Source of the DNA: Pohlia nutans
Lineage: Eukaryota > Streptophyta > Bryopsida > Bryales > Mniaceae
Assembly (NCBI GenBank): GCA_022496805.1
Contig: CM040102.1
Span: 2,867,501 to 2,931,500 of the forward strand
Length of the DNA stretch: 64,000 nucleotides
Direction of reading: 5' to 3'
The notes under the pieces are model-generated. The model was not told the origin of the DNA and made no database searches. It saw nothing but the letters and a program-made list of their open reading frames with translations. Position numbers and translations under genes: made by a program. Every line of letters begins with the position of its first letter. Within the stretch, counting starts at the first letter, position 1. Below, piece by piece: positions 1-64,000 of this stretch.

Positions 1-26
1 TGAAAACGACACTTTTTTTACTAGTG
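1..26 (+). mobile_element. Right-end fragment of a CACTA-type MITE
   Basis: The first bases match the right end of the 193-bp element at 12398-12590: a GAAAACGACAC-like stretch running into CTAGTG. The rest lies outside the window. Confidence 0.5.
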
Positions 27-119
27 TGAGTAGCTTAGTGTGCAACTTTGATCAGTCGTGCAACTTGCAGCATTGATCTATCATTTGATTGAGCACTATT
101 GATTTCTTGCTTTTTCTAG

Positions 120-268
120 TTCAATACTCTCTGAGCCCGGAGGACGTGGATTTTAGATATCATGGTGAGGATTTTAGTGTCTTGGCCACTGTATATGACG
201 CTTACAACAAGAAGTCCGATGTTGGTGGGCGGACGAGTGGAACTACAAGTATAAGAGCATCTCCATGA
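120..268 (+). CDS. Possible 3'-terminal exon of an upstream gene
   Basis: A pyrimidine-rich acceptor (TTTTTCTAG, AG at 118-119) is followed by 48 open codons ending in TGA at 266-268. The peptide begins QYSLSPEDVDFRYHGEDFSV and continues through LATVYDAYNKK; it looks like coding sequence, but I do not recognise the family. The last codons run into AAGAGCATCTCCA, which resembles the terminal motif of a MITE family seen elsewhere here, so the present stop may come from an insertion. The rest of the gene would lie to the left of the window. Confidence 0.3.
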
Positions 269-1030
269 ATTGCAGTATTGCACTATGAAGGTCATTCAAA
301 ATGGAGACCTCACCATGTAATTCTCCACCAGCATCACTCAATTAGACTTTGAAAATAGTAAATGAGCCACTAAGAACTCACCATGCATAGATTTGTGCAA
401 TCATGATGTGCAATTAAGAAGAGAAGATACACTAACTTGAGTGAATTTGAGGGCCTTGAACTCGGTTACATTTAATAAAACAGTTCCTTGAATTTAAAAA
501 CAATCAAGATCCTTCATACTAAATAAAGATTCTAATTGAGAGACCACCAAGCTTCGTAACTTATAACTATTTGGAGTGCACAAATAAGAGTGTAATAACC
601 CTTAAAGGATTAGGGCATAGTAGATACGTTGCCGTATATTTAACATTTGTTGTAAGTAGAAAGTTCCAATTTAAGATCTCAATAGCTTTTAAGACTATGT
701 AGACATGAATTTGAACTTCACTTTTGATATGAAAATCATAAGAGGTGTAGAACTATTCCAAATATAATGAAATACGGCCGTATAATACTGGTTGGAATGG
801 CCAATCTGGACCTTTAAGGGTTCAAGCAAAACTCATGGTATCTTATTCAAACTCAATATGAATTGAAAGATAACTCTCATAATCAAGTTTCCTACATCAA
901 ATCAAGATGTATAGCCTCTTTATACTTAAGTAGCACCTAGGTAGCACATGTGTATTATTGTGATATTACCTACATAAAAACATGAAAAGAGCATCCAAGA
1001 GCATCCAAGGTACTTGAATTTCTCTTCAAG
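269..1030. other. AT-rich intergenic flank
   Basis: No gene is visible. It holds the MITE at 594-825 and, at about 540-600, a decayed piece resembling the right arm of the foldback family (AACTATTTGGAGTGCACAAA). It ends at the left inverted repeat of the large element. Confidence 0.5.
594..825. mobile_element. MITE, TAACCCTTAAAGG-ended family
   Basis: The ends are inverted: ATAACCCTTAAAGG on the left and CCTTTAAGGGTTC on the right. The interior matches, in reverse orientation, the elements at 18664-18897 and 26150-26378 and a fragment at 56440-56605 (GTAGATACGTTGCCGTATAT shared). It is non-coding. Confidence 0.6.
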
Positions 1031-1055
1031 TAACACGCATTTCGTTAAAACTGGA
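1031..1055 (+). repeat. Left terminal inverted repeat of the 11-kb element
   Basis: It pairs with 12031-12055 with 23 of 25 positions identical. The conserved core is CATTTCGTTAAA. Confidence 0.7.
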
Positions 1056-1169
1056 TTTACGCGCGAATCCCGGACTTTTTGAGCTGCTTAGAAATAGGGA
1101 GATGAGCCAGGGGAGGTCGCAAAAAATCAATAGAGAGGCCGTATTCAGAAGGAGGAATGCCTGAATTCT

Positions 1170-1275
1170 GTTGACAGGGAGAAATTGACAATCTGATTTT
1201 CTGCGACAGGGAGTTATCTGCGGTCAGAATTTCTGCGACAGGGAATTATTTCAATTCCGGTTCCATGCGATAGGG
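1170..1275 (+). repeat. Short direct repeats near the left end of the element
   Basis: The phrase TCTGCGACAGGGA appears at about 1199 and 1231, with degenerate relatives before (GTTGACAGGGAG) and after (CCATGCGATAGGGAG). They may be subterminal binding repeats. Confidence 0.45.
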
Positions 1276-2494
1276 AGGCCTCCCCATTGTCGTTTCCAAT
1301 GTTGGGGAGCCGTCCCCATCGATCGGTGTTTGATGGTTCCCGGGATGCTGTCCTTGGCTGTGATAGGGAGGTCTCCCTGCTGGCGCCTGTCCTCCTGTAC
1401 TAGAAGGGCAGTAGAGAGTCTGTAAAAACCATAGGTGTCATTACACTCAAAGCATCAGATGAAAGAAAACTGTATTTTAATTCAAATCGAGTACATGGGG
1501 ACATTCTTCCGCCAGAGTGCAAACTCTATTCAACGTCCAATGGCGGCTACTGTGATCGGCCTATATCCTACATGCCCCTAGTCACCGCCGGCCTCGGAGG
1601 CGGCGTGAGAGGCGGCCAGAACTGCCTTAGCTTGGCGTTGTCTGCATCCAACTTCGGAATCTTGCGAAGCGAGCTCTCCGTGAAGTTCACTTTGGGTGTA
1701 CTTCAGTACTTCCGTAGAGGATGGCAGTGCAATCCACCCAACAGACGGCGTTGTCGCTGCCATCGCGCTCCCACTTCACATCCCAACAACCTCTATACCG
1801 CTCCTCGTCACTGAGCTCGCGGCCTCCTCGGGCGGGCCTCCAATATCGGATTTGGCACTTACCGTGATGTGCGGAGCGGGCGTCACGAACGGCCGGTGCA
1901 AGCACCCTGCCTATCCACACTGGATAGATTGCGGGGTCGTTGGGCCTCACGAGGACAAAGTGCCCGACGAGGGCGTCATGGTACGGGTTGAATGCCGGTG
2001 TTGGTCGGCGGCGTAATGGACCGCACCAAGGATCGGGCACCTCGTCCTCCGGAGTTGCGTTGGCAAGATCCCTCTCCCTCCGCACTTCATCTGGTGCTGG
2101 CGGAGGAGGAGGGTGAGCCGTCGTCCAATCTATGGTCGGCCAGAATCCATACACGAGGGTCCTTGGGGCCAGCGGCGAATCCTCGGAGCGGAGTTCCGTG
2201 ATAATGTCCACCCAGTACTGCACGTATGCCTCCATTTGGCCCCTGTACGCCTCGCTACGATGGCAGCCTCCCCTCCAGATGTCCACGTATTTCTGGAGCC
2301 CCGCTCGGATGAAATGCTTCTTCTTGTGTGACCTTGCGGCGTCCTCTTCAGTCATCTCAGAGTTCGTGCTCGGGTTGACACCACGCTCGCATCCCCAGAC
2401 GGGCTTCATCTTCACCGGGGCGGGGTCACCTAAGACACACGGCGAATACAAGTCAGTCACTTCTAACATGGTAGGCCTCGGGCTACAAAACTCA

Positions 2495-3255
2495 GGAGAA
2501 CTGGGAAGGCCTCCCCACGAAGACTGCCCCTACGGTACTTCAACGACGGGTGGAGAGGCCTTTCCAGAAAGACTGCCCGTACACTTCCTCAACGACAGGA
2601 GGGGATGCCTCTCCCCGAAGACTCCCCCTACACTACCGCGAACACGGGTGGAGAGGCCTCTGCCGGAAGACTGCCCATACAATTCCTCGATGACAGGTGG
2701 GGAGGCCTCTCCAGGAAGACTCCCTCTACACTACCGCGAATACGGGTGGAGAGGCCTCTCTCGGAAGACTCCCCCTACACTACCGTGAATATGGGTGGAG
2801 AGGCCTCTCCAGGAAGACTGCCCATACAATTCCTCGACGACAGGTGGGGAGGCCTCTCTAGGATGACTCCCTCTACACTACCGCGATTACGGATGGAGAG
2901 GCCTCCCCACGAAGATTGCCCCTACAATACTTTGACGACGGGTGGAGAGGCCTCTCCAAGAAAACTGCCCGTACAATTCCTCGACGACAGATGGGGAGGC
3001 CTCTCCAGGAAGACTCCCCCTACACTACCGCAAATACGGGTAGAGAGGCCTCTCCAGGAAGACTGCCCATACAATTCCTCGACGACAGGTGGGGAGACCT
3101 CTCTAGGAAGACTCCCCCTACACTACCGCGAATACGGGTGGAGAGGCCTCTCTAGGAAGACTGCCCATACAATTCCTCGACGACAGGTGGGGAGGCCTTT
3201 CTAGGAAGACTCCCCCTACACTACCGCGAATACGGGTGGAGAGGCCTCTCCAAGA
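2495..3255 (+). repeat. 49-bp minisatellite in the transposase intron
   Basis: About 16 units have a period near 49 bp. Each carries a GGAGAGGCCTCTCC or GGGGAGGCCTCTCC dyad followed by AGGAAGACTnCCC. Two spacer types alternate (CTACACTACCGCGAATACGG and ATACAATTCCTCGACGACAG), giving a higher-order period near 98 bp. The array lies inside the intron 2430-3373 of the minus-strand gene. Confidence 0.85.
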
Positions 3256-4589
3256 AGACTGCCCACGACGAAGACCCCAAGATGTCCCGAAGTTGAGTAC
3301 TTCAATCGTAGAAGTAGACAGATAGGGAGGCATCCCCATTGGACATAATGAGCACGTATGGTAGGAAGCGTACCTGAAGGAAGCAATGGCCGACTGTCGC
3401 GGTCCTGCTTCGACATCCTGTGAGGGCCCGTTCGGGGCAGCCAGGACGCGTCTGTCGCAAATGCCTTGTACTGGAATACCGGCCACCCATCATTGTCCAC
3501 AAAGAAGCAAAAAATGTGCATTTTCTTCATCCCCTCGAGAGGCCGGACATAACCCTTTATGTATGACTTGAAGTCAGCCACCTCTTGGACCACGTGCGGC
3601 ATGAAACTGAGCTTCTGCGATTCCATGAAGTGCTTCATGAGATTGGCCAGCACGAACGTGTTGCTCTTTCTCAGTACATTGGAGAGGTAACTGAAGTATC
3701 CGTCGATGTCCTCGTGCGTAGGGCCAACCAGCAAAAATCCAACCTGAATCTGAACAAACACTTTTCGCGCAGTGAGTAATGAGAGGAAGGCAAAAACAAA
3801 CTGATTTTTTTTGTCCTTGGCGGAATTATCCAATTGTAGGTACAACCTCTTCGAGAGGGGGTCCCTATGATCAGCATCTGCGGTGGCCTCCGGAATCGCA
3901 GCTACACATCGGGACTTCCGTCGCATGATCTTTTCAAAGAACTGGTTCAGTGGTGGTTCCTCGAAAAGGCTTTTCGAATTCCGGATGGCCGGCCTCTCCA
4001 ACTTTTGTAAGCAATGGGCAAGGGAAGAGATGGTGAAGTTTGGATTGCGTAGCCACAGATCGGTAGAGAAGTCCGCATAGGCCCCGTCGCTGTGTCCGTG
4101 TGTTAGCATTCCAGTCAACGTCACCGGTAGCTGGCCGAGGCCCGCCGTGCTCTTGGTAATGACATGGAGGCTCGGAAGAGCTGTCTTCCGGCTGTCCATG
4201 TCGTCGTCAATTATGCACAGCACATCCGACCTGCTCATGTCCGACTCGCTCCTCCAGCTGTAGTAAAGGTGCCGACAGGACTGCTAGTGAGCAACATGAG
4301 CATCATAGAACCTCTGGTGGTAGAGTGCCTCTGTGCTATCCTTCCCCGCCGCGGCGATGAACTCGTTCAGTTCGTTACATTCGGATCACTTAGAAAATGG
4401 GTTGCCAGCTTTCTTGACGTCGACTTTCCTAAACACCCTCTACTTCATGCGGCTGATCATAGACTGCGACACAACGTCTATAACAACATTTGAGTTCACC
4501 AGCCAAAAGAAATATCCGTCAGGGACATAGCGTTGGACATCGGGAGCACTCCCTATCCGCAACTGCAGAGGACACCCCACTGATGAAAG

Positions 4590-4945
4590 AAACGATGCCC
4601 TCCCCATCCAAGAATAGGGAAACCTCTCCAGCAACCGCCCGTTGGATAGACGGTGGGGAGACCTCCCCATAGGACGACTGTCATCTCCATTCAGGATACT
4701 TCCACAGTGGAGAGCCCACCGTACACGCGACCAAAGATGGGCACCACATCTACAAAGCACAGAAGCCCTCCCTGCGAGTCGCGCATCAGATAAACTCTGG
4801 AGACACCTCCCAAAACGCCGCACATTATTCCGATTCCAAGATTCTCCAACTGCAGGGAGGCCCCCCTACAATACTCCCACATCCATACCATAAGGAGGCC
4901 TCCCTACAATACTCCCACATCCATACCATGAGGAGGCCTCCCGAC
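4590..4945 (+). repeat. Scattered dyads and a short direct repeat
   Basis: GGGAGACCTCCCC-like dyads occur near 4655, and a roughly 39-bp unit (GGAGGCCTCCC then TACAATACTCCCACATCCAT) occurs twice in 4855-4942, ending on a third dyad. This lies in the proposed first intron of the minus-strand gene. Confidence 0.6.
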
Positions 4946-5309
4946 CTCTGAGCGCACTCGGAATAGGTTGCTGGTGCGACACTAGTTAAAAAATAGGGTG
5001 AGGTGTTGAAATAGAGGAGGGCGCAGCGTGTGCTTACATTGTTCACTTTATCGCGGACGACCTGCCATGTGAATGAAACCGGCACGTACTTCTGCACGTC
5101 CTGCCGACCGTTGCCGATCCCCTTCATCGTTGTTTCCGGCATGACGTTGCAGGTATCATTGACGATGGCCAGTACCGTCCCTTCCGCCTGCACGGTCGCC
5201 GGCCGAAGCTTACATTGCCCTGAGTTGCCATGGCGTGCTCCACAAAACCCTTGCCGATATCTTTGCTTGTAATCGAAGAAGGTCCCGCGCCCGAATCGTG
5301 ACGAGGGCC

Positions 5310-5945
5310 ACTGTGGAGGCGAAGCGGTCGTCCTGGGCATCCGGGTGGGGAGACCTCCCCATCATTTAGCGCTTCACACGGAGGGCGAGGTGGGATTGGC
5401 TGCCCACCTGGCGCTCCGGCAAGCCTCCGTGAAGCGTGACGGGGGCGACCGAAGAGGCAAAGCGGTCGTCTCGGGCATCCGGGTGGGGAGACCTCCCCAT
5501 CATTTAGGGCTTCACACGGAGGCCGGGTGGGGTTGGCTGCCCACCTGGCGCTCCGAGTGGCCTCCGTGAAGCGTGACGGGGGCGACCATAGAGGCAAAGC
5601 GGTCGTCCCGGGCATCCGGGTGGAGAGACCTCTCCATCATTTAGCGCTTCACACGGAGGCCGAGGTGGGGTTGGCTGCCCACCTGACGCTCCGGGTGGCC
5701 TCCGTGAAGCGTGACGGGGGCGACCGTAGAGGCAAAGCGGTCGTCCCGGGCATCCGGGTGGGGAGACCTCCCCATCATTTAGCGCTCCACACGGAAGGCG
5801 AGGTGGGGTTGGCTGTCCACTTGGCGCTCCGGGAGGCCTCCGTGAAGCGTGACGGGGGCGACCGTAGAGGCGACGCGGTCGTCCCGGGCATCTGGGTGGG
5901 GAGACCTCCCCATCATTTAGCGCTCCACACGGAGGCCGAGGTAGG
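5310..5945 (+). repeat. 138-bp tandem repeat
   Basis: There are about 4.5 units; the phrase CCGGGTGGGGAGACCTCCCC starts near 5341, 5479, 5616, 5754 and 5892, a spacing of 137-138 bp. Each unit contains the dyad GGGGAGACCTCCCC, then TCATTTAGCGCTTCACACGG and a GCGTGACGGGGGCGACC segment. Long ORFs on both strands follow from the period being divisible by three; I do not treat them as genes. Confidence 0.85.
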
Positions 5946-6499
5946 GTTGGCTGCCGAATCCGAGCTCTAGGAGCACTCCCAACACCGCAATGGACTAATG
6001 GAGGCTGGCCATGGCAGGACCGCGGTTGTCCCGGCCTATCTGGGGGAGACCTACCTACGCGCCCCGTCTGGTAGGGAGACCTCCCCACTGGCATCCTAGG
6101 GCTCACATGTAGGGAGGCCTTCCTATGGGTAAGACAAATCCGATAGGCAGATCTCCCCTCCACGTGTCAGACGGGGATGAGTGTCGCCGGCGAAACAATA
6201 TTTCCGTACACGATAAATGACAAAAATAAAACCCTACAATAATTAAAACTAAAAACAAGGACAAAACATAAATGAACATAGCAGTAGGTGCCAAGAAACC
6301 CACCTGCCACGTAGGCGGCTGACGTCTGAAAGTACACGTATCAAGCGGTGGATGCGCCACGTCGTCACGACATTTAATACAGAAAGTACACGGAATTCAA
6401 GGATTGGATCAAATGAGCGAGCTCTCAAAATGGTTGGCCGCATTGAAATGGGGATTTGTTGTAGGGTTTCAAACTAATAGTTTCCCATCGTGGCTTTCT

Positions 6500-6760
6500 A
6501 TTGGTAGGCCTGCGCAGTCGTCGGATTGCACATATGGACGTCTCAGATGGCGCCACGTGTCCTGATATTTGGGAAGAAGTATAATATCCCTTATACACGG
6601 CCGAGACCCGGTCTTACACGGCTGAAACTCTGGCTACTCTAGCCTGTCGCAGTGGCGCGCGGACGACTGTCAGATCTAGGGCAGCCACCCTAAACCGTCG
6701 GATCAAGCCCAAGCGGCTCCGCCGCACTATATTAGGTCTTCCCAGACCTCATTTGTCTTC
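6500..6760 (+). promoter_or_regulatory. Putative plus-strand promoter inside the element
   Basis: A stretch with few dyads, unlike its neighbours, contains a G-box-like GCCACGTGTCC near 6551 and a TATA-like CACTATATTAGG near 6724. The repeat-rich ORFs lie downstream. It could serve as the central divergent promoter of the element; this is inference. Confidence 0.35.
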
Positions 6761-6910
6761 ACTCGCTTTTCCTGTCATCACGAAGCGCTGCCTAATTCCG
6801 GTCTCGTCGTCTTCGACGCAAATATCTTCGTCCACGGCTATGGGGTAAACTCCTCAACCTTGCCCAATTGTGCGTTCTATCTATTTTATATTGTCTCTGG
6901 GGAGCTCACC

Positions 6911-7243
6911 ATGGATCTCCCCATCCGTTTTGTAGAGAGGATTCCCCAGCCCATTGGCTCTGGAGCTCTCTCCATCAATGTGCGTGGAGAGCTCTCCCTA
7001 ACTGCGCGCGTAGGGAGATCTCCCGAGCAGCGTGCGTGGGGAGATCCCCCTAGGCGCGCGCGTGGGGAGCTTTCTGCCTTTTCCAGACAGCGCGCGTGGG
7101 GAGCTCTCTCTAGCAGCGTGCATGGGGAGCTCTCCCTAGGCGAGAGTGTGGGGAGCTCTCCCGAGACGAGAGCGTGGGGAGCTCTCCCTAGGCGCGCGTG
7201 TGGAGAGATCTCCCGAGCAGCGTCCGTGGGGAGATCTGCCTAG
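6911..7243 (+). CDS. Hypothetical repeat-derived ORF (110 aa)
   Basis: The ATG sits in good context (CTCACCATGGAT) 185 bases after the TATA-like site. The first 25 residues (MDLPIRFVERIPQPIGSGAL) look non-repetitive; the rest is translation of the 31-bp minisatellite. No known domain. It may be only a by-product of the repeats. Confidence 0.2.
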   Translation: MDLPIRFVERIPQPIGSGALSINVRGELSLTARVGRSPEQRAWGDPPRRARGELSAFSRQRAWGALSSSVHGELSLGESVGSSPETRAWGALPRRACGEISRAASVGRSA

Positions 7244-8330
7244 GCTCGTGTGGGAAGTTCTCTCCAGCAACGTGCGTGGAGAGCTCTCCCTGAGCGCGAG
7301 CGTAGGGAGCTCTCCCTGAGCGCGAGCGTAGGGAGCTCTCCCTGAGCGCGAGCGTAGGGAGCTCTCCCTAGGCGAGAGCGTGGAGAGCTCTCTCGAGGCG
7401 AGAGCGTGGGGAGCTCTCCCTAGGCGCGCGCGTGGGGAGATCTCCCGAGCAGCGTCCGTGGGGAGATCTGCCTAGGCGCGCGTGGGGAGCTTTCTCCAGC
7501 AACGTGCGTGGAGAGCTCTGCCTAAGCGCGAGCGTGGGGAGCTCTTCCTAGGCGAGAGCGTGGGGAGCTCTTTCTAGGCGCGCGCGTTGGGAGATCTCCT
7601 AAGCAGCGTCCGTGGGGAGAACTGCTTAGGTGCGCGCGTGGGGAGCTCTCTCCAGCAACGTGCGTGGAGAGCTCTCCCTAAGCGCGAGCGTGGGGAGCTC
7701 TCTCTAGGCGCTTGCGTAGGAAGATCTCCCGAGCAGCGTCCGTGGGGAGATTTCCCTAGGCACGGGCGTGGGGAGCTCTCCCCAGCAGCGCGCGTGGGGA
7801 GCTCTCTCGAGCAGCATGCATTGGGAGCTCTCTCTAAGCGCGAGCGTGGGGAGCTCTCTCTAGGCGCGCGCGTGGGGAGATCTCCCGAGCAGCGTCTGTG
7901 GGGAGATGTGCCTAGGCCCGCGCGTAGGGAGCTCTACCCAGTAGCGCGCGTGGGAAGCTCTCTCCAGCAACGTGTGTGGAGAGCTCTCCCTAAGCGTGAG
8001 CGTGGGGAGCTCTCCCTAGGCGCGCTAGTAGGGAGATCTCCTCAGCAGAGTGCTTGGAGAGATCTCCTTAGGCGCGCGCGTAGGAAGTTTTCCCAGGCAG
8101 CGCGCGTGGGGAGCTCTCTCCAACAGCGTGCGTGGGGAACTCTCCCAAGCAGCGTGCATATGGAGCTCTCTCGGGCAGCGTCCGTGGGGAGATCTCTCTA
8201 GGCGCGCGCGTGGGGAGCTCTCCCTAGCTGTGCGCGTGGGGAGCTCTCTCTAGCAGCGTGCGTAGGAAGCTCTACCTAGGGCGCGTGGAGAGTTCTCCCC
8301 GAACGCGTGGTCGGTGTCTTGACTGAATCG
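6955..8330 (+). repeat. 31-bp minisatellite, about 44 units
   Basis: The unit is roughly GTGGGGAGCTCTCCCTAGGC plus GCGCGC, with a period near 31 bp. The dyad core alternates between GAGCTC (SacI-like) and AGATCT (BglII-like), and spacers alternate between TAGGCGCGCGC, CAGCAACGTGC, GAGCAGCGTCC and TAAGCGCGAGC types. Because 31 is not a multiple of three, an open frame cycles through the three translations with a superperiod of 31 residues. Confidence 0.85.
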
Positions 8331-8465
8331 ACAGTGCGTGGAGGATTTATTAAATGTGAGTGATGTACTTGACGCACCGCCTGAGAACACCGGGGACAAC
8401 ATTCGTCCACGGCATAATGATCCTCTGGATCGTCAGGTGCCGGCAGTCTCAAATGACCAAGTCGC

Positions 8466-8490
8466 GGGGGGGGGGGGGGGGGGGGGGGGG
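8466..8490 (+). repeat. Run of 25 consecutive G
   Basis: A perfect G homopolymer inside a GC-rich ORF region. Its length is likely variable and hard to sequence, and slippage would change the frame linking the ORFs on either side. Confidence 0.9.
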
Positions 8491-8623
8491 AGTACGTCGA
8501 CCGCTGTCACCTCCTGCTGTTCGACAAAGGAATGGCCGGCGGAACGCAGAGATAGAGAGGGCCCCCTAGCGCATTGGTGCAAGGATTCCAATCAGCCGAC
8601 GGCAAACCCATGCATATGGCGCC

Positions 8624-10027
8624 CAAGACTCGTTTGACGTGGACAACCCCGTGAACTTGTCATCCGATGCGTCGGTGCACAAGATGCACACAGAGCCTCG
8701 CCGCGATAGGGAGCCCTACCTATCGGAGCGCAGCACACACACCGAGGATCATGGGCGATCAGAGGAGGCATCCGTATCCCAGCTCAACACTTACATGGAG
8801 CTTGGCCGCGGAGGGGAGCCCTTCCTATCCCAGCCCAGCATACATAGTCCGCCTGGACTAGAGCAAGAGCCCTCCCCATCGCAGCGCAATGCGCACAACG
8901 TGCCGGGCCGAGACAAGGAGTCCTCTATATCTAAGCGTGACACGTACACACCACGTGGCCGGCATAGGGAGCCTTCTCTATCGCAGCGAAGCACGCACCG
9001 TGTGCCTAGCCGTGACAGGGAGCCCTCCTTGTCCCCGCGCACCGCGCTCATTCCTCCTGCATTGAATCGGGATCCCTCGCGATCGCAACCCAACACGCGC
9101 ATTGAGCATCTCCAAGACATGGAGCCCTTCCTATTCCCGCGCAGTACTCACAGTCAGCCGCATGTAGAGGGGGAGGCCTCCCTATCGCACGGTCATGTTC
9201 GACCTCATGGGGAGCCCGCCCCATCGGCCCAAGCCGCGTCTGAATAGGTAGGCCTAGATGGGGAGCCCTCCCCACCGTTGTTGACCGGGAAAGCTCTCAA
9301 GTCCCTCCTGCATGGAATGGAGGCATCCAGCCCTGGTGGGGAGTCATCGGTGGTTGTGCAGCCCTTCGCGTCTGCTGTACCAGAGTGCGAAACACAGGAC
9401 CCTCGAGAGGGGGAGGCCTCCCTATCGCAGAAGGGTTTGCAGAAGGGTGCAAGGAAGAGGAAGGCTTCCGAGCGACAGCCACTGGACCTCGACAGCCAGA
9501 GGTCTGACCTCGAGGACGCTGCTGCGAGTGACGTCCGTAGGTCCAGTCGGGAACGGCAGCCAGTCGTTTTCCCGGACATGACCACTTCGGCCCATGGTCG
9601 AGCTGCTCTTGCACGAGGGAAGGGCCGGGTGCAAAGGGAGCCCATAGTCGCGGACTTGGAGGTGTGGCCTCTGTCAACACTTAGGGGAGTTCACCTTCTC
9701 CTTTTCTCTCCCCCACTGAGCCAGGCGGCTATGCAGGGAGTGCCCGGCTGGGTGCTGGACGCATTCGCGGGGCCTCTCTCAGCACACCTTTGGGATCAGG
9801 TACCCTCTTCTTTGTCGGGTCTGAATCCACTGGCGATGGCGGCTTCCAATCGCTTTCCCAGAAGGCGGCAAGGCGTCCCTGGTCAAAGGCGGCAAGGCGT
9901 CCCTGGTCAAAGGCGCCCGCTTCCGAAGGTGGCAAGAACGTGGGGGCCTTTGACCCCAACGCAGATCGAAGGAATGATGACGAGCATGTCTGAGGCCCCC
10001 GACACTTACATGTCTCCAGGTAGATAG
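8624..10027 (+). pseudogene. Repeat-rich ORF with one in-frame TAG, element-encoded, function unknown
   Basis: One frame stays open from about 8624 to the TAA at 10025-10027 except for TAG at 9245-9247; no ATG is obvious and an upstream exon is likely. The first part (8690-9190) is a 20-residue repeat with consensus REPSLSQRSTH. The second part has a basic patch (KGARKRKASERQPLD) and RSSRERQPVVFPD, which recall short DNA- or chromatin-binding tails, then a hydrophobic stretch (GVHLLLFSPPLSQAAM) and LWDQ next to a possible donor (CAG|GTACCC, 9798/9799). Near the end a 24-bp unit (AAGGCGTCCCTGGTCAAAGG) is duplicated. I recognise no family. It may be an accessory protein of the element, comparable in position to TnpA-like proteins; that is a guess. 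Confidence 0.4.
8690..9190 (+). repeat. 60-bp in-frame repeat encoding REPSLSQRSTH
   Basis: About nine units of 60 bp (20 codons). The dyad GGGAGCCCTCCCTATCG sits in each, read as (R)EPSLS. Unlike the 31-bp array, the period is a multiple of three, so the peptide repeat is kept. Confidence 0.8.
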
Positions 10028-10280
10028 GGAGGCCTCTCCTCTTAGAATCTCGACCTGCATCTTTTTTGGCTGCCCTCAGAACTGTAATGGACCGCTTTTG
10101 CAATGTAGGTCTTGAAATTTCGATAATTGAAAATTAAAAAGAAAATGTCTCCAGGTAGATAAGGAGGCCTCTTCTCTTAGAATCTCGGCTCATATATATG
10201 TTGGATGCCCTCAGAACTGTAATGGACTGCTTTTGCAATGTAGGTCCTGAAATTTCGATAATTGAAAATAAAATAAAAAA
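10010..10280 (+). repeat. 135-bp tandem duplication
   Basis: 10010-10144 is repeated at 10145-10280: ATGTCTCCAGGTAGAT, GAGGCCTCTyCTCTTAGAAT, CCCTCAGAACTGTAATGGAC, AAATTTCGATAATTGAAAAT. It overlaps the end of the preceding ORF and probably its 3' region. Confidence 0.85.
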
Positions 10281-10541
10281 ATCCGGAAGTTTGCGCTTGG
10301 GGAGCCCTCCCAATGTGATTCCTGCATGTTTAATTAGACCCTAGGATTTCATGAGTGAGGCTGCCTTCATAGGGAGGCCTCCCCGTCCATTGTCTAGTAT
10401 GCCATGACATGACTCGTCGTTCTAATCCATGCACGTGGTACAAACTGCTCATCGTTTGTATCCCGCGCAGACCGGTCGCCTCTGCTCTCTCCACTGCAAA
10501 TAGTAGATTTTCCGCGGCTGGATTCGCTAGCGCAGCCGACC

Positions 10542-11171
10542 TTGTCTCCGGGCACGTGGTCAACATTCTTTCTCGTACTCGACGTGAATGGACTGGTGTG
10601 TGACTCTGACTTCAGTGGCGCTCGCGATATTCGGTGGAGGGATAACTTGCAAAGTTTCCTGAATTTCTGCTTTGCCCGATTGGAGGTGGTTTTCTGGTCT
10701 GCATGTGGTCAGAGGAAATTGGCCCGATACAAGAAAGGACTTCAAGGTATCACCCGAGTGATTATGAGGTTAGACCAAATTTTTGGCCAGGAAATGTGTG
10801 TTGTCTCCAAGTACATGGATCCCTCGAACCCGGACAAGCCCATTTTCCTAAAGCCACTTGCCATGTTATTCAAAAACTGCCCTTAGGCAAACGAGTCAAA
10901 CACACTCCTCATCGACAACTCACCCGACAAGAGTTGCATGAATGATCCTCGCAACTCCATCCACCCGTTTACATACCGCTCGAGAGAACCAGAGTCGTCA
11001 CTCTCCGGGCTCGTGGCATTGCGCAGCTGGCTACTGAAGTTGCGTGAGTGGAGCCAAGACATTCAGGAGTTCATTGAAATGAATAGACCCCCGTGCTTTA
11101 CACCACCTATTGCAACTAACCCCGAGCGTGTGACACTCCTTCTAGAAAGGCTGCCGGCCGTTGCAACCTAA
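10542..11171 (+). pseudogene. FCP1/NIF-like HAD phosphatase remnant
   Basis: A single frame is open from 10542 to TAA 11169-11171 except for TAG at 10884-10886. It reads FFLVLDVNGLVCD (HAD motif I position), FCFARLEVVFWSACGQ, PDKPIFLKPLAMLF and, after the stop, TLLIDNSPDKSCMNDPRNSI with HPFTYRS. This is the order expected in the FCP1-like (NLI-interacting factor-like) family. The second Asp of DxD(G/N)-type motif I is Asn (DVNG), so catalysis would be doubtful even without the stop. No ATG is visible upstream in frame, so a 5' exon is missing or spliced in. It lies inside the large element and looks like a captured host domain. The family call rests on motif order. Confidence 0.6.
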
Positions 11172-12030
11172 AACCTACATCAAGTACTTAGCTGGTACTT
11201 TAGAAAACCTTCTCTATCCAAACTCTGGATGAACCACAGTGGTATTGAATTTGTAATAAGACTTGTCGGAAGTTTGTAAACGATGAATTTCATTATTGAT
11301 CCTTGTTGTGAATGTTCATTGCTTTCTTACGTGTGCTTGTTTTCCAAGAGATCGGTGGGGGGTTGCGGGGAGGCCACGGGCCGCATTGTTTGATAGTCCC
11401 TCTACGTGTTTAGGGAGGTCTCCCTAAACCAAGCGTCTAGGGCCTTCGAGTCGGGTCCTCATGGGGAGCCCTCCCTGATCTCCCTTATGGCTTGCAGCTC
11501 TTCGGGTGACCCCTAGCAGTCGTTGGCAATCCACAGTTGGCACACCTGGGCAGCCATCCCGATGCGCTTCTAGCTCTCCTCTTCGTTTTCGGTATGTAAT
11601 TCACACTGTACTTGAAGTTGTTACCACCAAGGTATCAAAAATATCTAGTTACCACTACGGGACATTCCAGTGTTTGTTTCAAACTCCCCTGTCGTCACTT
11701 CCTTGCCCCGCAAACCAAGGTATGGAGCTCACGACATCCACTGATCCTGAATAGGAAGTTCTCCCTAACGGGTAATAGCCTGATATCCCCGTAGTTGGTA
11801 GTTATGCCCCCCACGCGGGTCGAATTTTGCACACTTCAGGGAGATCTCCCTAGACACTACGCGGGTCTGCCCATTTTTCGTGCACTTGCACGCTATTGCT
11901 GCGAGCAACCACCTCTCCGATAGGGAGGCCCTCCCTATCGATAGCTGCTCTGGATAGGGAGATATCGCGTCGTCGGACCCATCTCCCTATTCAGAAATCT
12001 TCCCATGCCTTAATTCTAGACTCAAATCAG
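11172..12030. other. Right end of the 11-kb element, no gene seen
   Basis: It contains a likely 3' region of the phosphatase remnant (to about 11340), then scattered dyads such as GGGAGATCTCCCT (about 11841) and GATAGGGAGGCCCTCCCTATC (about 11918), the last ones before the right inverted repeat. Confidence 0.5.
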
Positions 12031-12055
12031 TCCAGATTTAACGAAATGTGTGTTA
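12031..12055 (-). repeat. Right terminal inverted repeat of the 11-kb element
   Basis: The reverse complement reads TAACACACATTTCGTTAAAT then CTGGA, pairing with 1031-1055. Confidence 0.7.
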
Positions 12056-12397
12056 AGCCACATAACATTCAGTAGCGTGCACTGTCCCTACCTTAGCTCT
12101 ATAGTAGATGTTGTGGAATATTCTACACCCAACAATACTTCATAACACCGGGAGATAAACACAAGATTCTCATATAGGAAACGCGGACAAATTTCCCACA
12201 ATTGTAAATTTTTGAGATCAAAAACATACTACAATCATCCCAAGAAAGTTACAATTGTGAGAATTTTGTCCCACTTCCTACATGAAATCCCATATGGGAA
12301 TGTCTTTACCTCTCCCTGTGTTAGTGGCTAAGTGGACAAGTAGAGGTTTAAGGTAATGAGTCCACTGTATGAAGGAAAGGCAGTGGGCATGAAGGCT

Positions 12398-12590
12398 CAC
12401 TAGTAGCAAACCCGTTGTTTTTCATTCCTCATTTCATGGGAACAATGAATAGTGGCGGAATATTATACTTACGTTTTTGTCTTCTTGTAACCAAAACTAC
12501 TTGTCAGCACTAACACAGCCCATGTGCTTGGCGCCGTTTCATTTCTTTTTCATTTATAGTAAGTGAAAAACAACACATTTCCTTCTAGTG
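12398..12590 (+). mobile_element. CACTA-type MITE, 193 bp, target duplication GCT
   Basis: It begins CACTAGTAGCAAACCCG and ends CACATTTCCTTCTAGTG. The flanking triplets are identical (GCT at 12395-12397 and 12591-12593), as expected for CACTA transposition. Relatives lie at 1-26, 56636-56829 and 61939-62116. Confidence 0.85.
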
Positions 12591-12879
12591 GCTACTGATG
12601 TTATGCATGGAAAGTAGCAAAAATGCTAAATTTTCTCCTGAAAAAATAAAAAGCACTGCTTCATAGACCTGATTTTGAATTTGTTTAGGCTAGTGATGGG
12701 AAGTGATCTTGTTCTGCTACCATCGAAATAAAACAAAATTGGCTGTTGCTTGCACAAGAAGCAAAATCCTAAGCAAAACGGTTGTGGTTGGCTTGAATAT
12801 CATTTGGTTATTGGCCAAGTCTCTTCTAAAGAGAATGTTGCAAAACTCTCAAGTTTTCATGGGAAAAGAATGTGGGTTA

Positions 12880-13206
12880 GAGCATCCCCACTCCTACACG
12901 CCAGAGATGACTCGCTTAGATTATTCATTTACATTTGGAGGGTCCTTGCACTCACACTCCCCCACCCTTGGAGGGCCCTCACACATCAAAAGTGCACATT
13001 AAATATTCAATGGACCAATCACAAGTAGAATGTGGGGATTTAATCAACTAATTAGTGATTTAGTCAAATGAATAGTGATTTGGAGGGCCATTTCTTGACA
13101 CGCTAGGATCCAGGGCCTGAGCACTTTTGGAAGGGCCCTGAGCACTTTTCATTTAACTTACTTCTGGAGTGCAAGGGCCCTGGGAGGGCCTGCGGTGGAA
13201 CTGCTC
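12880..13206 (+). mobile_element. PIF/Harbinger-like MITE, target duplication TTA
   Basis: Ends GAGCATCCCCACTCC and (inverted) GAGCAGTTCCACCGC, flanked by TTA on both sides. The interior contains ACATCAAAAGTGCACATTAA and AATCACAAGTAGAATGTGG, shared with 14455-14755, 22828-23092 and 23163-23464. Confidence 0.8.
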
Positions 13207-14454
13207 TTAGGTATCTGAAGGCTGGCCGGGCCACACAGGGCGATTGGCGGAAAGGCCATTCAGCAACAAAAGATTGAAAAGAACATGACTTGTGGTTAAC
13301 GGCTTTTACATGATTTTCTGAAGAATACCATGGGTGGAGGGCAAGGTCAGCACATCCATATTGAATATATATTTTTTAATCTACAAACAAATACCTCTAC
13401 AAATTTCCTTGAAGATTCTCTTTCTCATCATACAAAATGTTTTTTTAAAGTAAAAACAGAAAAAAATTCTTAAATTTCATAACATTCAATATCATAACAT
13501 TCTTTAGGATCCTCACTATTCACCCTTCGGAACCATCATTGCATGCCACAATTATTGCAGGAATCGTAATTTTTTGGAGAATCAAAGCCATATCTCGGGG
13601 GTGCACTCTACATTATGTTTGAGAATCACGTGCGTTCATGACCCCTTCTAAAAAACCCCTTGAATACGAGAGGTCATATGTCTAAATACCTTTGTATAAA
13701 AATGTATTCCGTTTTAAATATATGTTTAGTGTAAGTATACGTGAATATTTTCAATTCTAAATGTGTTTATTGTATGTATATGTAATACGGTAGTGTTCAA
13801 ATTAACCCTTCAACGTCCCGATTCAACACTATTTTCAAAGATTTGTTATAAAATGTTTGATGATAAGAAAAAATGGAGTTGATACACAAAGCAAAGTTGT
13901 AAATGTCAATGTGAAGATTGCATCTGTACAGTTGGATGCATCATATTATTTATTAATATTTATTAATGAATTTTGAAAGGTTTTCTCTTGAAATTCATTT
14001 AAAAATCCAAAATTAACTCATTTTTGTAATTAAAAATGGCAAGGAAATTGGAATAACGTACATTACAAGATGGTATGGTTTCCATTATTTGATTCTACTT
14101 ATTTTGAAAAATCATGTTTAAGGTCTCACTTTTTGAACTAAGAATGAAACTTGACATAAACCAATTCATTTGTTTTTCAAAAAATCACAATATGTTATTT
14201 TGAAGATCCATACCGTCCAAATAATAGTCAACTAGCACAAGAACCAAGAGAAATTTGGATGGATGAAAAATTGTACAGGATGTAGTGTTGGGAAAGGTTG
14301 CTGTCTGTTTGTCGTCCATATATTGAACGCATGCGCATCAAAGGGTTAGTACCCTTTCTATACCCTTTCTCACGTATACTCATACATGTTTAATACAGTG
14401 CACCCCCCGAGAGCCATATGTAGTTAAAGATGACTTGGTAGCTCAACAAACTTA

Positions 14455-14755
14455 GAGCATTGCCATCCATGCCCTCACAAAGTCTCTTACACTCAAGAAG
14501 TAAATGATAAGTGCCAAGGGCCCTTCCAAATTGCCTCTTGACTCTCGATCCTAATGTGTTAAAAATTGGGCCTTCAAATCACCATTTAGTTGACTATATC
14601 CTCCCATTCTACTTGTGATTGGTTCATTGACTATTAGATGCGCACTTTTGATACGTGAAGGGCGTGCAAGGGTGGGGAGTGTGAGGCAACGGCCCTTCAA
14701 ATGTAGATGAATAATTTCAGCAAGTTAGTCCTAGCGTGCATGGGTGGGAATGCTC
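14455..14755 (-). mobile_element. PIF/Harbinger-like MITE, target duplication TTA
   Basis: Same family as 12880-13206 in opposite orientation. TTA at 14452-14454 and 14756-14758. Confidence 0.8.
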
Positions 14756-14839
14756 TTATATGTTTTTGAATAGTTTCTACATGTTCTACATCATCAATTC
14801 GCTATATTGATCTTGCAGAAGCAAAAGGGAGCGGACTGT

Positions 14840-15111
14840 AGTACCGTAGTACCATAGCAGGTTCGTTCTAAAATAATTCTAAAAATAAAAAACGTAAAAA
14901 TTAGAAAATTCTGAAGACAGAAAAACGAAAATAGAATAAATTAGTTTTTGAAATATTTTGTTATTTCTAAGCTATTTAAGGTCATTTTTACTGATTTTTT
15001 GTTAGAAAACGAAAATTGAGAAATTCAGTTTTTGAGAGGCGAACCTTATTTTTTCAAAAAAATTATATATTCGTTTGCCAGGTGGCGAACCTGCTATGGT
15101 ATTACGGTACT
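14840..15111 (+). mobile_element. MITE with 26-bp AGTACCGTAGTACC inverted ends
   Basis: The left end AGTACCGTAGTACCATAGCA pairs with the reverse complement of the right end with one mismatch over 26 bases. A second copy in opposite orientation lies at 22454-22721. The interior is AT-rich and non-coding. Confidence 0.8.
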
Positions 15112-15702
15112 TAATAAAGAATGATATGATATAATTCAAACCTAAGTTCTAAATAAAATTTTAAAATATATATCATTGACCCCGTGCCCCTGCAACTAGT
15201 ACCCCCAAAACCCCAGAATCCCAGAACCCCAGGACCCCAGAACCGCAGAACCCTCGAACCCTGTGCGGGTGTTGACTTGGTCCTTCCGTGTCCCCCGCAC
15301 CCGTCGTGCCAAGTGCACAGATGCTCAACCTTACAGCCATGGAGGGAGCATTCAAAGCAGCCATTTCATTGCGGCAGTGGAGAGTCAGGGTGCTTGTGTA
15401 GTTCATCGCGATCGCGTGTATGTCTCAGTTTGTCTCGTCTTTGATCACCGTGTGTCTGAATTTGTGGCTTCTTGCACATGAGGCTAGGGTTCGAGGCAAA
15501 TCAATGCGATCTCACCACAACTAGTAGTACCGTCATCGTTGTCTGTAGATTTTTCTTGTAGACCCTGCCTGAATTAGAAGTGCGCTTGTGGTCACGGTGT
15601 TAGTTGTAGGAGGCCAGCCCTCGCTTTGCCATTTCTGGAGGAAGAAATTATTGAGATTTAAGTTAAAGGAGGACGAATCGTAGTTGGACCATTTTGACAA
15701 CC

Positions 15703-17637
15703 ATGGACGAAGTATTTGATTTTTCCGGGTTCTCGTGTCAGTTCAAGTTGCAAATTATGCGGGCACTAAAGAAGATCTCATCGTTCCCGGAATCTTTACA
15801 ATTGCGTTTATCGCGTCTTCAGGGTCGTCAGGCGGAGCTGGTACTCGACGACATTGGATGGTTCTCGTCTGATTGGGAAGAGCCCGCGATAGTGTCAACG
15901 AGGGAGCAGACTGAGCGGCTTTTGAAGGCAGTGATAGAGGAGATAGAGTCAAAAATAAAAACGAAAAAGAAATTCTTGTACATATTTTCTATAAGTCTGC
16001 ATGATTTTCACATCCCATTCCTCCCGGAATCGATAACTCTGAAACGGTTTCCAATCCCTTGTCATGGTATAGCTTGTAGATTCGGGATGGCTGACCTCAT
16101 AGCTTTAGACAGATCGATTAAGCGGAATGAGGAGGCTGGCACGTTCTATGCATGGCGTATCCCAATGCTTTTTGACATGTTGGATTGCAATATAACTGTC
16201 TCATACCAGAAAGACAAAAGATGGCACCTAGAGCGATACATCGAAACCATCGGCGAAGGTGTGTCAGCTTCTAAACTTGAAGACGCCTTCACCGTCGTCG
16301 TTGCGGCAGTGCTCCACCTGTTGTCTTTTGTATTCCAGTACCTCATCGGGTATGTGGACAGGGGTGGCTCCAAAACCTACTCCTCTGGATCCTTCGACTT
16401 CAGAGCCACCTTTGTCTCTCTTGTGCTCTTCCAAGGCGCCTACGTCTGGATCAAATTCAGACAAGCAGCTCGCTCTGCATGCCGCAAGCGCAAAGCTTTC
16501 AATACGCTATCTGACGGAAGTATTTATCGTAGAGCCTACAAGGATCATACAATATCTGACACCATCAGACACTACAGGTATGAGCCTAGATTCACTCCAC
16601 CGAGAGTGGAAGCCGACGAAGCCGACGAGGAAACTAGTCGTCTCCCTCTCGGCGGGTACGCCACTCATGGTGAGGCCAACTTTGTGCTTCAAGTAGCTCG
16701 GTTCTACAACATGCCTTATGGCAAGGATGGAGGTTGTGTGGAGCTTGAGAATGGTCTGTTCAAGTTTATCATTCCACCTATGAGTGAGCAAGGGTTGGTA
16801 GGCGAGGGTAAGAGGATATGGGTTGCAAACAAAGCGAAGGAATTAGGGACACAAATGTATGCAGACTTCCAAAAGGAGATGGAGAAGGCGAAGCAATTGG
16901 GCATGGCTGGATCAAGTGACCCTTCTCCGCGTCTTCTTCTAGTCGCATGTTTACCTCCAACCACAATTGCAAGGGAGCCTGTAATTGAGACCGAAGCTCC
17001 ATCGCGCCCGAATTCATCGTCATTACCTCCATACGATGGCACAGTTGGTGGTTCTTTCCACCCTCTTTCTCTTTCAGATTTTGACTCAATGACGAATGAG
17101 CTTTTCGGTCCGGGATTGCCAAATCCTTCAGCTCTACAATCAAGTCTTGGGGACGCATGTAGTATCGAGAACCTCACCCCGGCAAATGTACCCACTGACT
17201 TGCTTGTCCCACACGAAACGCGTCCCCAAGGATTTGGTCAAGTTCTTGGAGATTCAAGTACATTACAAGGTGAAGGTGTCACACGCGGTATTGAGCATGG
17301 TGAAGAGACCCAATTGAGCCCTAGCCTCAATTTGCAGCAAAGGAGCGATGCAGTCGCAGAGAACATCGATACCCCTATATTCAGTCTCTTTCGTCAGAAA
17401 AGTGACTCAGTCCTTCTACGATTGGTGGATTCTCAGAAGAAGGAAATCATGAATCTTCATTCGCGGATTGTTGACTATGATCATCGACTGACAGTATCGG
17501 AGATAGAAAAGTCGGAGCTCCAACAAGTGGTTCAACGTTTACGAGACGAGAAGCAACAAGAGAAGGAACTTTTTGAGCAGGAGAATGAGCGTATGAAAAA
17601 GAAGTTGGAAGAAGTGGAGAATGACCGTTGGTGGTGA
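15703..17637 (+). CDS. Membrane-anchored coiled-coil protein, tandem family copy 1 (644 aa)
   Basis: I do not recognise this family. The ATG at 15703 has near-ideal context (ACAACCATGGAC). What can be seen: a soluble N-terminal third with SSDWEEPAIVSTREQTERLL (about 55-74); two hydrophobic segments at about 196-217 (VVVAAVLHLLSFVFQYLIGY) and 235-251 (ATFVSLVLFQGAYVWI) separated by a Ser/Gly-rich loop; a Lys/Arg-rich flank (ACRKRKAF); a conserved segment with PLGGYATHGEANFVLQVARF; a Ser/Pro-rich linker (about 400-550); and a C-terminal heptad-rich coiled coil (about 560-640). The shape suggests an integral membrane protein that oligomerises through its tail. Compared with copy 3, the 3' end is deleted by about 137 bp, so the original stop is lost and the protein ends NDRWW. 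A 21-bp segment of the coil is also absent. It has a single exon. It may still be functional. Confidence 0.75.
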   Translation: MDEVFDFSGFSCQFKLQIMRALKKISSFPESLQLRLSRLQGRQAELVLDDIGWFSSDWEEPAIVSTREQTERLLKAVIEEIESKIKTKKKFLYIFSISLHDFHIPFLPESITLKRFPIPCHGIACRFGMADLIALDRSIKRNEEAGTFYAWRIPMLFDMLDCNITVSYQKDKRWHLERYIETIGEGVSASKLEDAFTVVVAAVLHLLSFVFQYLIGYVDRGGSKTYSSGSFDFRATFVSLVLFQGAYVWIKFRQAARSACRKRKAFNTLSDGSIYRRAYKDHTISDTIRHYRYEPRFTPPRVEADEADEETSRLPLGGYATHGEANFVLQVARFYNMPYGKDGGCVELENGLFKFIIPPMSEQGLVGEGKRIWVANKAKELGTQMYADFQKEMEKAKQLGMAGSSDPSPRLLLVACLPPTTIAREPVIETEAPSRPNSSSLPPYDGTVGGSFHPLSLSDFDSMTNELFGPGLPNPSALQSSLGDACSIENLTPANVPTDLLVPHETRPQGFGQVLGDSSTLQGEGVTRGIEHGEETQLSPSLNLQQRSDAVAENIDTPIFSLFRQKSDSVLLRLVDSQKKEIMNLHSRIVDYDHRLTVSEIEKSELQQVVQRLRDEKQQEKELFEQENERMKKKLEEVENDRWW

Positions 17638-18663
17638 TATATGTCGTGATTTCATGATTAGTGATGTCTTGTTTGTTTAAGTCGTGGTGTTGCATTTCAT
17701 TTTGCTTTGCAAAAATTGTACGTACATGAGTAGCTGAAGCATTGGTGATGACACTGGTGATTGAAACCAACTCATCTAAGTTCTAGTGTATGATTTCACA
17801 ACAAGAGTTAAATTTTGCACGTTTGGTACAATGCAGTAATTGATAATTTGTACAGTTTCTGTATATGGAATCCCCAGTTTTTATCTGGTGATTGTTCAGT
17901 TGCATGTCGATCATAGACTTGGAGTTTTGTACTGCTGATTAAGTTTAGTTGCTTATGAATTGAGTCACTTTACCTTGATTAGATGAACATTTGCATTTGA
18001 GAGCGGAGGAAAGAGTGGAATTTGGTGTGCATGGACACACCATGTTGTAGCAGCTACAAACTAAAACGAGCGTAAGAGTTCTGGCAATCAAGGTTTTTTC
18101 AAGCTCTTGGTTTTACTCCTGTCGACAGGGCACCTTGACACATTCACCAGGTAGTAAATGCTACAAGAGTGATGGTGAATTCTTGGTGAACACCTGCTAA
18201 ATTGAACAACCACTAGCAAAACTTGCTATAAACTGCAGTTTGGCAGTAACATTTAGTTGGCAGTGAATCGGTCAAGGTTCCCTGTGGTCTGTGAATGGCA
18301 TTTTTGAGCTATGATATTCTGTCATTTGCACTGGTGGAAACTCCGCGCGCGATCTTAGGATCAGTTTTGTTTGTCAGGTCAAGACACTGTCTGTCCATCG
18401 TTGAATGATGTGATGCCGAGATTATAGTAGTGGCAAGCAGATTGTCCTTCCTTCTATCAACTTTGAAGCTCCTCAAATTACAGTGGATGCAAAGTGAAGT
18501 CTAATCAGGAACTCAAATATGACCTTGTAGGAAAATGGATATGAGAGTCTTTGATCAAATCAGCAATTATAATTTGACTGTACCATTCATGAGAGTCACA
18601 TATTGAAGGTCGTATCAATTCACATGCACAACTGGTTTGAGTTCCTTCTTTGAGAAACTAAGA

Positions 18664-18897
18664 TAACCCTCAAAGGTCCAGAGAGCCCTTTCCAACCAGT
18701 ATAATACACCAATATTCCACTATATTTGGAATAGTTACACACCTCCTATGGGTTTAAGATCAAAAGTAAAGTTAAAATTCACGTCAACATGATTTTAATG
18801 AGCTGTTGGGGTTTCAATTTGGAACTTTCTATTGACAACAAATGTCAAATATACATCAACGTATAAACTATCTCCATCAACCCTTTAAGGGTTAAAG
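18664..18897. mobile_element. MITE, TAACCCTTAAAGG family
   Basis: Left end ATAACCCTCAAAGGTCCAGA, right end CAACCCTTTAAGGGTTAAAG. It is present in units 1 and 2 (26150-26378) but absent at the equivalent point of unit 3 (34260), where GAGAAACTAAG joins almost directly to GAGGGGTCGA. Confidence 0.65.
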
Positions 18898-20236
18898 TTT
18901 GCTTTACGTGAGGGGTCGAAGCCCATTCACACGTAGTATTTGCTCATGCCAACAAAGCGAGAAAGTAGTCTAACATGGCCTCAAGGAAGCCAACTGGGTT
19001 TCTATTTTGGTCCGACCCAATTCACTTCCCTAGGGTTGTGTCAAATTTTGTTGTCTCTGCCCCACTAGAGTAGAGACTACGGAAACATTTTGTTTTATGA
19101 GGACTTATGAGGAGTTTCTCGCGCGAATAGCTAAAGTAAGCTCTAAAAGTAAATTTGGGGCAAATACTAAGACAGAGACTCCGCGACTAGCCACTTGTTT
19201 TTAGTGCATTAAAGTATAATTTCAACCCATTAGAATATGAATTTTAGGGAATGGCCTTGACTTCATCATGTAAAGGCCTTGGGGGTTGATTTCGTGGATT
19301 AAACCAATCACATATAAGGATTTATACATGCTGAAGCTCCATATTGGCCTTGACTCCTCATGTAAAGCAGACCTAAGATTTTTTAAGCCTTTTGTTGAAA
19401 GTCGGTCATTGTTTCTTGTCCAAGCTAGCACTTCAGCTTGTTGCACATAAGGTTTTATAGTTCTTGCAAAGGTTCATCCTTTTGCTCTCACTGCATGAAA
19501 AAATAAGAAAATTTAAAACATGTGATTATTGAGGTAGGATTGTTGTAGACTTTCAACTCTCCACCATCATTCTTTAACTAAAGAATTACGTGGCATATCC
19601 AATACCGTAAGCCAATAGTGGTTTCAGCACTCTTGAGAATTGACGTCAGCTTTTTGGCCTGCCACGTCAACTCTTTCAGATGTCACAACCAATATGAAAG
19701 TCACACCCACCAGATTTATGAGATTTTGAATTAGTTTGTGCTAAAACTACTATCCACCTATAGTATTTTAGAATCCGTTACAACAATTCTTGTGAAACAA
19801 TTCTTATTCCTAGGTAAAACTTACAAGGGCTATTTAAATAACCTTTTACAAACCTACTTTTTAATTATATAAAAAAATTATACGCCTATTATATAAATTA
19901 CCACAAATGTAATAATACATTTCACTCGCACACTCCTTTTCCATCACCTTGAGTTCTCTGCTGCCGCTGCTATTGCGATGACCAAAAGCACAAACTTCTT
20001 GCCTTGACTGTTTTTTCACTGCACCATTATTAATTGATATTATGTCACTCGCTCATTCGCAAAACAAACAGACACTTTATTCACACCGGTCCTGGAAAGG
20101 ACCGGAGTTTCTATCTATTCTGTCACTTCCTCGCTGATCCAACATCGTCGCCGCAGTCCATTACTGTGCCTCCATTCACTCTTGGTGCATGCGATGTTTT
20201 CTCATATCTGGCTTCCATTGCTTTCCTTTCTCTCAT

Positions 20237-20657
20237 CACGGGGGTTCTCTCCATTGTCAAATTAAACACCACGTGTGAACAAAGTTTGTTACCCCTATAT
20301 TACATGTCATTGATAATTTTAAAATTTATGATATTTTTTCTACATACACATATCCATTGATAGTATCTTTTGTATATTTTTTCAAAATTTTTAGTCATTT
20401 TCATTTTTTGTAGTAATTGTTTTAGTTCAATTCTGCGTCATTCTAGTTAAAAACGGCATGTTTTAAAAAAAAACCAAATCATCAAATTTAGTTACCACTT
20501 TTTAGTATGTAATAGGTACCGTGTATATCTACTCATGAAAAAAAATTGATAAAATTTTGACCCGTTTTGGTCATACTTTATGTACATTTTTTACATTTTT
20601 TACATGTGATATTATCACACGTGGTTGTTCAACTCTACAATGGAGTGCCTCCCCGTG
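20237..20657. mobile_element. hAT-like MITE, 421 bp, 8-bp target duplication
   Basis: Inverted ends CACGGGGGTTCTCTCCATTG and, at the right, CAATGGAGTGCCTCCCCGTG. The flanking octamers TCTCTCAT and TCTCTCGT match at 7 of 8. Units 2 (about 27715) and 3 (about 35605) lack it and show the empty site, so it inserted in unit 1 after duplication. The 8-bp duplication suggests hAT. Confidence 0.75.
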
Positions 20658-20702
20658 TCTCTCGTTGGATGTCTCCTGCAGTTAAATTGTTGGTATACAC
20701 TG

Positions 20703-21080
20703 GAGTTATCCTTAAAGTCCATCAAATTTTGAAGAAGACACCATGAATTTTTCTTTATTATACACTTATTTTTTCACTCCAAACAGTTAGAAGGTGTGAA
20801 AGATCTTGGTGGTTTATCATTATTAGGTGTGTAAGACGTGTGTAAGAGCTTGGTGGTCTTCAAAAGTTTTCGAAAGTTTTTTAGTTCCTTTCTTGGTGCT
20901 AAAAAACTTTCAAAAACTTTTGAAGACCACTAAGCTCTTACACACCTCTTACACACCTAATAATGATAAACCACCAAAATCTTCAAAACCCTTTAACTAT
21001 TTAGAGTGAACAAATTAGAGTATGGTAAAGTAAAATTCTTTGTAGATTCATCAAACTCAAGGTGACTTTACAGATAACTC
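20703..21080. mobile_element. Foldback MITE with long inverted arms
   Basis: The ends are GAGTTATCCTTAAAGTCC and GGTGACTTTACAGATAACTC. Arms of over 100 bp (GGTTTATCATTATTAGGTGT, GTGTAAGAGCTTGGTGGTCT) pair with each other around an AAAGTTTT-rich centre. Relatives are at 27762-28129, 47867-48244, 50678-51024 and, diverged, 55088-55497. Confidence 0.8.
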
Positions 21081-21205
21081 AACTACCCTTGCTTTTTCAG
21101 TTGTCTTAGGTTGGGAATCAGCTAGGGCGTGGTTTGATCGAGTCCAGCACGTACATTAGGGTTTTGCTTTTTATTTAGAGTGGCTTTTCGTTCCCTCTTA
21201 ATAGT

Positions 21206-21787
21206 TTAACCACTAAACGTCCAACCGTTCAGAATGTGGACAATGGACAAAACCAAACACAAATTTCTCATCCCTTATTGACTTTTTGCAATGTGGATAT
21301 TTTACTATATATTCTGTCGGAAGTTAACTTCATGCATGTATGATCTGATTAGAAAGGGGATGAATTGTGAAATTTCTATGCCTCATTTCATGTTGTAGTG
21401 ATTCACCCAAAATTTCAAAGATTTCAGTGTAAAAGTTCTCTTAAAAGGTCAATTCATAAAATTTAGCAGCCAAAAAATCTCCAAAAAATCACTACACTTA
21501 GAATATTTCATTTCAACCAATCAAAACAAATTTCATGTACAAATTATTAATAGCTTATTTGTAATCAAATTACAAAAAAAATTGAATTTCAAGTTTTAAA
21601 TTTTATTTAAAAAAAAACTATTGGTGATAGCAATCGCAGATCTAACGGTGTGAATAGAATCTAAAATTGGTAATGTACAACTTTTATTCATACATCAAGT
21701 TTAGAATATCCCTTTGCGTTGTTTTTTTATGATGCATCTTTACAAAATTGCCAAATATGGATAGGAGTGAGGACGTTTAGAGGTTAA
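21206..21787 (+). mobile_element. TTAA-flanked element, about 580 bp
   Basis: TTAACCACTAAACGTCC at the left and GGACGTTTAGAGGTTAA at the right. It is shared by all three units (28255-28832, 36603-37182), so it was present before duplication. AT-rich, non-coding. Confidence 0.65.
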
Positions 21788-21929
21788 ACTGACCATGATT
21801 GTTATGTACATTTTCTTTGGCTTAAATGTGGCTATTGGATTTATTTCACATTCTAGTAAGGTGAGGGATTTTTGTGCAGGACTCTAATGGAGTTCTTAGG
21901 TGTACTACCGTGCTGTAATCCACTTCACA

Positions 21930-22428
21930 TTAGTCCTAAACCGTCCCGGCATCCATGTCCTCATCAATGCTTGGATGGAAGTCATCTAAATTTTTGGAGA
22001 TTCTTCATCAAGTTGTTGTCTTATTTAATGGTTGGATTTAGTCATACTTGATTACATATTTTTTTAAATTACAAATGTAGAAGTATGTCAAATCGTTGAC
22101 CGAGCTAAAATTAGAAACACAAAAATTTCAAAGAATCACCACGTTTAAGAAAATCTCATTTCAAATGCATTCCAACAAATTTTACTCAAAAAAATGTTAA
22201 AATTTTGTTTGTAATCAAATTTATAAGGAATTTTTAATTTTAACTTTCAAATTTTGTGATTAAATATTGATGATAGTATTAGTGAATCGAACGTACAGAT
22301 GGAATCTAAAATTCAAAATCTAGAAATTTCATTTGTATATCAATTCCAAAGTATTCTTCTAAATAGTAGTTTATAACGATTTTTCTCAAATTGTCAATTC
22401 CAGGACCCCTGGTACGTTTAGAGGTTAA
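21930..22428 (+). mobile_element. TTAA-ended element at the unit boundary
   Basis: TTAGTCCTAAACCGTCCCGG to GTACGTTTAGAGGTTAA. Equivalents: 29556-30052 in unit 2 and, with a different interior, 37551-38419 in unit 3. Confidence 0.5.
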
Positions 22429-22453
22429 GTTCTAAATAAAGTTTAAAAATATA

Positions 22454-22721
22454 TACTGTAACACCATAGCAGGTTCGCCACCTAGCTAACAAATATTTAT
22501 TTTTTTGAAAAAAAAAAGGTTCGCCTCTCAAAAACTGAATTTCTCAATTTTCTTCCTTTAGCAAAAAATCAGTAAAAATGACCTTAAATAGCTTAGAAAT
22601 AAAAAAATATTGCAAAAACTAATTTATTTTATTTTTGTTTTTCTGTTTTCAGAATTCTCTAATTTTTACGTTTTTTATTTTTAGAATTATTTTAGGACGA
22701 ACCTGCTATGGTACTATGGTA
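22454..22721 (-). mobile_element. MITE with ACCATAGCAGGTTCG inverted ends
   Basis: Reverse-oriented relative of 14840-15111. It is absent from units 1 and 3 at this point (between AAAATATATA and CATTGACCCC), so it inserted after duplication. Confidence 0.75.
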
Positions 22722-22827
22722 GCATTGACCCCAACGGAACCCAAGAATCCCTGAACCCCAGGACCCCTGAACTCCAGAACCCCAGGATCCCAGAACTCCA
22801 GAACCCCAGGACTCAAGAACTCCATAA

Positions 22828-23092
22828 GAGCATCCCCACTCCTACCCGCCAGAGATGACTCGCTCAAATTATTCATTACCATTTAGAGGGCCCTTGCACT
22901 CACACTCCCTCACCCTAGGAGGCCCTCACACATCAAAAGTGCACATTAAATATTCAATGAACCAATCACAAGTAGAATGTGGGGATTTAGTCAACTGAAT
23001 AGTGATTTGGAGGGTCATTTCTTGACACGCTAGGAGGGAGGGCCCTGAGCCATTTTGGGAGGGCCCTGTGAGGGCTTGCGGTGGAGCTGTTC
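22828..23092 (+). mobile_element. PIF/Harbinger-like MITE, first of an inverted pair, TSD TAA
   Basis: Starts GAGCATCCCCACTCCTACC; flanked by TAA on both sides (22825-22827, 23093-23095). Confidence 0.8.
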
Positions 23093-23162
23093 TAACAGGT
23101 GCAGGGGGCACGGAAGGTGCAAGTCAACACCAGGCTTCCACCCCCACAGGGTTCTGGGGTTA
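23093..23162 (-). promoter_or_regulatory. Inverted upstream segment of copy 2
   Basis: These 70 bases are the reverse complement of the segment found uninverted in unit 3 (about 30745-30813) and unit 1 (about 15235-15310): CCAGAACCCTGTGGGG, GTGTTGACTTG, CCTTCCGTG. It is bounded by the two inverted MITEs. Confidence 0.85.
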
Positions 23163-23464
23163 GAGCAGCTTCACCGCAGGCCCTCCCAGGGCCCTGGCAG
23201 TCAAGAAGTAAATGAAAAGTGCTCATGGCCCTCCCAAAATGGCTCAGGGCCCTCCCTCTTAGCGTGTCAAGGAATGACCCTCCAAATCACTATTCAGTTG
23301 ACTAAATCCCCACATTCTACTTGTGATTGGTTCATTGAATATTTAATGTGCACTTTTGATGTGTAAGGGCCTCCTAGGGTGGGGGAGTGTGAGTGCAAGG
23401 GCCCTCCAAATGGTAATGAATAATTTGAGCGAGTCATCTCTGGCGTGTAGGAGTGGGGATGCTT
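23163..23464 (-). mobile_element. PIF/Harbinger-like MITE, second of an inverted pair, TSD TTA
   Basis: Begins GAGCAGCTTCACCGC and ends GTGTAGGAGTGGGGATGCTT; flanked by TTA at 23160-23162 and 23465-23467. Confidence 0.8.
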
Positions 23465-23871
23465 TTATGCCAAGTGCACAGATGCTCAACCTTATAAGTT
23501 AGCGATGGAGGAAGCATATATTCGAAGCGGCCATTTCATTGCGGCAGTGGAGAGTCAGGCTGCTCGTGTAGTTCATTGCGATCGCATGTCTGTCTCACTT
23601 TGTCTCGTCTTTGCTTACCGTGTGTCTGGATTCGTGGCTTCTTGCACAAGAGGCTAGGGTTTGAGGCAAATCAATGCGATCTCGTCACAACTAGTAGTAC
23701 CGTCATCGTTGTCTGTAGATATTTCTTGTAGACCCCGCCTAAATTACAAGTGCGCTTGTGGTCACGGTGTTAGTTGTAGGAGGCAGCCCTAGCTTTGCCA
23801 TTTCTGGAGGAAGAAATTATTGAGATGTAAGTTAAAGGAGGACGAATCATAGTTGGACCATTTTGACAACC

Positions 23872-25848
23872 ATGGACAAATTATTCGATTTATCCGGGCT
23901 CTCGGGTCAGTTCAAGTCGCAAATTATGCAAGCACTGGAGAAAACCTTCTCGTTCCCGGAACCTTTACGAGTGCTTTTATCTGAGCTTTTCCCGGAACCT
24001 TTACGAGTGCTTTTACGAGTGCTTTTATCTGAGCTTCAGGATTGTCGGGTGAACAAGAACTTGACGAAATGTGGCTTAAGCTTGGACGGTTTTCGTCTGA
24101 TTGGGAAGAGCCCGCGATAGTGTCAACGAAGGAGCAGACTGAGCGACTTTTGAAGGCAGTGATAGAAGAGATAGAGTCAAAAATAAAAACGGAAGAGGAA
24201 CTCTTGTCCAATTTTTCTGTAAGTCTGCATGCTTTTCTCATCCCAGTCCTCCCGGAATCAAGAACTCTGAAACGGTTTCCAATCCCCTGTCATAGTATAG
24301 CTCGTAGATTTGGGATGGCCGACCTCATAGCTTTAGACAGATCGATTACACGGATCGAGAAGGATGACACGTTCACTGCATCTGTCTTCCAGTACGATTG
24401 TGCTCATGCCAATGCTTTTTGACATGTTGGATTGCAATATAAGTGTCTCATACCAGAAAGACAAAAGATGGCACCTAGAGCGATACATCGAAAGCATCAG
24501 CAAAGAAAGCATCAGTGAAGGTGTGTCGTCTTCTGAACTTGAAGACGCCTTCACCGTTGTCGTTGCGGCAGTGCTCCACCTGTTGTCTTTTGTATTCCAG
24601 TACCTCATCCGGTATGTGGACAGAGGTGGCTCCAAAACCTACTCCTCTGGATCCTTCGACTTTAGAGCCACCTTTGTCTCCCTTGTGCTCTTCCAAGGCG
24701 CCTACGTCTGGATCAAATTCAGACAAGCAGCTCGCTCTGCCTGCCGCAAGCGCAAAGCTTTCGATACGCTAGCTGAGGGAAGTATTTATCCGAGAGCCTA
24801 CAAGGATACAATATCCCAAACCATCACACACTACAGGTATGAGCCTAGGTTCACTCCACCGAGAGAGGAAGCCGACGAGGAAACTAGTCGTCTTCCTCTC
24901 GGCGGGTACGCCACTCATGGTGAGGCTAACTTCGTGCTTCAAGTAGCTCGGTTCTACTACATGCCTTATGGCAAAGATGGAGGTTGTGTGGAGCTTGAGA
25001 ATGGTCTGTTCAAGTTTATCATTCCACCTATGAGTGAGCAAGGGTTGGTAGGCGAGGGTAAGAGGACATGGGTTGCAAACAAAGCGAAGGAATTGGGGAC
25101 ACAAATGTATGCAGACTTCCAAAAGGAGATGGAGAAAGCGAAGCAATTGGGCATGGCTTCTGATGCAGGATCAAGTGATCCTTCTGTGTCTGCATTACCC
25201 GTCACATGTTCGTCTCCTACCACAATTGCAAGGGAGCCTGTAATTGAGACCGAAGCTCCATCGTGCCCGAGTTCGTTGTCATTGCCTCTATGCAATGGCA
25301 CAGTTGGTGTTACTTTCGACACTCTTTCAGATTTTGACTATGTGATTGATGAGCTTTTCGGTCCGGGATTGCCAAATCTTCCACCTCTACAATCAAGTCT
25401 TCTCCCATACGAAATGAACTCCCAAGGATTTTCTCAAATCCTTGGAGATTCGAGTACCCCACAAGGTGAAGGTGTCACACGGGGTATTGAGCATGGTGAA
25501 GAGACTCAATTGAGCCCTAGCCTCAATTTTCAGCAAGGGAGCGATGCAGTCACAGAGAACATCGATGCCCCTATATTCAGTCTCTTCAGTCAGAAAAGTA
25601 ACTCAGTCCTTTTAAAGATGGTGGATTCTCAGAAGGAAGAAATCATGAATCTTCATTCACAGTTTGTTGTCTTTGATCATCGACTGAAACTATTGGAGAT
25701 AGAAAAGTTGGAGCTCCAACAAGAGGTTCAATGTTTACGATACGAGAAGCAAAAAGTTCCTTCTCGAAAAATTATATGGTCTGTGAATGGCATTTTTAAT
25801 ATGATATTGTATGTCATTTGCATTGGTGGAAACTCCGCGCGATCTTAG
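23872..25848 (+). pseudogene. Tandem family copy 2, frameshifted and 3'-deleted
   Basis: The ATG at 23872 has the same context as the other copies. A local tandem duplication (TTCCCGGAACCTTTACGAG, 23952-24036) lengthens the N-terminus. A frameshift near 24036-24050 sends the frame into TAG at 24118-24120, leaving 82 codons. A second frameshift near 24400 restores the original frame, so both membrane segments and most of the downstream sequence (from MLFDMLDCNISVSYQK) still read cleanly. At the 3' end, homology stops at 25750. Then come 15 bases (AAAAAGTTCCTTCTC) that are the reverse complement of the missing coding sequence, then DNA that lies about 730 bp further on in unit 1. The coiled-coil tail is gone. 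A residual transcript is possible; a full protein is not. Confidence 0.8.
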
Positions 25849-26149
25849 GATCAGTTTTGTTTGTCAGGTCAAGACACTGTCTGTCCATCATTGAATGATG
25901 TGCTGCCAAGATTATAGTAGTGGCAACAGATTGTCCCTGCTATCAATTTTGAAGCTCCTCAAATTACAGTGGATGCAAAGTGAAGTCTAATCAGGAACTC
26001 AAATATGACCTTGTAGGAAAATGACTATGAAAGTCTTTGATCAAATTAGCAATTATAATTCGACTGGACCATTCATGAGAGTCACATATTGAAGGTCGTA
26101 ACAATTCACATGCACAACTGGTTTGAGTTTCTTCTTTGAGAAACTAAGA

Positions 26150-26378
26150 TAACCCTTAAAGGTCCAGAGAGCCCTTTCCAACCAGTATAATACACCAATA
26201 TTCCACTATATTTGGCATAGTTACACACCTCTTATGGGTTTATCATCAAAAGTAAAGTTAAAATTCATGGCAACATGATTTTAATGAGCTATTGGGGTTA
26301 CAATTTGGAACTTTCTATTGACAACAAATGTCAAATATACATCAACGTATAAACTATCTCCATCAACCCTTTAAGGGT
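26150..26378. mobile_element. MITE, TAACCCTTAAAGG family (unit 2 copy)
   Basis: Near-identical to 18664-18897, with the same neighbours. Confidence 0.65.
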
Positions 26379-27761
26379 TAAAGTTTGCTGTACGTGAGGG
26401 GTCGAAGCCCATTCACACGTAGTATTTGCTCATGCCAACAAAGCGAGAAAGTAGTCTAACATGGCCTCAAGGAAGCCAACTGGGTTTCTATTTTGGTCCG
26501 ACCCAATTCACTTCCCTAGGGTTGTGTCAAATTTTGTTGTCTCTGCCCCACTAGAGTAGAGACTACGGAAACATTTCGTTTTATGAGGACTTATGAGGAG
26601 TTTCTCGCGCGAATAGCTAAAGTAAGCTCTAAAAGTAAATTTGGGGCAAATACTAAGACAGAGACTCCGCGACTAGCCACTTGTTTTTAGTGCATTAAAG
26701 TATAATTTCAACCCATTAGAATATGAATTTTAGGGAATGGCCTTGACTTCATCATGTAAAGGCCTTGGGGTTTGATTTCGTGGATTAAACCAATCACATA
26801 TAAGGATTTATACATGTTGAAGCTCCATATTGGCCTTGACTCCTCATGTAAAGGAGACCTAAGATTTTTTAAGCCTTTTGTTGAAAGTCGGTCATTGTTT
26901 CTTGTCCAAGCTAGCACTTCAGCTTGTTGCACATAAGGTTTTATAGTTCTTGCAAAGGTTCATCCTTTTGCTCTCACTGCATGAAAAAATAAGAAAATTT
27001 AAAACATGTGATTATTGAGGTAGGATTGTTGTAGACTTCCAACTCTCCACCATCATTCTTTAACTAAAGAATTACGTGGCATATCCAATACCGTAAGCTA
27101 ATAGTGGTTTCAGCACTCTTGAGAATTGACGTCAACTTTTTGGCCTGCCACGTCAACTCTTTCAGATGTCACAACCAATATGAAAGTCACACCCACCAGA
27201 TTTATGAGATTTTGAATTAGTTTGTGCTAAAACTACTATCCACCTATAGTATTTTAGAATCCGTTACAACAATTCTTGTGAAACAATTCTTATTCCTAGG
27301 TAAAACTTACAAGGGCTATTTAAATAACCTTTTACAAACCTACTTTTTAATTATATAAAAAAATTATACGCCTATTATATAAATTACCACAAATGTAATA
27401 ATACATTTCACTCGCACACTCCTTTTCCATCACCTTGAGTTCTCTGCTGCCGCTGCTATTGCGATGACCAAAAGCACAAACTTCTTGCCTTGATTGTTTT
27501 TTCACTGCACCATTATTAATTGATATTATGTCACTCGCTCATTCGCAAAACAAACAGACACTTTATTCACACCGGTCCTGGAAAGGACCGGAGTTTCTAT
27601 CTATTCTGTCACTTCCTCGCTGACCCAACATCGTCGCCGCAGTCCATTATTGTGCCTTCATTCACTCTTGGTACATGCAATGTTTTCTCAGATTTGGCTT
27701 CCATTGCTTTCCTTTCTCTTTTCGGATGTCTCTTGCAGTTTAATTGTTGGTATGTACACTG

Positions 27762-28129
27762 GAGTTATCCATAAAGTCCATCAAATTTTGAAGAAGACAC
27801 CATGAATTTTTCTTTATTATACTCTTATTTTTTCACTCCAAATAGTTAGAAGGTGTGAAAGATCTTGGTGGTTTATCATTATTAGGTGTGTAAGAGGTGT
27901 GTAAGAGCTTGGTGGTCTTCAAAAGTTTTTTTATTCCTTTTTTGGTGCTAAAAAACTTTTGAAAACTTTTGAAGATCACCAAGCTCTTACACACCTCTTA
28001 CACACCTAATAATGATAGACCACCAAAATCTTCAACACCTTTTAACTATTTAGAGTGAACAAATTAGAGTATAGTAAAGTAAAATTCTTTGTAGATTCAT
28101 CAAACTCAAGGTGACTTTACGGATAACTC
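27762..28129. mobile_element. Foldback MITE (unit 2 copy)
   Basis: Orthologous to 20703-21080, with the same ends and flanks. Confidence 0.75.
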
Positions 28130-28254
28130 AACTACCCTTGCTTTTCCAGTTGTCTTAGGTTGGGAGCCAACTAGAGCGTGGTTTGATCGAGTCCAGCACG
28201 TACATTAGGGTTTTGCTTTTTATTTAGAGTGGCTTTTCGTTCCCTCTTAATAGT

Positions 28255-28832
28255 TTAACCACTAAACGTCCAACCGTTCAGAATGTGGACAATGGACAAA
28301 ACCAAACACAAATTTCTCATCCCTTATTGACTTTTTGCAATGTGGATATTTTACTATATATTTTGTCGGAAGTTAACTTCATGCATGTATGATCTGATTA
28401 GAAAGGGGATGATTTGTGAAATTTCTATGTCTCATTTCATGTTGTAATGATTCACCCAAAATTTCGAAGATTTCATTGTAAAAGTTCTTTTAAAAGGTCA
28501 ACTCATAAAATTTAGCAACCAAAAAATCTCCAAAAAATCACTACAGTTAGACTATTACATTTCAACCAATCAAAAAAAATTCATGTACAAATTATTAATA
28601 GCTAATTTGTAATCAAATTACAAAAAAAATTGAATTTCAAGTTTTAAATTTTATTAAAAAAAACTATTGGTGATAGCAATCGCAGATTTAACAGTGTGAA
28701 TAGAATCTAAAATTGGTAATGTACAACTTTTATTCATACATCAAGTTTAGAATATCCCTTTGCGTTGTTTTTTATGATGCATCTTTACAAAATTGCCAAA
28801 TATGGATAGGAGTGAGGACGTTTAGGGGTTAA
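28255..28832 (+). mobile_element. TTAA-flanked element (unit 2 copy)
   Basis: Counterpart of 21206-21787; ends GAGGACGTTTAGGGGTTAA. Confidence 0.65.
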
Positions 28833-28866
28833 ACTGACCATGATTGTTATGTACATTTTCTTTGGC

Positions 28867-29448
28867 TTAACCCTTAACTGCCTAAGCGACCATATATGGT
28901 CGATCAAAAATTTCAGAGTTTAAAAAAGGTTCAGCCCACTTTAAACGTCCATAACTTTCGCAAAAATTATAATTTTTGAGCGTTTTTTTTTTTTTTAACT
29001 TGTAGATATTGAAACTGAGCAACTTTTCCAAAAAGAAATTTTGAATTTTTTTTAACCAATTTTCCTCTAAAGCCCTCGAAGTGATAGCATCTCAAATTGT
29101 CACAATTTTGAAAATCTGCCCGGAATGGAATCTTTGAGTTTTTTACCAAATGAGATTAGTTCTAACATGAAGAAGGTAACCACCATATAAAACCAATGTT
29201 TTTGACCTATCATACTTGATTCCAAGTCAAAATGACTAAACATGTAGTTTTTATGAATTTTCAAAGAAAATTCTTATAAATTGATTATTAAATAATTCAT
29301 AGCATTTTTCCAAAATTTAACCATATGGATGTTGTCTTATTGTTGTGTTCTACACATGTTAAGAAATTGAAGCTCATAGAAGTTTAGTAAGATGAACATT
29401 ATGACACATTTAGCATTTCCAGAAAACCCTCGGGAACTTAGGGGTTAA
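28867..29448 (+). mobile_element. TTAA-targeting element with visible empty site
   Basis: Reads GGC-TTAA-CCCTTAACTGCC ... AACTTAGGGG-TTAA-ATGTGG. Units 1 (about 21820) and 3 (about 37213) have GGCTTAAATGTGG with a single TTAA. The insertion therefore duplicated TTAA. 582 bp including both TTAAs; AT-rich, no ORF of note. Confidence 0.85.
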
Positions 29449-30048
29449 ATGTGGCTATTGGATTTATTTCACATTCTAGTAAGGTGAGGGATTTTTGTGC
29501 AGGACTCTAATGGAGTTCTTAGGTGTACTACCGTGCTGTAATCCACTTCACATTAGTCCTAAACCGTCCCGGCATCCATGTTCTCATCAATGCTTGGATG
29601 GAAGTCATCTAAATTTTTGGAGGTTCTTCATCAAATTGTTGTCTTATTTAATGGTTGGATTTAGTCATACTTGATTACATATTTTTCTAAAATTACAAAT
29701 GTAGAAGTACGTCAAATCGTTGACCAAGCCAAAATTAGAACACAAAAATTTCAAAGAATCACCACGTTTAAGAAAATCTCATTTCAAACTCATTCCAAAA
29801 AAATTTACTCATAAAATGTTAAAATTTTGTTTGTAATCAAATTAAGAAGGAAATTTTAATTTTAACTTTCAAATTTTATGATTAAATATTGGTGATAGTA
29901 TTAGTGAATCAAACCGTACGGATGGAATCTAAAATTCAAATTTAAAACTTTCAGTTGTATATCAATTCCAAAACACTCTTCAAAATAGTAGTTTATAATG
30001 ATTTTTCTCAAATTGTCAATTACAAGGACACCCTGGAACGTTTAGGGG

Positions 30049-30624
30049 TTAACCCCTAACTGCCCAACCATGCATATTTTGCATGATGTACAGATTTCAT
30101 CCGTAGTTTCTCATCCGTCATGCACTTTTGTAGTGTGGTTTTTTTACTGAATTTTTTATGGAAAGTGAGCTTCATGTATGTGTGATCCGATTGAAAAGAA
30201 AACAATTTCTGAAAAAGTTATGCCTCATTTTGTGTTGCAGTGTTTCACCTAAAATATTGAAGATTTTAATCTAAAAGTGTTCTTGAAAAAATAAACTCAT
30301 AAAATCAAGCATCCAAAAAATCTCCAAAAATCACTACACCTAGAGTACTAAATTATAACCCATCACAACAAATTTCATCGATAGACTGTCAATATCTTAT
30401 TCGTAATCAAATTTCAAAATAATTTTTTATTTAATGTTTCAAAATTTGTAGAAAAAAATTAATGATAGCAATCATAGATCTAACCGTATGGATATAATCT
30501 AAAATTCAAAATGTATAGCTTTTATTCATAGATCAAGTTCCAAATATTCATGTTAGTTGCATTTTATAATGCATCTTTGCAAAACTGCCCAAACTGGACA
30601 TAGGTGAGGACGTTTAGGGGTTAA
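30049..30624 (+). mobile_element. TTAA-targeting element at the unit 2/unit 3 junction
   Basis: TTAA-CCCCTAACTGCCCAACC ... GGACGTTTAGGGG-TTAA-GTTCTAAATAAA. The unit 1/unit 2 junction has the unfilled site (GAGGTTAAGTTCTAAAT). Its left TTAA is shared with the end of the preceding element. Relatives: 35627-36210 and a fragment at 54585-54786. Confidence 0.85.
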
Positions 30625-31194
30625 GTTCTAAATAAAATTTAAAAACATATAACATTGACCCCAAGCCCCTGCCACTACCCAAGAATCCCAGAACCCCAGA
30701 ATTCGAGGACCCCAGAACTCCAGAACCCCAGGACTCAAGAACTCCATAACCCCAGAACCCTGTGGGGGGTGTTGACTTGCTCCTTCCGTGTCCCCCGCAC
30801 CTTTTATGCCAAGTGCACAGATGCTCAACCTTATAGCGATGGAGGGAGCATTCGAAGCGGCCATTTCATTGCGGCAGTGGTGAGTCAGGGTGCTCGTGTA
30901 GTTCATTGCGATCGCATGTCTGTCTCATTTTGTTGCTTACCGTGTGTCTGGATTCGTGGCTTGTTGCACATGAGGCTAGGGTTCGAGGCAAATCAATGCG
31001 ATCTCGTCACAACTAGTAATACCGTCATCGTTGTCTGTAAATTTTTCTTTTAGACCCTGCCTAAATTACAAGTGCGCTTGTGGTCACGGTGTTAGTTGTA
31101 GGAGGCCAGCCCTCGCTTTGCCATTTCTGGAGGAAGAAATTATTGAGATATAAGTTAAAGGAGGACGAATCGTAGTTGGACCATTTTGACAACC

Positions 31195-33174
31195 ATGGAC
31201 GAATTATTTGATTTTTCCGGGTTCTCATGTCAGTTCAAGTTGCAAATTATGCGGGCACTAGAGAAGATGTCATCGTTCCCGGAATCTTCACAATTGCTTT
31301 TATCTTGTCTTCGGGCTCGTCGGGTGGAGCTAGAACTCGACGATAAACTTGGACGGTTTTCGTCTGATTGGGAAGAGCCCGCGATAGTATCAACGAGGGA
31401 GCAGACTGAGCGGCTTTTGACGGCAGTGACACAGGAGATAGAGTCAAAAATAATAACGCAAAAGAAATTCTTGTCCATTTCTTTAACAAGTCTGGATGCT
31501 TTTCACATCCCATTCCTCCCGGAATCAAGATTTCTGAAACGGTCTCCAATCCGCTGTCACAGGATAGCTCGTAGATTTGGGATGGCTGACCTCATAGCTT
31601 TAGACAGATCGATTAAGCGGATCGAGGAGGATGACACGTTCAGTGCATCTATGACGCTTTGGTTCATGCCAAAGCTTTTTAACAGGTTGGATTGCAATAA
31701 AAGTGTCTCATACCAGAAAGACAAAAGATGGTACCTACAGCGATACATCGAAAGCATCAGCGAAGGTGTGTCGTCTTCTGAACTTGAAGACGCATTCACC
31801 GTCGTCGTTGCGGCAGTGCTCCACCTGTTGTCTTTTGTATTCCAGTACCTCATCGGGTATGTGGACAGGGGTGGCTCCAAAACCTACTCCTCTGGATCCT
31901 TCGACTTCAGAGCCACCTTTGTCTCTCTTGTGCTCTTCCAAGGCGCCTACGTCTGGATCAAATTCAGACAAGCAGCTCGCTCTGCCTGCCGCAAGCGCAA
32001 AGCTTTCGATACGCTATCTGAGGGAAGTATTTATCGTAGAGCCTACAAGGATCATACAATATCTGACACCATCAGACACTACAGGTATGAGCCTAGATTC
32101 ACTCCACCGAGAGTGGAAGCCGACGAGGAAACTAGTCGTCTCCCTCTCGGCGGGTACGCCACTCATGGTGAGGCCAACTTTGTGCTTCAAGTAGGTCGGT
32201 TGTACTACATGCCTTATGGCAAGGATGGAGGTTGTGTGGAGCTTGAGAATGGTCTGTTCAAGTTTATCATTCCACCTATGAGTGAGCAAGGGTTGGTAGG
32301 CGAGGGTAAGAGGACATGGGTCGCAAACAAAGCGAAGGAATTGGGGACACAAATGTATGCAGACTTCCAAAAGGAGATGGAGAAGGCGAAGCAATTGGGC
32401 ATGGCTTCTGATGCAGGATCAAGTGATCCTTCTGTGTCTGCAGTACCCGTCACATGTTCATCTCCTACCACAATTGCAAGGGAGCCTGTAATTGTGACCG
32501 AAGCTCCATCGTGCCCGAATTCATCGTCATTACCTCCATGCGATGGCACAGTTGTTGGTTCTTTCGACACTCGTTCAGATTCTGACTATGTGATTGATGA
32601 GCTTTCCGGTCCGGGATTGCCAGATCTTCCACCTCTACAATCAAGCCTTGTTCCATATGAAATGCACTCCCAAGGATTTGCTCAAATCCTTGGAGATTCG
32701 AGTACCCCACAAGGTGAAGGTGTCACACGGGGTATTGAGCATGGTGAAGAGACTCAATTGAGCCCTAGCCTCAATTTTCAGCAAGGGAGCGATGCAGTCA
32801 CAGAGAACATCGATGCCCCTATATTCAGTCTCTTTCATCAGAAAAGCGACTCAGTCCTTCTAAAGATGGCGGATTCTCAGAAGGAACAAATCATGAATCT
32901 TCATTCACGGATTGTTGTCTTTGATCATCTACTGAAACTATTGGAGATAGAAAAGTTGGAGCTCCAACAAGAGGTTCGACGTTTACGATACGAGAAGCAA
33001 CAAGAGAAGGAACTATTTGAGCAGGAGAAGGAGTGTTTGCATCAGGAGAATGAGCGTATGAAAAAGAAGTTGGAACAAGTGGAGAATGAGCGTTTGCAGG
33101 AGAATGAGCATTTGAAAAGCACGTTGGAACAAGTGGCAAAAAGTTTAAGTTACAGAGGCATTGAGAAATCCTAG
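31195..33174 (+). CDS. Membrane-anchored coiled-coil protein, tandem family copy 3 (659 aa, complete)
   Basis: The best-preserved family member. The ATG at 31195 is in strong context (ACAACCATGGAC); it is a single exon ending TAG. It has the same layout as copy 1: SSDWEEPAIVSTREQTERLL, two hydrophobic segments (VVVAAVLHLLSFVFQYLIGY and ATFVSLVLFQGAYVWI, about 198-255) separated by a Ser/Gly-rich loop, a basic juxtamembrane stretch, a conserved block around PLGGYATHGEANFVLQV, a low-complexity Ser/Pro-rich linker, and a long coiled coil. The coil extends further than in copy 1, with near-repeats NERMKKKLEQVENERL and NEHLKSTLEQVAK, and ends RGIEKS. I know no family match. Likely location is a cellular membrane, with the basic flank and coil probably on the cytosolic side. 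Function cannot be stated from the sequence. Confidence 0.8.
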   Translation: MDELFDFSGFSCQFKLQIMRALEKMSSFPESSQLLLSCLRARRVELELDDKLGRFSSDWEEPAIVSTREQTERLLTAVTQEIESKIITQKKFLSISLTSLDAFHIPFLPESRFLKRSPIRCHRIARRFGMADLIALDRSIKRIEEDDTFSASMTLWFMPKLFNRLDCNKSVSYQKDKRWYLQRYIESISEGVSSSELEDAFTVVVAAVLHLLSFVFQYLIGYVDRGGSKTYSSGSFDFRATFVSLVLFQGAYVWIKFRQAARSACRKRKAFDTLSEGSIYRRAYKDHTISDTIRHYRYEPRFTPPRVEADEETSRLPLGGYATHGEANFVLQVGRLYYMPYGKDGGCVELENGLFKFIIPPMSEQGLVGEGKRTWVANKAKELGTQMYADFQKEMEKAKQLGMASDAGSSDPSVSAVPVTCSSPTTIAREPVIVTEAPSCPNSSSLPPCDGTVVGSFDTRSDSDYVIDELSGPGLPDLPPLQSSLVPYEMHSQGFAQILGDSSTPQGEGVTRGIEHGEETQLSPSLNFQQGSDAVTENIDAPIFSLFHQKSDSVLLKMADSQKEQIMNLHSRIVVFDHLLKLLEIEKLELQQEVRRLRYEKQQEKELFEQEKECLHQENERMKKKLEQVENERLQENEHLKSTLEQVAKSLSYRGIEKS

Positions 33175-35077
33175 TGTTTAAACCAACCGTTCAAGTCATT
33201 TGAAAGTTAGTGATGGATGTGTTGTTTGCGTTGGTAGTGATATATGTTGTGATTTCATGATTAGTGATGTCTTGTTTGTTTAGATCGTGGCGTTGCATTT
33301 CATTTTGTTTTGCAAAAATTGTACGTACATGAGTAGCTGAAGCATTGGTGATGACTCTAGTGATTGAAACCAACTCATCTAAGTTCTAGTGTATGATTTC
33401 ACAACAGGAGTTAAATTTTGCAAGTTTGGTACAATGTGCTAATTGATAATTTGTACAGTTTCTGTATATGGAATCCCCAGTTTTTATCTGTCGATTGTTC
33501 AGTTGCATGTCGATCATAGACTTTGGGTTTTGTACTGCTGATCAATTTTAGTTGCTTATGAATTGAGTCACTTTTCCTTGATTACGTCAACATTTGCATT
33601 TGAGAGTGAAGGAACGAGTGGAATTTGGTGTGCATGGACACACCAAGTTGTAGCAGCTACAAATTAAAATGAGCGTTAGAGTTCTTGCAATCAAGGTTTT
33701 TCAAGCTCTTGGTTTTACTCCTGTCGATAGGGCAGCTTGACACATTCACCAGGTAGTAAATGCTACAAGAATGATGGTGAATTCTTGGTGAACACCTGCT
33801 AAATTGAACAACCACTTGCAAAGCTTGCTATAAACTGCAGTTTGGCAGTAATATTTACTTGGCAGGGAATCGGTCAAGGTTCCCTGTGTTCTGTGAATGG
33901 CATTTTTGAGCTATGATATTCTATGTCATTTGCACTGGTGGAAACTCCGCCCGTGATCTTAGGATCAGTTTTGTTTGTCAGGTCAAGACACTGTCTGTTC
34001 ATCGTTGAATGATGTGATGCTCAGATTATAGAAGTGGCAAGCAGATTGTCCTTCCTTCTATCAACTTTGAAGCTCCTCAAATTACAGTGGTTGCAAAGTG
34101 AAGAATCAGGAACTCAAATGTGACCTGGTAGAAAAATGACCATGAGAGAGTCTTTGGTCAAATCAGCAATAATTTGACTGGACCATTCATGAGAGTCACA
34201 TATTGATGGTCATAACAATTCACATGCACAATTGGTTTGAGTTTCTTCTTTGAGAAACTAAGGTCATGAGGGGTCGAGGCCTTCAAAATCTGAAGCCAAT
34301 TCACATGAAGTATTGGATCACGCCAACAAAAGGGAGAAAGTTTTGACATGGCCTGAAGGAAGCCAATTGGGTTTTCATTTTGGTCCGACCCAATTCACTT
34401 CCCTAGGGTTGTGTCAAATTTTGTTGTCTCTGCCCCATCGGGGGAGAGACTACGGAAATACTTTGTTTTTTGAGGAGTTATTTGGAGTTACCCGCCCGAA
34501 CAGTTAAAATAAGCCATAAAAGTAAATATGGGGTAAATACTAAGACAGAGACTTCACGACTAGCTGCTTGTTTTTAGTGCATTAAAGTATAATTTCAACC
34601 CATTTGAATATGAATTGTAGGGAATGGCCTTGACTTCATCATGTAAAGGCCTTGGGGGTTGATTTCGTGGATTAAACCAATCACGTATAAGGATTTATGC
34701 ATGTTAGAGCTCTAAATTGGTCTTGATAAAGGAGACCTAAGATTTCTCAAGCCTTTTCTTGAAAGTTGATCATTGTTTCTTGTCCAAGCTAGATCTTCAG
34801 CTTGTTGTACATAAGGTTCTTTAGCCCTTGCAAAGATTCACCCTTTTGCTCTCACCACATGAAAAAATAAAAATAAAACAAAACATGTGATTCTTGAGGC
34901 AGGACTGTTCTGGACTTCAAACTCTCCACCATCATTCTTTAACTAAAGAATTACGTGACATATTCAATATTACAAGCTAATAGCAATTCCGGCACTCTTG
35001 GGAATTGACGTCACTTTTTAGCATGCCTTGTCAACTCTTTCAGATGTCAAAACCAATATGAAAATCACACGCACTTT

Positions 35078-35180
35078 CACTAGTAAAAAAGGTGGCACTC
35101 CCAAGGGAAATGCCCAGGAAAAATCACTGTACATGCGTGGAATTGGGCACCACTCGGCAGTGCCACCTTTTCTACTAGTG
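35078..35180 (+). mobile_element. Short CACTA-type foldback MITE, 103 bp
   Basis: CACTAGTAAAAAAGGTGGCA ... TGCCACCTTTTCTACTAGTG. The flanking triplets are TTT and TAT (one mismatch). Same family as 54382-54501 and 57583-57702. Confidence 0.75.
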
Positions 35181-35626
35181 TATATTCTTGAAATTTTGAA
35201 TTAATTTGTGCCGGAACTGCTATCCACCTACGAAATTCTAGAATCCGCTTCAGCAATTCGTGAGCAACAATTCTTATTTATAAGGGCTAAAGAACCTTAT
35301 GCAAACCTACTTTTTAATTATATAAAAAAATTATGCGTTTATTATGTAAATTACCACAAATGTAATAATACTTTCACTTTCACACTCCTTTTCCATCACC
35401 TTCATTTCTCTGCTGCCATTGCTGTTGCGACTACGGAAAGTACAAACTTCTTCCCTTTATTCTATTCTCACTGCACCATTATTGATTAGTATTCTCTCAC
35501 TCCCTCGCCGATCCAACATCGTCGCCGCAGTCCATCACTATGACCATTCACTCCTGGTACCTGCATTGTTTTCTCATATCTGGCTTCCATTGCTTTCCTT
35601 TCTCTCATCGGATCGTCTCCTCAGGT

Positions 35627-36210
35627 TTAACCCCTAACTGCCCAACCATGCATATTTTGCATGATGTACAGAAGCAAACTTTGTTTTCTCATTTATCACG
35701 CAAGTTTTGCAGTGTGAATTTTTTATTGAATTTTCTATGGAAAGTTAGCTTCATGCACGTGTGATCCGATTAGAAAGTTGATGATTTGTGAAACTTTTAT
35801 GTCTCATTTCATGTTGCAATGTTTCACCAAAAACTTTGAAGATTTTAGTATAGATTGAAGTGCTCTTGAAAAAGTCAACTCATAAAATTAAGCAACAAAA
35901 AAATCTCCAAAGATCTCTACACTTAGATTGTTGCAATTCAACCCATCATTACAAATCTCATCGACAAATCGTCAATATATCTTATTTGTAATCAAATTAC
36001 AAAAATAATTTTGAATATCAAGTTTCAAATTTTATAGGAAAATATTGGTGATAGCAATCATAAATCTAACCGTATGGATAGAATCTAAAATTTATAATGT
36101 ACAACTTTTATTCATACATCAAGTTCAAAATACCCCTCTTAGTTGTATTTTATAGAGCATCTTTGTAAAATTGCCTAATTGGGACAGGGATGAGGGCATT
36201 TAGGAGTTAA
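35627..36210 (+). mobile_element. TTAA-targeting element with empty sites in units 1 and 2
   Basis: TTAA-CCCCTAACTGCCC ... GGGCATTTAGGAG-TTAA-TTGTCGG. The unit 2 site (about 27740) reads GCAGTTTAATTGTTGG with one TTAA; unit 1 (about 20685) is similar. 584 bp. Confidence 0.8.
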
Positions 36211-36225
36211 TTGTCGGAATACACT

Positions 36226-36543
36226 AGAGTTAATCGAAAAGTTAACCTAAAGAGGAAAGTTTTAGCAAACTTGTGTTGAATTCCTCTTCAACTCATATAT
36301 ATATATATATATATAAAGACCAAAAATTAGTCTATGATGAGTTGGGAGACAATCTAAAGCAAGCCATTGTCATTATACTTCACACCTCGCAATGACTCCC
36401 ACACCTTCCACCAAAGCTCAAAGCCCAAGGCCCACAAAGGGACAATCTATGACAAGACAATATTCAACCCAAGTATAGTTCAAGAAAGAGGTTGGAAGTA
36501 GAGCAAAAAGGGAGGTTAGATGGGCATCTTTTCGGCTAACTCT
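36226..36543. mobile_element. MITE with AGAGTTAATCGAAAAG inverted ends
   Basis: Right end CTTTTCGGCTAACTCT. It occupies the same relative position as the foldback MITE of units 1 and 2 but with different interior sequence and an (AT)n run. Confidence 0.6.
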
Positions 36544-36602
36544 ACTACCCTTGTTTTTTCTTGTCTTAGGTTGGGAGCTAGCCCTCTAATATTAGTGATA
36601 GT

Positions 36603-37182
36603 TTAATCTCTAAATGTCCAACCGTCCAGAATGTCGACGATGGAAAAAATCAAGCACAAATTTCTCATCCGTTATTGAGTTTTTGCAGCGTAGGTTTTTT
36701 ACTATATATTTTGTAGGAAGTTAGCTGCATACATGTGTGATTCAATTAGAAAGGGGAGGTTTGTGAAATTTCTATGCCTCATTTCATATTTGCAGTGATT
36801 CACCCAAAATTTCAAAGATTTTAGCATAAAAGTGCTCTCAAAAAAGTCAACTTATAAAATCAAGCAACCAAAAAATCTCCAAAAATCACTACACTTAGAC
36901 TATTACATTTCAACCAATTAGAACAAATTTCATGTACGAATTTTTAATAGCTTGTTTGTAATCAAATTACAGAAGAACGTTGAAAATCAAGTTTCAAATT
37001 TTATAGAAAAATATTGGTGATAGCAATTGCAAATCTAACTGTATGAATACAATCTAAAATTGATCATGTAAAACTTTTATCCTTACATCAAGTTCAAAAT
37101 ATCCCTTTTAGTTGCATTTAATAATGCATCTTTACAAAACTGCCAAATTTGGAGAGTGGTGACTAGGATGTTTAGGGGTTAA
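36603..37182 (+). mobile_element. TTAA-flanked element (unit 3 copy)
   Basis: Counterpart of 21206-21787 and 28255-28832. Confidence 0.6.
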
Positions 37183-37278
37183 ACCAACAATGGTTGTTAT
37201 GTACATTCTCTTTGGCTTAAATGTGGCTATTGGATTTATTACACATTCACTTGAGGTGAAAGATCTTTGTGTAGGACT

Positions 37279-37506
37279 TTAACCCCTAAAGGACCGTAAG
37301 GCCTCATGTTTTTTTCTGCAATTTTGAGTAGGTCTTATGTAGACTTCCTTTTCTTCAAATTTGTTTGTATTTTGACCAACACATGCAGTGTTCTTCACTG
37401 ATTCCAGAGATATAAAATTTGGTCACATCTGAATTATGTTTTTTACAATATGACTGTATAAAGTTGTCATTTTAAAACCATGAATCCTTGGTCCTTTAGG
37501 GGTTAA
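37279..37506 (+). mobile_element. TTAA-targeting MITE, 228 bp, near-perfect ends
   Basis: TTAA-CCCCTAAAGGACC ... GGTCCTTTAGGGG-TTAA: perfect 17-bp inverted ends including the TTAA. Unit 1 and unit 2 lack it (GGACTCTAATGGAGTTC). Relatives: 43600-43813, 49701-49907, 51923-52160. Confidence 0.85.
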
Positions 37507-37550
37507 TGTAGTTCTTAGTTTTACTACCGTACTCTGTAATCCACTTCACA

Positions 37551-38419
37551 TTAGCCTCTAAATGTCCCAGCGTCCATATTTTGTACGTTATTTGAGTTAC
37601 TTTAACTTCAAAGAGTTGTAACTTTTGCATTTGGAGTCTAGTATCAAAGAAATTTTAGAAAACTTCCCCACATGATGTCTAGTTTGATTGCTAAAAATTC
37701 CAGATCAATCCAAGATGTATTGAATTTTTGGGAATCGTTTGAAAGTAGGGGTCGTTTTTTGGACAATTTTTGTGCATTTTGATAACTACAACTTTGGGGG
37801 CTTGCATCTCCATCTAGTGACCATTTTCAATAAAAATTGTTGCTTTAGATTCTCTTTGAAGTTTAGTTATCATGAAAAGAAATCATGTCAATCTATGTTG
37901 TTTTGAATGTTTGGAAGTTCTTTTAGTGCACGGGTCTATTTTGAACACTTTTTACTTTTGGGTCAAACGAGTCTCTTTTCAGGCTACTTTTTGACATTGC
38001 AAGGCTATTTTAGGGCACATCAAAAATATCATAAAGTTGTTTTTGGTACCAATGTGTTTATATGATGGATTTGAATCACTTTATAGTTTAAAGTAATTTC
38101 GTTTAAGTATTTTTTAAAACAAATTTCACCTTTAATGTCAATGTTGCTAGGAAAATTCCCATCATCCTTATTTAATACTAAAACATTACGATCTTGCAAT
38201 CTATGTGACCAAATGACTTCAAATTTGATCCGCATCATCTACAATATGTACATTACAAAATTGTACGGTTGAGATTTCAATACCTCACTCACATTCAGAC
38301 CTATAAGGCTATAACACATCAAAAGCAATAATGTTTTAAAGCCAAAAATAAAATAAAATGAAATAAATAAAATAAAGAAAGAAAGAAGAAAGAAAGAGCT
38401 AGGGACACTTAGGGGTTAG
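37551..38419 (+). mobile_element. Degenerate TTAR-ended element
   Basis: TTAGCCTCTAAATGTCCCAG to GGGACACTTAGGGGTTAG, with a GAAA-rich microsatellite near 38360-38395. No gene. Confidence 0.45.
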
Positions 38420-38735
38420 GGTTTCACATGTATTACTATCAGACTTATAACAGCCAAGGTAATATATTACAATAGCTAAAATTGGATGGCTTAGTGACCC
38501 TTATGGTTATCTATCCGAACTCCATATTATCACGCACCGTGGGCAGGCTGTGACATTAAAGGGATCCGGGTGCTTTTCCGAGAGGCTGCAGGTTTATTGC
38601 CAAAAGACTCGCAGACGACGACCAAGCTCTCTCCATCGCCACGCTCTTGCAATCGATCGTCTTGGAGTTCGTCAATTGCAATCCGCAGTTAAGTTAGTTG
38701 AAAAAGCAGCGCCTCGATCGTTTGCGGCGACAGCA

Positions 38736-40840
38736 ATGGCGTGGCAAACCGGCAAGCACCGCCACGGCCAGTTCTCCAATTCAACGGCGCAGCAGGACGC
38801 GGACGAGGAGGATCCCGAAGACAAGGATCGGAGACGCCGACGTCTGCTGCCGGTGCTCCAAGAGTTTGAAACCATCCAGCGCCGAATCTCTCACGGCCAA
38901 CGACGTGTGCGATTGGTAATGTTGTTTCTCGCGGTTTTGTTTCTGCTTGGAACCTTGAGGTACCTCTCCAGTAGTGGCGTGCAAGAGAGATCGAAGGCTA
39001 CAGGGAAAGCGGTAAAAGGGAGCAACTTGAATAAGCTGGATATGCCTATGCGGACCGTCGCCGGTGTTCGTCAGGGTATGATATGAGCGCTCCATCTGCT
39101 TTTTTTCATTTTTTCCTTTCTCGATTTGCGAATGTGAGAGGTTTTTAGGTTTAGTGGTTTAACACTCCTAGCAGAAAGTGACGAACTCTAAGCGCTGAAT
39201 ATAGATACTAATGCTATTACTCCCTCCGTCCCAAAGTTATTGTCATGTTTGAAAGTGCTTTTTTAAAGTAGGTCAAAAAAATATTTCCTTGTGGCTAATT
39301 TTATTTAGGTTGCAATGAACACATGCAATGTTCTTCAGTCATTCTAGTGACATAATTTGGAACCTTTTTTAATCATGTTTCTTACAATATGATCAATGAA
39401 ATTGGTTCAAAGAAATACCAAGCAAACAAGTTGGACAATAACTTTGGGACGGAGGGAGTAGTTTTTAATCAATTCTTGTTAGCAAGTTAAAGAGAATTTC
39501 AGCTCACCAGAGAATGTATCATCTGGAAAACACAAGCAAAATTTATTAGGGTTTAGAGTTTTATTGGTACATAACCGCAACCACGAGCGACACGGAGTAG
39601 ATTACAATGTGAATGAAATTCTTGTTAGCAAGTCAAAGAGGATTCCAACGTACCAGAGAAGAGTTATATGCAAAAGGCTTTAAGGATTCAAAGTTTTAGC
39701 GGTAAACCGACACGAGTGTTGATGTTGATGTTGATGTTGATGTGGTGGTCATTTCCAGTGTACAAGTTTTTATTTATTTAGGTAGGTGTGGCAATAAGGT
39801 TTCGATTTTTTGCGCTGTACTGAAATGAGCATGTGTTATGGATTGAAGCTTGTTTGCAGCTGCTTCCAGAGAGTGGGCTAGAGCAGCTGCAAGTGCCGCC
39901 AGCAAGAGGATCGGTAATCAAGCAACTACATTATTTAAACGACGGTGAGAATTTCGCTGGAGATCCGTCGCTCAGAGAGCGAATGGCTAGCTTTCAGGTG
40001 CAAGACACGATGCAGGTGCATTGTGGATGGTGCTCTGGCAATGGCTTTGAAATCGATGCTGTTGATACGGCGTTCATGAGCACATGTCGTGTGGTAGTGA
40101 TCACGTGTACTTTTGGGGGCGGTGACAATCTGTATCAACCCATAGGCTTTATGAACGCTACGGTTTCCAAGGTCTGCTATGTCGCCTTTTGGGATGACGT
40201 GACGAAGCAGACACAAGAGGAAGCTGGCAATGTACTGAGTCTCGATCGGAAGATAGGGCTATGGCGCATTGTGCTTGTGAAGAACTTGCCGTTTGCTGAC
40301 CAGCGGAAGAATGGAAAGATACCGAAAATGTTAGGTCACCGATTGTTTCCGAATGCACAGTTCAGCATCTGGACAGATTCCAAGTCACAGTTTCGGAGGG
40401 ACCCCCTGGGTGTGCTGGAGGCTCTTTTGTGGAGGCCAGGATCAGACTTTGCCATTTCAGAGCATGGGGCACGGAGTTGTGTGTACAAAGAAGCAGTGGC
40501 CATTGTGCAAAAGCACAAAGCATCCCCGGAGGAAGTGGACATACAGCTGAATGCGTATCGGTCCGAAGGCATGCCTGAAAATCTCCGCATTGATGGTCAC
40601 AAAGCCCTCGCGGAGGCCTCTGTTATTGTGAGGGAGCACACACCAGCTACCAACTTGTTCATGTGTGTTTGGTTCAATGAGGTGATGCGCTTCACTGCAC
40701 GCGATCAGCTTAGCTTCCCGTACGTGCTGCACAGGTTGCCCATATTGCATCTGAATATGTTTCCTGTGTGCACGCGGAAGTCTCTGGTGAACAGCATGGG
40801 TCATGCACGTAAGGCTGCACCCCTGCTCGTGGATGGCTGA
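38736..40840 (+). CDS. DUF616 (MUCI70/TOD1-like) type II membrane glycosyltransferase-like protein
   Basis: Two exons. Exon 1 is 38736-39075 (ATG in CAGCAATGGCG, donor CAGG|GTATG). Exon 2 starts at about 39849 (GGATTGAAG|CTTG, which keeps frame) or at the stronger-looking TTTGCAG at 39859 if another donor is used; it ends at TGA 40840. The protein is about 443 aa. The N-terminus is cytosolic and basic, followed by one membrane anchor at about 58-76 (RLVMLFLAVLFLLGTLRYL). The lumenal DUF616 domain is clear: RERMASFQVQDTMQVHCGWC, GLWRIVLVKNLPFADQRKNG, MLGHRLFPNAQFSIWTDSK and VIVREHTPATNLFMCVWFNE. Plant homologues act in Golgi polysaccharide synthesis (MUCI70) or were described as TOD1. Relatives usually read IDGK where this has TDSK. 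A Stowaway MITE sits in the intron. It faces the F-box gene tail to tail. Confidence 0.85.
39220..39458. mobile_element. Stowaway-type MITE in the DUF616 intron, TSD TA
   Basis: TA-CTCCCTCCGTCCCAAAGTTA ... TAACTTTGGGACGGAGGGAG-TA, 239 bp with perfect terminal repeats of over 20 bp. Confidence 0.9.
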
Positions 40841-42370
40841 CAACTAGCTTGAATATCGAATCATTAAGTGGCTGGGAAGGTCAAGAGACGTGGAAGGTCA
40901 TTAAGTGACTTGGCAACACTAATTATTGACGCGGAGGAGAAGCTCAAATTTTTGGCGTGGATGCTGCTGCTGATGAGCTTGCGACATGAGCTTCATCACA
41001 ATTAGGTGAGGATTCTCCTTCAACTGCAATTGATCCCTCTTCTCATGCCCTGGAAAGTTTTAGTTGTTGAAATTCGTGATACATTGCACTGAGGACAGCT
41101 TTTCAGTTTGTAGAGGGGACAAAGGCGAAGGGCTCCTTGGATGCAGACCATGTTTGAAGGGTGTTGTCACGGGCTATTCTTGAGTTCACTACATTGCAGC
41201 TCTGTAATAATGCATGCAATTTCGTGACACAGGCTGAGGAGCTTCCAACGCAATACAGGGTCATGGTCACAGTAATCTATTCTTTCGACTCTGTATCAAT
41301 TGAATCGAATTTTTTCAGTGTAAATAATTTCTGTACCGGCGACGGGGCCTGTACTTGAGATTACAGGTGCCACTAAGTCCTCAGAGCTTTAGGCTCTAGT
41401 TGGGCAAAGAGTCATTGGTATAGGGCGACAAATTTTCATTGGGGTGGTTGCAATTATATTGCATCGTAGCCCATTGTTGTAGTCTTAGTTCTGCGTCAAG
41501 TTTTCTTGACGTTGAATAAATTTCGTTTCAAATTGTTTCAAGAAATCAACCTCTCTTTTTTTCTGGAGAGAGACCACTTTGGCCGAGCTTCCGAAATTTG
41601 TTGTGTGTCGCTTGTAATACCTCATTGTTATGCATCAGTGCCAAATTTTTGCGTTCTTTCGTTTGGTGGAAGGTGCTGGTTGTCTTCTTGAATGTTGCTC
41701 AACAGTTGCCTCCATTTCAGTGTTGCTGATTTTATGTACACTAACTATCAGGTATTCAAGTTATGGATTGTAGAAGTGTCTCTGCGAAGGGAGTTATTCT
41801 CGATATAATGACCCTTAGTAAGTCATTCTTTTGTGGCATGTAGCTCCATTTCCAGGCGTTCTTCTTAGAATCGTTGCCTGCCCGTTATCCTCACCCTGGT
41901 ATATCAAGCCCCACCTCTTTATATTCTGAGATCCGGCATTTATTTTAAGTCTGTAATTTAGCTCTAGAGTAAAATTATTACTCAATTTTGGAGGTTTTCT
42001 TTTCATGATTAGCCTTGCATGACTGAACTCTGGCATTTGGCTGGGGTATATTTGAAGTTTCTACATGACGTGTAACAATCTACTGATGGTTAAATGATAG
42101 ATTGCAAGGAGCGTATAGCATACCTGGAGTTTTGGGAAATCCTCATGTTGCAGAAACAAGAGTGCAGCGTCCCACAATCAGTTCAGGTATTCACGTCTGT
42201 TCCCGTTTTGGAAGAAATTAGCTTCTTTTTCAGCTCTTTCACAAATAAGGACATCTATTCACAAACCTTGGTGTCACCATCCTGTTGTGGCCTTGTTCAA
42301 TTTGGTTGAACAAATCAGGAGTATCAAGGAGGGATGTTGACTCAAGAACATGTTAAGGTTGGATTGTGGG
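40841..42370. other. Intergenic, tail-to-tail spacer
   Basis: Probable 3' UTR of the DUF616 gene, then AT-rich DNA up to the F-box stop. No further gene or clear repeat seen; the small ORFs lack coding character. Confidence 0.5.
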
Positions 42371-43543
42371 CTAGAGGGAAGCGCACAGGCGAGAATCGAT
42401 ACAAAAGCCCCAGATGGAGACCTCAGACCAATCAGCACAAGCAGGGCTATTGGGAAGCCAGCGCCAGTGTGGGGGGGTTTGACTCAAATCACACACCAGG
42501 ATGCGAGGGGTTTTCTTCACATGGAGGTAGAGAAGGTTCCCAGAGCCAACACATTGGAATGAGTAAAACATCCTCCCTTTCCGGTAGAAATCCTTGAAGA
42601 GACGTTCAGGCATGGTTTCAACCTCCACCCACTCAGCCGTGGACTCCTGAAGCTCCCATATCTTCACCCCTTCAAATGTTTGGTCCACTCGCACAGCGCC
42701 AACGAGCAACAAACGTCCCGAGTGCTCCACCAAGTCACCGTACCACAAGAAGGCCGGCCGTGAAACTGGTACCACTCGCCACACCCCAGATTCCATGTTG
42801 TATGCAAGCAGGGCGTCAGGAGGACCTGAAGTCATGCAATAGAATTGTCCATTACAAAATGCAGTTCTTGCAAACGACATTTTGCGAGGAAGACCTCCCA
42901 TCACAGTCCATCTGTTGGAGCGTGAATCGTATACTTCGGTTAAAGCACCTGATTCATAGCTCCCTACAGCAATGATTTTGTAGCTACGAGTGACAGGGTC
43001 GACGTAAATGCCAATGACAGGGTCTATGCGATCTTCTTGCCATGGAGGCAAGGCCCTCCATGACTTCAAGAGGGGGTTGCAAACCGAAAGGACTTGATCT
43101 CCATCAAGGTATGCTCGGATGCACAGGAGCCCCCCGGAAGCTGCTGTGGGGTACATGTAATCTGGAGGAAGGAAACTCAGAGGCACTTTGTGCCACTTGT
43201 CAAAAGCAGGGTCATACGCATGGGACCAGTTTCTGCACCTTCGGTAAGAAAGTGTGAACAACCAGGCTTCACGCGGATGCACTTGCATCCGGATCTCAGC
43301 GAAGCTTGGTGCGAAGTGGCTGGCATGCCACCTCTTTGACACTGTCCGTGACCGGAAGTAGGATGATACTGGCAAATAGGCTTGGATCCGATCCACGACC
43401 TCCTCTGGAAGCTCAGGTACTGCCATTCTTGAGCTCCCATTTCGTCTCCGGTCTCGTATTTGTGTATCATACATGTAGGCCGCTAGACCTAGCCCCACTG
43501 GCCCTCCTACAATCCACGTCGTGGTGCTTCCAATGTTTCCCAT
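42371..43543 (-). CDS. F-box/kelch-repeat protein with an N-terminal hydrophobic segment (390 aa)
   Basis: Single exon; ATG at 43543 in good context (AGCAATGGGA), stop TAG at 42371. The F-box is at about 43-85: PELPEEVVDRIQAYLPVSSY followed by RSRTVSKRWHA, which would bind the SKP1 adaptor of an SCF ubiquitin ligase. The rest is kelch/galactose-oxidase-like, about 100-385, with repeated signatures such as YDSRSNRWTVMGGLPRK and YNMESGVWRVVP, as in plant F-box/kelch proteins that select targets. A Gly-rich hydrophobic stretch at residues 10-26 (WIVGGPVGLGLAAYMY), before a basic run (RDRRR), is unusual for this family and could anchor the protein in a membrane or target an organelle. It is divergent from the CWH43-like gene, with 3.2 kb between starts. 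Confidence 0.85.
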   Translation of the reverse strand: MGNIGSTTTWIVGGPVGLGLAAYMYDTQIRDRRRNGSSRMAVPELPEEVVDRIQAYLPVSSYFRSRTVSKRWHASHFAPSFAEIRMQVHPREAWLFTLSYRRCRNWSHAYDPAFDKWHKVPLSFLPPDYMYPTAASGGLLCIRAYLDGDQVLSVCNPLLKSWRALPPWQEDRIDPVIGIYVDPVTRSYKIIAVGSYESGALTEVYDSRSNRWTVMGGLPRKMSFARTAFCNGQFYCMTSGPPDALLAYNMESGVWRVVPVSRPAFLWYGDLVEHSGRLLLVGAVRVDQTFEGVKIWELQESTAEWVEVETMPERLFKDFYRKGRMFYSFQCVGSGNLLYLHVKKTPRILVCDLSQTPPHWRWLPNSPACADWSEVSIWGFCIDSRLCASL

Positions 43544-43599
43544 TGCTACTGCTTTCTTCTGTACCACTCTTGGCCATGAAATAGCAGCGGTTTCTCGAC

Positions 43600-43813
43600 G
43601 TTCTAAAGAACCATAAGGCTCCCAGGGGGCTTCATGTTTCTTTCAGTAGGTTTTCTTTTGTTCAAATTTATTTATTTCTTATTCAACATATGTAATATTC
43701 TTCACTAATTCCAGTGATATAAAATTTGGTCCCATTTAAATTCTATTTTTTGCAATACGATCGTTTGAATTTTTCATTTCAAAACCACTAATCCTTGGTC
43801 CTTTAGGGGTTAA
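43600..43813. mobile_element. TTAA-type MITE upstream of the F-box gene
   Basis: Right end GGTCCTTTAGGGGTTAA intact; left end decayed (TTCTAAAGAACCATAAGG). The interior matches 37279-37506. It lies 57 bp from the F-box start codon, so it may supply promoter or 5' UTR sequence. Confidence 0.75.
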
Positions 43814-46230
43814 CCGATTTCTGTTAAATGCCACCCTTTCATTTTAATGAACTGTCTGGTCTTTCTGTGCTGTGCTGTGCAGTTGATGATGTGGATGATA
43901 CTCTGTAGAAGGTGCAGCACTTGGTGATTTCAAGGATAGGCGCTTACACATAACTACCAACACATTTCAAGGATTTCAAACTAGGTAACCATTACTCATA
44001 ATTGGAATTTTGATCGTGAGATTATGATTCGATCGAATTTACATAGAATGATCATTTCTTATCCGTAAGTCCTTTCACGGTGCGGCAATCTTGCACATGA
44101 GAGTTCTCGGTCATAAAGCAGGGTAGGGACTGTCACTTCTTTCGAAGATGCTGAATGTTCCATCAACCTGAATCTTTGGTACTGAAATCACAAAAAGTGG
44201 CGAAATACGATCTTAAATTCTAACGATGTTCCATACCTTCCCCTTGTTGCTCAGGATCCTTGAATTCATTCAATATCGCCCTCCACAAGTCGTGGTGAAT
44301 TAGAACTTTACGAAACTGTCGAATATTTTGAACAGAATGCTATATGATCCATTGTGCAGACACATCCTGGATATAAAATCATAATCCTAGAAAACGAATT
44401 TGAATAGCCCCATTTGTGAATGTGATATCATAATTTAGTGTCCTGATCCAAGGTTATCAAATCTTAACACTGTATGTTTGTATGACATCAGAGTACCATC
44501 ACCGGAGATGCTGGAAACAAGTGCTCCAAGCTTCGCACTTGAATTTCTTCGATTCTGCAAAACCAACCATATTTAGGGTTCCATGAGCCCCATTTCATGT
44601 ATCATTGTTCAAGGCAGGGAGAGAGAAGATCCAAAAGGGTGTGCCACATCAAACTCAACCTGTAGGATCTTGCCACATCATGTGCTGAATAGCCACCTTT
44701 TGCTCACAATATAGAAATTGTTCTCATTGAGTTCAGTGATTCCATCTTACAAACTGCCTGATCTCCAGTTTTTTTCAATTTCATCATAGTTCAATAATTT
44801 CTGCATTTGAAGGCTGACTCCTTCAATGACTGCCAGGTTTTAGGTACGAATTCTCTTGAAGTAAGAATTTCTGCTTGTGGTCAACCTGACTGCTGAAGGT
44901 CACCAAACCAAAGCACTGTGTGGCCTTTTTTTTAATGTTTTTGAAGAGATTTCATTGCAAGACTGACAATCTTCGAACAAGTGGGTTTAACCCTGAAGTC
45001 ATTTTCAGTACCTTGTGAGTTCCGTTCTCTGGGCAAAGAATCGTTGACGAAACTGATTAGGTTCTGAAAATGATTTCTGTGGTACAGTATCTGTTTCTAC
45101 AGTATATCCCAGTATAACTTAGTGCACATTCCAAGTCTTCTTGTACAGTACTGTAGAGAAGTGGCTCATGTGCTCTTGTCCTTGAAACCATGTGCTCCAG
45201 TTGGCCTCTCATGACCCCCTGCACTCCTGCATGATAGTTTGCTCTTGTAGGGGACAGCCTAATGCCTCCAAAATGGAGCGCTTCCGTAACATTATTAACC
45301 CGTAAAGTTCCAAGAAGTCCCTTTTGCATATGATGTGTATTTTTGCCTTGTTTCATATTCAGAAGGTGGAGGGTGGGGTTGGCCCCAAATATTTAACTCC
45401 ATTGATGACCGACTGGTTTAGAAAAATGGTATTGATGAGCGATGCCTAAAGGTTCCACTTGTGGATTTCCAACGCTTATAGGATATGCAAGCCATGAGCT
45501 GTCAGTCAATGGTTCTATGGTAGGGTTTTCTATGATGTAACCATCGGATTACACAAAAGGTACTTTTATGACGCACTAAATAAGAGCATCACCACCCATT
45601 TCTCAAAGATGACATTTTTTGAATGAAAAGAAAGTAATTAATTTTTGAACCCCTTTACCCATACTTTAAACCCTGGCAAAAAAAATTCCTTGACAAATAT
45701 CACTTTTTTTTACAATTAGTAGATTGAATAATGAATGACGAAGATACTTTTTGTTGTTCCACACTAAGAGACAAATGATTGGTTGGAGTTTAATACATGA
45801 AATTGCATGATCAAGAGCCATACCCTCTAAATAAGTGACTCTCATTATGTAACAATGAAGTTTAAACTCCTAAATGTCCCAGGGTCGAGAAAATGGATCA
45901 TGAACAAATTCGAAGCCTTGTAACTTTCTCATACAACCTTGGATGATTTTCATCCAAATCACCTTTGAAAGCCTATTAAATTCTCTACCAATTACAATAA
46001 ATCTCTTGTGATGGGGAATTATTGATAATATTGGGGGAGACCTCCAACTACAAGTATGTCAAATTTGTTGGGTGGATTTTATGCTTGCAATGGTCTTCTC
46101 ATGTTTACCTCATGTACATCTAAGCCATGCTAATATCTACTTTTGACACTAGAAACTACTTTTGGTACGTTTAGTGATGAAATTTTCCTCTACTGCTCTA
46201 ATTTACTACATGGAAAGCACCGCCCCGGTT
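43814..46230. other. Intergenic AT-rich DNA
   Basis: No gene is supported. A degenerate TTAA-type element seems to span about 45850-46175 (TTTAAACTCCTAAATGTCCC to GGTACGTTTAGTGATG). Confidence 0.45.
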
Positions 46231-46348
46231 ACTCCCACAATGAATGCCGCTCGGGTGCCGGCCCCCCGTCACTCCCACAACGAATGCCGCTTGGGGTACC
46301 GGGCCCGGCAAACCCCCCCGTCACTCCCACAATGAATGCCGCTCGGGT
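46231..46348 (+). repeat. Three direct repeats upstream of the CWH43-like gene
   Basis: ACTCCCACAATGAATGCCGC (with TCGGGT) at 46231, 46271 and 46323, separated by C/G-rich spacers (GGCCCCCC, GGGCCCGGC). This lies about 450-550 bp before the start codon, in the likely promoter. Confidence 0.75.
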
Positions 46349-46762
46349 GGCGGGGTCGGCGTTTCACGCTCACCCGCGCTCAGCTGTCACTCATCCCAGC
46401 CAGCTGAGCTCGCCTCGCCAACGCCTAAAGAAAGCAACGCCATGGATCCCCCCCGCACAGTAGTGAACATGGATCATCACTCAGGAATCTGCATTCCACA
46501 ATAATGATTCATCAACACCAACATCACACTCCTCCTCCGCAATCGCACGCCGGAGCGATCCCGTTTCCCTTCCTCAATCACCTCACCCCCGCCCACTCGG
46601 GTGATTACCAGGACAGGTCACATCCGCAGAGGACCCATAGCTCCTTTCGAACTCGAAGCGCGTGATGGCAACTCCTCGTTTCCTTCTTGGGATCATCGCG
46701 GCCCTTCCGTTTCTGGGGTAGGTTTCCGTAGAGACGCCACATTGCGCATTTCGTGTTGTCGC

Positions 46763-46786
46763 ATGGCGAGGAAGAAGCTACGATGA
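46763..46786 (+). promoter_or_regulatory. Short upstream ORF overlapping the CWH43-like start
   Basis: ATGGCGAGGAAGAAGC opens a seven-codon reading frame (MARKKLR) whose TGA overlaps the main start (ATGATGATG). The overlap would couple or dampen translation if the uORF lies in the transcript. Confidence 0.4.
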
Positions 46787-49700
46787 TGATGAGCGACGAT
46801 GCTGCTGCAGGGGCGACGAACCCCGCGGAGCAGCCCACCTGCAAGCGCATGTAAAGTCTCGCGATACACTCTCGTTTTGTTGCCTCGTGTGTTGCTCCTC
46901 TTGGCTTTTTGGACGCCGGACTTCGATGCTTTGATGCAATGCGTGGTGTGATCATGGCTTATGTAACGGCGACTGTAGCATGATGCAGGGTGAAGTGGCC
47001 AGCAGGGGCGACGCGACGATGGGAGTGGGTGACGACAATACAACCCGCAGTGCAGCTATGGGGGGAGTCTTACGTCGGGCTAGTCTACTGGACGGGTCTG
47101 GTGTCCTTTCTACGCAACTTGTACTGGTTCCAGCTTCAAAACAAGGGGCTCTCGAAGGAAATCGTGCTCATCGCGTATCTGTTTTCCCCGCCCTTAGTCC
47201 TGTCCCACCCCGTGTTACGCTCATACATGCAGGGCCACATCTGGTCGCGTCCGCTGCTCCTCCTGTGCGGCCTGGTGGGCATCGGAGGCCAGTTCGTCCC
47301 CAGCCCCCTCATGCGCCTGGCATTCTCCGGGACGACGGTCGGCATCCTCGGCATCTACGTGATCGACTCCCTCTGGGCCGTTTCGCGCGCGCGGCGACGC
47401 CGGGCCGCCTTTGGGATGATCGGGGGCATTCTTCTCCTGCAAGTGCTGCGCTGGGTGAATTTGGGCGTGAACCCCCTCGACGCGCGCTGGTGGGGGTTCT
47501 TCCTGCTCGGCATCATCCCCGGGGTGGGAACCGCGCTGCTGTTGCTCACAGAAGACGTCTCGCAGCTCGAAGCGGAAGCCTACGAGGATCAAAATCCGGT
47601 TGATTCAGGCTCAGATGACGATTACACTGACGATAAAGAAGGCATCTCTCTTTTGCCCATCAAGAATACCGACGCCGATCTCGTCCCCAAGGAGCTCCGC
47701 GCGCTGCGCATTCAAGAGCACGCGTCATCTCCGCGATCGTCACGAAGGTATCACGTTTTGTCGCAATTTTTTAACTGAACATTGCACTCCCTCCGTTCCA
47801 TAATAGATGATGCTCTTGAAAAAAAAAGCAAACTAGAATGATTTCATCAAATCTCTAAATACAATGGAGTTATCCTTAAAGTCCATCAAATTTTGAAGAA
47901 GATACCATGAATTTTTCTATATTATACTCTTACTTTTTCACTCCAAATAGTTAGAAGGTGTGGAAGACCTTGGTGATTTATCATTATTAGGTGTGTAAGA
48001 GGTGTGTAAGAGCTCAGTGGTCTTCAAAAGTTTTCAAAATTTTTTTAGCTCCTTTCTTGGTGCTAAAAAACTTTTGAAAACTTTTGAAGACCACCGAGCT
48101 CTTACACACCTCTTACACACCTAATAATGATAGACCACCAAGATCTTCCACACCTTTTAACTTTTTAGAGTGAACAAATAAGAGTATAGTAAAGCAAAAT
48201 TCTTTGTAGATTCATCAAACTCAAGGTGACTTTACGGATAACTCAAATAAGTTTCTATTTCGGAGTAGTTGTCTATCGAAGCAGCATCATATTGTTTCGA
48301 TAGTATGTGTAGCATGTGGCAGCATGGTCATGTTCTTTGCAGTGTGTCCTTTGCAGTGTGTTCTCTGATGCACTGAACATATGCTAGCATTGATTTTAGC
48401 TAGCTCATTTGTTGTTTGTGATCGACGGAAGTCAATAAATCCCCCAGTGGTCTTGTATGAATGGGGACAAAAGTGCCCCCTATTTTTGTCCTTGTCAGGG
48501 CCCACCTTAAAAAACAACCCCCTCCTCCAATGTGCAGGGAGGGAGTAACAGATTCAAACTAGTGTTGAAAATAGTTGAGTAAAGCTCATGTTGCTTTTTT
48601 TTCTTTTTTCTAGTACTTATTTTTTAACCTGATGCAGAGGCTCGCCACGCAGCGGGTTACGCGACATGGTGACGAGTACGAATAGCCCGCTGAAGCACAG
48701 TATCAGTCATGGGATCAGTCGGAATGAGAGCCCGGTGCAGCATGTGGTGATCGACGATGGGGAGGATGTGAGGAGGTGGAAGGAAGGTGAGGAAGTGCCG
48801 TGGCTGCCGCGGAACTGTGATACTGATGACAGTGATGTGGACGACGAGACGTTTCGGCCGCGGCGCTGGAAGTTCAAGGCGAGCGTGGCGTGGCGTACTG
48901 TGCAGATGGGCGTGGGCTCTGGTTGCTTGTGGTTCCTCACGCACTGGCTCTGCACCGCGCCCACCACTGTCGCGCGCTGGCTCGGCGTGGCCGTCGCGTG
49001 GAATGCACCACTCGTCATTGGTAGCCTTGGGCTCGGCATGGCGCTTGCCGCGGAGGCCGTGAGGTTTCACTCTCAACTCCTATCACATTGCATGGAATAT
49101 TGGCTTTTGTGTGTTCATGTCTCCAAAGGTGTGACATAAAAGAGTTCTAAGTCTATTTGAATTGATGGTTCACTTCCTAACCATCACACACACTTTCATA
49201 ACATAAAACATAATATTATTAAGTAGGCAACTTATGACCCATATGTGTAGTGAAGAACATGGTGAACAATGTGGGTTTTAGAATAGGCTATTGCTTAATA
49301 ATGTTACGAAAGTGTGACGTAATTGCGTTTTTCACAATCAGTCACGTTGCTACTGCCATCACGATTTGAAAGCCCTTTTTCGTAAAACATTCTAGATTGT
49401 TTAATAATTGTGTAGCAAGGTTTGTCTACTTTCACTAATTTTTGGCTAAAAGGTGGTGGCTAATTGTCAATGAATTCGTAGAATCTAGCCAATAATTTTT
49501 TTCATGTAGTCAGTTGGCTCTAATTCGCATACATTAATTTCACTGTTTTCAAATCTTGTATGTGTATTTCCAAGCAATAGCCTTGCGGTATCATTGATTG
49601 AATATTTTGGAGCTTTACATTGTTCACCATGAGTCTAGACTTGAGATTTGACACAGTGAAGTATATTCTTCACCACACATGTGGTTCATAAGCTGCCTAC

Positions 49701-52700
49701 TTACCCCCCAAAGGACCAAGAAGGCCTGTGTTTTTTTTAGCAGTTTTGAGGAGGATTTCCTTTTGTTCAAGTTTATTTGTTTTTCAACCATGTTCTTCAC
49801 TAGTTCCAGTGATATAAATTTGGTCCCATCTGAATTATATTTTTTACAATAAGAATATTTGAATCTGTCATTTCAAAACCATGAATCCTTGACCGTTTAG
49901 GGGTTGATGATGTTCTACATGTTTTTTTTATTACGAGAATTTGCACAAATTTAATTATGTTGACTTATGTATGTTTATTTCCAACAGGTCCATCTGGTTG
50001 AAGCGCGTGCACGGGCTGTTGGCCTGGCTGGTGGCGCTTCTGGGTGCATTGTTGATGATGCTCGGGGCAACTCCGTTCGCAGTCACGGGCGCGATGCTTC
50101 TCGTATTGATGCTGCCTTCCATGTGGGTGATGATGGCAAGGAACATCGTCGGGGTTTACCCTGGTGTGGGGTTAGCGTTGAGCTCGGGTATTTACTTGGG
50201 TTTGGTGGTGTGGAGCACTGCGCTCGTTGCGTACGAGTTCATTCCTGGCGCTCTGGCGGTGCGCGGAACTCGCGGTGTTTTGTTGGTGTGCTCAGTTGCT
50301 GGTGTTGGCCTTGGGCTTGGCCGTGGCCCGGAGGTCACCAACTCCGAGCGAAGGGCCTGTGGCGCAAGGCTGGGTACTGTGAGAATTTCCTGGGGTAGCG
50401 GCGTCCCGGGCCGGCAGGTTATCAATCAACACACAAACCTCTTTATTACCGCACGTTCAAACTACAAGTCCTACCCTCCATAATATGACGATATTATTGC
50501 TTCAAGTCTATGAGACAAGTCATTTCTGTGATTAATCCATGCCTGCCACCTTGAAGTTAGGGCTTCCCAAATATGTAATAATATGTCAAATATTGCGTCA
50601 ATTGGCTTGTTTTAACTTAACGCTTTTTTTACCCAAAAAAACCATCTCAGTACTCAAAGAATGTTGTATCTTTAATAGAGTTATCCGCAAAGTCCTTCAA
50701 ACTTTGAAAGAGATGCCTAGAATTTTGTTTTAATATAGTCTTATTTGGTCTCTCCAAATAGTTTAAAGGTTTGGAAGAGCTTGGTGGTCTACAATTATTA
50801 GGTGTGTAAGAGCTTGGTGGTCTTCAAAGTCATACAAAACTTTTTTGAGCTCCTCTTTTGGTGCCCAAAAAGTTTCACATGACGTTGAAGACCACCAAGC
50901 TCTTACACACTTCATAATTGTAGACCATCAAGCTCTTTCATACCTTTTAACAATTTGGAGTAACCAAATAAAATTATATAATAGCAAAATTCTAGGTATC
51001 TTCTTCAAAATTTGCGGATAATTCTAATAGTAGTATGTAAGTTTTGTGTCACTCTCATTGTCTGCCCCGTTCGAACTGGACAGGGCTCGAGTTTGAAGTA
51101 TAAAACATAAGGCGATTATTTCTGGACATGGGAGGCTAACAGAGAAGGGATTGATCTGTGCAGGCGCTTGGGAGTTTGATGGTTGTGGTGGGAGTGATGG
51201 TGGTGGTGGGCTTGAGCATGCGCTTGCACCCGGGACCATCCTGGAGAGGTGTCAGCCCTGAGCTTCGCGTGCTCAACTTCAACATACAGCAAGGGTTCAG
51301 CAGGAGTGGCAGCGTGAATTACGACTCCATTTACAACATGCTTGATGCTGAGCGACCTCACATTACCACGTTTGTCTTCTGTCTCTACATTCTGATATAA
51401 ATTTATTTCATCCTTTTATTTCTTCATTAGTGAATCTGTTGTGGACATTGGAGTGATAAACTGTTCGGGTTCATGTGCCAGGTTACAAGAGACGGACACA
51501 ATGCACATCGTTCATGGAAATTTGGACTTGGTGAGCGAGGTTTTGGAGTTGGTGAATTGTTTGTTTGTATGAATTACTCTTGCGAGTTCAAAATCAACTT
51601 ATTCTAATAATTCGGTTGATTCGACACTTTGTTAACTACTTATCTCATTAAACCTAAGTGGGCACACACTTGAATTTCCTTTCTAACGTTTGAGTTAAGG
51701 CATTTCCTTTTTGAACTGAATAACTTCCTAAAATCAATGGTATTATTTGTTTAGTTTTTCTCTGCTATAATGTTACCTTTTCCTTTATAAACTTGGGGAG
51801 GTTTACAACTTTTGATGCTCGCAGAAAATTGAGTTACCTTTTGATGATGTAGTATTCCAGTACAAAAAATGATATTAGGCTTGAAGCAAGAAACGCAAAC
51901 TGCAGGCGTTTGTACGATGATATTAACCCCTGAATGACCATAAGGCCCTCAGGGGGATTAATTATTTTTTAGTACTTGTGAGTAGGTTTTATGTAGATTC
52001 TCTTTTGTTCAAATTTATTTATTTTTTATTCAGCATAAGTAATATTCTTTACTAAGTTCAGTGATATAAAATTTGGTCCCATTTAACTTATATATTACAC
52101 AATATGATTGTTTTAAATTTGTCATTTTAAAACCACGAATCCTCGGTCCTTCAGGGGTTTAGCTTCAGATGTGGGAATTGATTGTGTCGTGGTTATTTTA
52201 CAGATCGATTTTTGGGCAACGAAGCTGAAATTGTACAGCTGGTATGCACCGGCGACGAAAGCGGATACGTGGGGATGTGCAATTCTGTCAACACAGAGAC
52301 TGTTCCACGGGGACGCACGGGTGCTGCCATCTCCACAGGGAGAGAACGCGTGCTTTCAACAAGCCGATCTCGATTTCCGGGGGAAACGCGTGCAAGTCAT
52401 GAACACTCATTTTGGAGTGCTGGAAGCTGAGATTCAACTGCAAGCAGCCGCGATCGCGAGCATGGTGAATGTGACTAAGCCTTTGATACTGTCTGGTGAT
52501 TTCAACATGGCACCTTTGTCAGAGGCTTATAACGCCACGGTAGCGTCGGGAGTTTTGGACAGTAGGGTGGGGCCGAATGGACCGTGGACGAGTCAGGGAG
52601 ACCGCGACCCGGGAGCTGGCCTGGTATTCTCTTCACCTCAACTGAAATGTGTATCATGGAAGGAGCCTCACTATGACCAGGCCATGACCTCGGACGGGTA

Positions 52701-52731
52701 CCCTATTGTGGCTGCATTCAACTTCGTATGA
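46783..52731 (+). CDS. CWH43: CWH43-like protein (GPI-anchor lipid remodelling), seven exons, 808 aa
   Basis: Exons: 46783-46850, 46989-47747, 48638-49063, 49988-50378, 51164-51369, 51482-51530, 52204-52731. All are bounded by GT and AG and the joined length is divisible by three. Residues 45-420 and 420-570 are multi-pass membrane (for example VLIAYLFSPPLVL, GMIGGILLLQVLRWVNL, LLAWLVALLGALLMMLG, SLMVVVGVMVVVGLSMR). Residues about 575-808 form an endonuclease/exonuclease/phosphatase domain: LRVLNFNIQQGFS, LQETD (Glu620), NTHFG (His702) and LSGDFN (Asp732, Asn734). This is the arrangement of the C-terminal half of yeast Cwh43 and animal PGAP2-interacting protein, which place ceramide on GPI anchors in the ER/Golgi. 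The usual SDH triad near the C-terminus reads SDG (796-798). Introns 2, 3, 4 and 6 each hold a MITE. The exon 4 donor (GTGAGA at 50379) is the least certain junction. Confidence 0.85.
47788..48548. mobile_element. Stowaway-ended segment with nested foldback MITE, intron 2
   Basis: CTCCCTCCGTTCCATAATA at 47788 and an inverted GGGAGGGAG at 48538-48546 may be ends of one element. The foldback MITE at 47867-48244 lies within. The pairing of the outer ends is tentative. Confidence 0.35.
47867..48244. mobile_element. Foldback MITE in CWH43-like intron 2
   Basis: GAGTTATCCTTAAAGTCC ... GACTTTACGGATAACTC with long complementary arms (GTGTAAGAGCTCAGTGGTCT). Close to the tandem-unit copies at 20703 and 27762. 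Confidence 0.85.
49701..49907. mobile_element. TTAA-type MITE in CWH43-like intron 3
   Basis: TTACCCCCCAAAGGACCAAG ... CCTTGACCGTTTAGGGGTTGA; interior shared with 37279-37506. Slightly decayed ends. Confidence 0.7.
50678..51024. mobile_element. Foldback MITE in CWH43-like intron 4
   Basis: GAGTTATCCGCAAAGTCC ... TTTGCGGATAATTC; arms include GTGTAAGAGCTTGGTGGTCT and its complement. Confidence 0.8.
51923..52160. mobile_element. TTAA-type MITE in CWH43-like intron 6
   Basis: TTAACCCCTGAATGACCATA ... CCTCGGTCCTTCAGGGGTTTA; ends 44 bp before the exon 7 start. Confidence 0.75.
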
Positions 52732-53258
52732 GTCTCAGAACAGGCACCTGTTTTTTTTTTGTGTATTTTCTTTTTCCAGTTGGCGAATTTTCGTGCCATA
52801 AAATTGAGAGCAACCTGTGCATGTGGATGTAGTTAGGATACACAGACCCTTTCTCAACTCTAGTGTACAATGCCGCAGTGCAGGACTTTAGAAAGTTGAA
52901 ACAAAAAGGGTTTTGTAATCATTTGATTCCCTTCGGAGCGTAGTTAGTAGATGCCCATTGTTTCTGCCAAGGATTAAAAGGCAGGTTTTTCTTTCCAATT
53001 TTTGTGTTAGGGGAGTCGGTATGAAGAAGAAGATCAATGGCCAGGATAATTCTATCATTTTATTTTCTTTGATGATGTGGACAGTTTCAATAAACAATGC
53101 AGTTTTGGGACAATTGTGTCATTTCCATTCAGTGTCCTTCGATTGTGAGCTTGGCAGATGGTAAGATTCTATACCGGCCAAGGGTCAAATCTCTAAGCTC
53201 ATCTCAGTGAGATGAATCACTGTTATGACAAATCCAATCTTGAGTTTGAATTTCATAT

Positions 53259-53578
53259 ACCGGACATGGAAGACAGGGTCGGCAGAAAATAATTCCCCAA
53301 AAAAATGCCGAAAAATTAAATAAATTTATTAAGTACTTTGTCGAAATCAACAAAAATAAAGTCAACAATAACCCGGAAAAAAATTGAATAAAAACATAAC
53401 ACTCAACAAAAATCGTAGAAAATTAATAAAATAATTTGTTTAGGTGCCGGATTTTTTTAATGTTAGCTATTAATAGCCGATTTCTTAATAATTACTTTTG
53501 AAAGTGCCAACCTACACTGTTTCAACTTTTATTAATTATTTTGACATAAAAGTGCTGATCCTGCCTTCCATGTATGGT
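53259..53578 (+). mobile_element. MITE with ACCGGACATGGAAG ends
   Basis: Inverted ends ACCGGACATGGAAGACAGG and CCTGCCTTCCATGTATGGT. Inverted relative at 61171-61489 (GACAAAATACATAATAAATT type interior) and a shorter cousin at 59433-59630. Confidence 0.75.
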
Positions 53579-53613
53579 GTTGGAAAACTTTAAAAGGTGC
53601 CTTCTATTCATAA

Positions 53614-53809
53614 CATAACATTCTTTAGCAGCCCAATGTTCACCATTGGGAATCAACATTGTAGGCTAGAATCGTTGTAGGGGTCATAATCTTCTGGAGA
53701 ATCACAGCCATCTTTAGCTAAAGATAGTGTGGCAGCTCAACAAATAGTTTCTGCTTGTTCTCTGCAGAAGCAAAAGGGTGTGCTGCAGTGCTCACTAAAG
53801 AATGTTATG
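53614..53809 (+). mobile_element. MITE with CATAACATTCTTTAG ends, 196 bp
   Basis: Begins CATAACATTCTTTAGCAG and ends CACTAAAGAATGTTATG. Compact form of the element split up at 13494-15130. Confidence 0.75.
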
Positions 53810-54381
53810 TTGGTGATTGGGCTTCTATATACCATATTGGAGTTTAAGAACAGCCTCAGTTGGGTCTGCAATCAGACGCAGTGATGGAATAATGTCGGTG
53901 TAAACTCCAAATGAAGGCCCCATGCAGCCAGCATATACACCTTCATTTTCTTGCAGGATGAGCTATGAGATGTTATACCAGAATAATAAGATCTTAGAAC
54001 ACACGAACAATCAACAGATTAGAAAGTGGTGGTCAATGAAACAAAAAGAATTCCATGAAGCAATTTGGCAATGTTTTGGGCACTCCTGCAAATTAGTTTT
54101 TGGAGCTCAAATTAGGGTTTGGTGCACATATTCAAGTACCTACAGGTTGAGGTTGAGGTTTAGCTTTGAGCAAATGCTTTTGTGATGCAGTGACAGGGTG
54201 TTGTCATACAGGAGTTGAGGTTCTTTTTCATATACGAAAGCTAGTATGTAAAATTACCTCAATTTTATGAGCAGAGCTTTTGCACTCAACAAGTGCCGAT
54301 CATTTGTATCCCCACCATGATGCTCCAGGTTAGTTGTCGATGAGCTTTGCATTTTCTTTTATCCACGGTCGATGATTCAAA

Positions 54382-54501
54382 CACTAGTAGAAAAGGTGGC
54401 ACTGCCGAAGGAGATGCCTAGGTCAGTATCGTCCAATTCTTTGCATGCATAGTGATTTTGCTTGAGCATCTCCCTGTAGAGCGCCACTTTTTCTACTAGT
54501 G
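54382..54501 (+). mobile_element. Short CACTA-type foldback MITE, 120 bp, TSD AAA
   Basis: CACTAGTAGAAAAGGTGGCA ... GCGCCACTTTTTCTACTAGTG minus one base; flanked by AAA at 54379-54381 and 54502-54504. Confidence 0.85.
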
Positions 54502-54584
54502 AAATAACTTAATTAGGAGGGAGTTTTAAACTAAGACTTGAAGTTTCAAATCCAAAAGAGCAAATCTTTACTTACAAGTAACAA

Positions 54585-54786
54585 GATTATGAATTTTAGA
54601 TTCCATCCATACAATTAAATCTGCAATTGCTATCACCAATATTTTTCAATAAATTTTGAAACTTAAAATTCAAATTTATTTTGTAATTTTGATTACAAAG
54701 AAGATATTGACAATTTATGAATAAAATTTCAAAGTTTGCTTCTATACATCATGCAAAATATGCACGGTTGGGCAGTTAGGGGTTAA
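54585..54786 (-). mobile_element. Truncated TTAA-type element
   Basis: The right end, read in reverse, is TTAACCCCTAACTGCCCAAC with GCATATTTTGCATGATG, as in 30049 and 35627. The other end is missing. Confidence 0.65.
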
Positions 54787-55087
54787 CACCCACAGGAAAT
54801 GGGTGGATGATGATTATCACCTAAAGGAAATGGTGAACTATTTGATTTTTGGCCTATTGATCTCTATCAAGTTTCACAGTTTGCATGCCCAATTATTATC
54901 TAAGATTTCTATAAAGACTTCCTTTCATGCTATAAAGCTTGAATTCAGTGAGGCCCATATGCAGAGTATAGAGTTCCACAATTTGATCATTCTATTGCAG
55001 ATTGGTTGTGAACAAATAAAGTGATCCAAAAATGAATCTTACTTTCCCCACCCCCCCTCAAAAAAAAAGAGAAAATACAACAACATT

Positions 55088-55497
55088 TGAGTTATTTGCA
55101 AAGTCATTGAAAAGTGAGTGACTTGACTGGACTTCGAGTGAACAAGAGATATATTCCCCCAAAAAAGAGCATGTGTCGAGAACTAAAAACAAATGTTGGG
55201 TGCAAAGTTTGAAAGCACCAAAAACGATGCTAAAAAACTTTGGCCCAAGTTTTCCTGCGCGCCCCTGAGTTTCTGGGAGCATTCATAAAAGTAGAAGTAT
55301 CTATTGCATGAGGAGGATGGCAATGCATTCAAACCACTGCCACGGATATCAATACATACAATCCCTTTGACTCACACTAAATCAAGCCTGTGACCCAGCC
55401 TTGCTCTCTTAGGAAAAAATGAGGTTCAATTTACATTTCCAAGAATTTTGTCATCATACAGGCCCACTCAACCAGCAACTTTACGAATAACTCAATT
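55088..55497. mobile_element. Diverged foldback MITE
   Basis: GAGTTATTTGCAAAGTC at the left and ACTTTACGAATAACTC at the right; interior unlike the other copies. Confidence 0.5.
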
Positions 55498-55731
55498 TTT
55501 GAAACAATAAAAACATGTTTTGGAAGTGGTTATGAACTTCCAGTGGCTTTCTATTTTTGGTTACAAGGCCCAATCAGGTATCCCAGTTTAAACTCCATAA
55601 TCTCCATTTGGTGCTGGAAGGAAGCTGGGATGAAATAATTCAAGTCCTGGTAAAATCACCAATGAGGTGGGAGTTTCATTAAACCCAAATTAAAATCAAG
55701 TGCTTTTTTTTTTTGGGTTTTTTTCACTGAC

Positions 55732-58700
55732 TTATTTTTTCTTGAAGAGATAATGTGCCACTCCCCACTCTTCACCATTCCTGTAGGCAAACATCTCCGC
55801 CACCGCAATGAAAAATGTGCGCCAGTTGGCCACCCACTTGGTGACTTCGCCTTCGCCGTATGTTTTCAAAAAGATGGGCCGAATGACGTTGAGCTGAGCG
55901 TCCATCTTCTTCAGCCATTCCTCGCTGCAACCACAATCACCGACACACAATCACCGACACATAATCACCGACAATCACTGACACACCAGGCTCACTATTC
56001 ATTTTAATCCTTAAAGGTTTTAGGACATCATAACATTCAGTAGTCTTTGAGCCTGCTGCCCTCCCTTGCATGGAATGATGTAGAATATCCCACATCATTT
56101 CATTCTTCCAACGAAATGATGTGGGATATTCCACATCCCATTAGTAGCTATGGGGGCACGTGGCATTAAGCAAGAGCAAGCAACCATGGTGCACAGTAAT
56201 CGAAAGCACAATTCAACAATGTTTTTTCATTGTTTATTTGATTGATTCTCAACTCAATAGTGTTTAAAGCACAATTCAATAGTACTTTTTCATTGTTTAT
56301 TTTATTGATTCTCACTGAATAGTGTTTCGTCATTGTTTATTTGATTCAATAGTTCTTTCAATTAGAAATCACTGGTCACTCTGTATATAAAGGTGGATGA
56401 AACTTAAAAGGCAGTCTCTTTGAAGGCTACTGAATGTTATGTAGTAGATACGTTGCCGTATATTTAACATGTGTTGTAAATAGAAAGTTCCAAATTGAGA
56501 TCCCAATAGCTTTTAAAAACATGTAAACATGAATTCTTAATTTCACTTTTGATATGAAACTCATAGGTGTAGAATCATTCCATATACAATGAAATACGGT
56601 GGTTTTAGGTGTTGTGGTGATTTAAGGTATGCCTACTTTAGTAGCAGATCTCTCGTTTTTCATTCCCCACTTTGTGGAAATAGTGAACAGTGGCGGAATA
56701 TTGTGATTATATTTTTGTCTTCTTGTGACCAAAAGCACTCACCAGCACTGACACAACCCATGTGCTAAGCGCAGTTTCATTCCTTTTTTATTTATAGTAA
56801 GTGAAAAAACGACACATTTCCTACTAGTGTGGATTGAATGGCATTCCAAATATTGAGAAACTGATTGCTACTTTAAAATTGCAATTTAATGTCCAACAAG
56901 AATTGATGTCTTTTTACCACAATTCATTCAAAGGTGAGGAGAAATAGTGTCCATACGCTAGTTGTCATTCTCACTTCCACTGGGAGTGCTATGTTCCTTC
57001 CAAGTGATGAAGGTGACATGAGTTGACATGTTGTAAAAACATTGATTCAACAAGGTTCTAATTTGTCTTCTGACATGATTCTTATATAAGGAATTCTTGG
57101 ATTGAATGACATTACAAATTGATTGCTACACTAAAATTGTGATTTAGTGTTCAACAAGAATTGATGTCTTTTATCACAATTCGTTCAAAAGGTGAGGAGA
57201 AATAGTGTCCCATACGCTAGTTGTCATTCTCACTCCCACTAAGAGTGCCATGTTCCTTCCAAGTGATGAGAGTTGGCATCCGAGTTTATTATAAAATTGC
57301 CATTCATCATTGAAACACTACATACAGAAGGTTTACTCAAAGTTTTATCATTCTAAACTTTAAAGTAAAAAGTTTTTATTTGCAAGGACACTATATCCCC
57401 AAATAATGTCTAGCTTCAGGAATAATGTCCTGGACACTAAATCACAATTTTAGTGTAGTTAGAAGAACTTAGGCTATTTTTAATGCAAGATGTTAGATCT
57501 AGACTTTTACATGTACCCACATTTATAGAAATGGCAATTTTTTTCCAACCATGCGTGGCGCTGCCTTCAAAAGGTCATATTACACTAGTAGAAAAGGTGG
57601 CACTGCCGAGGGAGATGCCCATGCAAGTAGTGCCCAATTCCACGCATGAATAGTGATTTTGCCCGGGCATCTTCGTGGGGAGCGCCACCTTTTCTACTAG
57701 TGTTATAGTAGCAACAAAGGGGTCGAGAAATGGCTCTCATACCTGGTGCGCGCGTAATGGGTTCCATTTACAAACCATTGGTTCACAATTGACACGTCAT
57801 CCTGAAAACATGGGCACCACACACCAATTGTAGTATTAGTATTCAAACCCATTTACCTAAATCTCTCTTTAATTCTGAGCACTTGCAAATTCATACAGCC
57901 TGTTTCTCTATGCAGAAACCCTAAACCCTAAACCCTAAAAAAAACCTCAAAGAATCATGAAAGTCTCTGACCTGAAAGTAGAGGAGAAGATTGTTTGAGG
58001 GCATGGTCCCTCCAGTGAAAAAGTTTCGGCTCATCCAGTCATCTTCTCCTTGGTCCTGTACATGCAAGGTATGCTATTTATACAATTGCTCACATGTACG
58101 TACTTCTAAGAGAATATGAAGGTGATAACAATAAAAAAATAAAATTTCTAGTCCGAAATTATAGACACCATTTTTAGACATTCTTGGAGTTACTAAAAAG
58201 ATCAACCAATTAGAGTACCAAAGTGCTAAAAACGCTTCAAACTACTTTGTGAGAATTGAAGATATTGAATTAGCTTGGGGCTAATACCAATTTTAGCCCA
58301 AGCTAAAAATGTAGGCCCCATTAACTTGAAAAAGAGGATAAAACATCCTAGGCTCAACAACTCCACAATTCTCCTTCTGAAATGGTTTATGAATTTGAGT
58401 TAATCGAAATCAGAACATGTGATCTGACCCCCAAAACATAAGGAAACTAGAGTCTATGTCCTTTTTGAATGTAACCGAAATCAAATCAAATAGTGAACTC
58501 AACACTCTCCAACTTCATGAGCTCCAAGTTGTCAGAGCCAACTAATCAAACCAGTCACCTAATTATATCTCAAGTTTGCCACATGCCTTGCCATTATCTC
58601 AAATTGAATGTGGGCCATCGCCTCCAAGCCTTGGCTCTTTGTGAACTAATCTTAGTCTCAGTTTTGCATCCTTTGTAACGGCAAAACTAGTTCACCCTCC

Positions 58701-61700
58701 TTTCTATTTTGAAATCCATGCCAATTTGCTTGGCTGCCTTAGATACAAGTCAAACTCACCTCACCTAACATGTATACTCTCTTCTTTTTGGTTAACTCTA
58801 TGAAAACCCTAAACTATCTCTTTCTTTTTTCTTTTCTTCATCTATAAGAGGTGTACATTTTGTACCTCCATTTGATAGAAAACGGGAATAACGGTTCTAA
58901 TCCTCACCACAAGATTTAGTGTCATGAAAATCAGCAAAGTTTGGAAGACCAAATAAAACATACCACAAAATGGTAGGGAATAGATTTATGCACAAAGATA
59001 TGTATAAAGAGAAGGCCATCAGGCTTCAACCACGAAGATATCTTCTTCAAGAGCTTTTCATAGTTCTTCATATGCTGCCAAAAGGATTCAAAAACCACTT
59101 CAGAAACAATCTCATCACAGAATGAGTAAAACCACTCTTCCTCCAGCAAAATGCAGAGAATGAGAAACAGATGCACCCACCTCAAACATTTCAATGGACA
59201 AAATGCGATCATACGTGTTCTCAGCGTTGAAGACGTTCATGTCACATGTGATGATTGTAACATTTGACAACCCTCGCTTGCTGCAATTCAAAAAAAAAAA
59301 AGTTCAAAAAAAAATGGGAGGAAAAGTGAATGAAATGGCCAAAACTCTCTTATAAAAAACACTAAAGTCATCAAAACCTTCTCCAAAAATACCAAAGTTG
59401 TTAATATTTTAAATGAAAGTTTCTTGTGCCGTACCCGGGCCTCAGGGTCGGTAAAAGATAATTATAAAAACAGAATCCCAAATCTTTAGGAAATTATTTT
59501 TCAAAATAAAGCTATTTTCTATAGTGAAAAGAGAATATTCACATAATCTTAAAAATATTCACAGTATTTGAGGAAAAAGATTAAATATTTCGCATTAATA
59601 GATAATTAGCTGCCGACCCTGACTGCCGGTAATAGATAATTTTATGGATGTGCATACAAATATGAACGATTCTATCTATTTATTTCTTACCCAGCTACAT
59701 TCCAGGGTGCATGTCAGTCACTCTCCCAACAAAATAATAATAATTTTAAATGATTCCAAGGTGTGCTTCCCTAAAAGTGTTATGTTAATCTATTTTATTT
59801 ATGAATAGTAATCACTATAGAAAATAGCTTAATCTATTTTTATTTTCTCTTGCCCTTCCAGGGGAGAGACTACGTAAACGCTTCATTTTTAAGGAGTTAC
59901 ATGGCTGAACAGTATAAACAAGGTGTAAAAGTAAATATAGGGTAAATACTAAGGCAGAGACTACGCAACTAGCCGCTTGTTTACGATGTAATTGAGTTAA
60001 TATAATTATAGAGAGGAAACTCCTCTCCATAATTCAACTCCTCTTTTGTTTTTGGTTAACTCAATTACAACAAAACAAGTCTGAGGTGAGTTTAAGGTTT
60101 CTTTCCACTTTGAGACACTCTTTTCGGTTAACTCTAATTACCTGCATTCTTCAGTGATGAAGGCCTTTTGAGTCTCAGAGTTGGAGACGCCGGTGACGGT
60201 GCTATTAGGGAATTTTTCAGCAATGTACATGGAGAGTGAGCCCCATCCACAGCCCACGTCGAGAACGGACTGCCCATCCTTCAATTGAGCCCTTTCCACG
60301 TAAAGCGCAAACATGGCCTCCTCCGCCTCATCCAAGGTAGAGCCCGCCTTTGGAAAATAGGCAGAGCTGCAACCATTTCCAACCCAATTCATCACACTCT
60401 CTAATATCACATTTTCAAAAATATGTTCCACACATGATTGGATAAGGTTGGATGTCTTAAAACCACCAACTTAAGAAATATGGCCTCATTTTAACAAGGT
60501 TATTTATGAGAAATATTTTTCAATCATTTGGAAGAAGATTTCTCACGGAATGGACAAATGTTCGCAATTTAATTCCCAATATTCAAATTGATACGAATTT
60601 TCAAAGTGAAAAGAACTTCGTGATTCAAATCAGACCTCTAAGTTTCCACATGTCCACACCATGTGGTCACTCATAATGATACCCAAAACCACCAACTACT
60701 TCTTCGCAATACTTGGCATGCCATTGATTTACTTGAATAGTGAAATTGGTGGTTTTGAGTCTCAACTGTGGTGGCCCCAAGAAAACTCTACATGTCATAA
60801 TTGAGGGAGGTGGTGGTTTTAGAACATCCAACCTTAACTACTGTAACCTGGTAGCAGCTCTGGAGTTCCAGGTCACTTTCCCACCATCCACATTCTCTTT
60901 TTCATGGGTCACTACAAATAAGAAAGCGACACATGGCACTTTCTAAAAAATTGAATTAATTTGTGCCCGAGTAGCTAATCCAGATTACTGTACATTCGGA
61001 ACACATCTGATAAGAGTTTTTAGGGTCCCAAGCTTGTCACATAAAATGCACCAACTTGTATCATGGTGCAACATATTGAATTTTCATTTATTGTCTTGAG
61101 ATTGAAAAAAGAAAGCACAAGTGTCCAATGAACATGTGTTACAAACAATAGGACCCATCGTTCCAAACATACCGTACGTGGAAGGCGGGGTTGGCACTTT
61201 CATGTCGAATAATTAATAAAAGTTGAAACAGTGAAGGTCAGCACTTTCAAAAGTAATTATTAAGAAATCAACTATTAATAGCTCACATTAAAAAATTTAC
61301 AACGGCTAAACGTTTTATTTTATTTTTTGTCTATGATTTTTGTTGAGTGTTATGTTTTTATTTTTATTTTTTTCGGCTTTTTGTTGACTTTATTTTTGTT
61401 GATTTCGACAAAATACATAATAAATTTATTTATTTTTCGGAATTTTTTTGGGGAATTATTTTCTACCAACCTTGCCTTCCACATACAGTATTTTACGTTT
61501 AGTAGAGAGCTATGACATGTGGTTATAGGAATAGTGACATTCAAATAGAGTTTCTGAAAAATTCAATAAGTGAAGATTATAGAAGTAGGAGGATCGTGGT
61601 AAAGATTGTACTCAAAATTTTAGTGAGGATTACATGGAAACAAACATATGAAATTGAACATTCTATTTGACTTGCAATTAGCCATTGTGTTTTGCCAAAG

Positions 61701-63723
61701 AAGTTGTACCTATATTTGAGACGTTTTCCTAAGACTAGTTGATAGAACTCGGTGGGCACTTCGTAGTGTTGGGCATTGGCGTCCTTTGTGTGCACAGCAA
61801 TTGGCATCTCCTTCAATGCTGCATGCCAAACAACACACGAGCTCATTCACGGGTTTACAGTCTCTATCAAACTTTAAGCCTCACATAAACTTTCCCAGTG
61901 CCCTATTTCACAGGGTCACGGAAAAAGAGACCCATAGACACTAGTACGAAATGTGTCATTTTTCACTTACTATAAATGAAAAAGGAATGAAACTGCGCCA
62001 GGCACATGGGTGAGTGATTTTGGTCACAAGAAGACATAAATATAGGTATAATATTCCGCCACTGTTCATTGTTCCCACAAAGTGGAGAATGAAAAATGAT
62101 AGGTCTGCTTTTAGTGACTCAAATTCTTAAAAGAAGTTGTGAATAGAGAGGATGAGAGAGAGAGAGAGAGAGCTGGGTAAACAAGAAAGAGGATTACTAA
62201 GAAATACTTCGAAAATTCAGGGCTTGTTCCAAAGAATACATGTTTTACTGCCTTGGAATCCTCTTGAAAATAAAGACAAGACCATACGTTGAAAAAAAAA
62301 TCCAACCCACTCAAAACAACTGAAAAGAGCCACAAAAAACAAGGCTATAGGAGCAGAACTTTGAAAATTCAATACTTGTTTCAGTGCGTTGGAATCCTCT
62401 TGAAAACGGAGACAAGGCCGTAAAATGAAAAAAAAACCCATTCTAAGAAAGAAAATTGCTCAAAGAGACCACAAAACAAGGACTTCTGAACAAAACTTTG
62501 AAAATCCATAGTTTACTCATACAATATCCATTAAATACGTGTTTTAGTGCCTTGGAATCCTCTTGAAAATGAGAACAGAAGCCTACATTGAAAAAAAATC
62601 CATTCTAATCAGACAAACCACAAAAAGAGAGCCGAGCAAATAAGGCTTTACGAGCAAAACAGTGAAAACTCATGGCTTATTAATGGAATATTCATACAGT
62701 ATTCAAAAATGCGTGTGTTAATGCCTTGGAATCCTCTTGAAAATGAGGACAGGAGCCTACATTGAAGAAAAAAAAATCCATTCTAATCGGACAAACCACC
62801 AAAAGAGAGCCGAGCAAATAAGGGTCGCTTCACACTATGACCAAAGGTCGAGAGGCCGTCGATTTCCACCAATCAAATTGCAAGAAACCATGGTTTCGGC
62901 CTCTCAAACCTTCACACTAGAGGCCAAAGTCCAAAGGCCGTGGACCTTCAAAATGCTTACATGGCAACACTTTTTGACCAAGGTGACTGCCTCTCGAGAG
63001 GAAGTTTGGGTCTTACATTTTGCAAGACCCGTCACTATAGTCGAGAGGCCGTCGATTTCTTTTCATAAAAAATGAAGACTATATTTTATTGGCTGTTTTC
63101 AGTAGATTTCTTTGGACTCTCATCAAAGTTTGGACTCTCAATCCCACGGCTTCTCCACTTGGACGGCCATAGTGTGAAGCGGCCCTAAGCAAAACAGTGA
63201 AAACTCATGGCTTATTAATGGAATATTCATACAATATCCAAAAAATGCGTGTGTTAATCCTCTTGAAAATGAGGACAGGAGCCTACATTGAAAAGAAAAA
63301 AAAATCCATTCTAATCAGATAAACCACGAAAATAAGGCTTTCTGAGCAAAACCTCGAAAATTATTAACGCTTGTTTTAGTGCGATGAAACCGAAGAATGT
63401 CACCACTTCTCCTCTCCTTTTTCTTTCTTGTTTGCGGAGCTCTCCTGTTCAGCTGTTTTGAGTGGTGAAAGCCGAGCTGCGCAAACAAGAAAGACAAAAA
63501 AGGAGAAGAGAAGAGAAGAGAGGGAGAGAAAAGGAAGGAACTGACATTGCACAAAGGAGAGGAGGTGGTGCATCTGCGCTACCAGAGAAGGCAGCGTAAT
63601 CTCGTGCAAGCGCCCTTCCAGAAGCTTGCGGACGCCCAAGCGCAAGAGCACGTCGGGCAGGACGTTGCGCTGCAGCGCACTCATGCTCATCCGCAGCGCC
63701 GCATCTTTCAACCTCCCCGCCAT
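55732..63723 (-). CDS. Coclaurine N-methyltransferase-like SAM-dependent methyltransferase, eight exons, 352 aa
   Basis: Exons in coding order: 63723-63546, 61818-61710, 60366-60142, 59280-59181, 59074-58964, 58055-57972, 57801-57743, 55924-55732. All are bounded by GT and AG, and the sum is 353 codons with the TAA, the usual family length. The start ATG (63723) reads MAGRLKDAALRMSMSALQRN. Family signatures in order: VHTKDANAQHYEVPTEFY (about 70-87), the SAM-binding motif VLDVGCGWGSLSMYIA (130-145), YDRILSIEMFEHMKNYEKLL, WMSRNFFTGGTMPSNNLLLY and the C-terminal NWRTFFIAVAEMFAYRNGEE. Plant coclaurine N-methyltransferases methylate a benzylisoquinoline amine; relatives in other plants share the cyclopropane-fatty-acid-synthase-type fold and their substrates are mostly unknown, so the substrate here is open. 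All introns over 800 bp hold MITEs or repeats. Confidence 0.9.
56077..56137. repeat. Near-perfect hairpin in intron 7
   Basis: GAATATCCCACATCATTTC (56083-56101), an 11-base loop, then its exact complement (56113-56131). The stem extends to 25 bp with one mismatch. It could be a tiny foldback element or a small-RNA precursor. Confidence 0.75.
56440..56605 (+). mobile_element. Fragment of the TAACCCTTAAAGG-family MITE
   Basis: Shares GTAGATACGTTGCCGTATAT and GAAAGTTCC with 594-825; ends at GAAATACGG, so both termini are lost. Confidence 0.55.
56636..56829 (+). mobile_element. CACTA-type MITE, decayed left end
   Basis: TTTAGTAGCAGATCTCTCG ... ACACATTTCCTACTAGTG; homologous to 12398-12590. Confidence 0.65.
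56830..57275 (+). repeat. Direct duplication of about 175 bp in intron 7
   Basis: 56832-57008 recurs at 57098-57270: GGATTGAATG, AACAAGAATTGATGTCTTTT, GGTGAGGAGAAATAGTGTCC, ACGCTAGTTGTCATTCTCAC, TGTTCCTTCCAAGTGATGA. Confidence 0.8.
57583..57702 (+). mobile_element. Short CACTA-type foldback MITE, 120 bp, TSD TTA
   Basis: CACTAGTAGAAAAGGTGGCA ... GCCACCTTTTCTACTAGTG; TTA at 57580-57582 and 57703-57705. It lies 41 bp downstream of the exon 7 donor. Confidence 0.9.
57915..57940 (+). repeat. Telomere-like (CCCTAAA)3 run
   Basis: AACCCTAAACCCTAAACCCT followed by an A-run, inside intron 6. Short teloboxes are common in plant DNA. Confidence 0.8.
59433..59630. mobile_element. Short MITE in intron 3
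   Basis: ACCCGGGCCTCAGGGTCGGT and, inverted at the right, ACCGGCAGTCAGGGTCGGC; related by ends to 53259-53578. Confidence 0.6.
59987..60067. repeat. Small inverted repeat
   Basis: TGTAATTGAGTTAA and GTTAACTCAATTACA face each other about 50 bp apart in intron 3. Confidence 0.55.
60443..60836. mobile_element. MITE with TAAGGTTGGATG ends, 394 bp
   Basis: TAAGGTTGGATGTCTTAAAA ... TTTTAGAACATCCAACCTTA, in intron 2 of the methyltransferase gene. Confidence 0.75.
61171..61489 (-). mobile_element. MITE with ACCGTACGTGGAAGG ends
   Basis: Inverted relative of 53259-53578, about 319 bp, intron 2. Confidence 0.75.
61939..62116 (-). mobile_element. CACTA-type MITE in intron 1
   Basis: CACTAGTACGAAATGTGTCA ... 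TAGGTCTGCTTTTAGTG, reverse orientation relative to 12398-12590. The right end is worn and no target duplication remains. Confidence 0.65.
62209..63375 (+). repeat. Tandem repeat of about 140-170 bp in intron 1
   Basis: At least five units share CCTTGGAATCCTCTTGAAAA, then a GACAAG or GACAGG phrase, an A-run, TCCATTCTAA and GAGCAAAAC. One unit is split by the MITE 62822-63185. A GA microsatellite (62153-62172) precedes it. Confidence 0.75.
62822..63185. mobile_element. PIF/Harbinger-type MITE, TSD TAA, 364 bp
   Basis: TAA-GGGTCGCTTCACACTATG ... CATAGTGTGAAGCGGCCC-TAA. It interrupts a unit of the intron 1 repeat; an uninterrupted unit at about 62632 (GAGCAAATAAGGCTTT) approximates the empty site. 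Confidence 0.85.
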
Positions 63724-64000
63724 AGCTCACTCTTTCTCTTTCTCGCCACACTCCCAAAATTCTCAAAATGCGGTGACGAGGAGAAGACTGGGGATGATCT
63801 GGGTACTTATGATTTCGCACAGAAGAGTGAGGATCAATGCTGCTACAGAAGAAGAAAGTGCGTTGCGGCATTCGCGCAGTGGAAGATGCGCTGGTTGATC
63901 GGAGGGAAGGAATTCCGTCAGTCTTCTGTGCCTGGACAGGCAGATCTTCAGTTCGGCTCTGCTAAAGTAACGTTGGGCGTTTCATTAGTGTCGTCACAAG
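63724..64000. other. Upstream region of the methyltransferase gene
   Basis: The likely 5' UTR and proximal promoter, including a GAAAGAGAAAGAG-type run just before the ATG as read on the minus strand. No other gene is visible. Confidence 0.5.

Follow-up and report, generated by a model that had tools for sequence, protein, structure and literature searches.

The window analysed in the present work is a 64-kb stretch of Pohlia nutans DNA, and the element described here occupies its positions 1031-12055. The element is bounded by 25-bp terminal inverted repeats, the left one (TAACACGCATTTCGTTAAAACTGGA, 1031..1055, forward strand) and the right one (12031..12055, reverse strand) being identical at 23 of 25 positions, in agreement with the two mismatches given in a preliminary description of the locus; only 1 of 1978 inverted pairs taken at random reached this score, and the end consensus has no match elsewhere in the 64 kb at up to six mismatches. 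The sharp GC shift that had been reported at the borders was likewise found, with GC fractions of 0.45-0.67 inside the element vs 0.32-0.40 in the closest flanking windows, a single window farther out (0.47) being the exception. Observed/expected CpG amounts to 0.84 within the element against 0.43-0.66 outside it, mildly favouring low methylation, although GC content confounds this ratio. The ends of the element read TAACACG/A, and the possible target duplication in this one copy is AG, TA or the imperfect pair AAGT/AAGC, depending on how the ends are placed; a 3-bp direct repeat is absent at all four readings of the element end.

Two divergent genes lie within these borders. Gene 1, on the reverse strand, includes exon A (5038..5292), which matches residues 358-447 of the Physcomitrium protein P0023 (tblastn E 7.8e-12), and a predicted intron with an uncertain acceptor (4546..5037), which carries copies of the dyad motif discussed below, including some in 38-bp repeats at 4856-4942. 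Exon B (3374..4545) encodes the DUF7869 domain (Pfam PF25273, E 3.7e-41) and contains in-frame stops at 4440-4442, 4386-4388 and 4284-4286; it is followed by a predicted GT-AG intron (2430..3373) that holds a 49-bp tandem array (2502-3265) and by exon C (1690..2429), which encodes the C-terminal part of the DUF7869 protein and is homologous to residues 398-637 of P0002. The domain models as a DDE/D transposase fold, RNase H-like and with D, D and E/D at the canonical places, on the basis of a structural model of a DUF7869 relative. The DUF7869 profile matches no PDB chain by sequence, no MULE family occurs among the Pfam matches of gene 1 up to E 1, and the catalytic exon has a Pfam match to PF25273 only, with none to tnp2. 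Tc1/mariner transposases (Mos1, SETMAR/Metnase) are among the closest known systems, and the flanks are compatible with a TA duplication of the Tc1/mariner type, TA being one of several possible readings in a single copy.

Gene 2, on the forward strand, includes a repeat-rich exon with predicted borders (8335..10019), in which dyads lie in frame and which is 69-82% identical to protein P0111 (tblastn), a predicted GT-AG intron (10020..10470) with dyads, some of them within a 135-bp duplication, and a last exon (10471..11171) encoding a NIF-like HAD domain that is 31% identical to the NIF protein P0113 (E 2e-19). The repeat-rich exon is interrupted by a stop at 9245-9247 and a run of 25 G residues at 8466-8490, and the last exon by an in-frame stop at 10884-10886. 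Pfam matches to the gene 2 pieces are weak, the NIF assignment alone being upheld by the comparison with P0113, which itself matches no PDB chain. No known DNA-binding domain was found by Pfam in the gene 2 pieces or in P0111 and P0112, neither of which has any Pfam match, and a tail of the NIF type does not belong to the DNA-binding folds. The 660-bp stretch that separates the two genes (6181..6840) is probably a two-way promoter.

On the evidence of the in-frame stops, this copy of the element is dead. Its identity as a transposon is supported by the inverted ends, by the modelled DDE/D-type fold, and by public protein sequences that represent further copies or relatives of the two genes. 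The block is accordingly described here as a single decayed copy of a bryophyte cut-and-paste DNA transposon with two divergent genes, as part of an overall explanation, developed below, to which we assign slightly less than an even chance.

The feature that sets this element apart is a dyad, GGGAGNNCTCCC, which occurs exactly 30 times in the element and not once in the remaining 53 kb, so that the reported restriction of the motif to the block is confirmed; at up to one mismatch there are 77 occurrences inside and 2 outside (42888 and 46035). Dinucleotide shuffles of the element contain a mean of 0.03 exact dyads (maximum 1 in 100 shuffles) and a mean of 0.99 one-mismatch dyads (maximum 4). 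The absence of exact dyads from the flanks is itself uninformative, because base composition predicts only 0.012 there, and the telling observation is the excess inside. When every 5-bp dyad with a spacer of 0-8 was counted without bias, GGGAGNNCTCCC came first in the element, and an origin of the dyads as chance palindromes is rejected by this count together with the shuffles. The full site is a 20-bp palindrome, GATRGGGAGNNCTCCCYATC. Decayed sites show C>T or G>A in 104 of 149 changes, a spectrum that is uninformative because the bases of the site are mostly G or C.

The distribution of the dyad is wide and uneven. Dyads stand near the left end (1273..1377; exact at 1273 and 1366, one mismatch at 1305) and near the right end (11413..11850; exact at 11413, 11464 and 11839, one mismatch at 11754), in a 138-bp tandem array (5293..5955), and most densely in a 26-bp tandem array (6982..8299) of about 50 copies with 13 exact dyads. 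The 49-bp array of the gene 1 intron contains no exact dyads and seven with one mismatch, and the first one-mismatch dyad in that intron lies 38 nt past the donor. The preliminary description had placed the motif throughout the block, which is correct for the introns, the ends and the coding repeats and incorrect for exons A and C of gene 1, the last (NIF) exon of gene 2 and the 660-bp intergenic stretch, none of which contains a dyad within two mismatches; the sole match in exon B falls on a predicted splice border.

Four tandem arrays hold 52 of the 77 near-exact sites and the coding repeat of gene 2 a further 7, so the number of independent gains must be far below the number of sites. This concentration is what would be expected if the arrays were neutral minisatellites, that is, GC-rich tandem repeats expanded by slippage in which a single seed left the shared dyad as a by-product. 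When the dyads were masked, however, 26 of the 28 pairwise comparisons among eight arrays or regions gave no similarity above that of 30 shuffles, the similarity in the other two being due to leftover dyads; 10 of the 30 exact dyads belong to none of the six arrays; and the dyad is retained in a sister family, described below, whose repeat is a different one. In addition, for 25 sites that are not in the four main arrays, the sequence more than 4 bp away on each side holds little information, at most 0.40 bit. On the flank information, the dyad ranking and the masked comparison the minisatellite explanation is rejected, and we regard it as very improbable.

The nine-base arms of the palindrome are able to fold into a short hairpin, and the motif might therefore act as RNA or single-stranded DNA, with splicing and RNA silencing as conceivable settings. 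Such a role would conflict with the pattern of change in the half-sites: at the most variable arm pair, a complementary double change is seen in just one site out of 59 and one out of 53, in a test whose mismatch thresholds bias against double changes and which left out the 49-bp array block, and the bases at the pair -1/+13 are mixed as if independent (n=53: A-T 13, A-C 9, G-C 9, G-T 8, others 14). Since paired half-site changes are lacking, a dimer bound to the duplex fits better than a hairpin, which is rejected as the least probable of the alternatives considered here.

Relatives of the two genes extend these observations beyond the single copy. P0111 and P0115 are, at the protein level, further copies of gene 2, and the copy represented by P0115 has an array related to the 26-bp array at 6982..8299. 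P0006 and P0044 are 66-70% identical to gene 1 (tblastn) and are assigned to one sister family because they are 79% identical to each other; their translations run into the same intron as in gene 1, with the dyad encoded in rotating frames, and the repeat differs from that of the present element (about 47 bp by our own count) while the dyad is kept. Strict dyad matches number 6 in each of P0006 and P0044 (0.28-0.29 in shuffles), 8 in P0111 (vs 0.76) and 6 in P0112 (vs 0.80), and no other protein among the 113 has more than two; the dyads of the sister family are deduced from protein translations rather than from DNA. More distant DUF7869 proteins from mosses, a liverwort and a sea urchin (Ceratodon, Physcomitrium, Riccia, Lytechinus), compared as proteins alone, have the catalytic domain in common with gene 1 at 30-46% identity. 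Within the window, tblastn with the 113 proteins gave no match beyond the element at E 1e-5. Protein-guided scans of viral_contigs with P0001, A1 and A2 detected no relative, and a paired-dyad scan of the same collection yielded 10 stretches, each holding 2-3 dyads and none of them an array; in genome_contigs the paired-dyad scan gave at least 117 stretches, of which the 80 listed are by title prokaryote contigs, mostly Actinobacteria.

The proposal that the motif is a protein-binding site is well supported at the sequence level, because repeats with no other similarity share the dyad, as does a sister family; binding itself is putative. The identity of the protein and the purpose of the binding are the points on which explanations diverge. 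One possibility is that the dyads are transposition sites through which the transposase or a TnpA-like helper pairs the ends, the motif having spread inward by tandem duplication with no separate role in silencing. Both end regions hold dyads, and the 12-mer AATAGGGAGATG, which was chosen by eye and contains a half-site, has exactly two exact occurrences in the window, in mirror orientation, 62 bp from the left end (1093..1104, forward strand) and 64 bp from the right end (11980..11991, reverse strand); given these symmetric half-sites, a role in transposition fits equally well. A parallel exists in the CACTA elements (En/Spm), for which PMC2613891 describes repeated short motifs near both ends and a transposase accompanied by a DNA-binding helper protein that recognises the subterminal repeats (in the present element the helper is a candidate), and weak N-terminal matches to TNP1/EN/SPM were obtained for 3 of the 9 long DUF7869 relatives scanned (E 6.6e-4, 0.023 and 0.043). 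The parallel is limited, in that the ends of this element do not start with CACTA and its catalytic domain is DUF7869 rather than tnp2. Moreover, the soybean CACTA repeats described in PMC2613891 reach no farther than 159 and 732 bp from the ends, whereas here the motif fills the interior, most of the sites are internal, and even the nearer end is almost 4 kb away from the densest array (6982-8299), a depth at which pairing sites could misdirect excision. An exclusive role in transposition is, on balance, unlikely, while retaining appreciable weight.

Alternatively, the dyad may be bound by a host protein, either a transcription activator that the element exploits or a silencing factor that tags the element. 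Nothing specific points to this, the symmetry of the site being suited to any sequence-specific dimer, and the dyad-free 53-kb flanks are no argument against it, given the expectation of 0.012 noted above. The intergenic stretch, where an activator would act, is without dyads, and there would be little reason for an element to gather sites for a factor that silences it. A host factor is accordingly considered doubtful.

The explanation that we tentatively prefer, at a little under an even chance, is that the dyad is a duplex site of a dimeric protein encoded by the element, most likely with an anti-silencing function by analogy with VANC on the VANDAL elements of Arabidopsis, and possibly with a part in transposition. 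The element-encoded protein would bind the GATRGGGAGNNCTCCCYATC duplex as a symmetric dimer; separate tandem duplications would repeatedly have gathered sites in the introns, at both ends and in the variable exon of gene 2, such that the protein could coat the entire element; and the bound protein would keep silencing marks off it. Gene 2, with its fast-changing, repeat-rich region and NIF-like HAD tail, is the favoured candidate source of the binding protein.

VANDALs provide a clear precedent, and the preliminary statement that no described plant transposon has such pervasive internal motifs cannot be upheld. According to PMC5735166, non-coding parts of the VANDAL elements contain tandem repeats of the motif that belongs to their own VANC protein (VANC21 or VANC6), and tandem repeats often accompany the variable regions of VANC. 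The present element is thus similar to the VANDAL/VANC system, as documented in PMC5735166 and PMC10398659, in the tandem multiplication of a short motif in its own non-coding parts, in the divergence of the repeated sequence between related families, and in carrying an extra gene with variable regions linked to tandem repeats. The transposon class, the lineage, the palindromic site and the coding copies differ: VANDALs are classed as MULEs in PMC6446971, whereas the present case is a DUF7869 element of a bryophyte; the VANC21 word is the 9-base non-palindrome YAGTATTAY rather than a 20-bp palindrome; and the dyads of this element also lie inside coding repeats. Literature searches for DUF7869 found nothing, and searches on VANDAL/VANC, moss transposons, Sola and CACTA did not find this element, nor did one on palindromic motifs in anti-silencing, which led to a VANDAL paper, subscription papers and Repbase being outside the coverage of all these searches.

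The element may represent a case in which sequence-specific self-protection arose independently for a second time among plant transposons, a dimeric protein encoded by a bryophyte DUF7869 element coating that element through the 20-bp palindromes built up in its introns, at its ends and within its own coding repeats; we consider this possible, with somewhat less confidence than the binding and anti-silencing function proposed above. If it is true, anti-silencing by motif saturation would be a general strategy that extends beyond the relatives of Arabidopsis, and the convergence between a moss and those relatives would mark escape from silencing by coating as a repeated solution. Moss systems, in which genetics is easy, would also gain a new protein for study, one with sequence-specific DNA-binding or anti-silencing activity, and DUF7869, a Pfam domain of unknown function, would be identified as a DDE/D transposase domain.

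The block at 1031-12055 has the 25-bp inverted ends, with two mismatches, and the contrast between a GC-rich element and AT-rich flanks that the preliminary description reported. The exact dyad GGGAG-N2-CTCCC occurs 30 times in this element and never in the rest of the window, and at up to one mismatch (near-exact) it occurs 77 times inside compared to 2 outside, while dinucleotide shuffles of the element itself yield 0.03 exact and 0.99 near-exact dyads. When all 5-bp dyads with spacers of 0 to 8 are counted, none being chosen beforehand, this dyad ranks first in the element whether six arrays are counted (30) or left out (10), and the highest count for any dyad in 17 overlapping element-sized flanking stretches is 6, reached by AT-rich dyads. 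Because composition already predicts practically no exact dyads outside the element (0.012 expected, 0 observed), it is the enrichment inside the element that carries the argument.

Of the further claim that the dyad runs throughout the block and is missing outside it, the absence outside stands for the exact counts, but the dyad does not run through the conserved exons and an intergenic stretch. In gene 1 (the minus-strand DUF7869 transposase-like gene), exons A and C are free of sites within two mismatches, as are the NIF exon of the divergent gene 2 and the 660-bp intergenic stretch, and exon B has a single such site, at its predicted splice border (4542); the analysis covers one dead copy, and its exon borders are predicted by eye. 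Near-exact sites lie in introns, at both ends, in the 138-bp and 26-bp arrays and in the repeat-rich exon of gene 2, and the intron with the 49-bp array has 7 of them across its whole length, none exact. The tandem array units measure 49, 38, 138, 26 and 135 bp, and the dyad is also located in an in-frame coding repeat of gene 2 and in clusters at both ends. When eight dyad regions are compared with the dyads masked, 26 of the 28 pairs have no similarity above 30 shuffles, and the other 2 reflect dyads missed by the mask, which argues that the same word was gained or kept several times in unrelated sequence.

The flanks mark the window as plant DNA: among their open frames are a TOD1/MUCI70 glycosyltransferase, an F-box/KIB-type protein and PGAP2IP pieces. 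A unit of ~7-8 kb is present in three direct copies (15441-17634, 23611-25845 and 30933-33171), with the 300-bp pieces listed being 68-100% identical and with long open frames, the longest of 671 aa, that have no Pfam match; ACCCCAGA-type 8-bp repeats at 15203-15261, 22737-22824 and 30677-30760 each lie a little ahead of one copy. Four related MITE-like fold-back elements (20703-21080, 27762-28129, 47867-48244 and 50698-51014) have arms of 148-186 bp with 82-85% complementarity, separated by 6-32 bp.

Gene 1 matches 110 proteins, the named relatives being from mosses, one liverwort and one sea urchin, which makes a bryophyte host likely. Identity to gene 1 is 81% across 58% of the query for P0001, and 66 and 70% (tblastn) for P0006 and P0044, a sister family (79% to each other) in which both proteins read on past the end of the exon and into the intron found there in gene 1. 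In their tails the encoded dyad shifts from one reading frame to the next (DGERSPS, MGSAPHP, GWGALPIP) at a hand-counted spacing of ~47 bp, with 6 matches each to a strict three-frame dyad pattern compared to 0.28-0.29 in shuffled sequence, and this rotation shows that it is the DNA rather than the protein that is conserved. The site that comes first in the intron has one mismatch; it begins at intron nt 38 in the window and at ~nt 41 in P0006, as counted from the translation. Sub-threshold N-terminal matches to TNP1/EN/SPM (PF03017) appear in the long DUF7869 proteins P0031 (E 0.023), P0034 (0.043) and P0037 (6.6e-4), and suggest that DUF7869 and CACTA proteins may be connected; of 9 long relatives scanned, the other 6 have no such match.

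Additional copies of gene 2 are seen at the protein level in P0111 and in P0115, which has a differently arranged array of the 26-bp type; the more distant homologue P0112 has the exon end in common (MSEAPDT.MSP) and keeps dyad-encoding peptides. A run of 25 G in gene 2 (8466-8490), where P0111 has two glycines and P0115 five, could have arisen by local expansion or through an assembly error. Among 113 proteins, the dyad pattern has more than two matches in 4 (8, 6, 6, 6), two in 2, one in 19 and zero in 88, a zero saying little except in gene 2 proteins or proteins reading into an intron, where alone the pattern is visible. Documented cases of the dyad in relatives are few.

The four main arrays hold 52 of the 77 near-exact sites, and in the 25 outside them, 7 of which are mutually related and lie within the gene 2 coding repeats, preferences reach 4 bp past the dyad on each side, giving a full 20-bp site, GATRGGGAGNNCTCCCYATC, longer than the dyad of the preliminary description. 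The first base of the central spacer is almost free, 18 of the 25 sites have C as the second, and every position past the 20 bp has at most 0.40 bit. Four features speak for a dimeric protein, specific to this element family, as the binder: the site is symmetric, its half-sites lack paired changes, conserved exons are avoided, and the dyad recurs in repeats that are otherwise unrelated. Three roles come into question, namely anti-silencing, transposition and, possibly, the binding of a host factor, with transposition the main rival to anti-silencing. The half-site GATAGGGAG occurs 11 times in the element and 0 times outside (both strands of the window), and a 12-mer with the half-site, AATAGGGAGATG, picked by eye, occurs just twice in 64 kb, mirror-oriented, 62 and 64 bp inward of the ends; this arrangement fits the transposition role, as does the CACTA precedent (PMC2613891). 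Of the three roles, anti-silencing, in which the bound protein would coat the element, is nevertheless favoured because of its strong parallel with VANC, the anti-silencing proteins of VANDAL transposons. The CpG ratio (0.84 in the element, 0.43-0.66 outside) is compatible with low methylation, though confounded by base composition.

According to two reports (PMC5735166; PMC10398659), VANC21 binds YAGTATTAY and VANC6 a different word, the motifs are tandem repeats that differ among related elements, and hypomethylation extends over whole elements. The suggestion that no plant transposon with a pervasive internal motif had been described must therefore be withdrawn, since VANDAL elements are already known to be saturated with the motif of their own protein. 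The variable regions of VANC often have tandem repeats, as does gene 2, which by analogy would be the favoured candidate to encode the dyad-binding protein. The element is neither a VANDAL, no MULE transposase having been found in it, nor a CACTA element, given that it has no CACTA ends, no 3-bp duplication and no tnp2. The literature searched yielded no mention of DUF7869. What is new compared to VANDAL is the different transposase class, the apparently different plant lineage, the palindromic site and the presence of sites within coding sequence.
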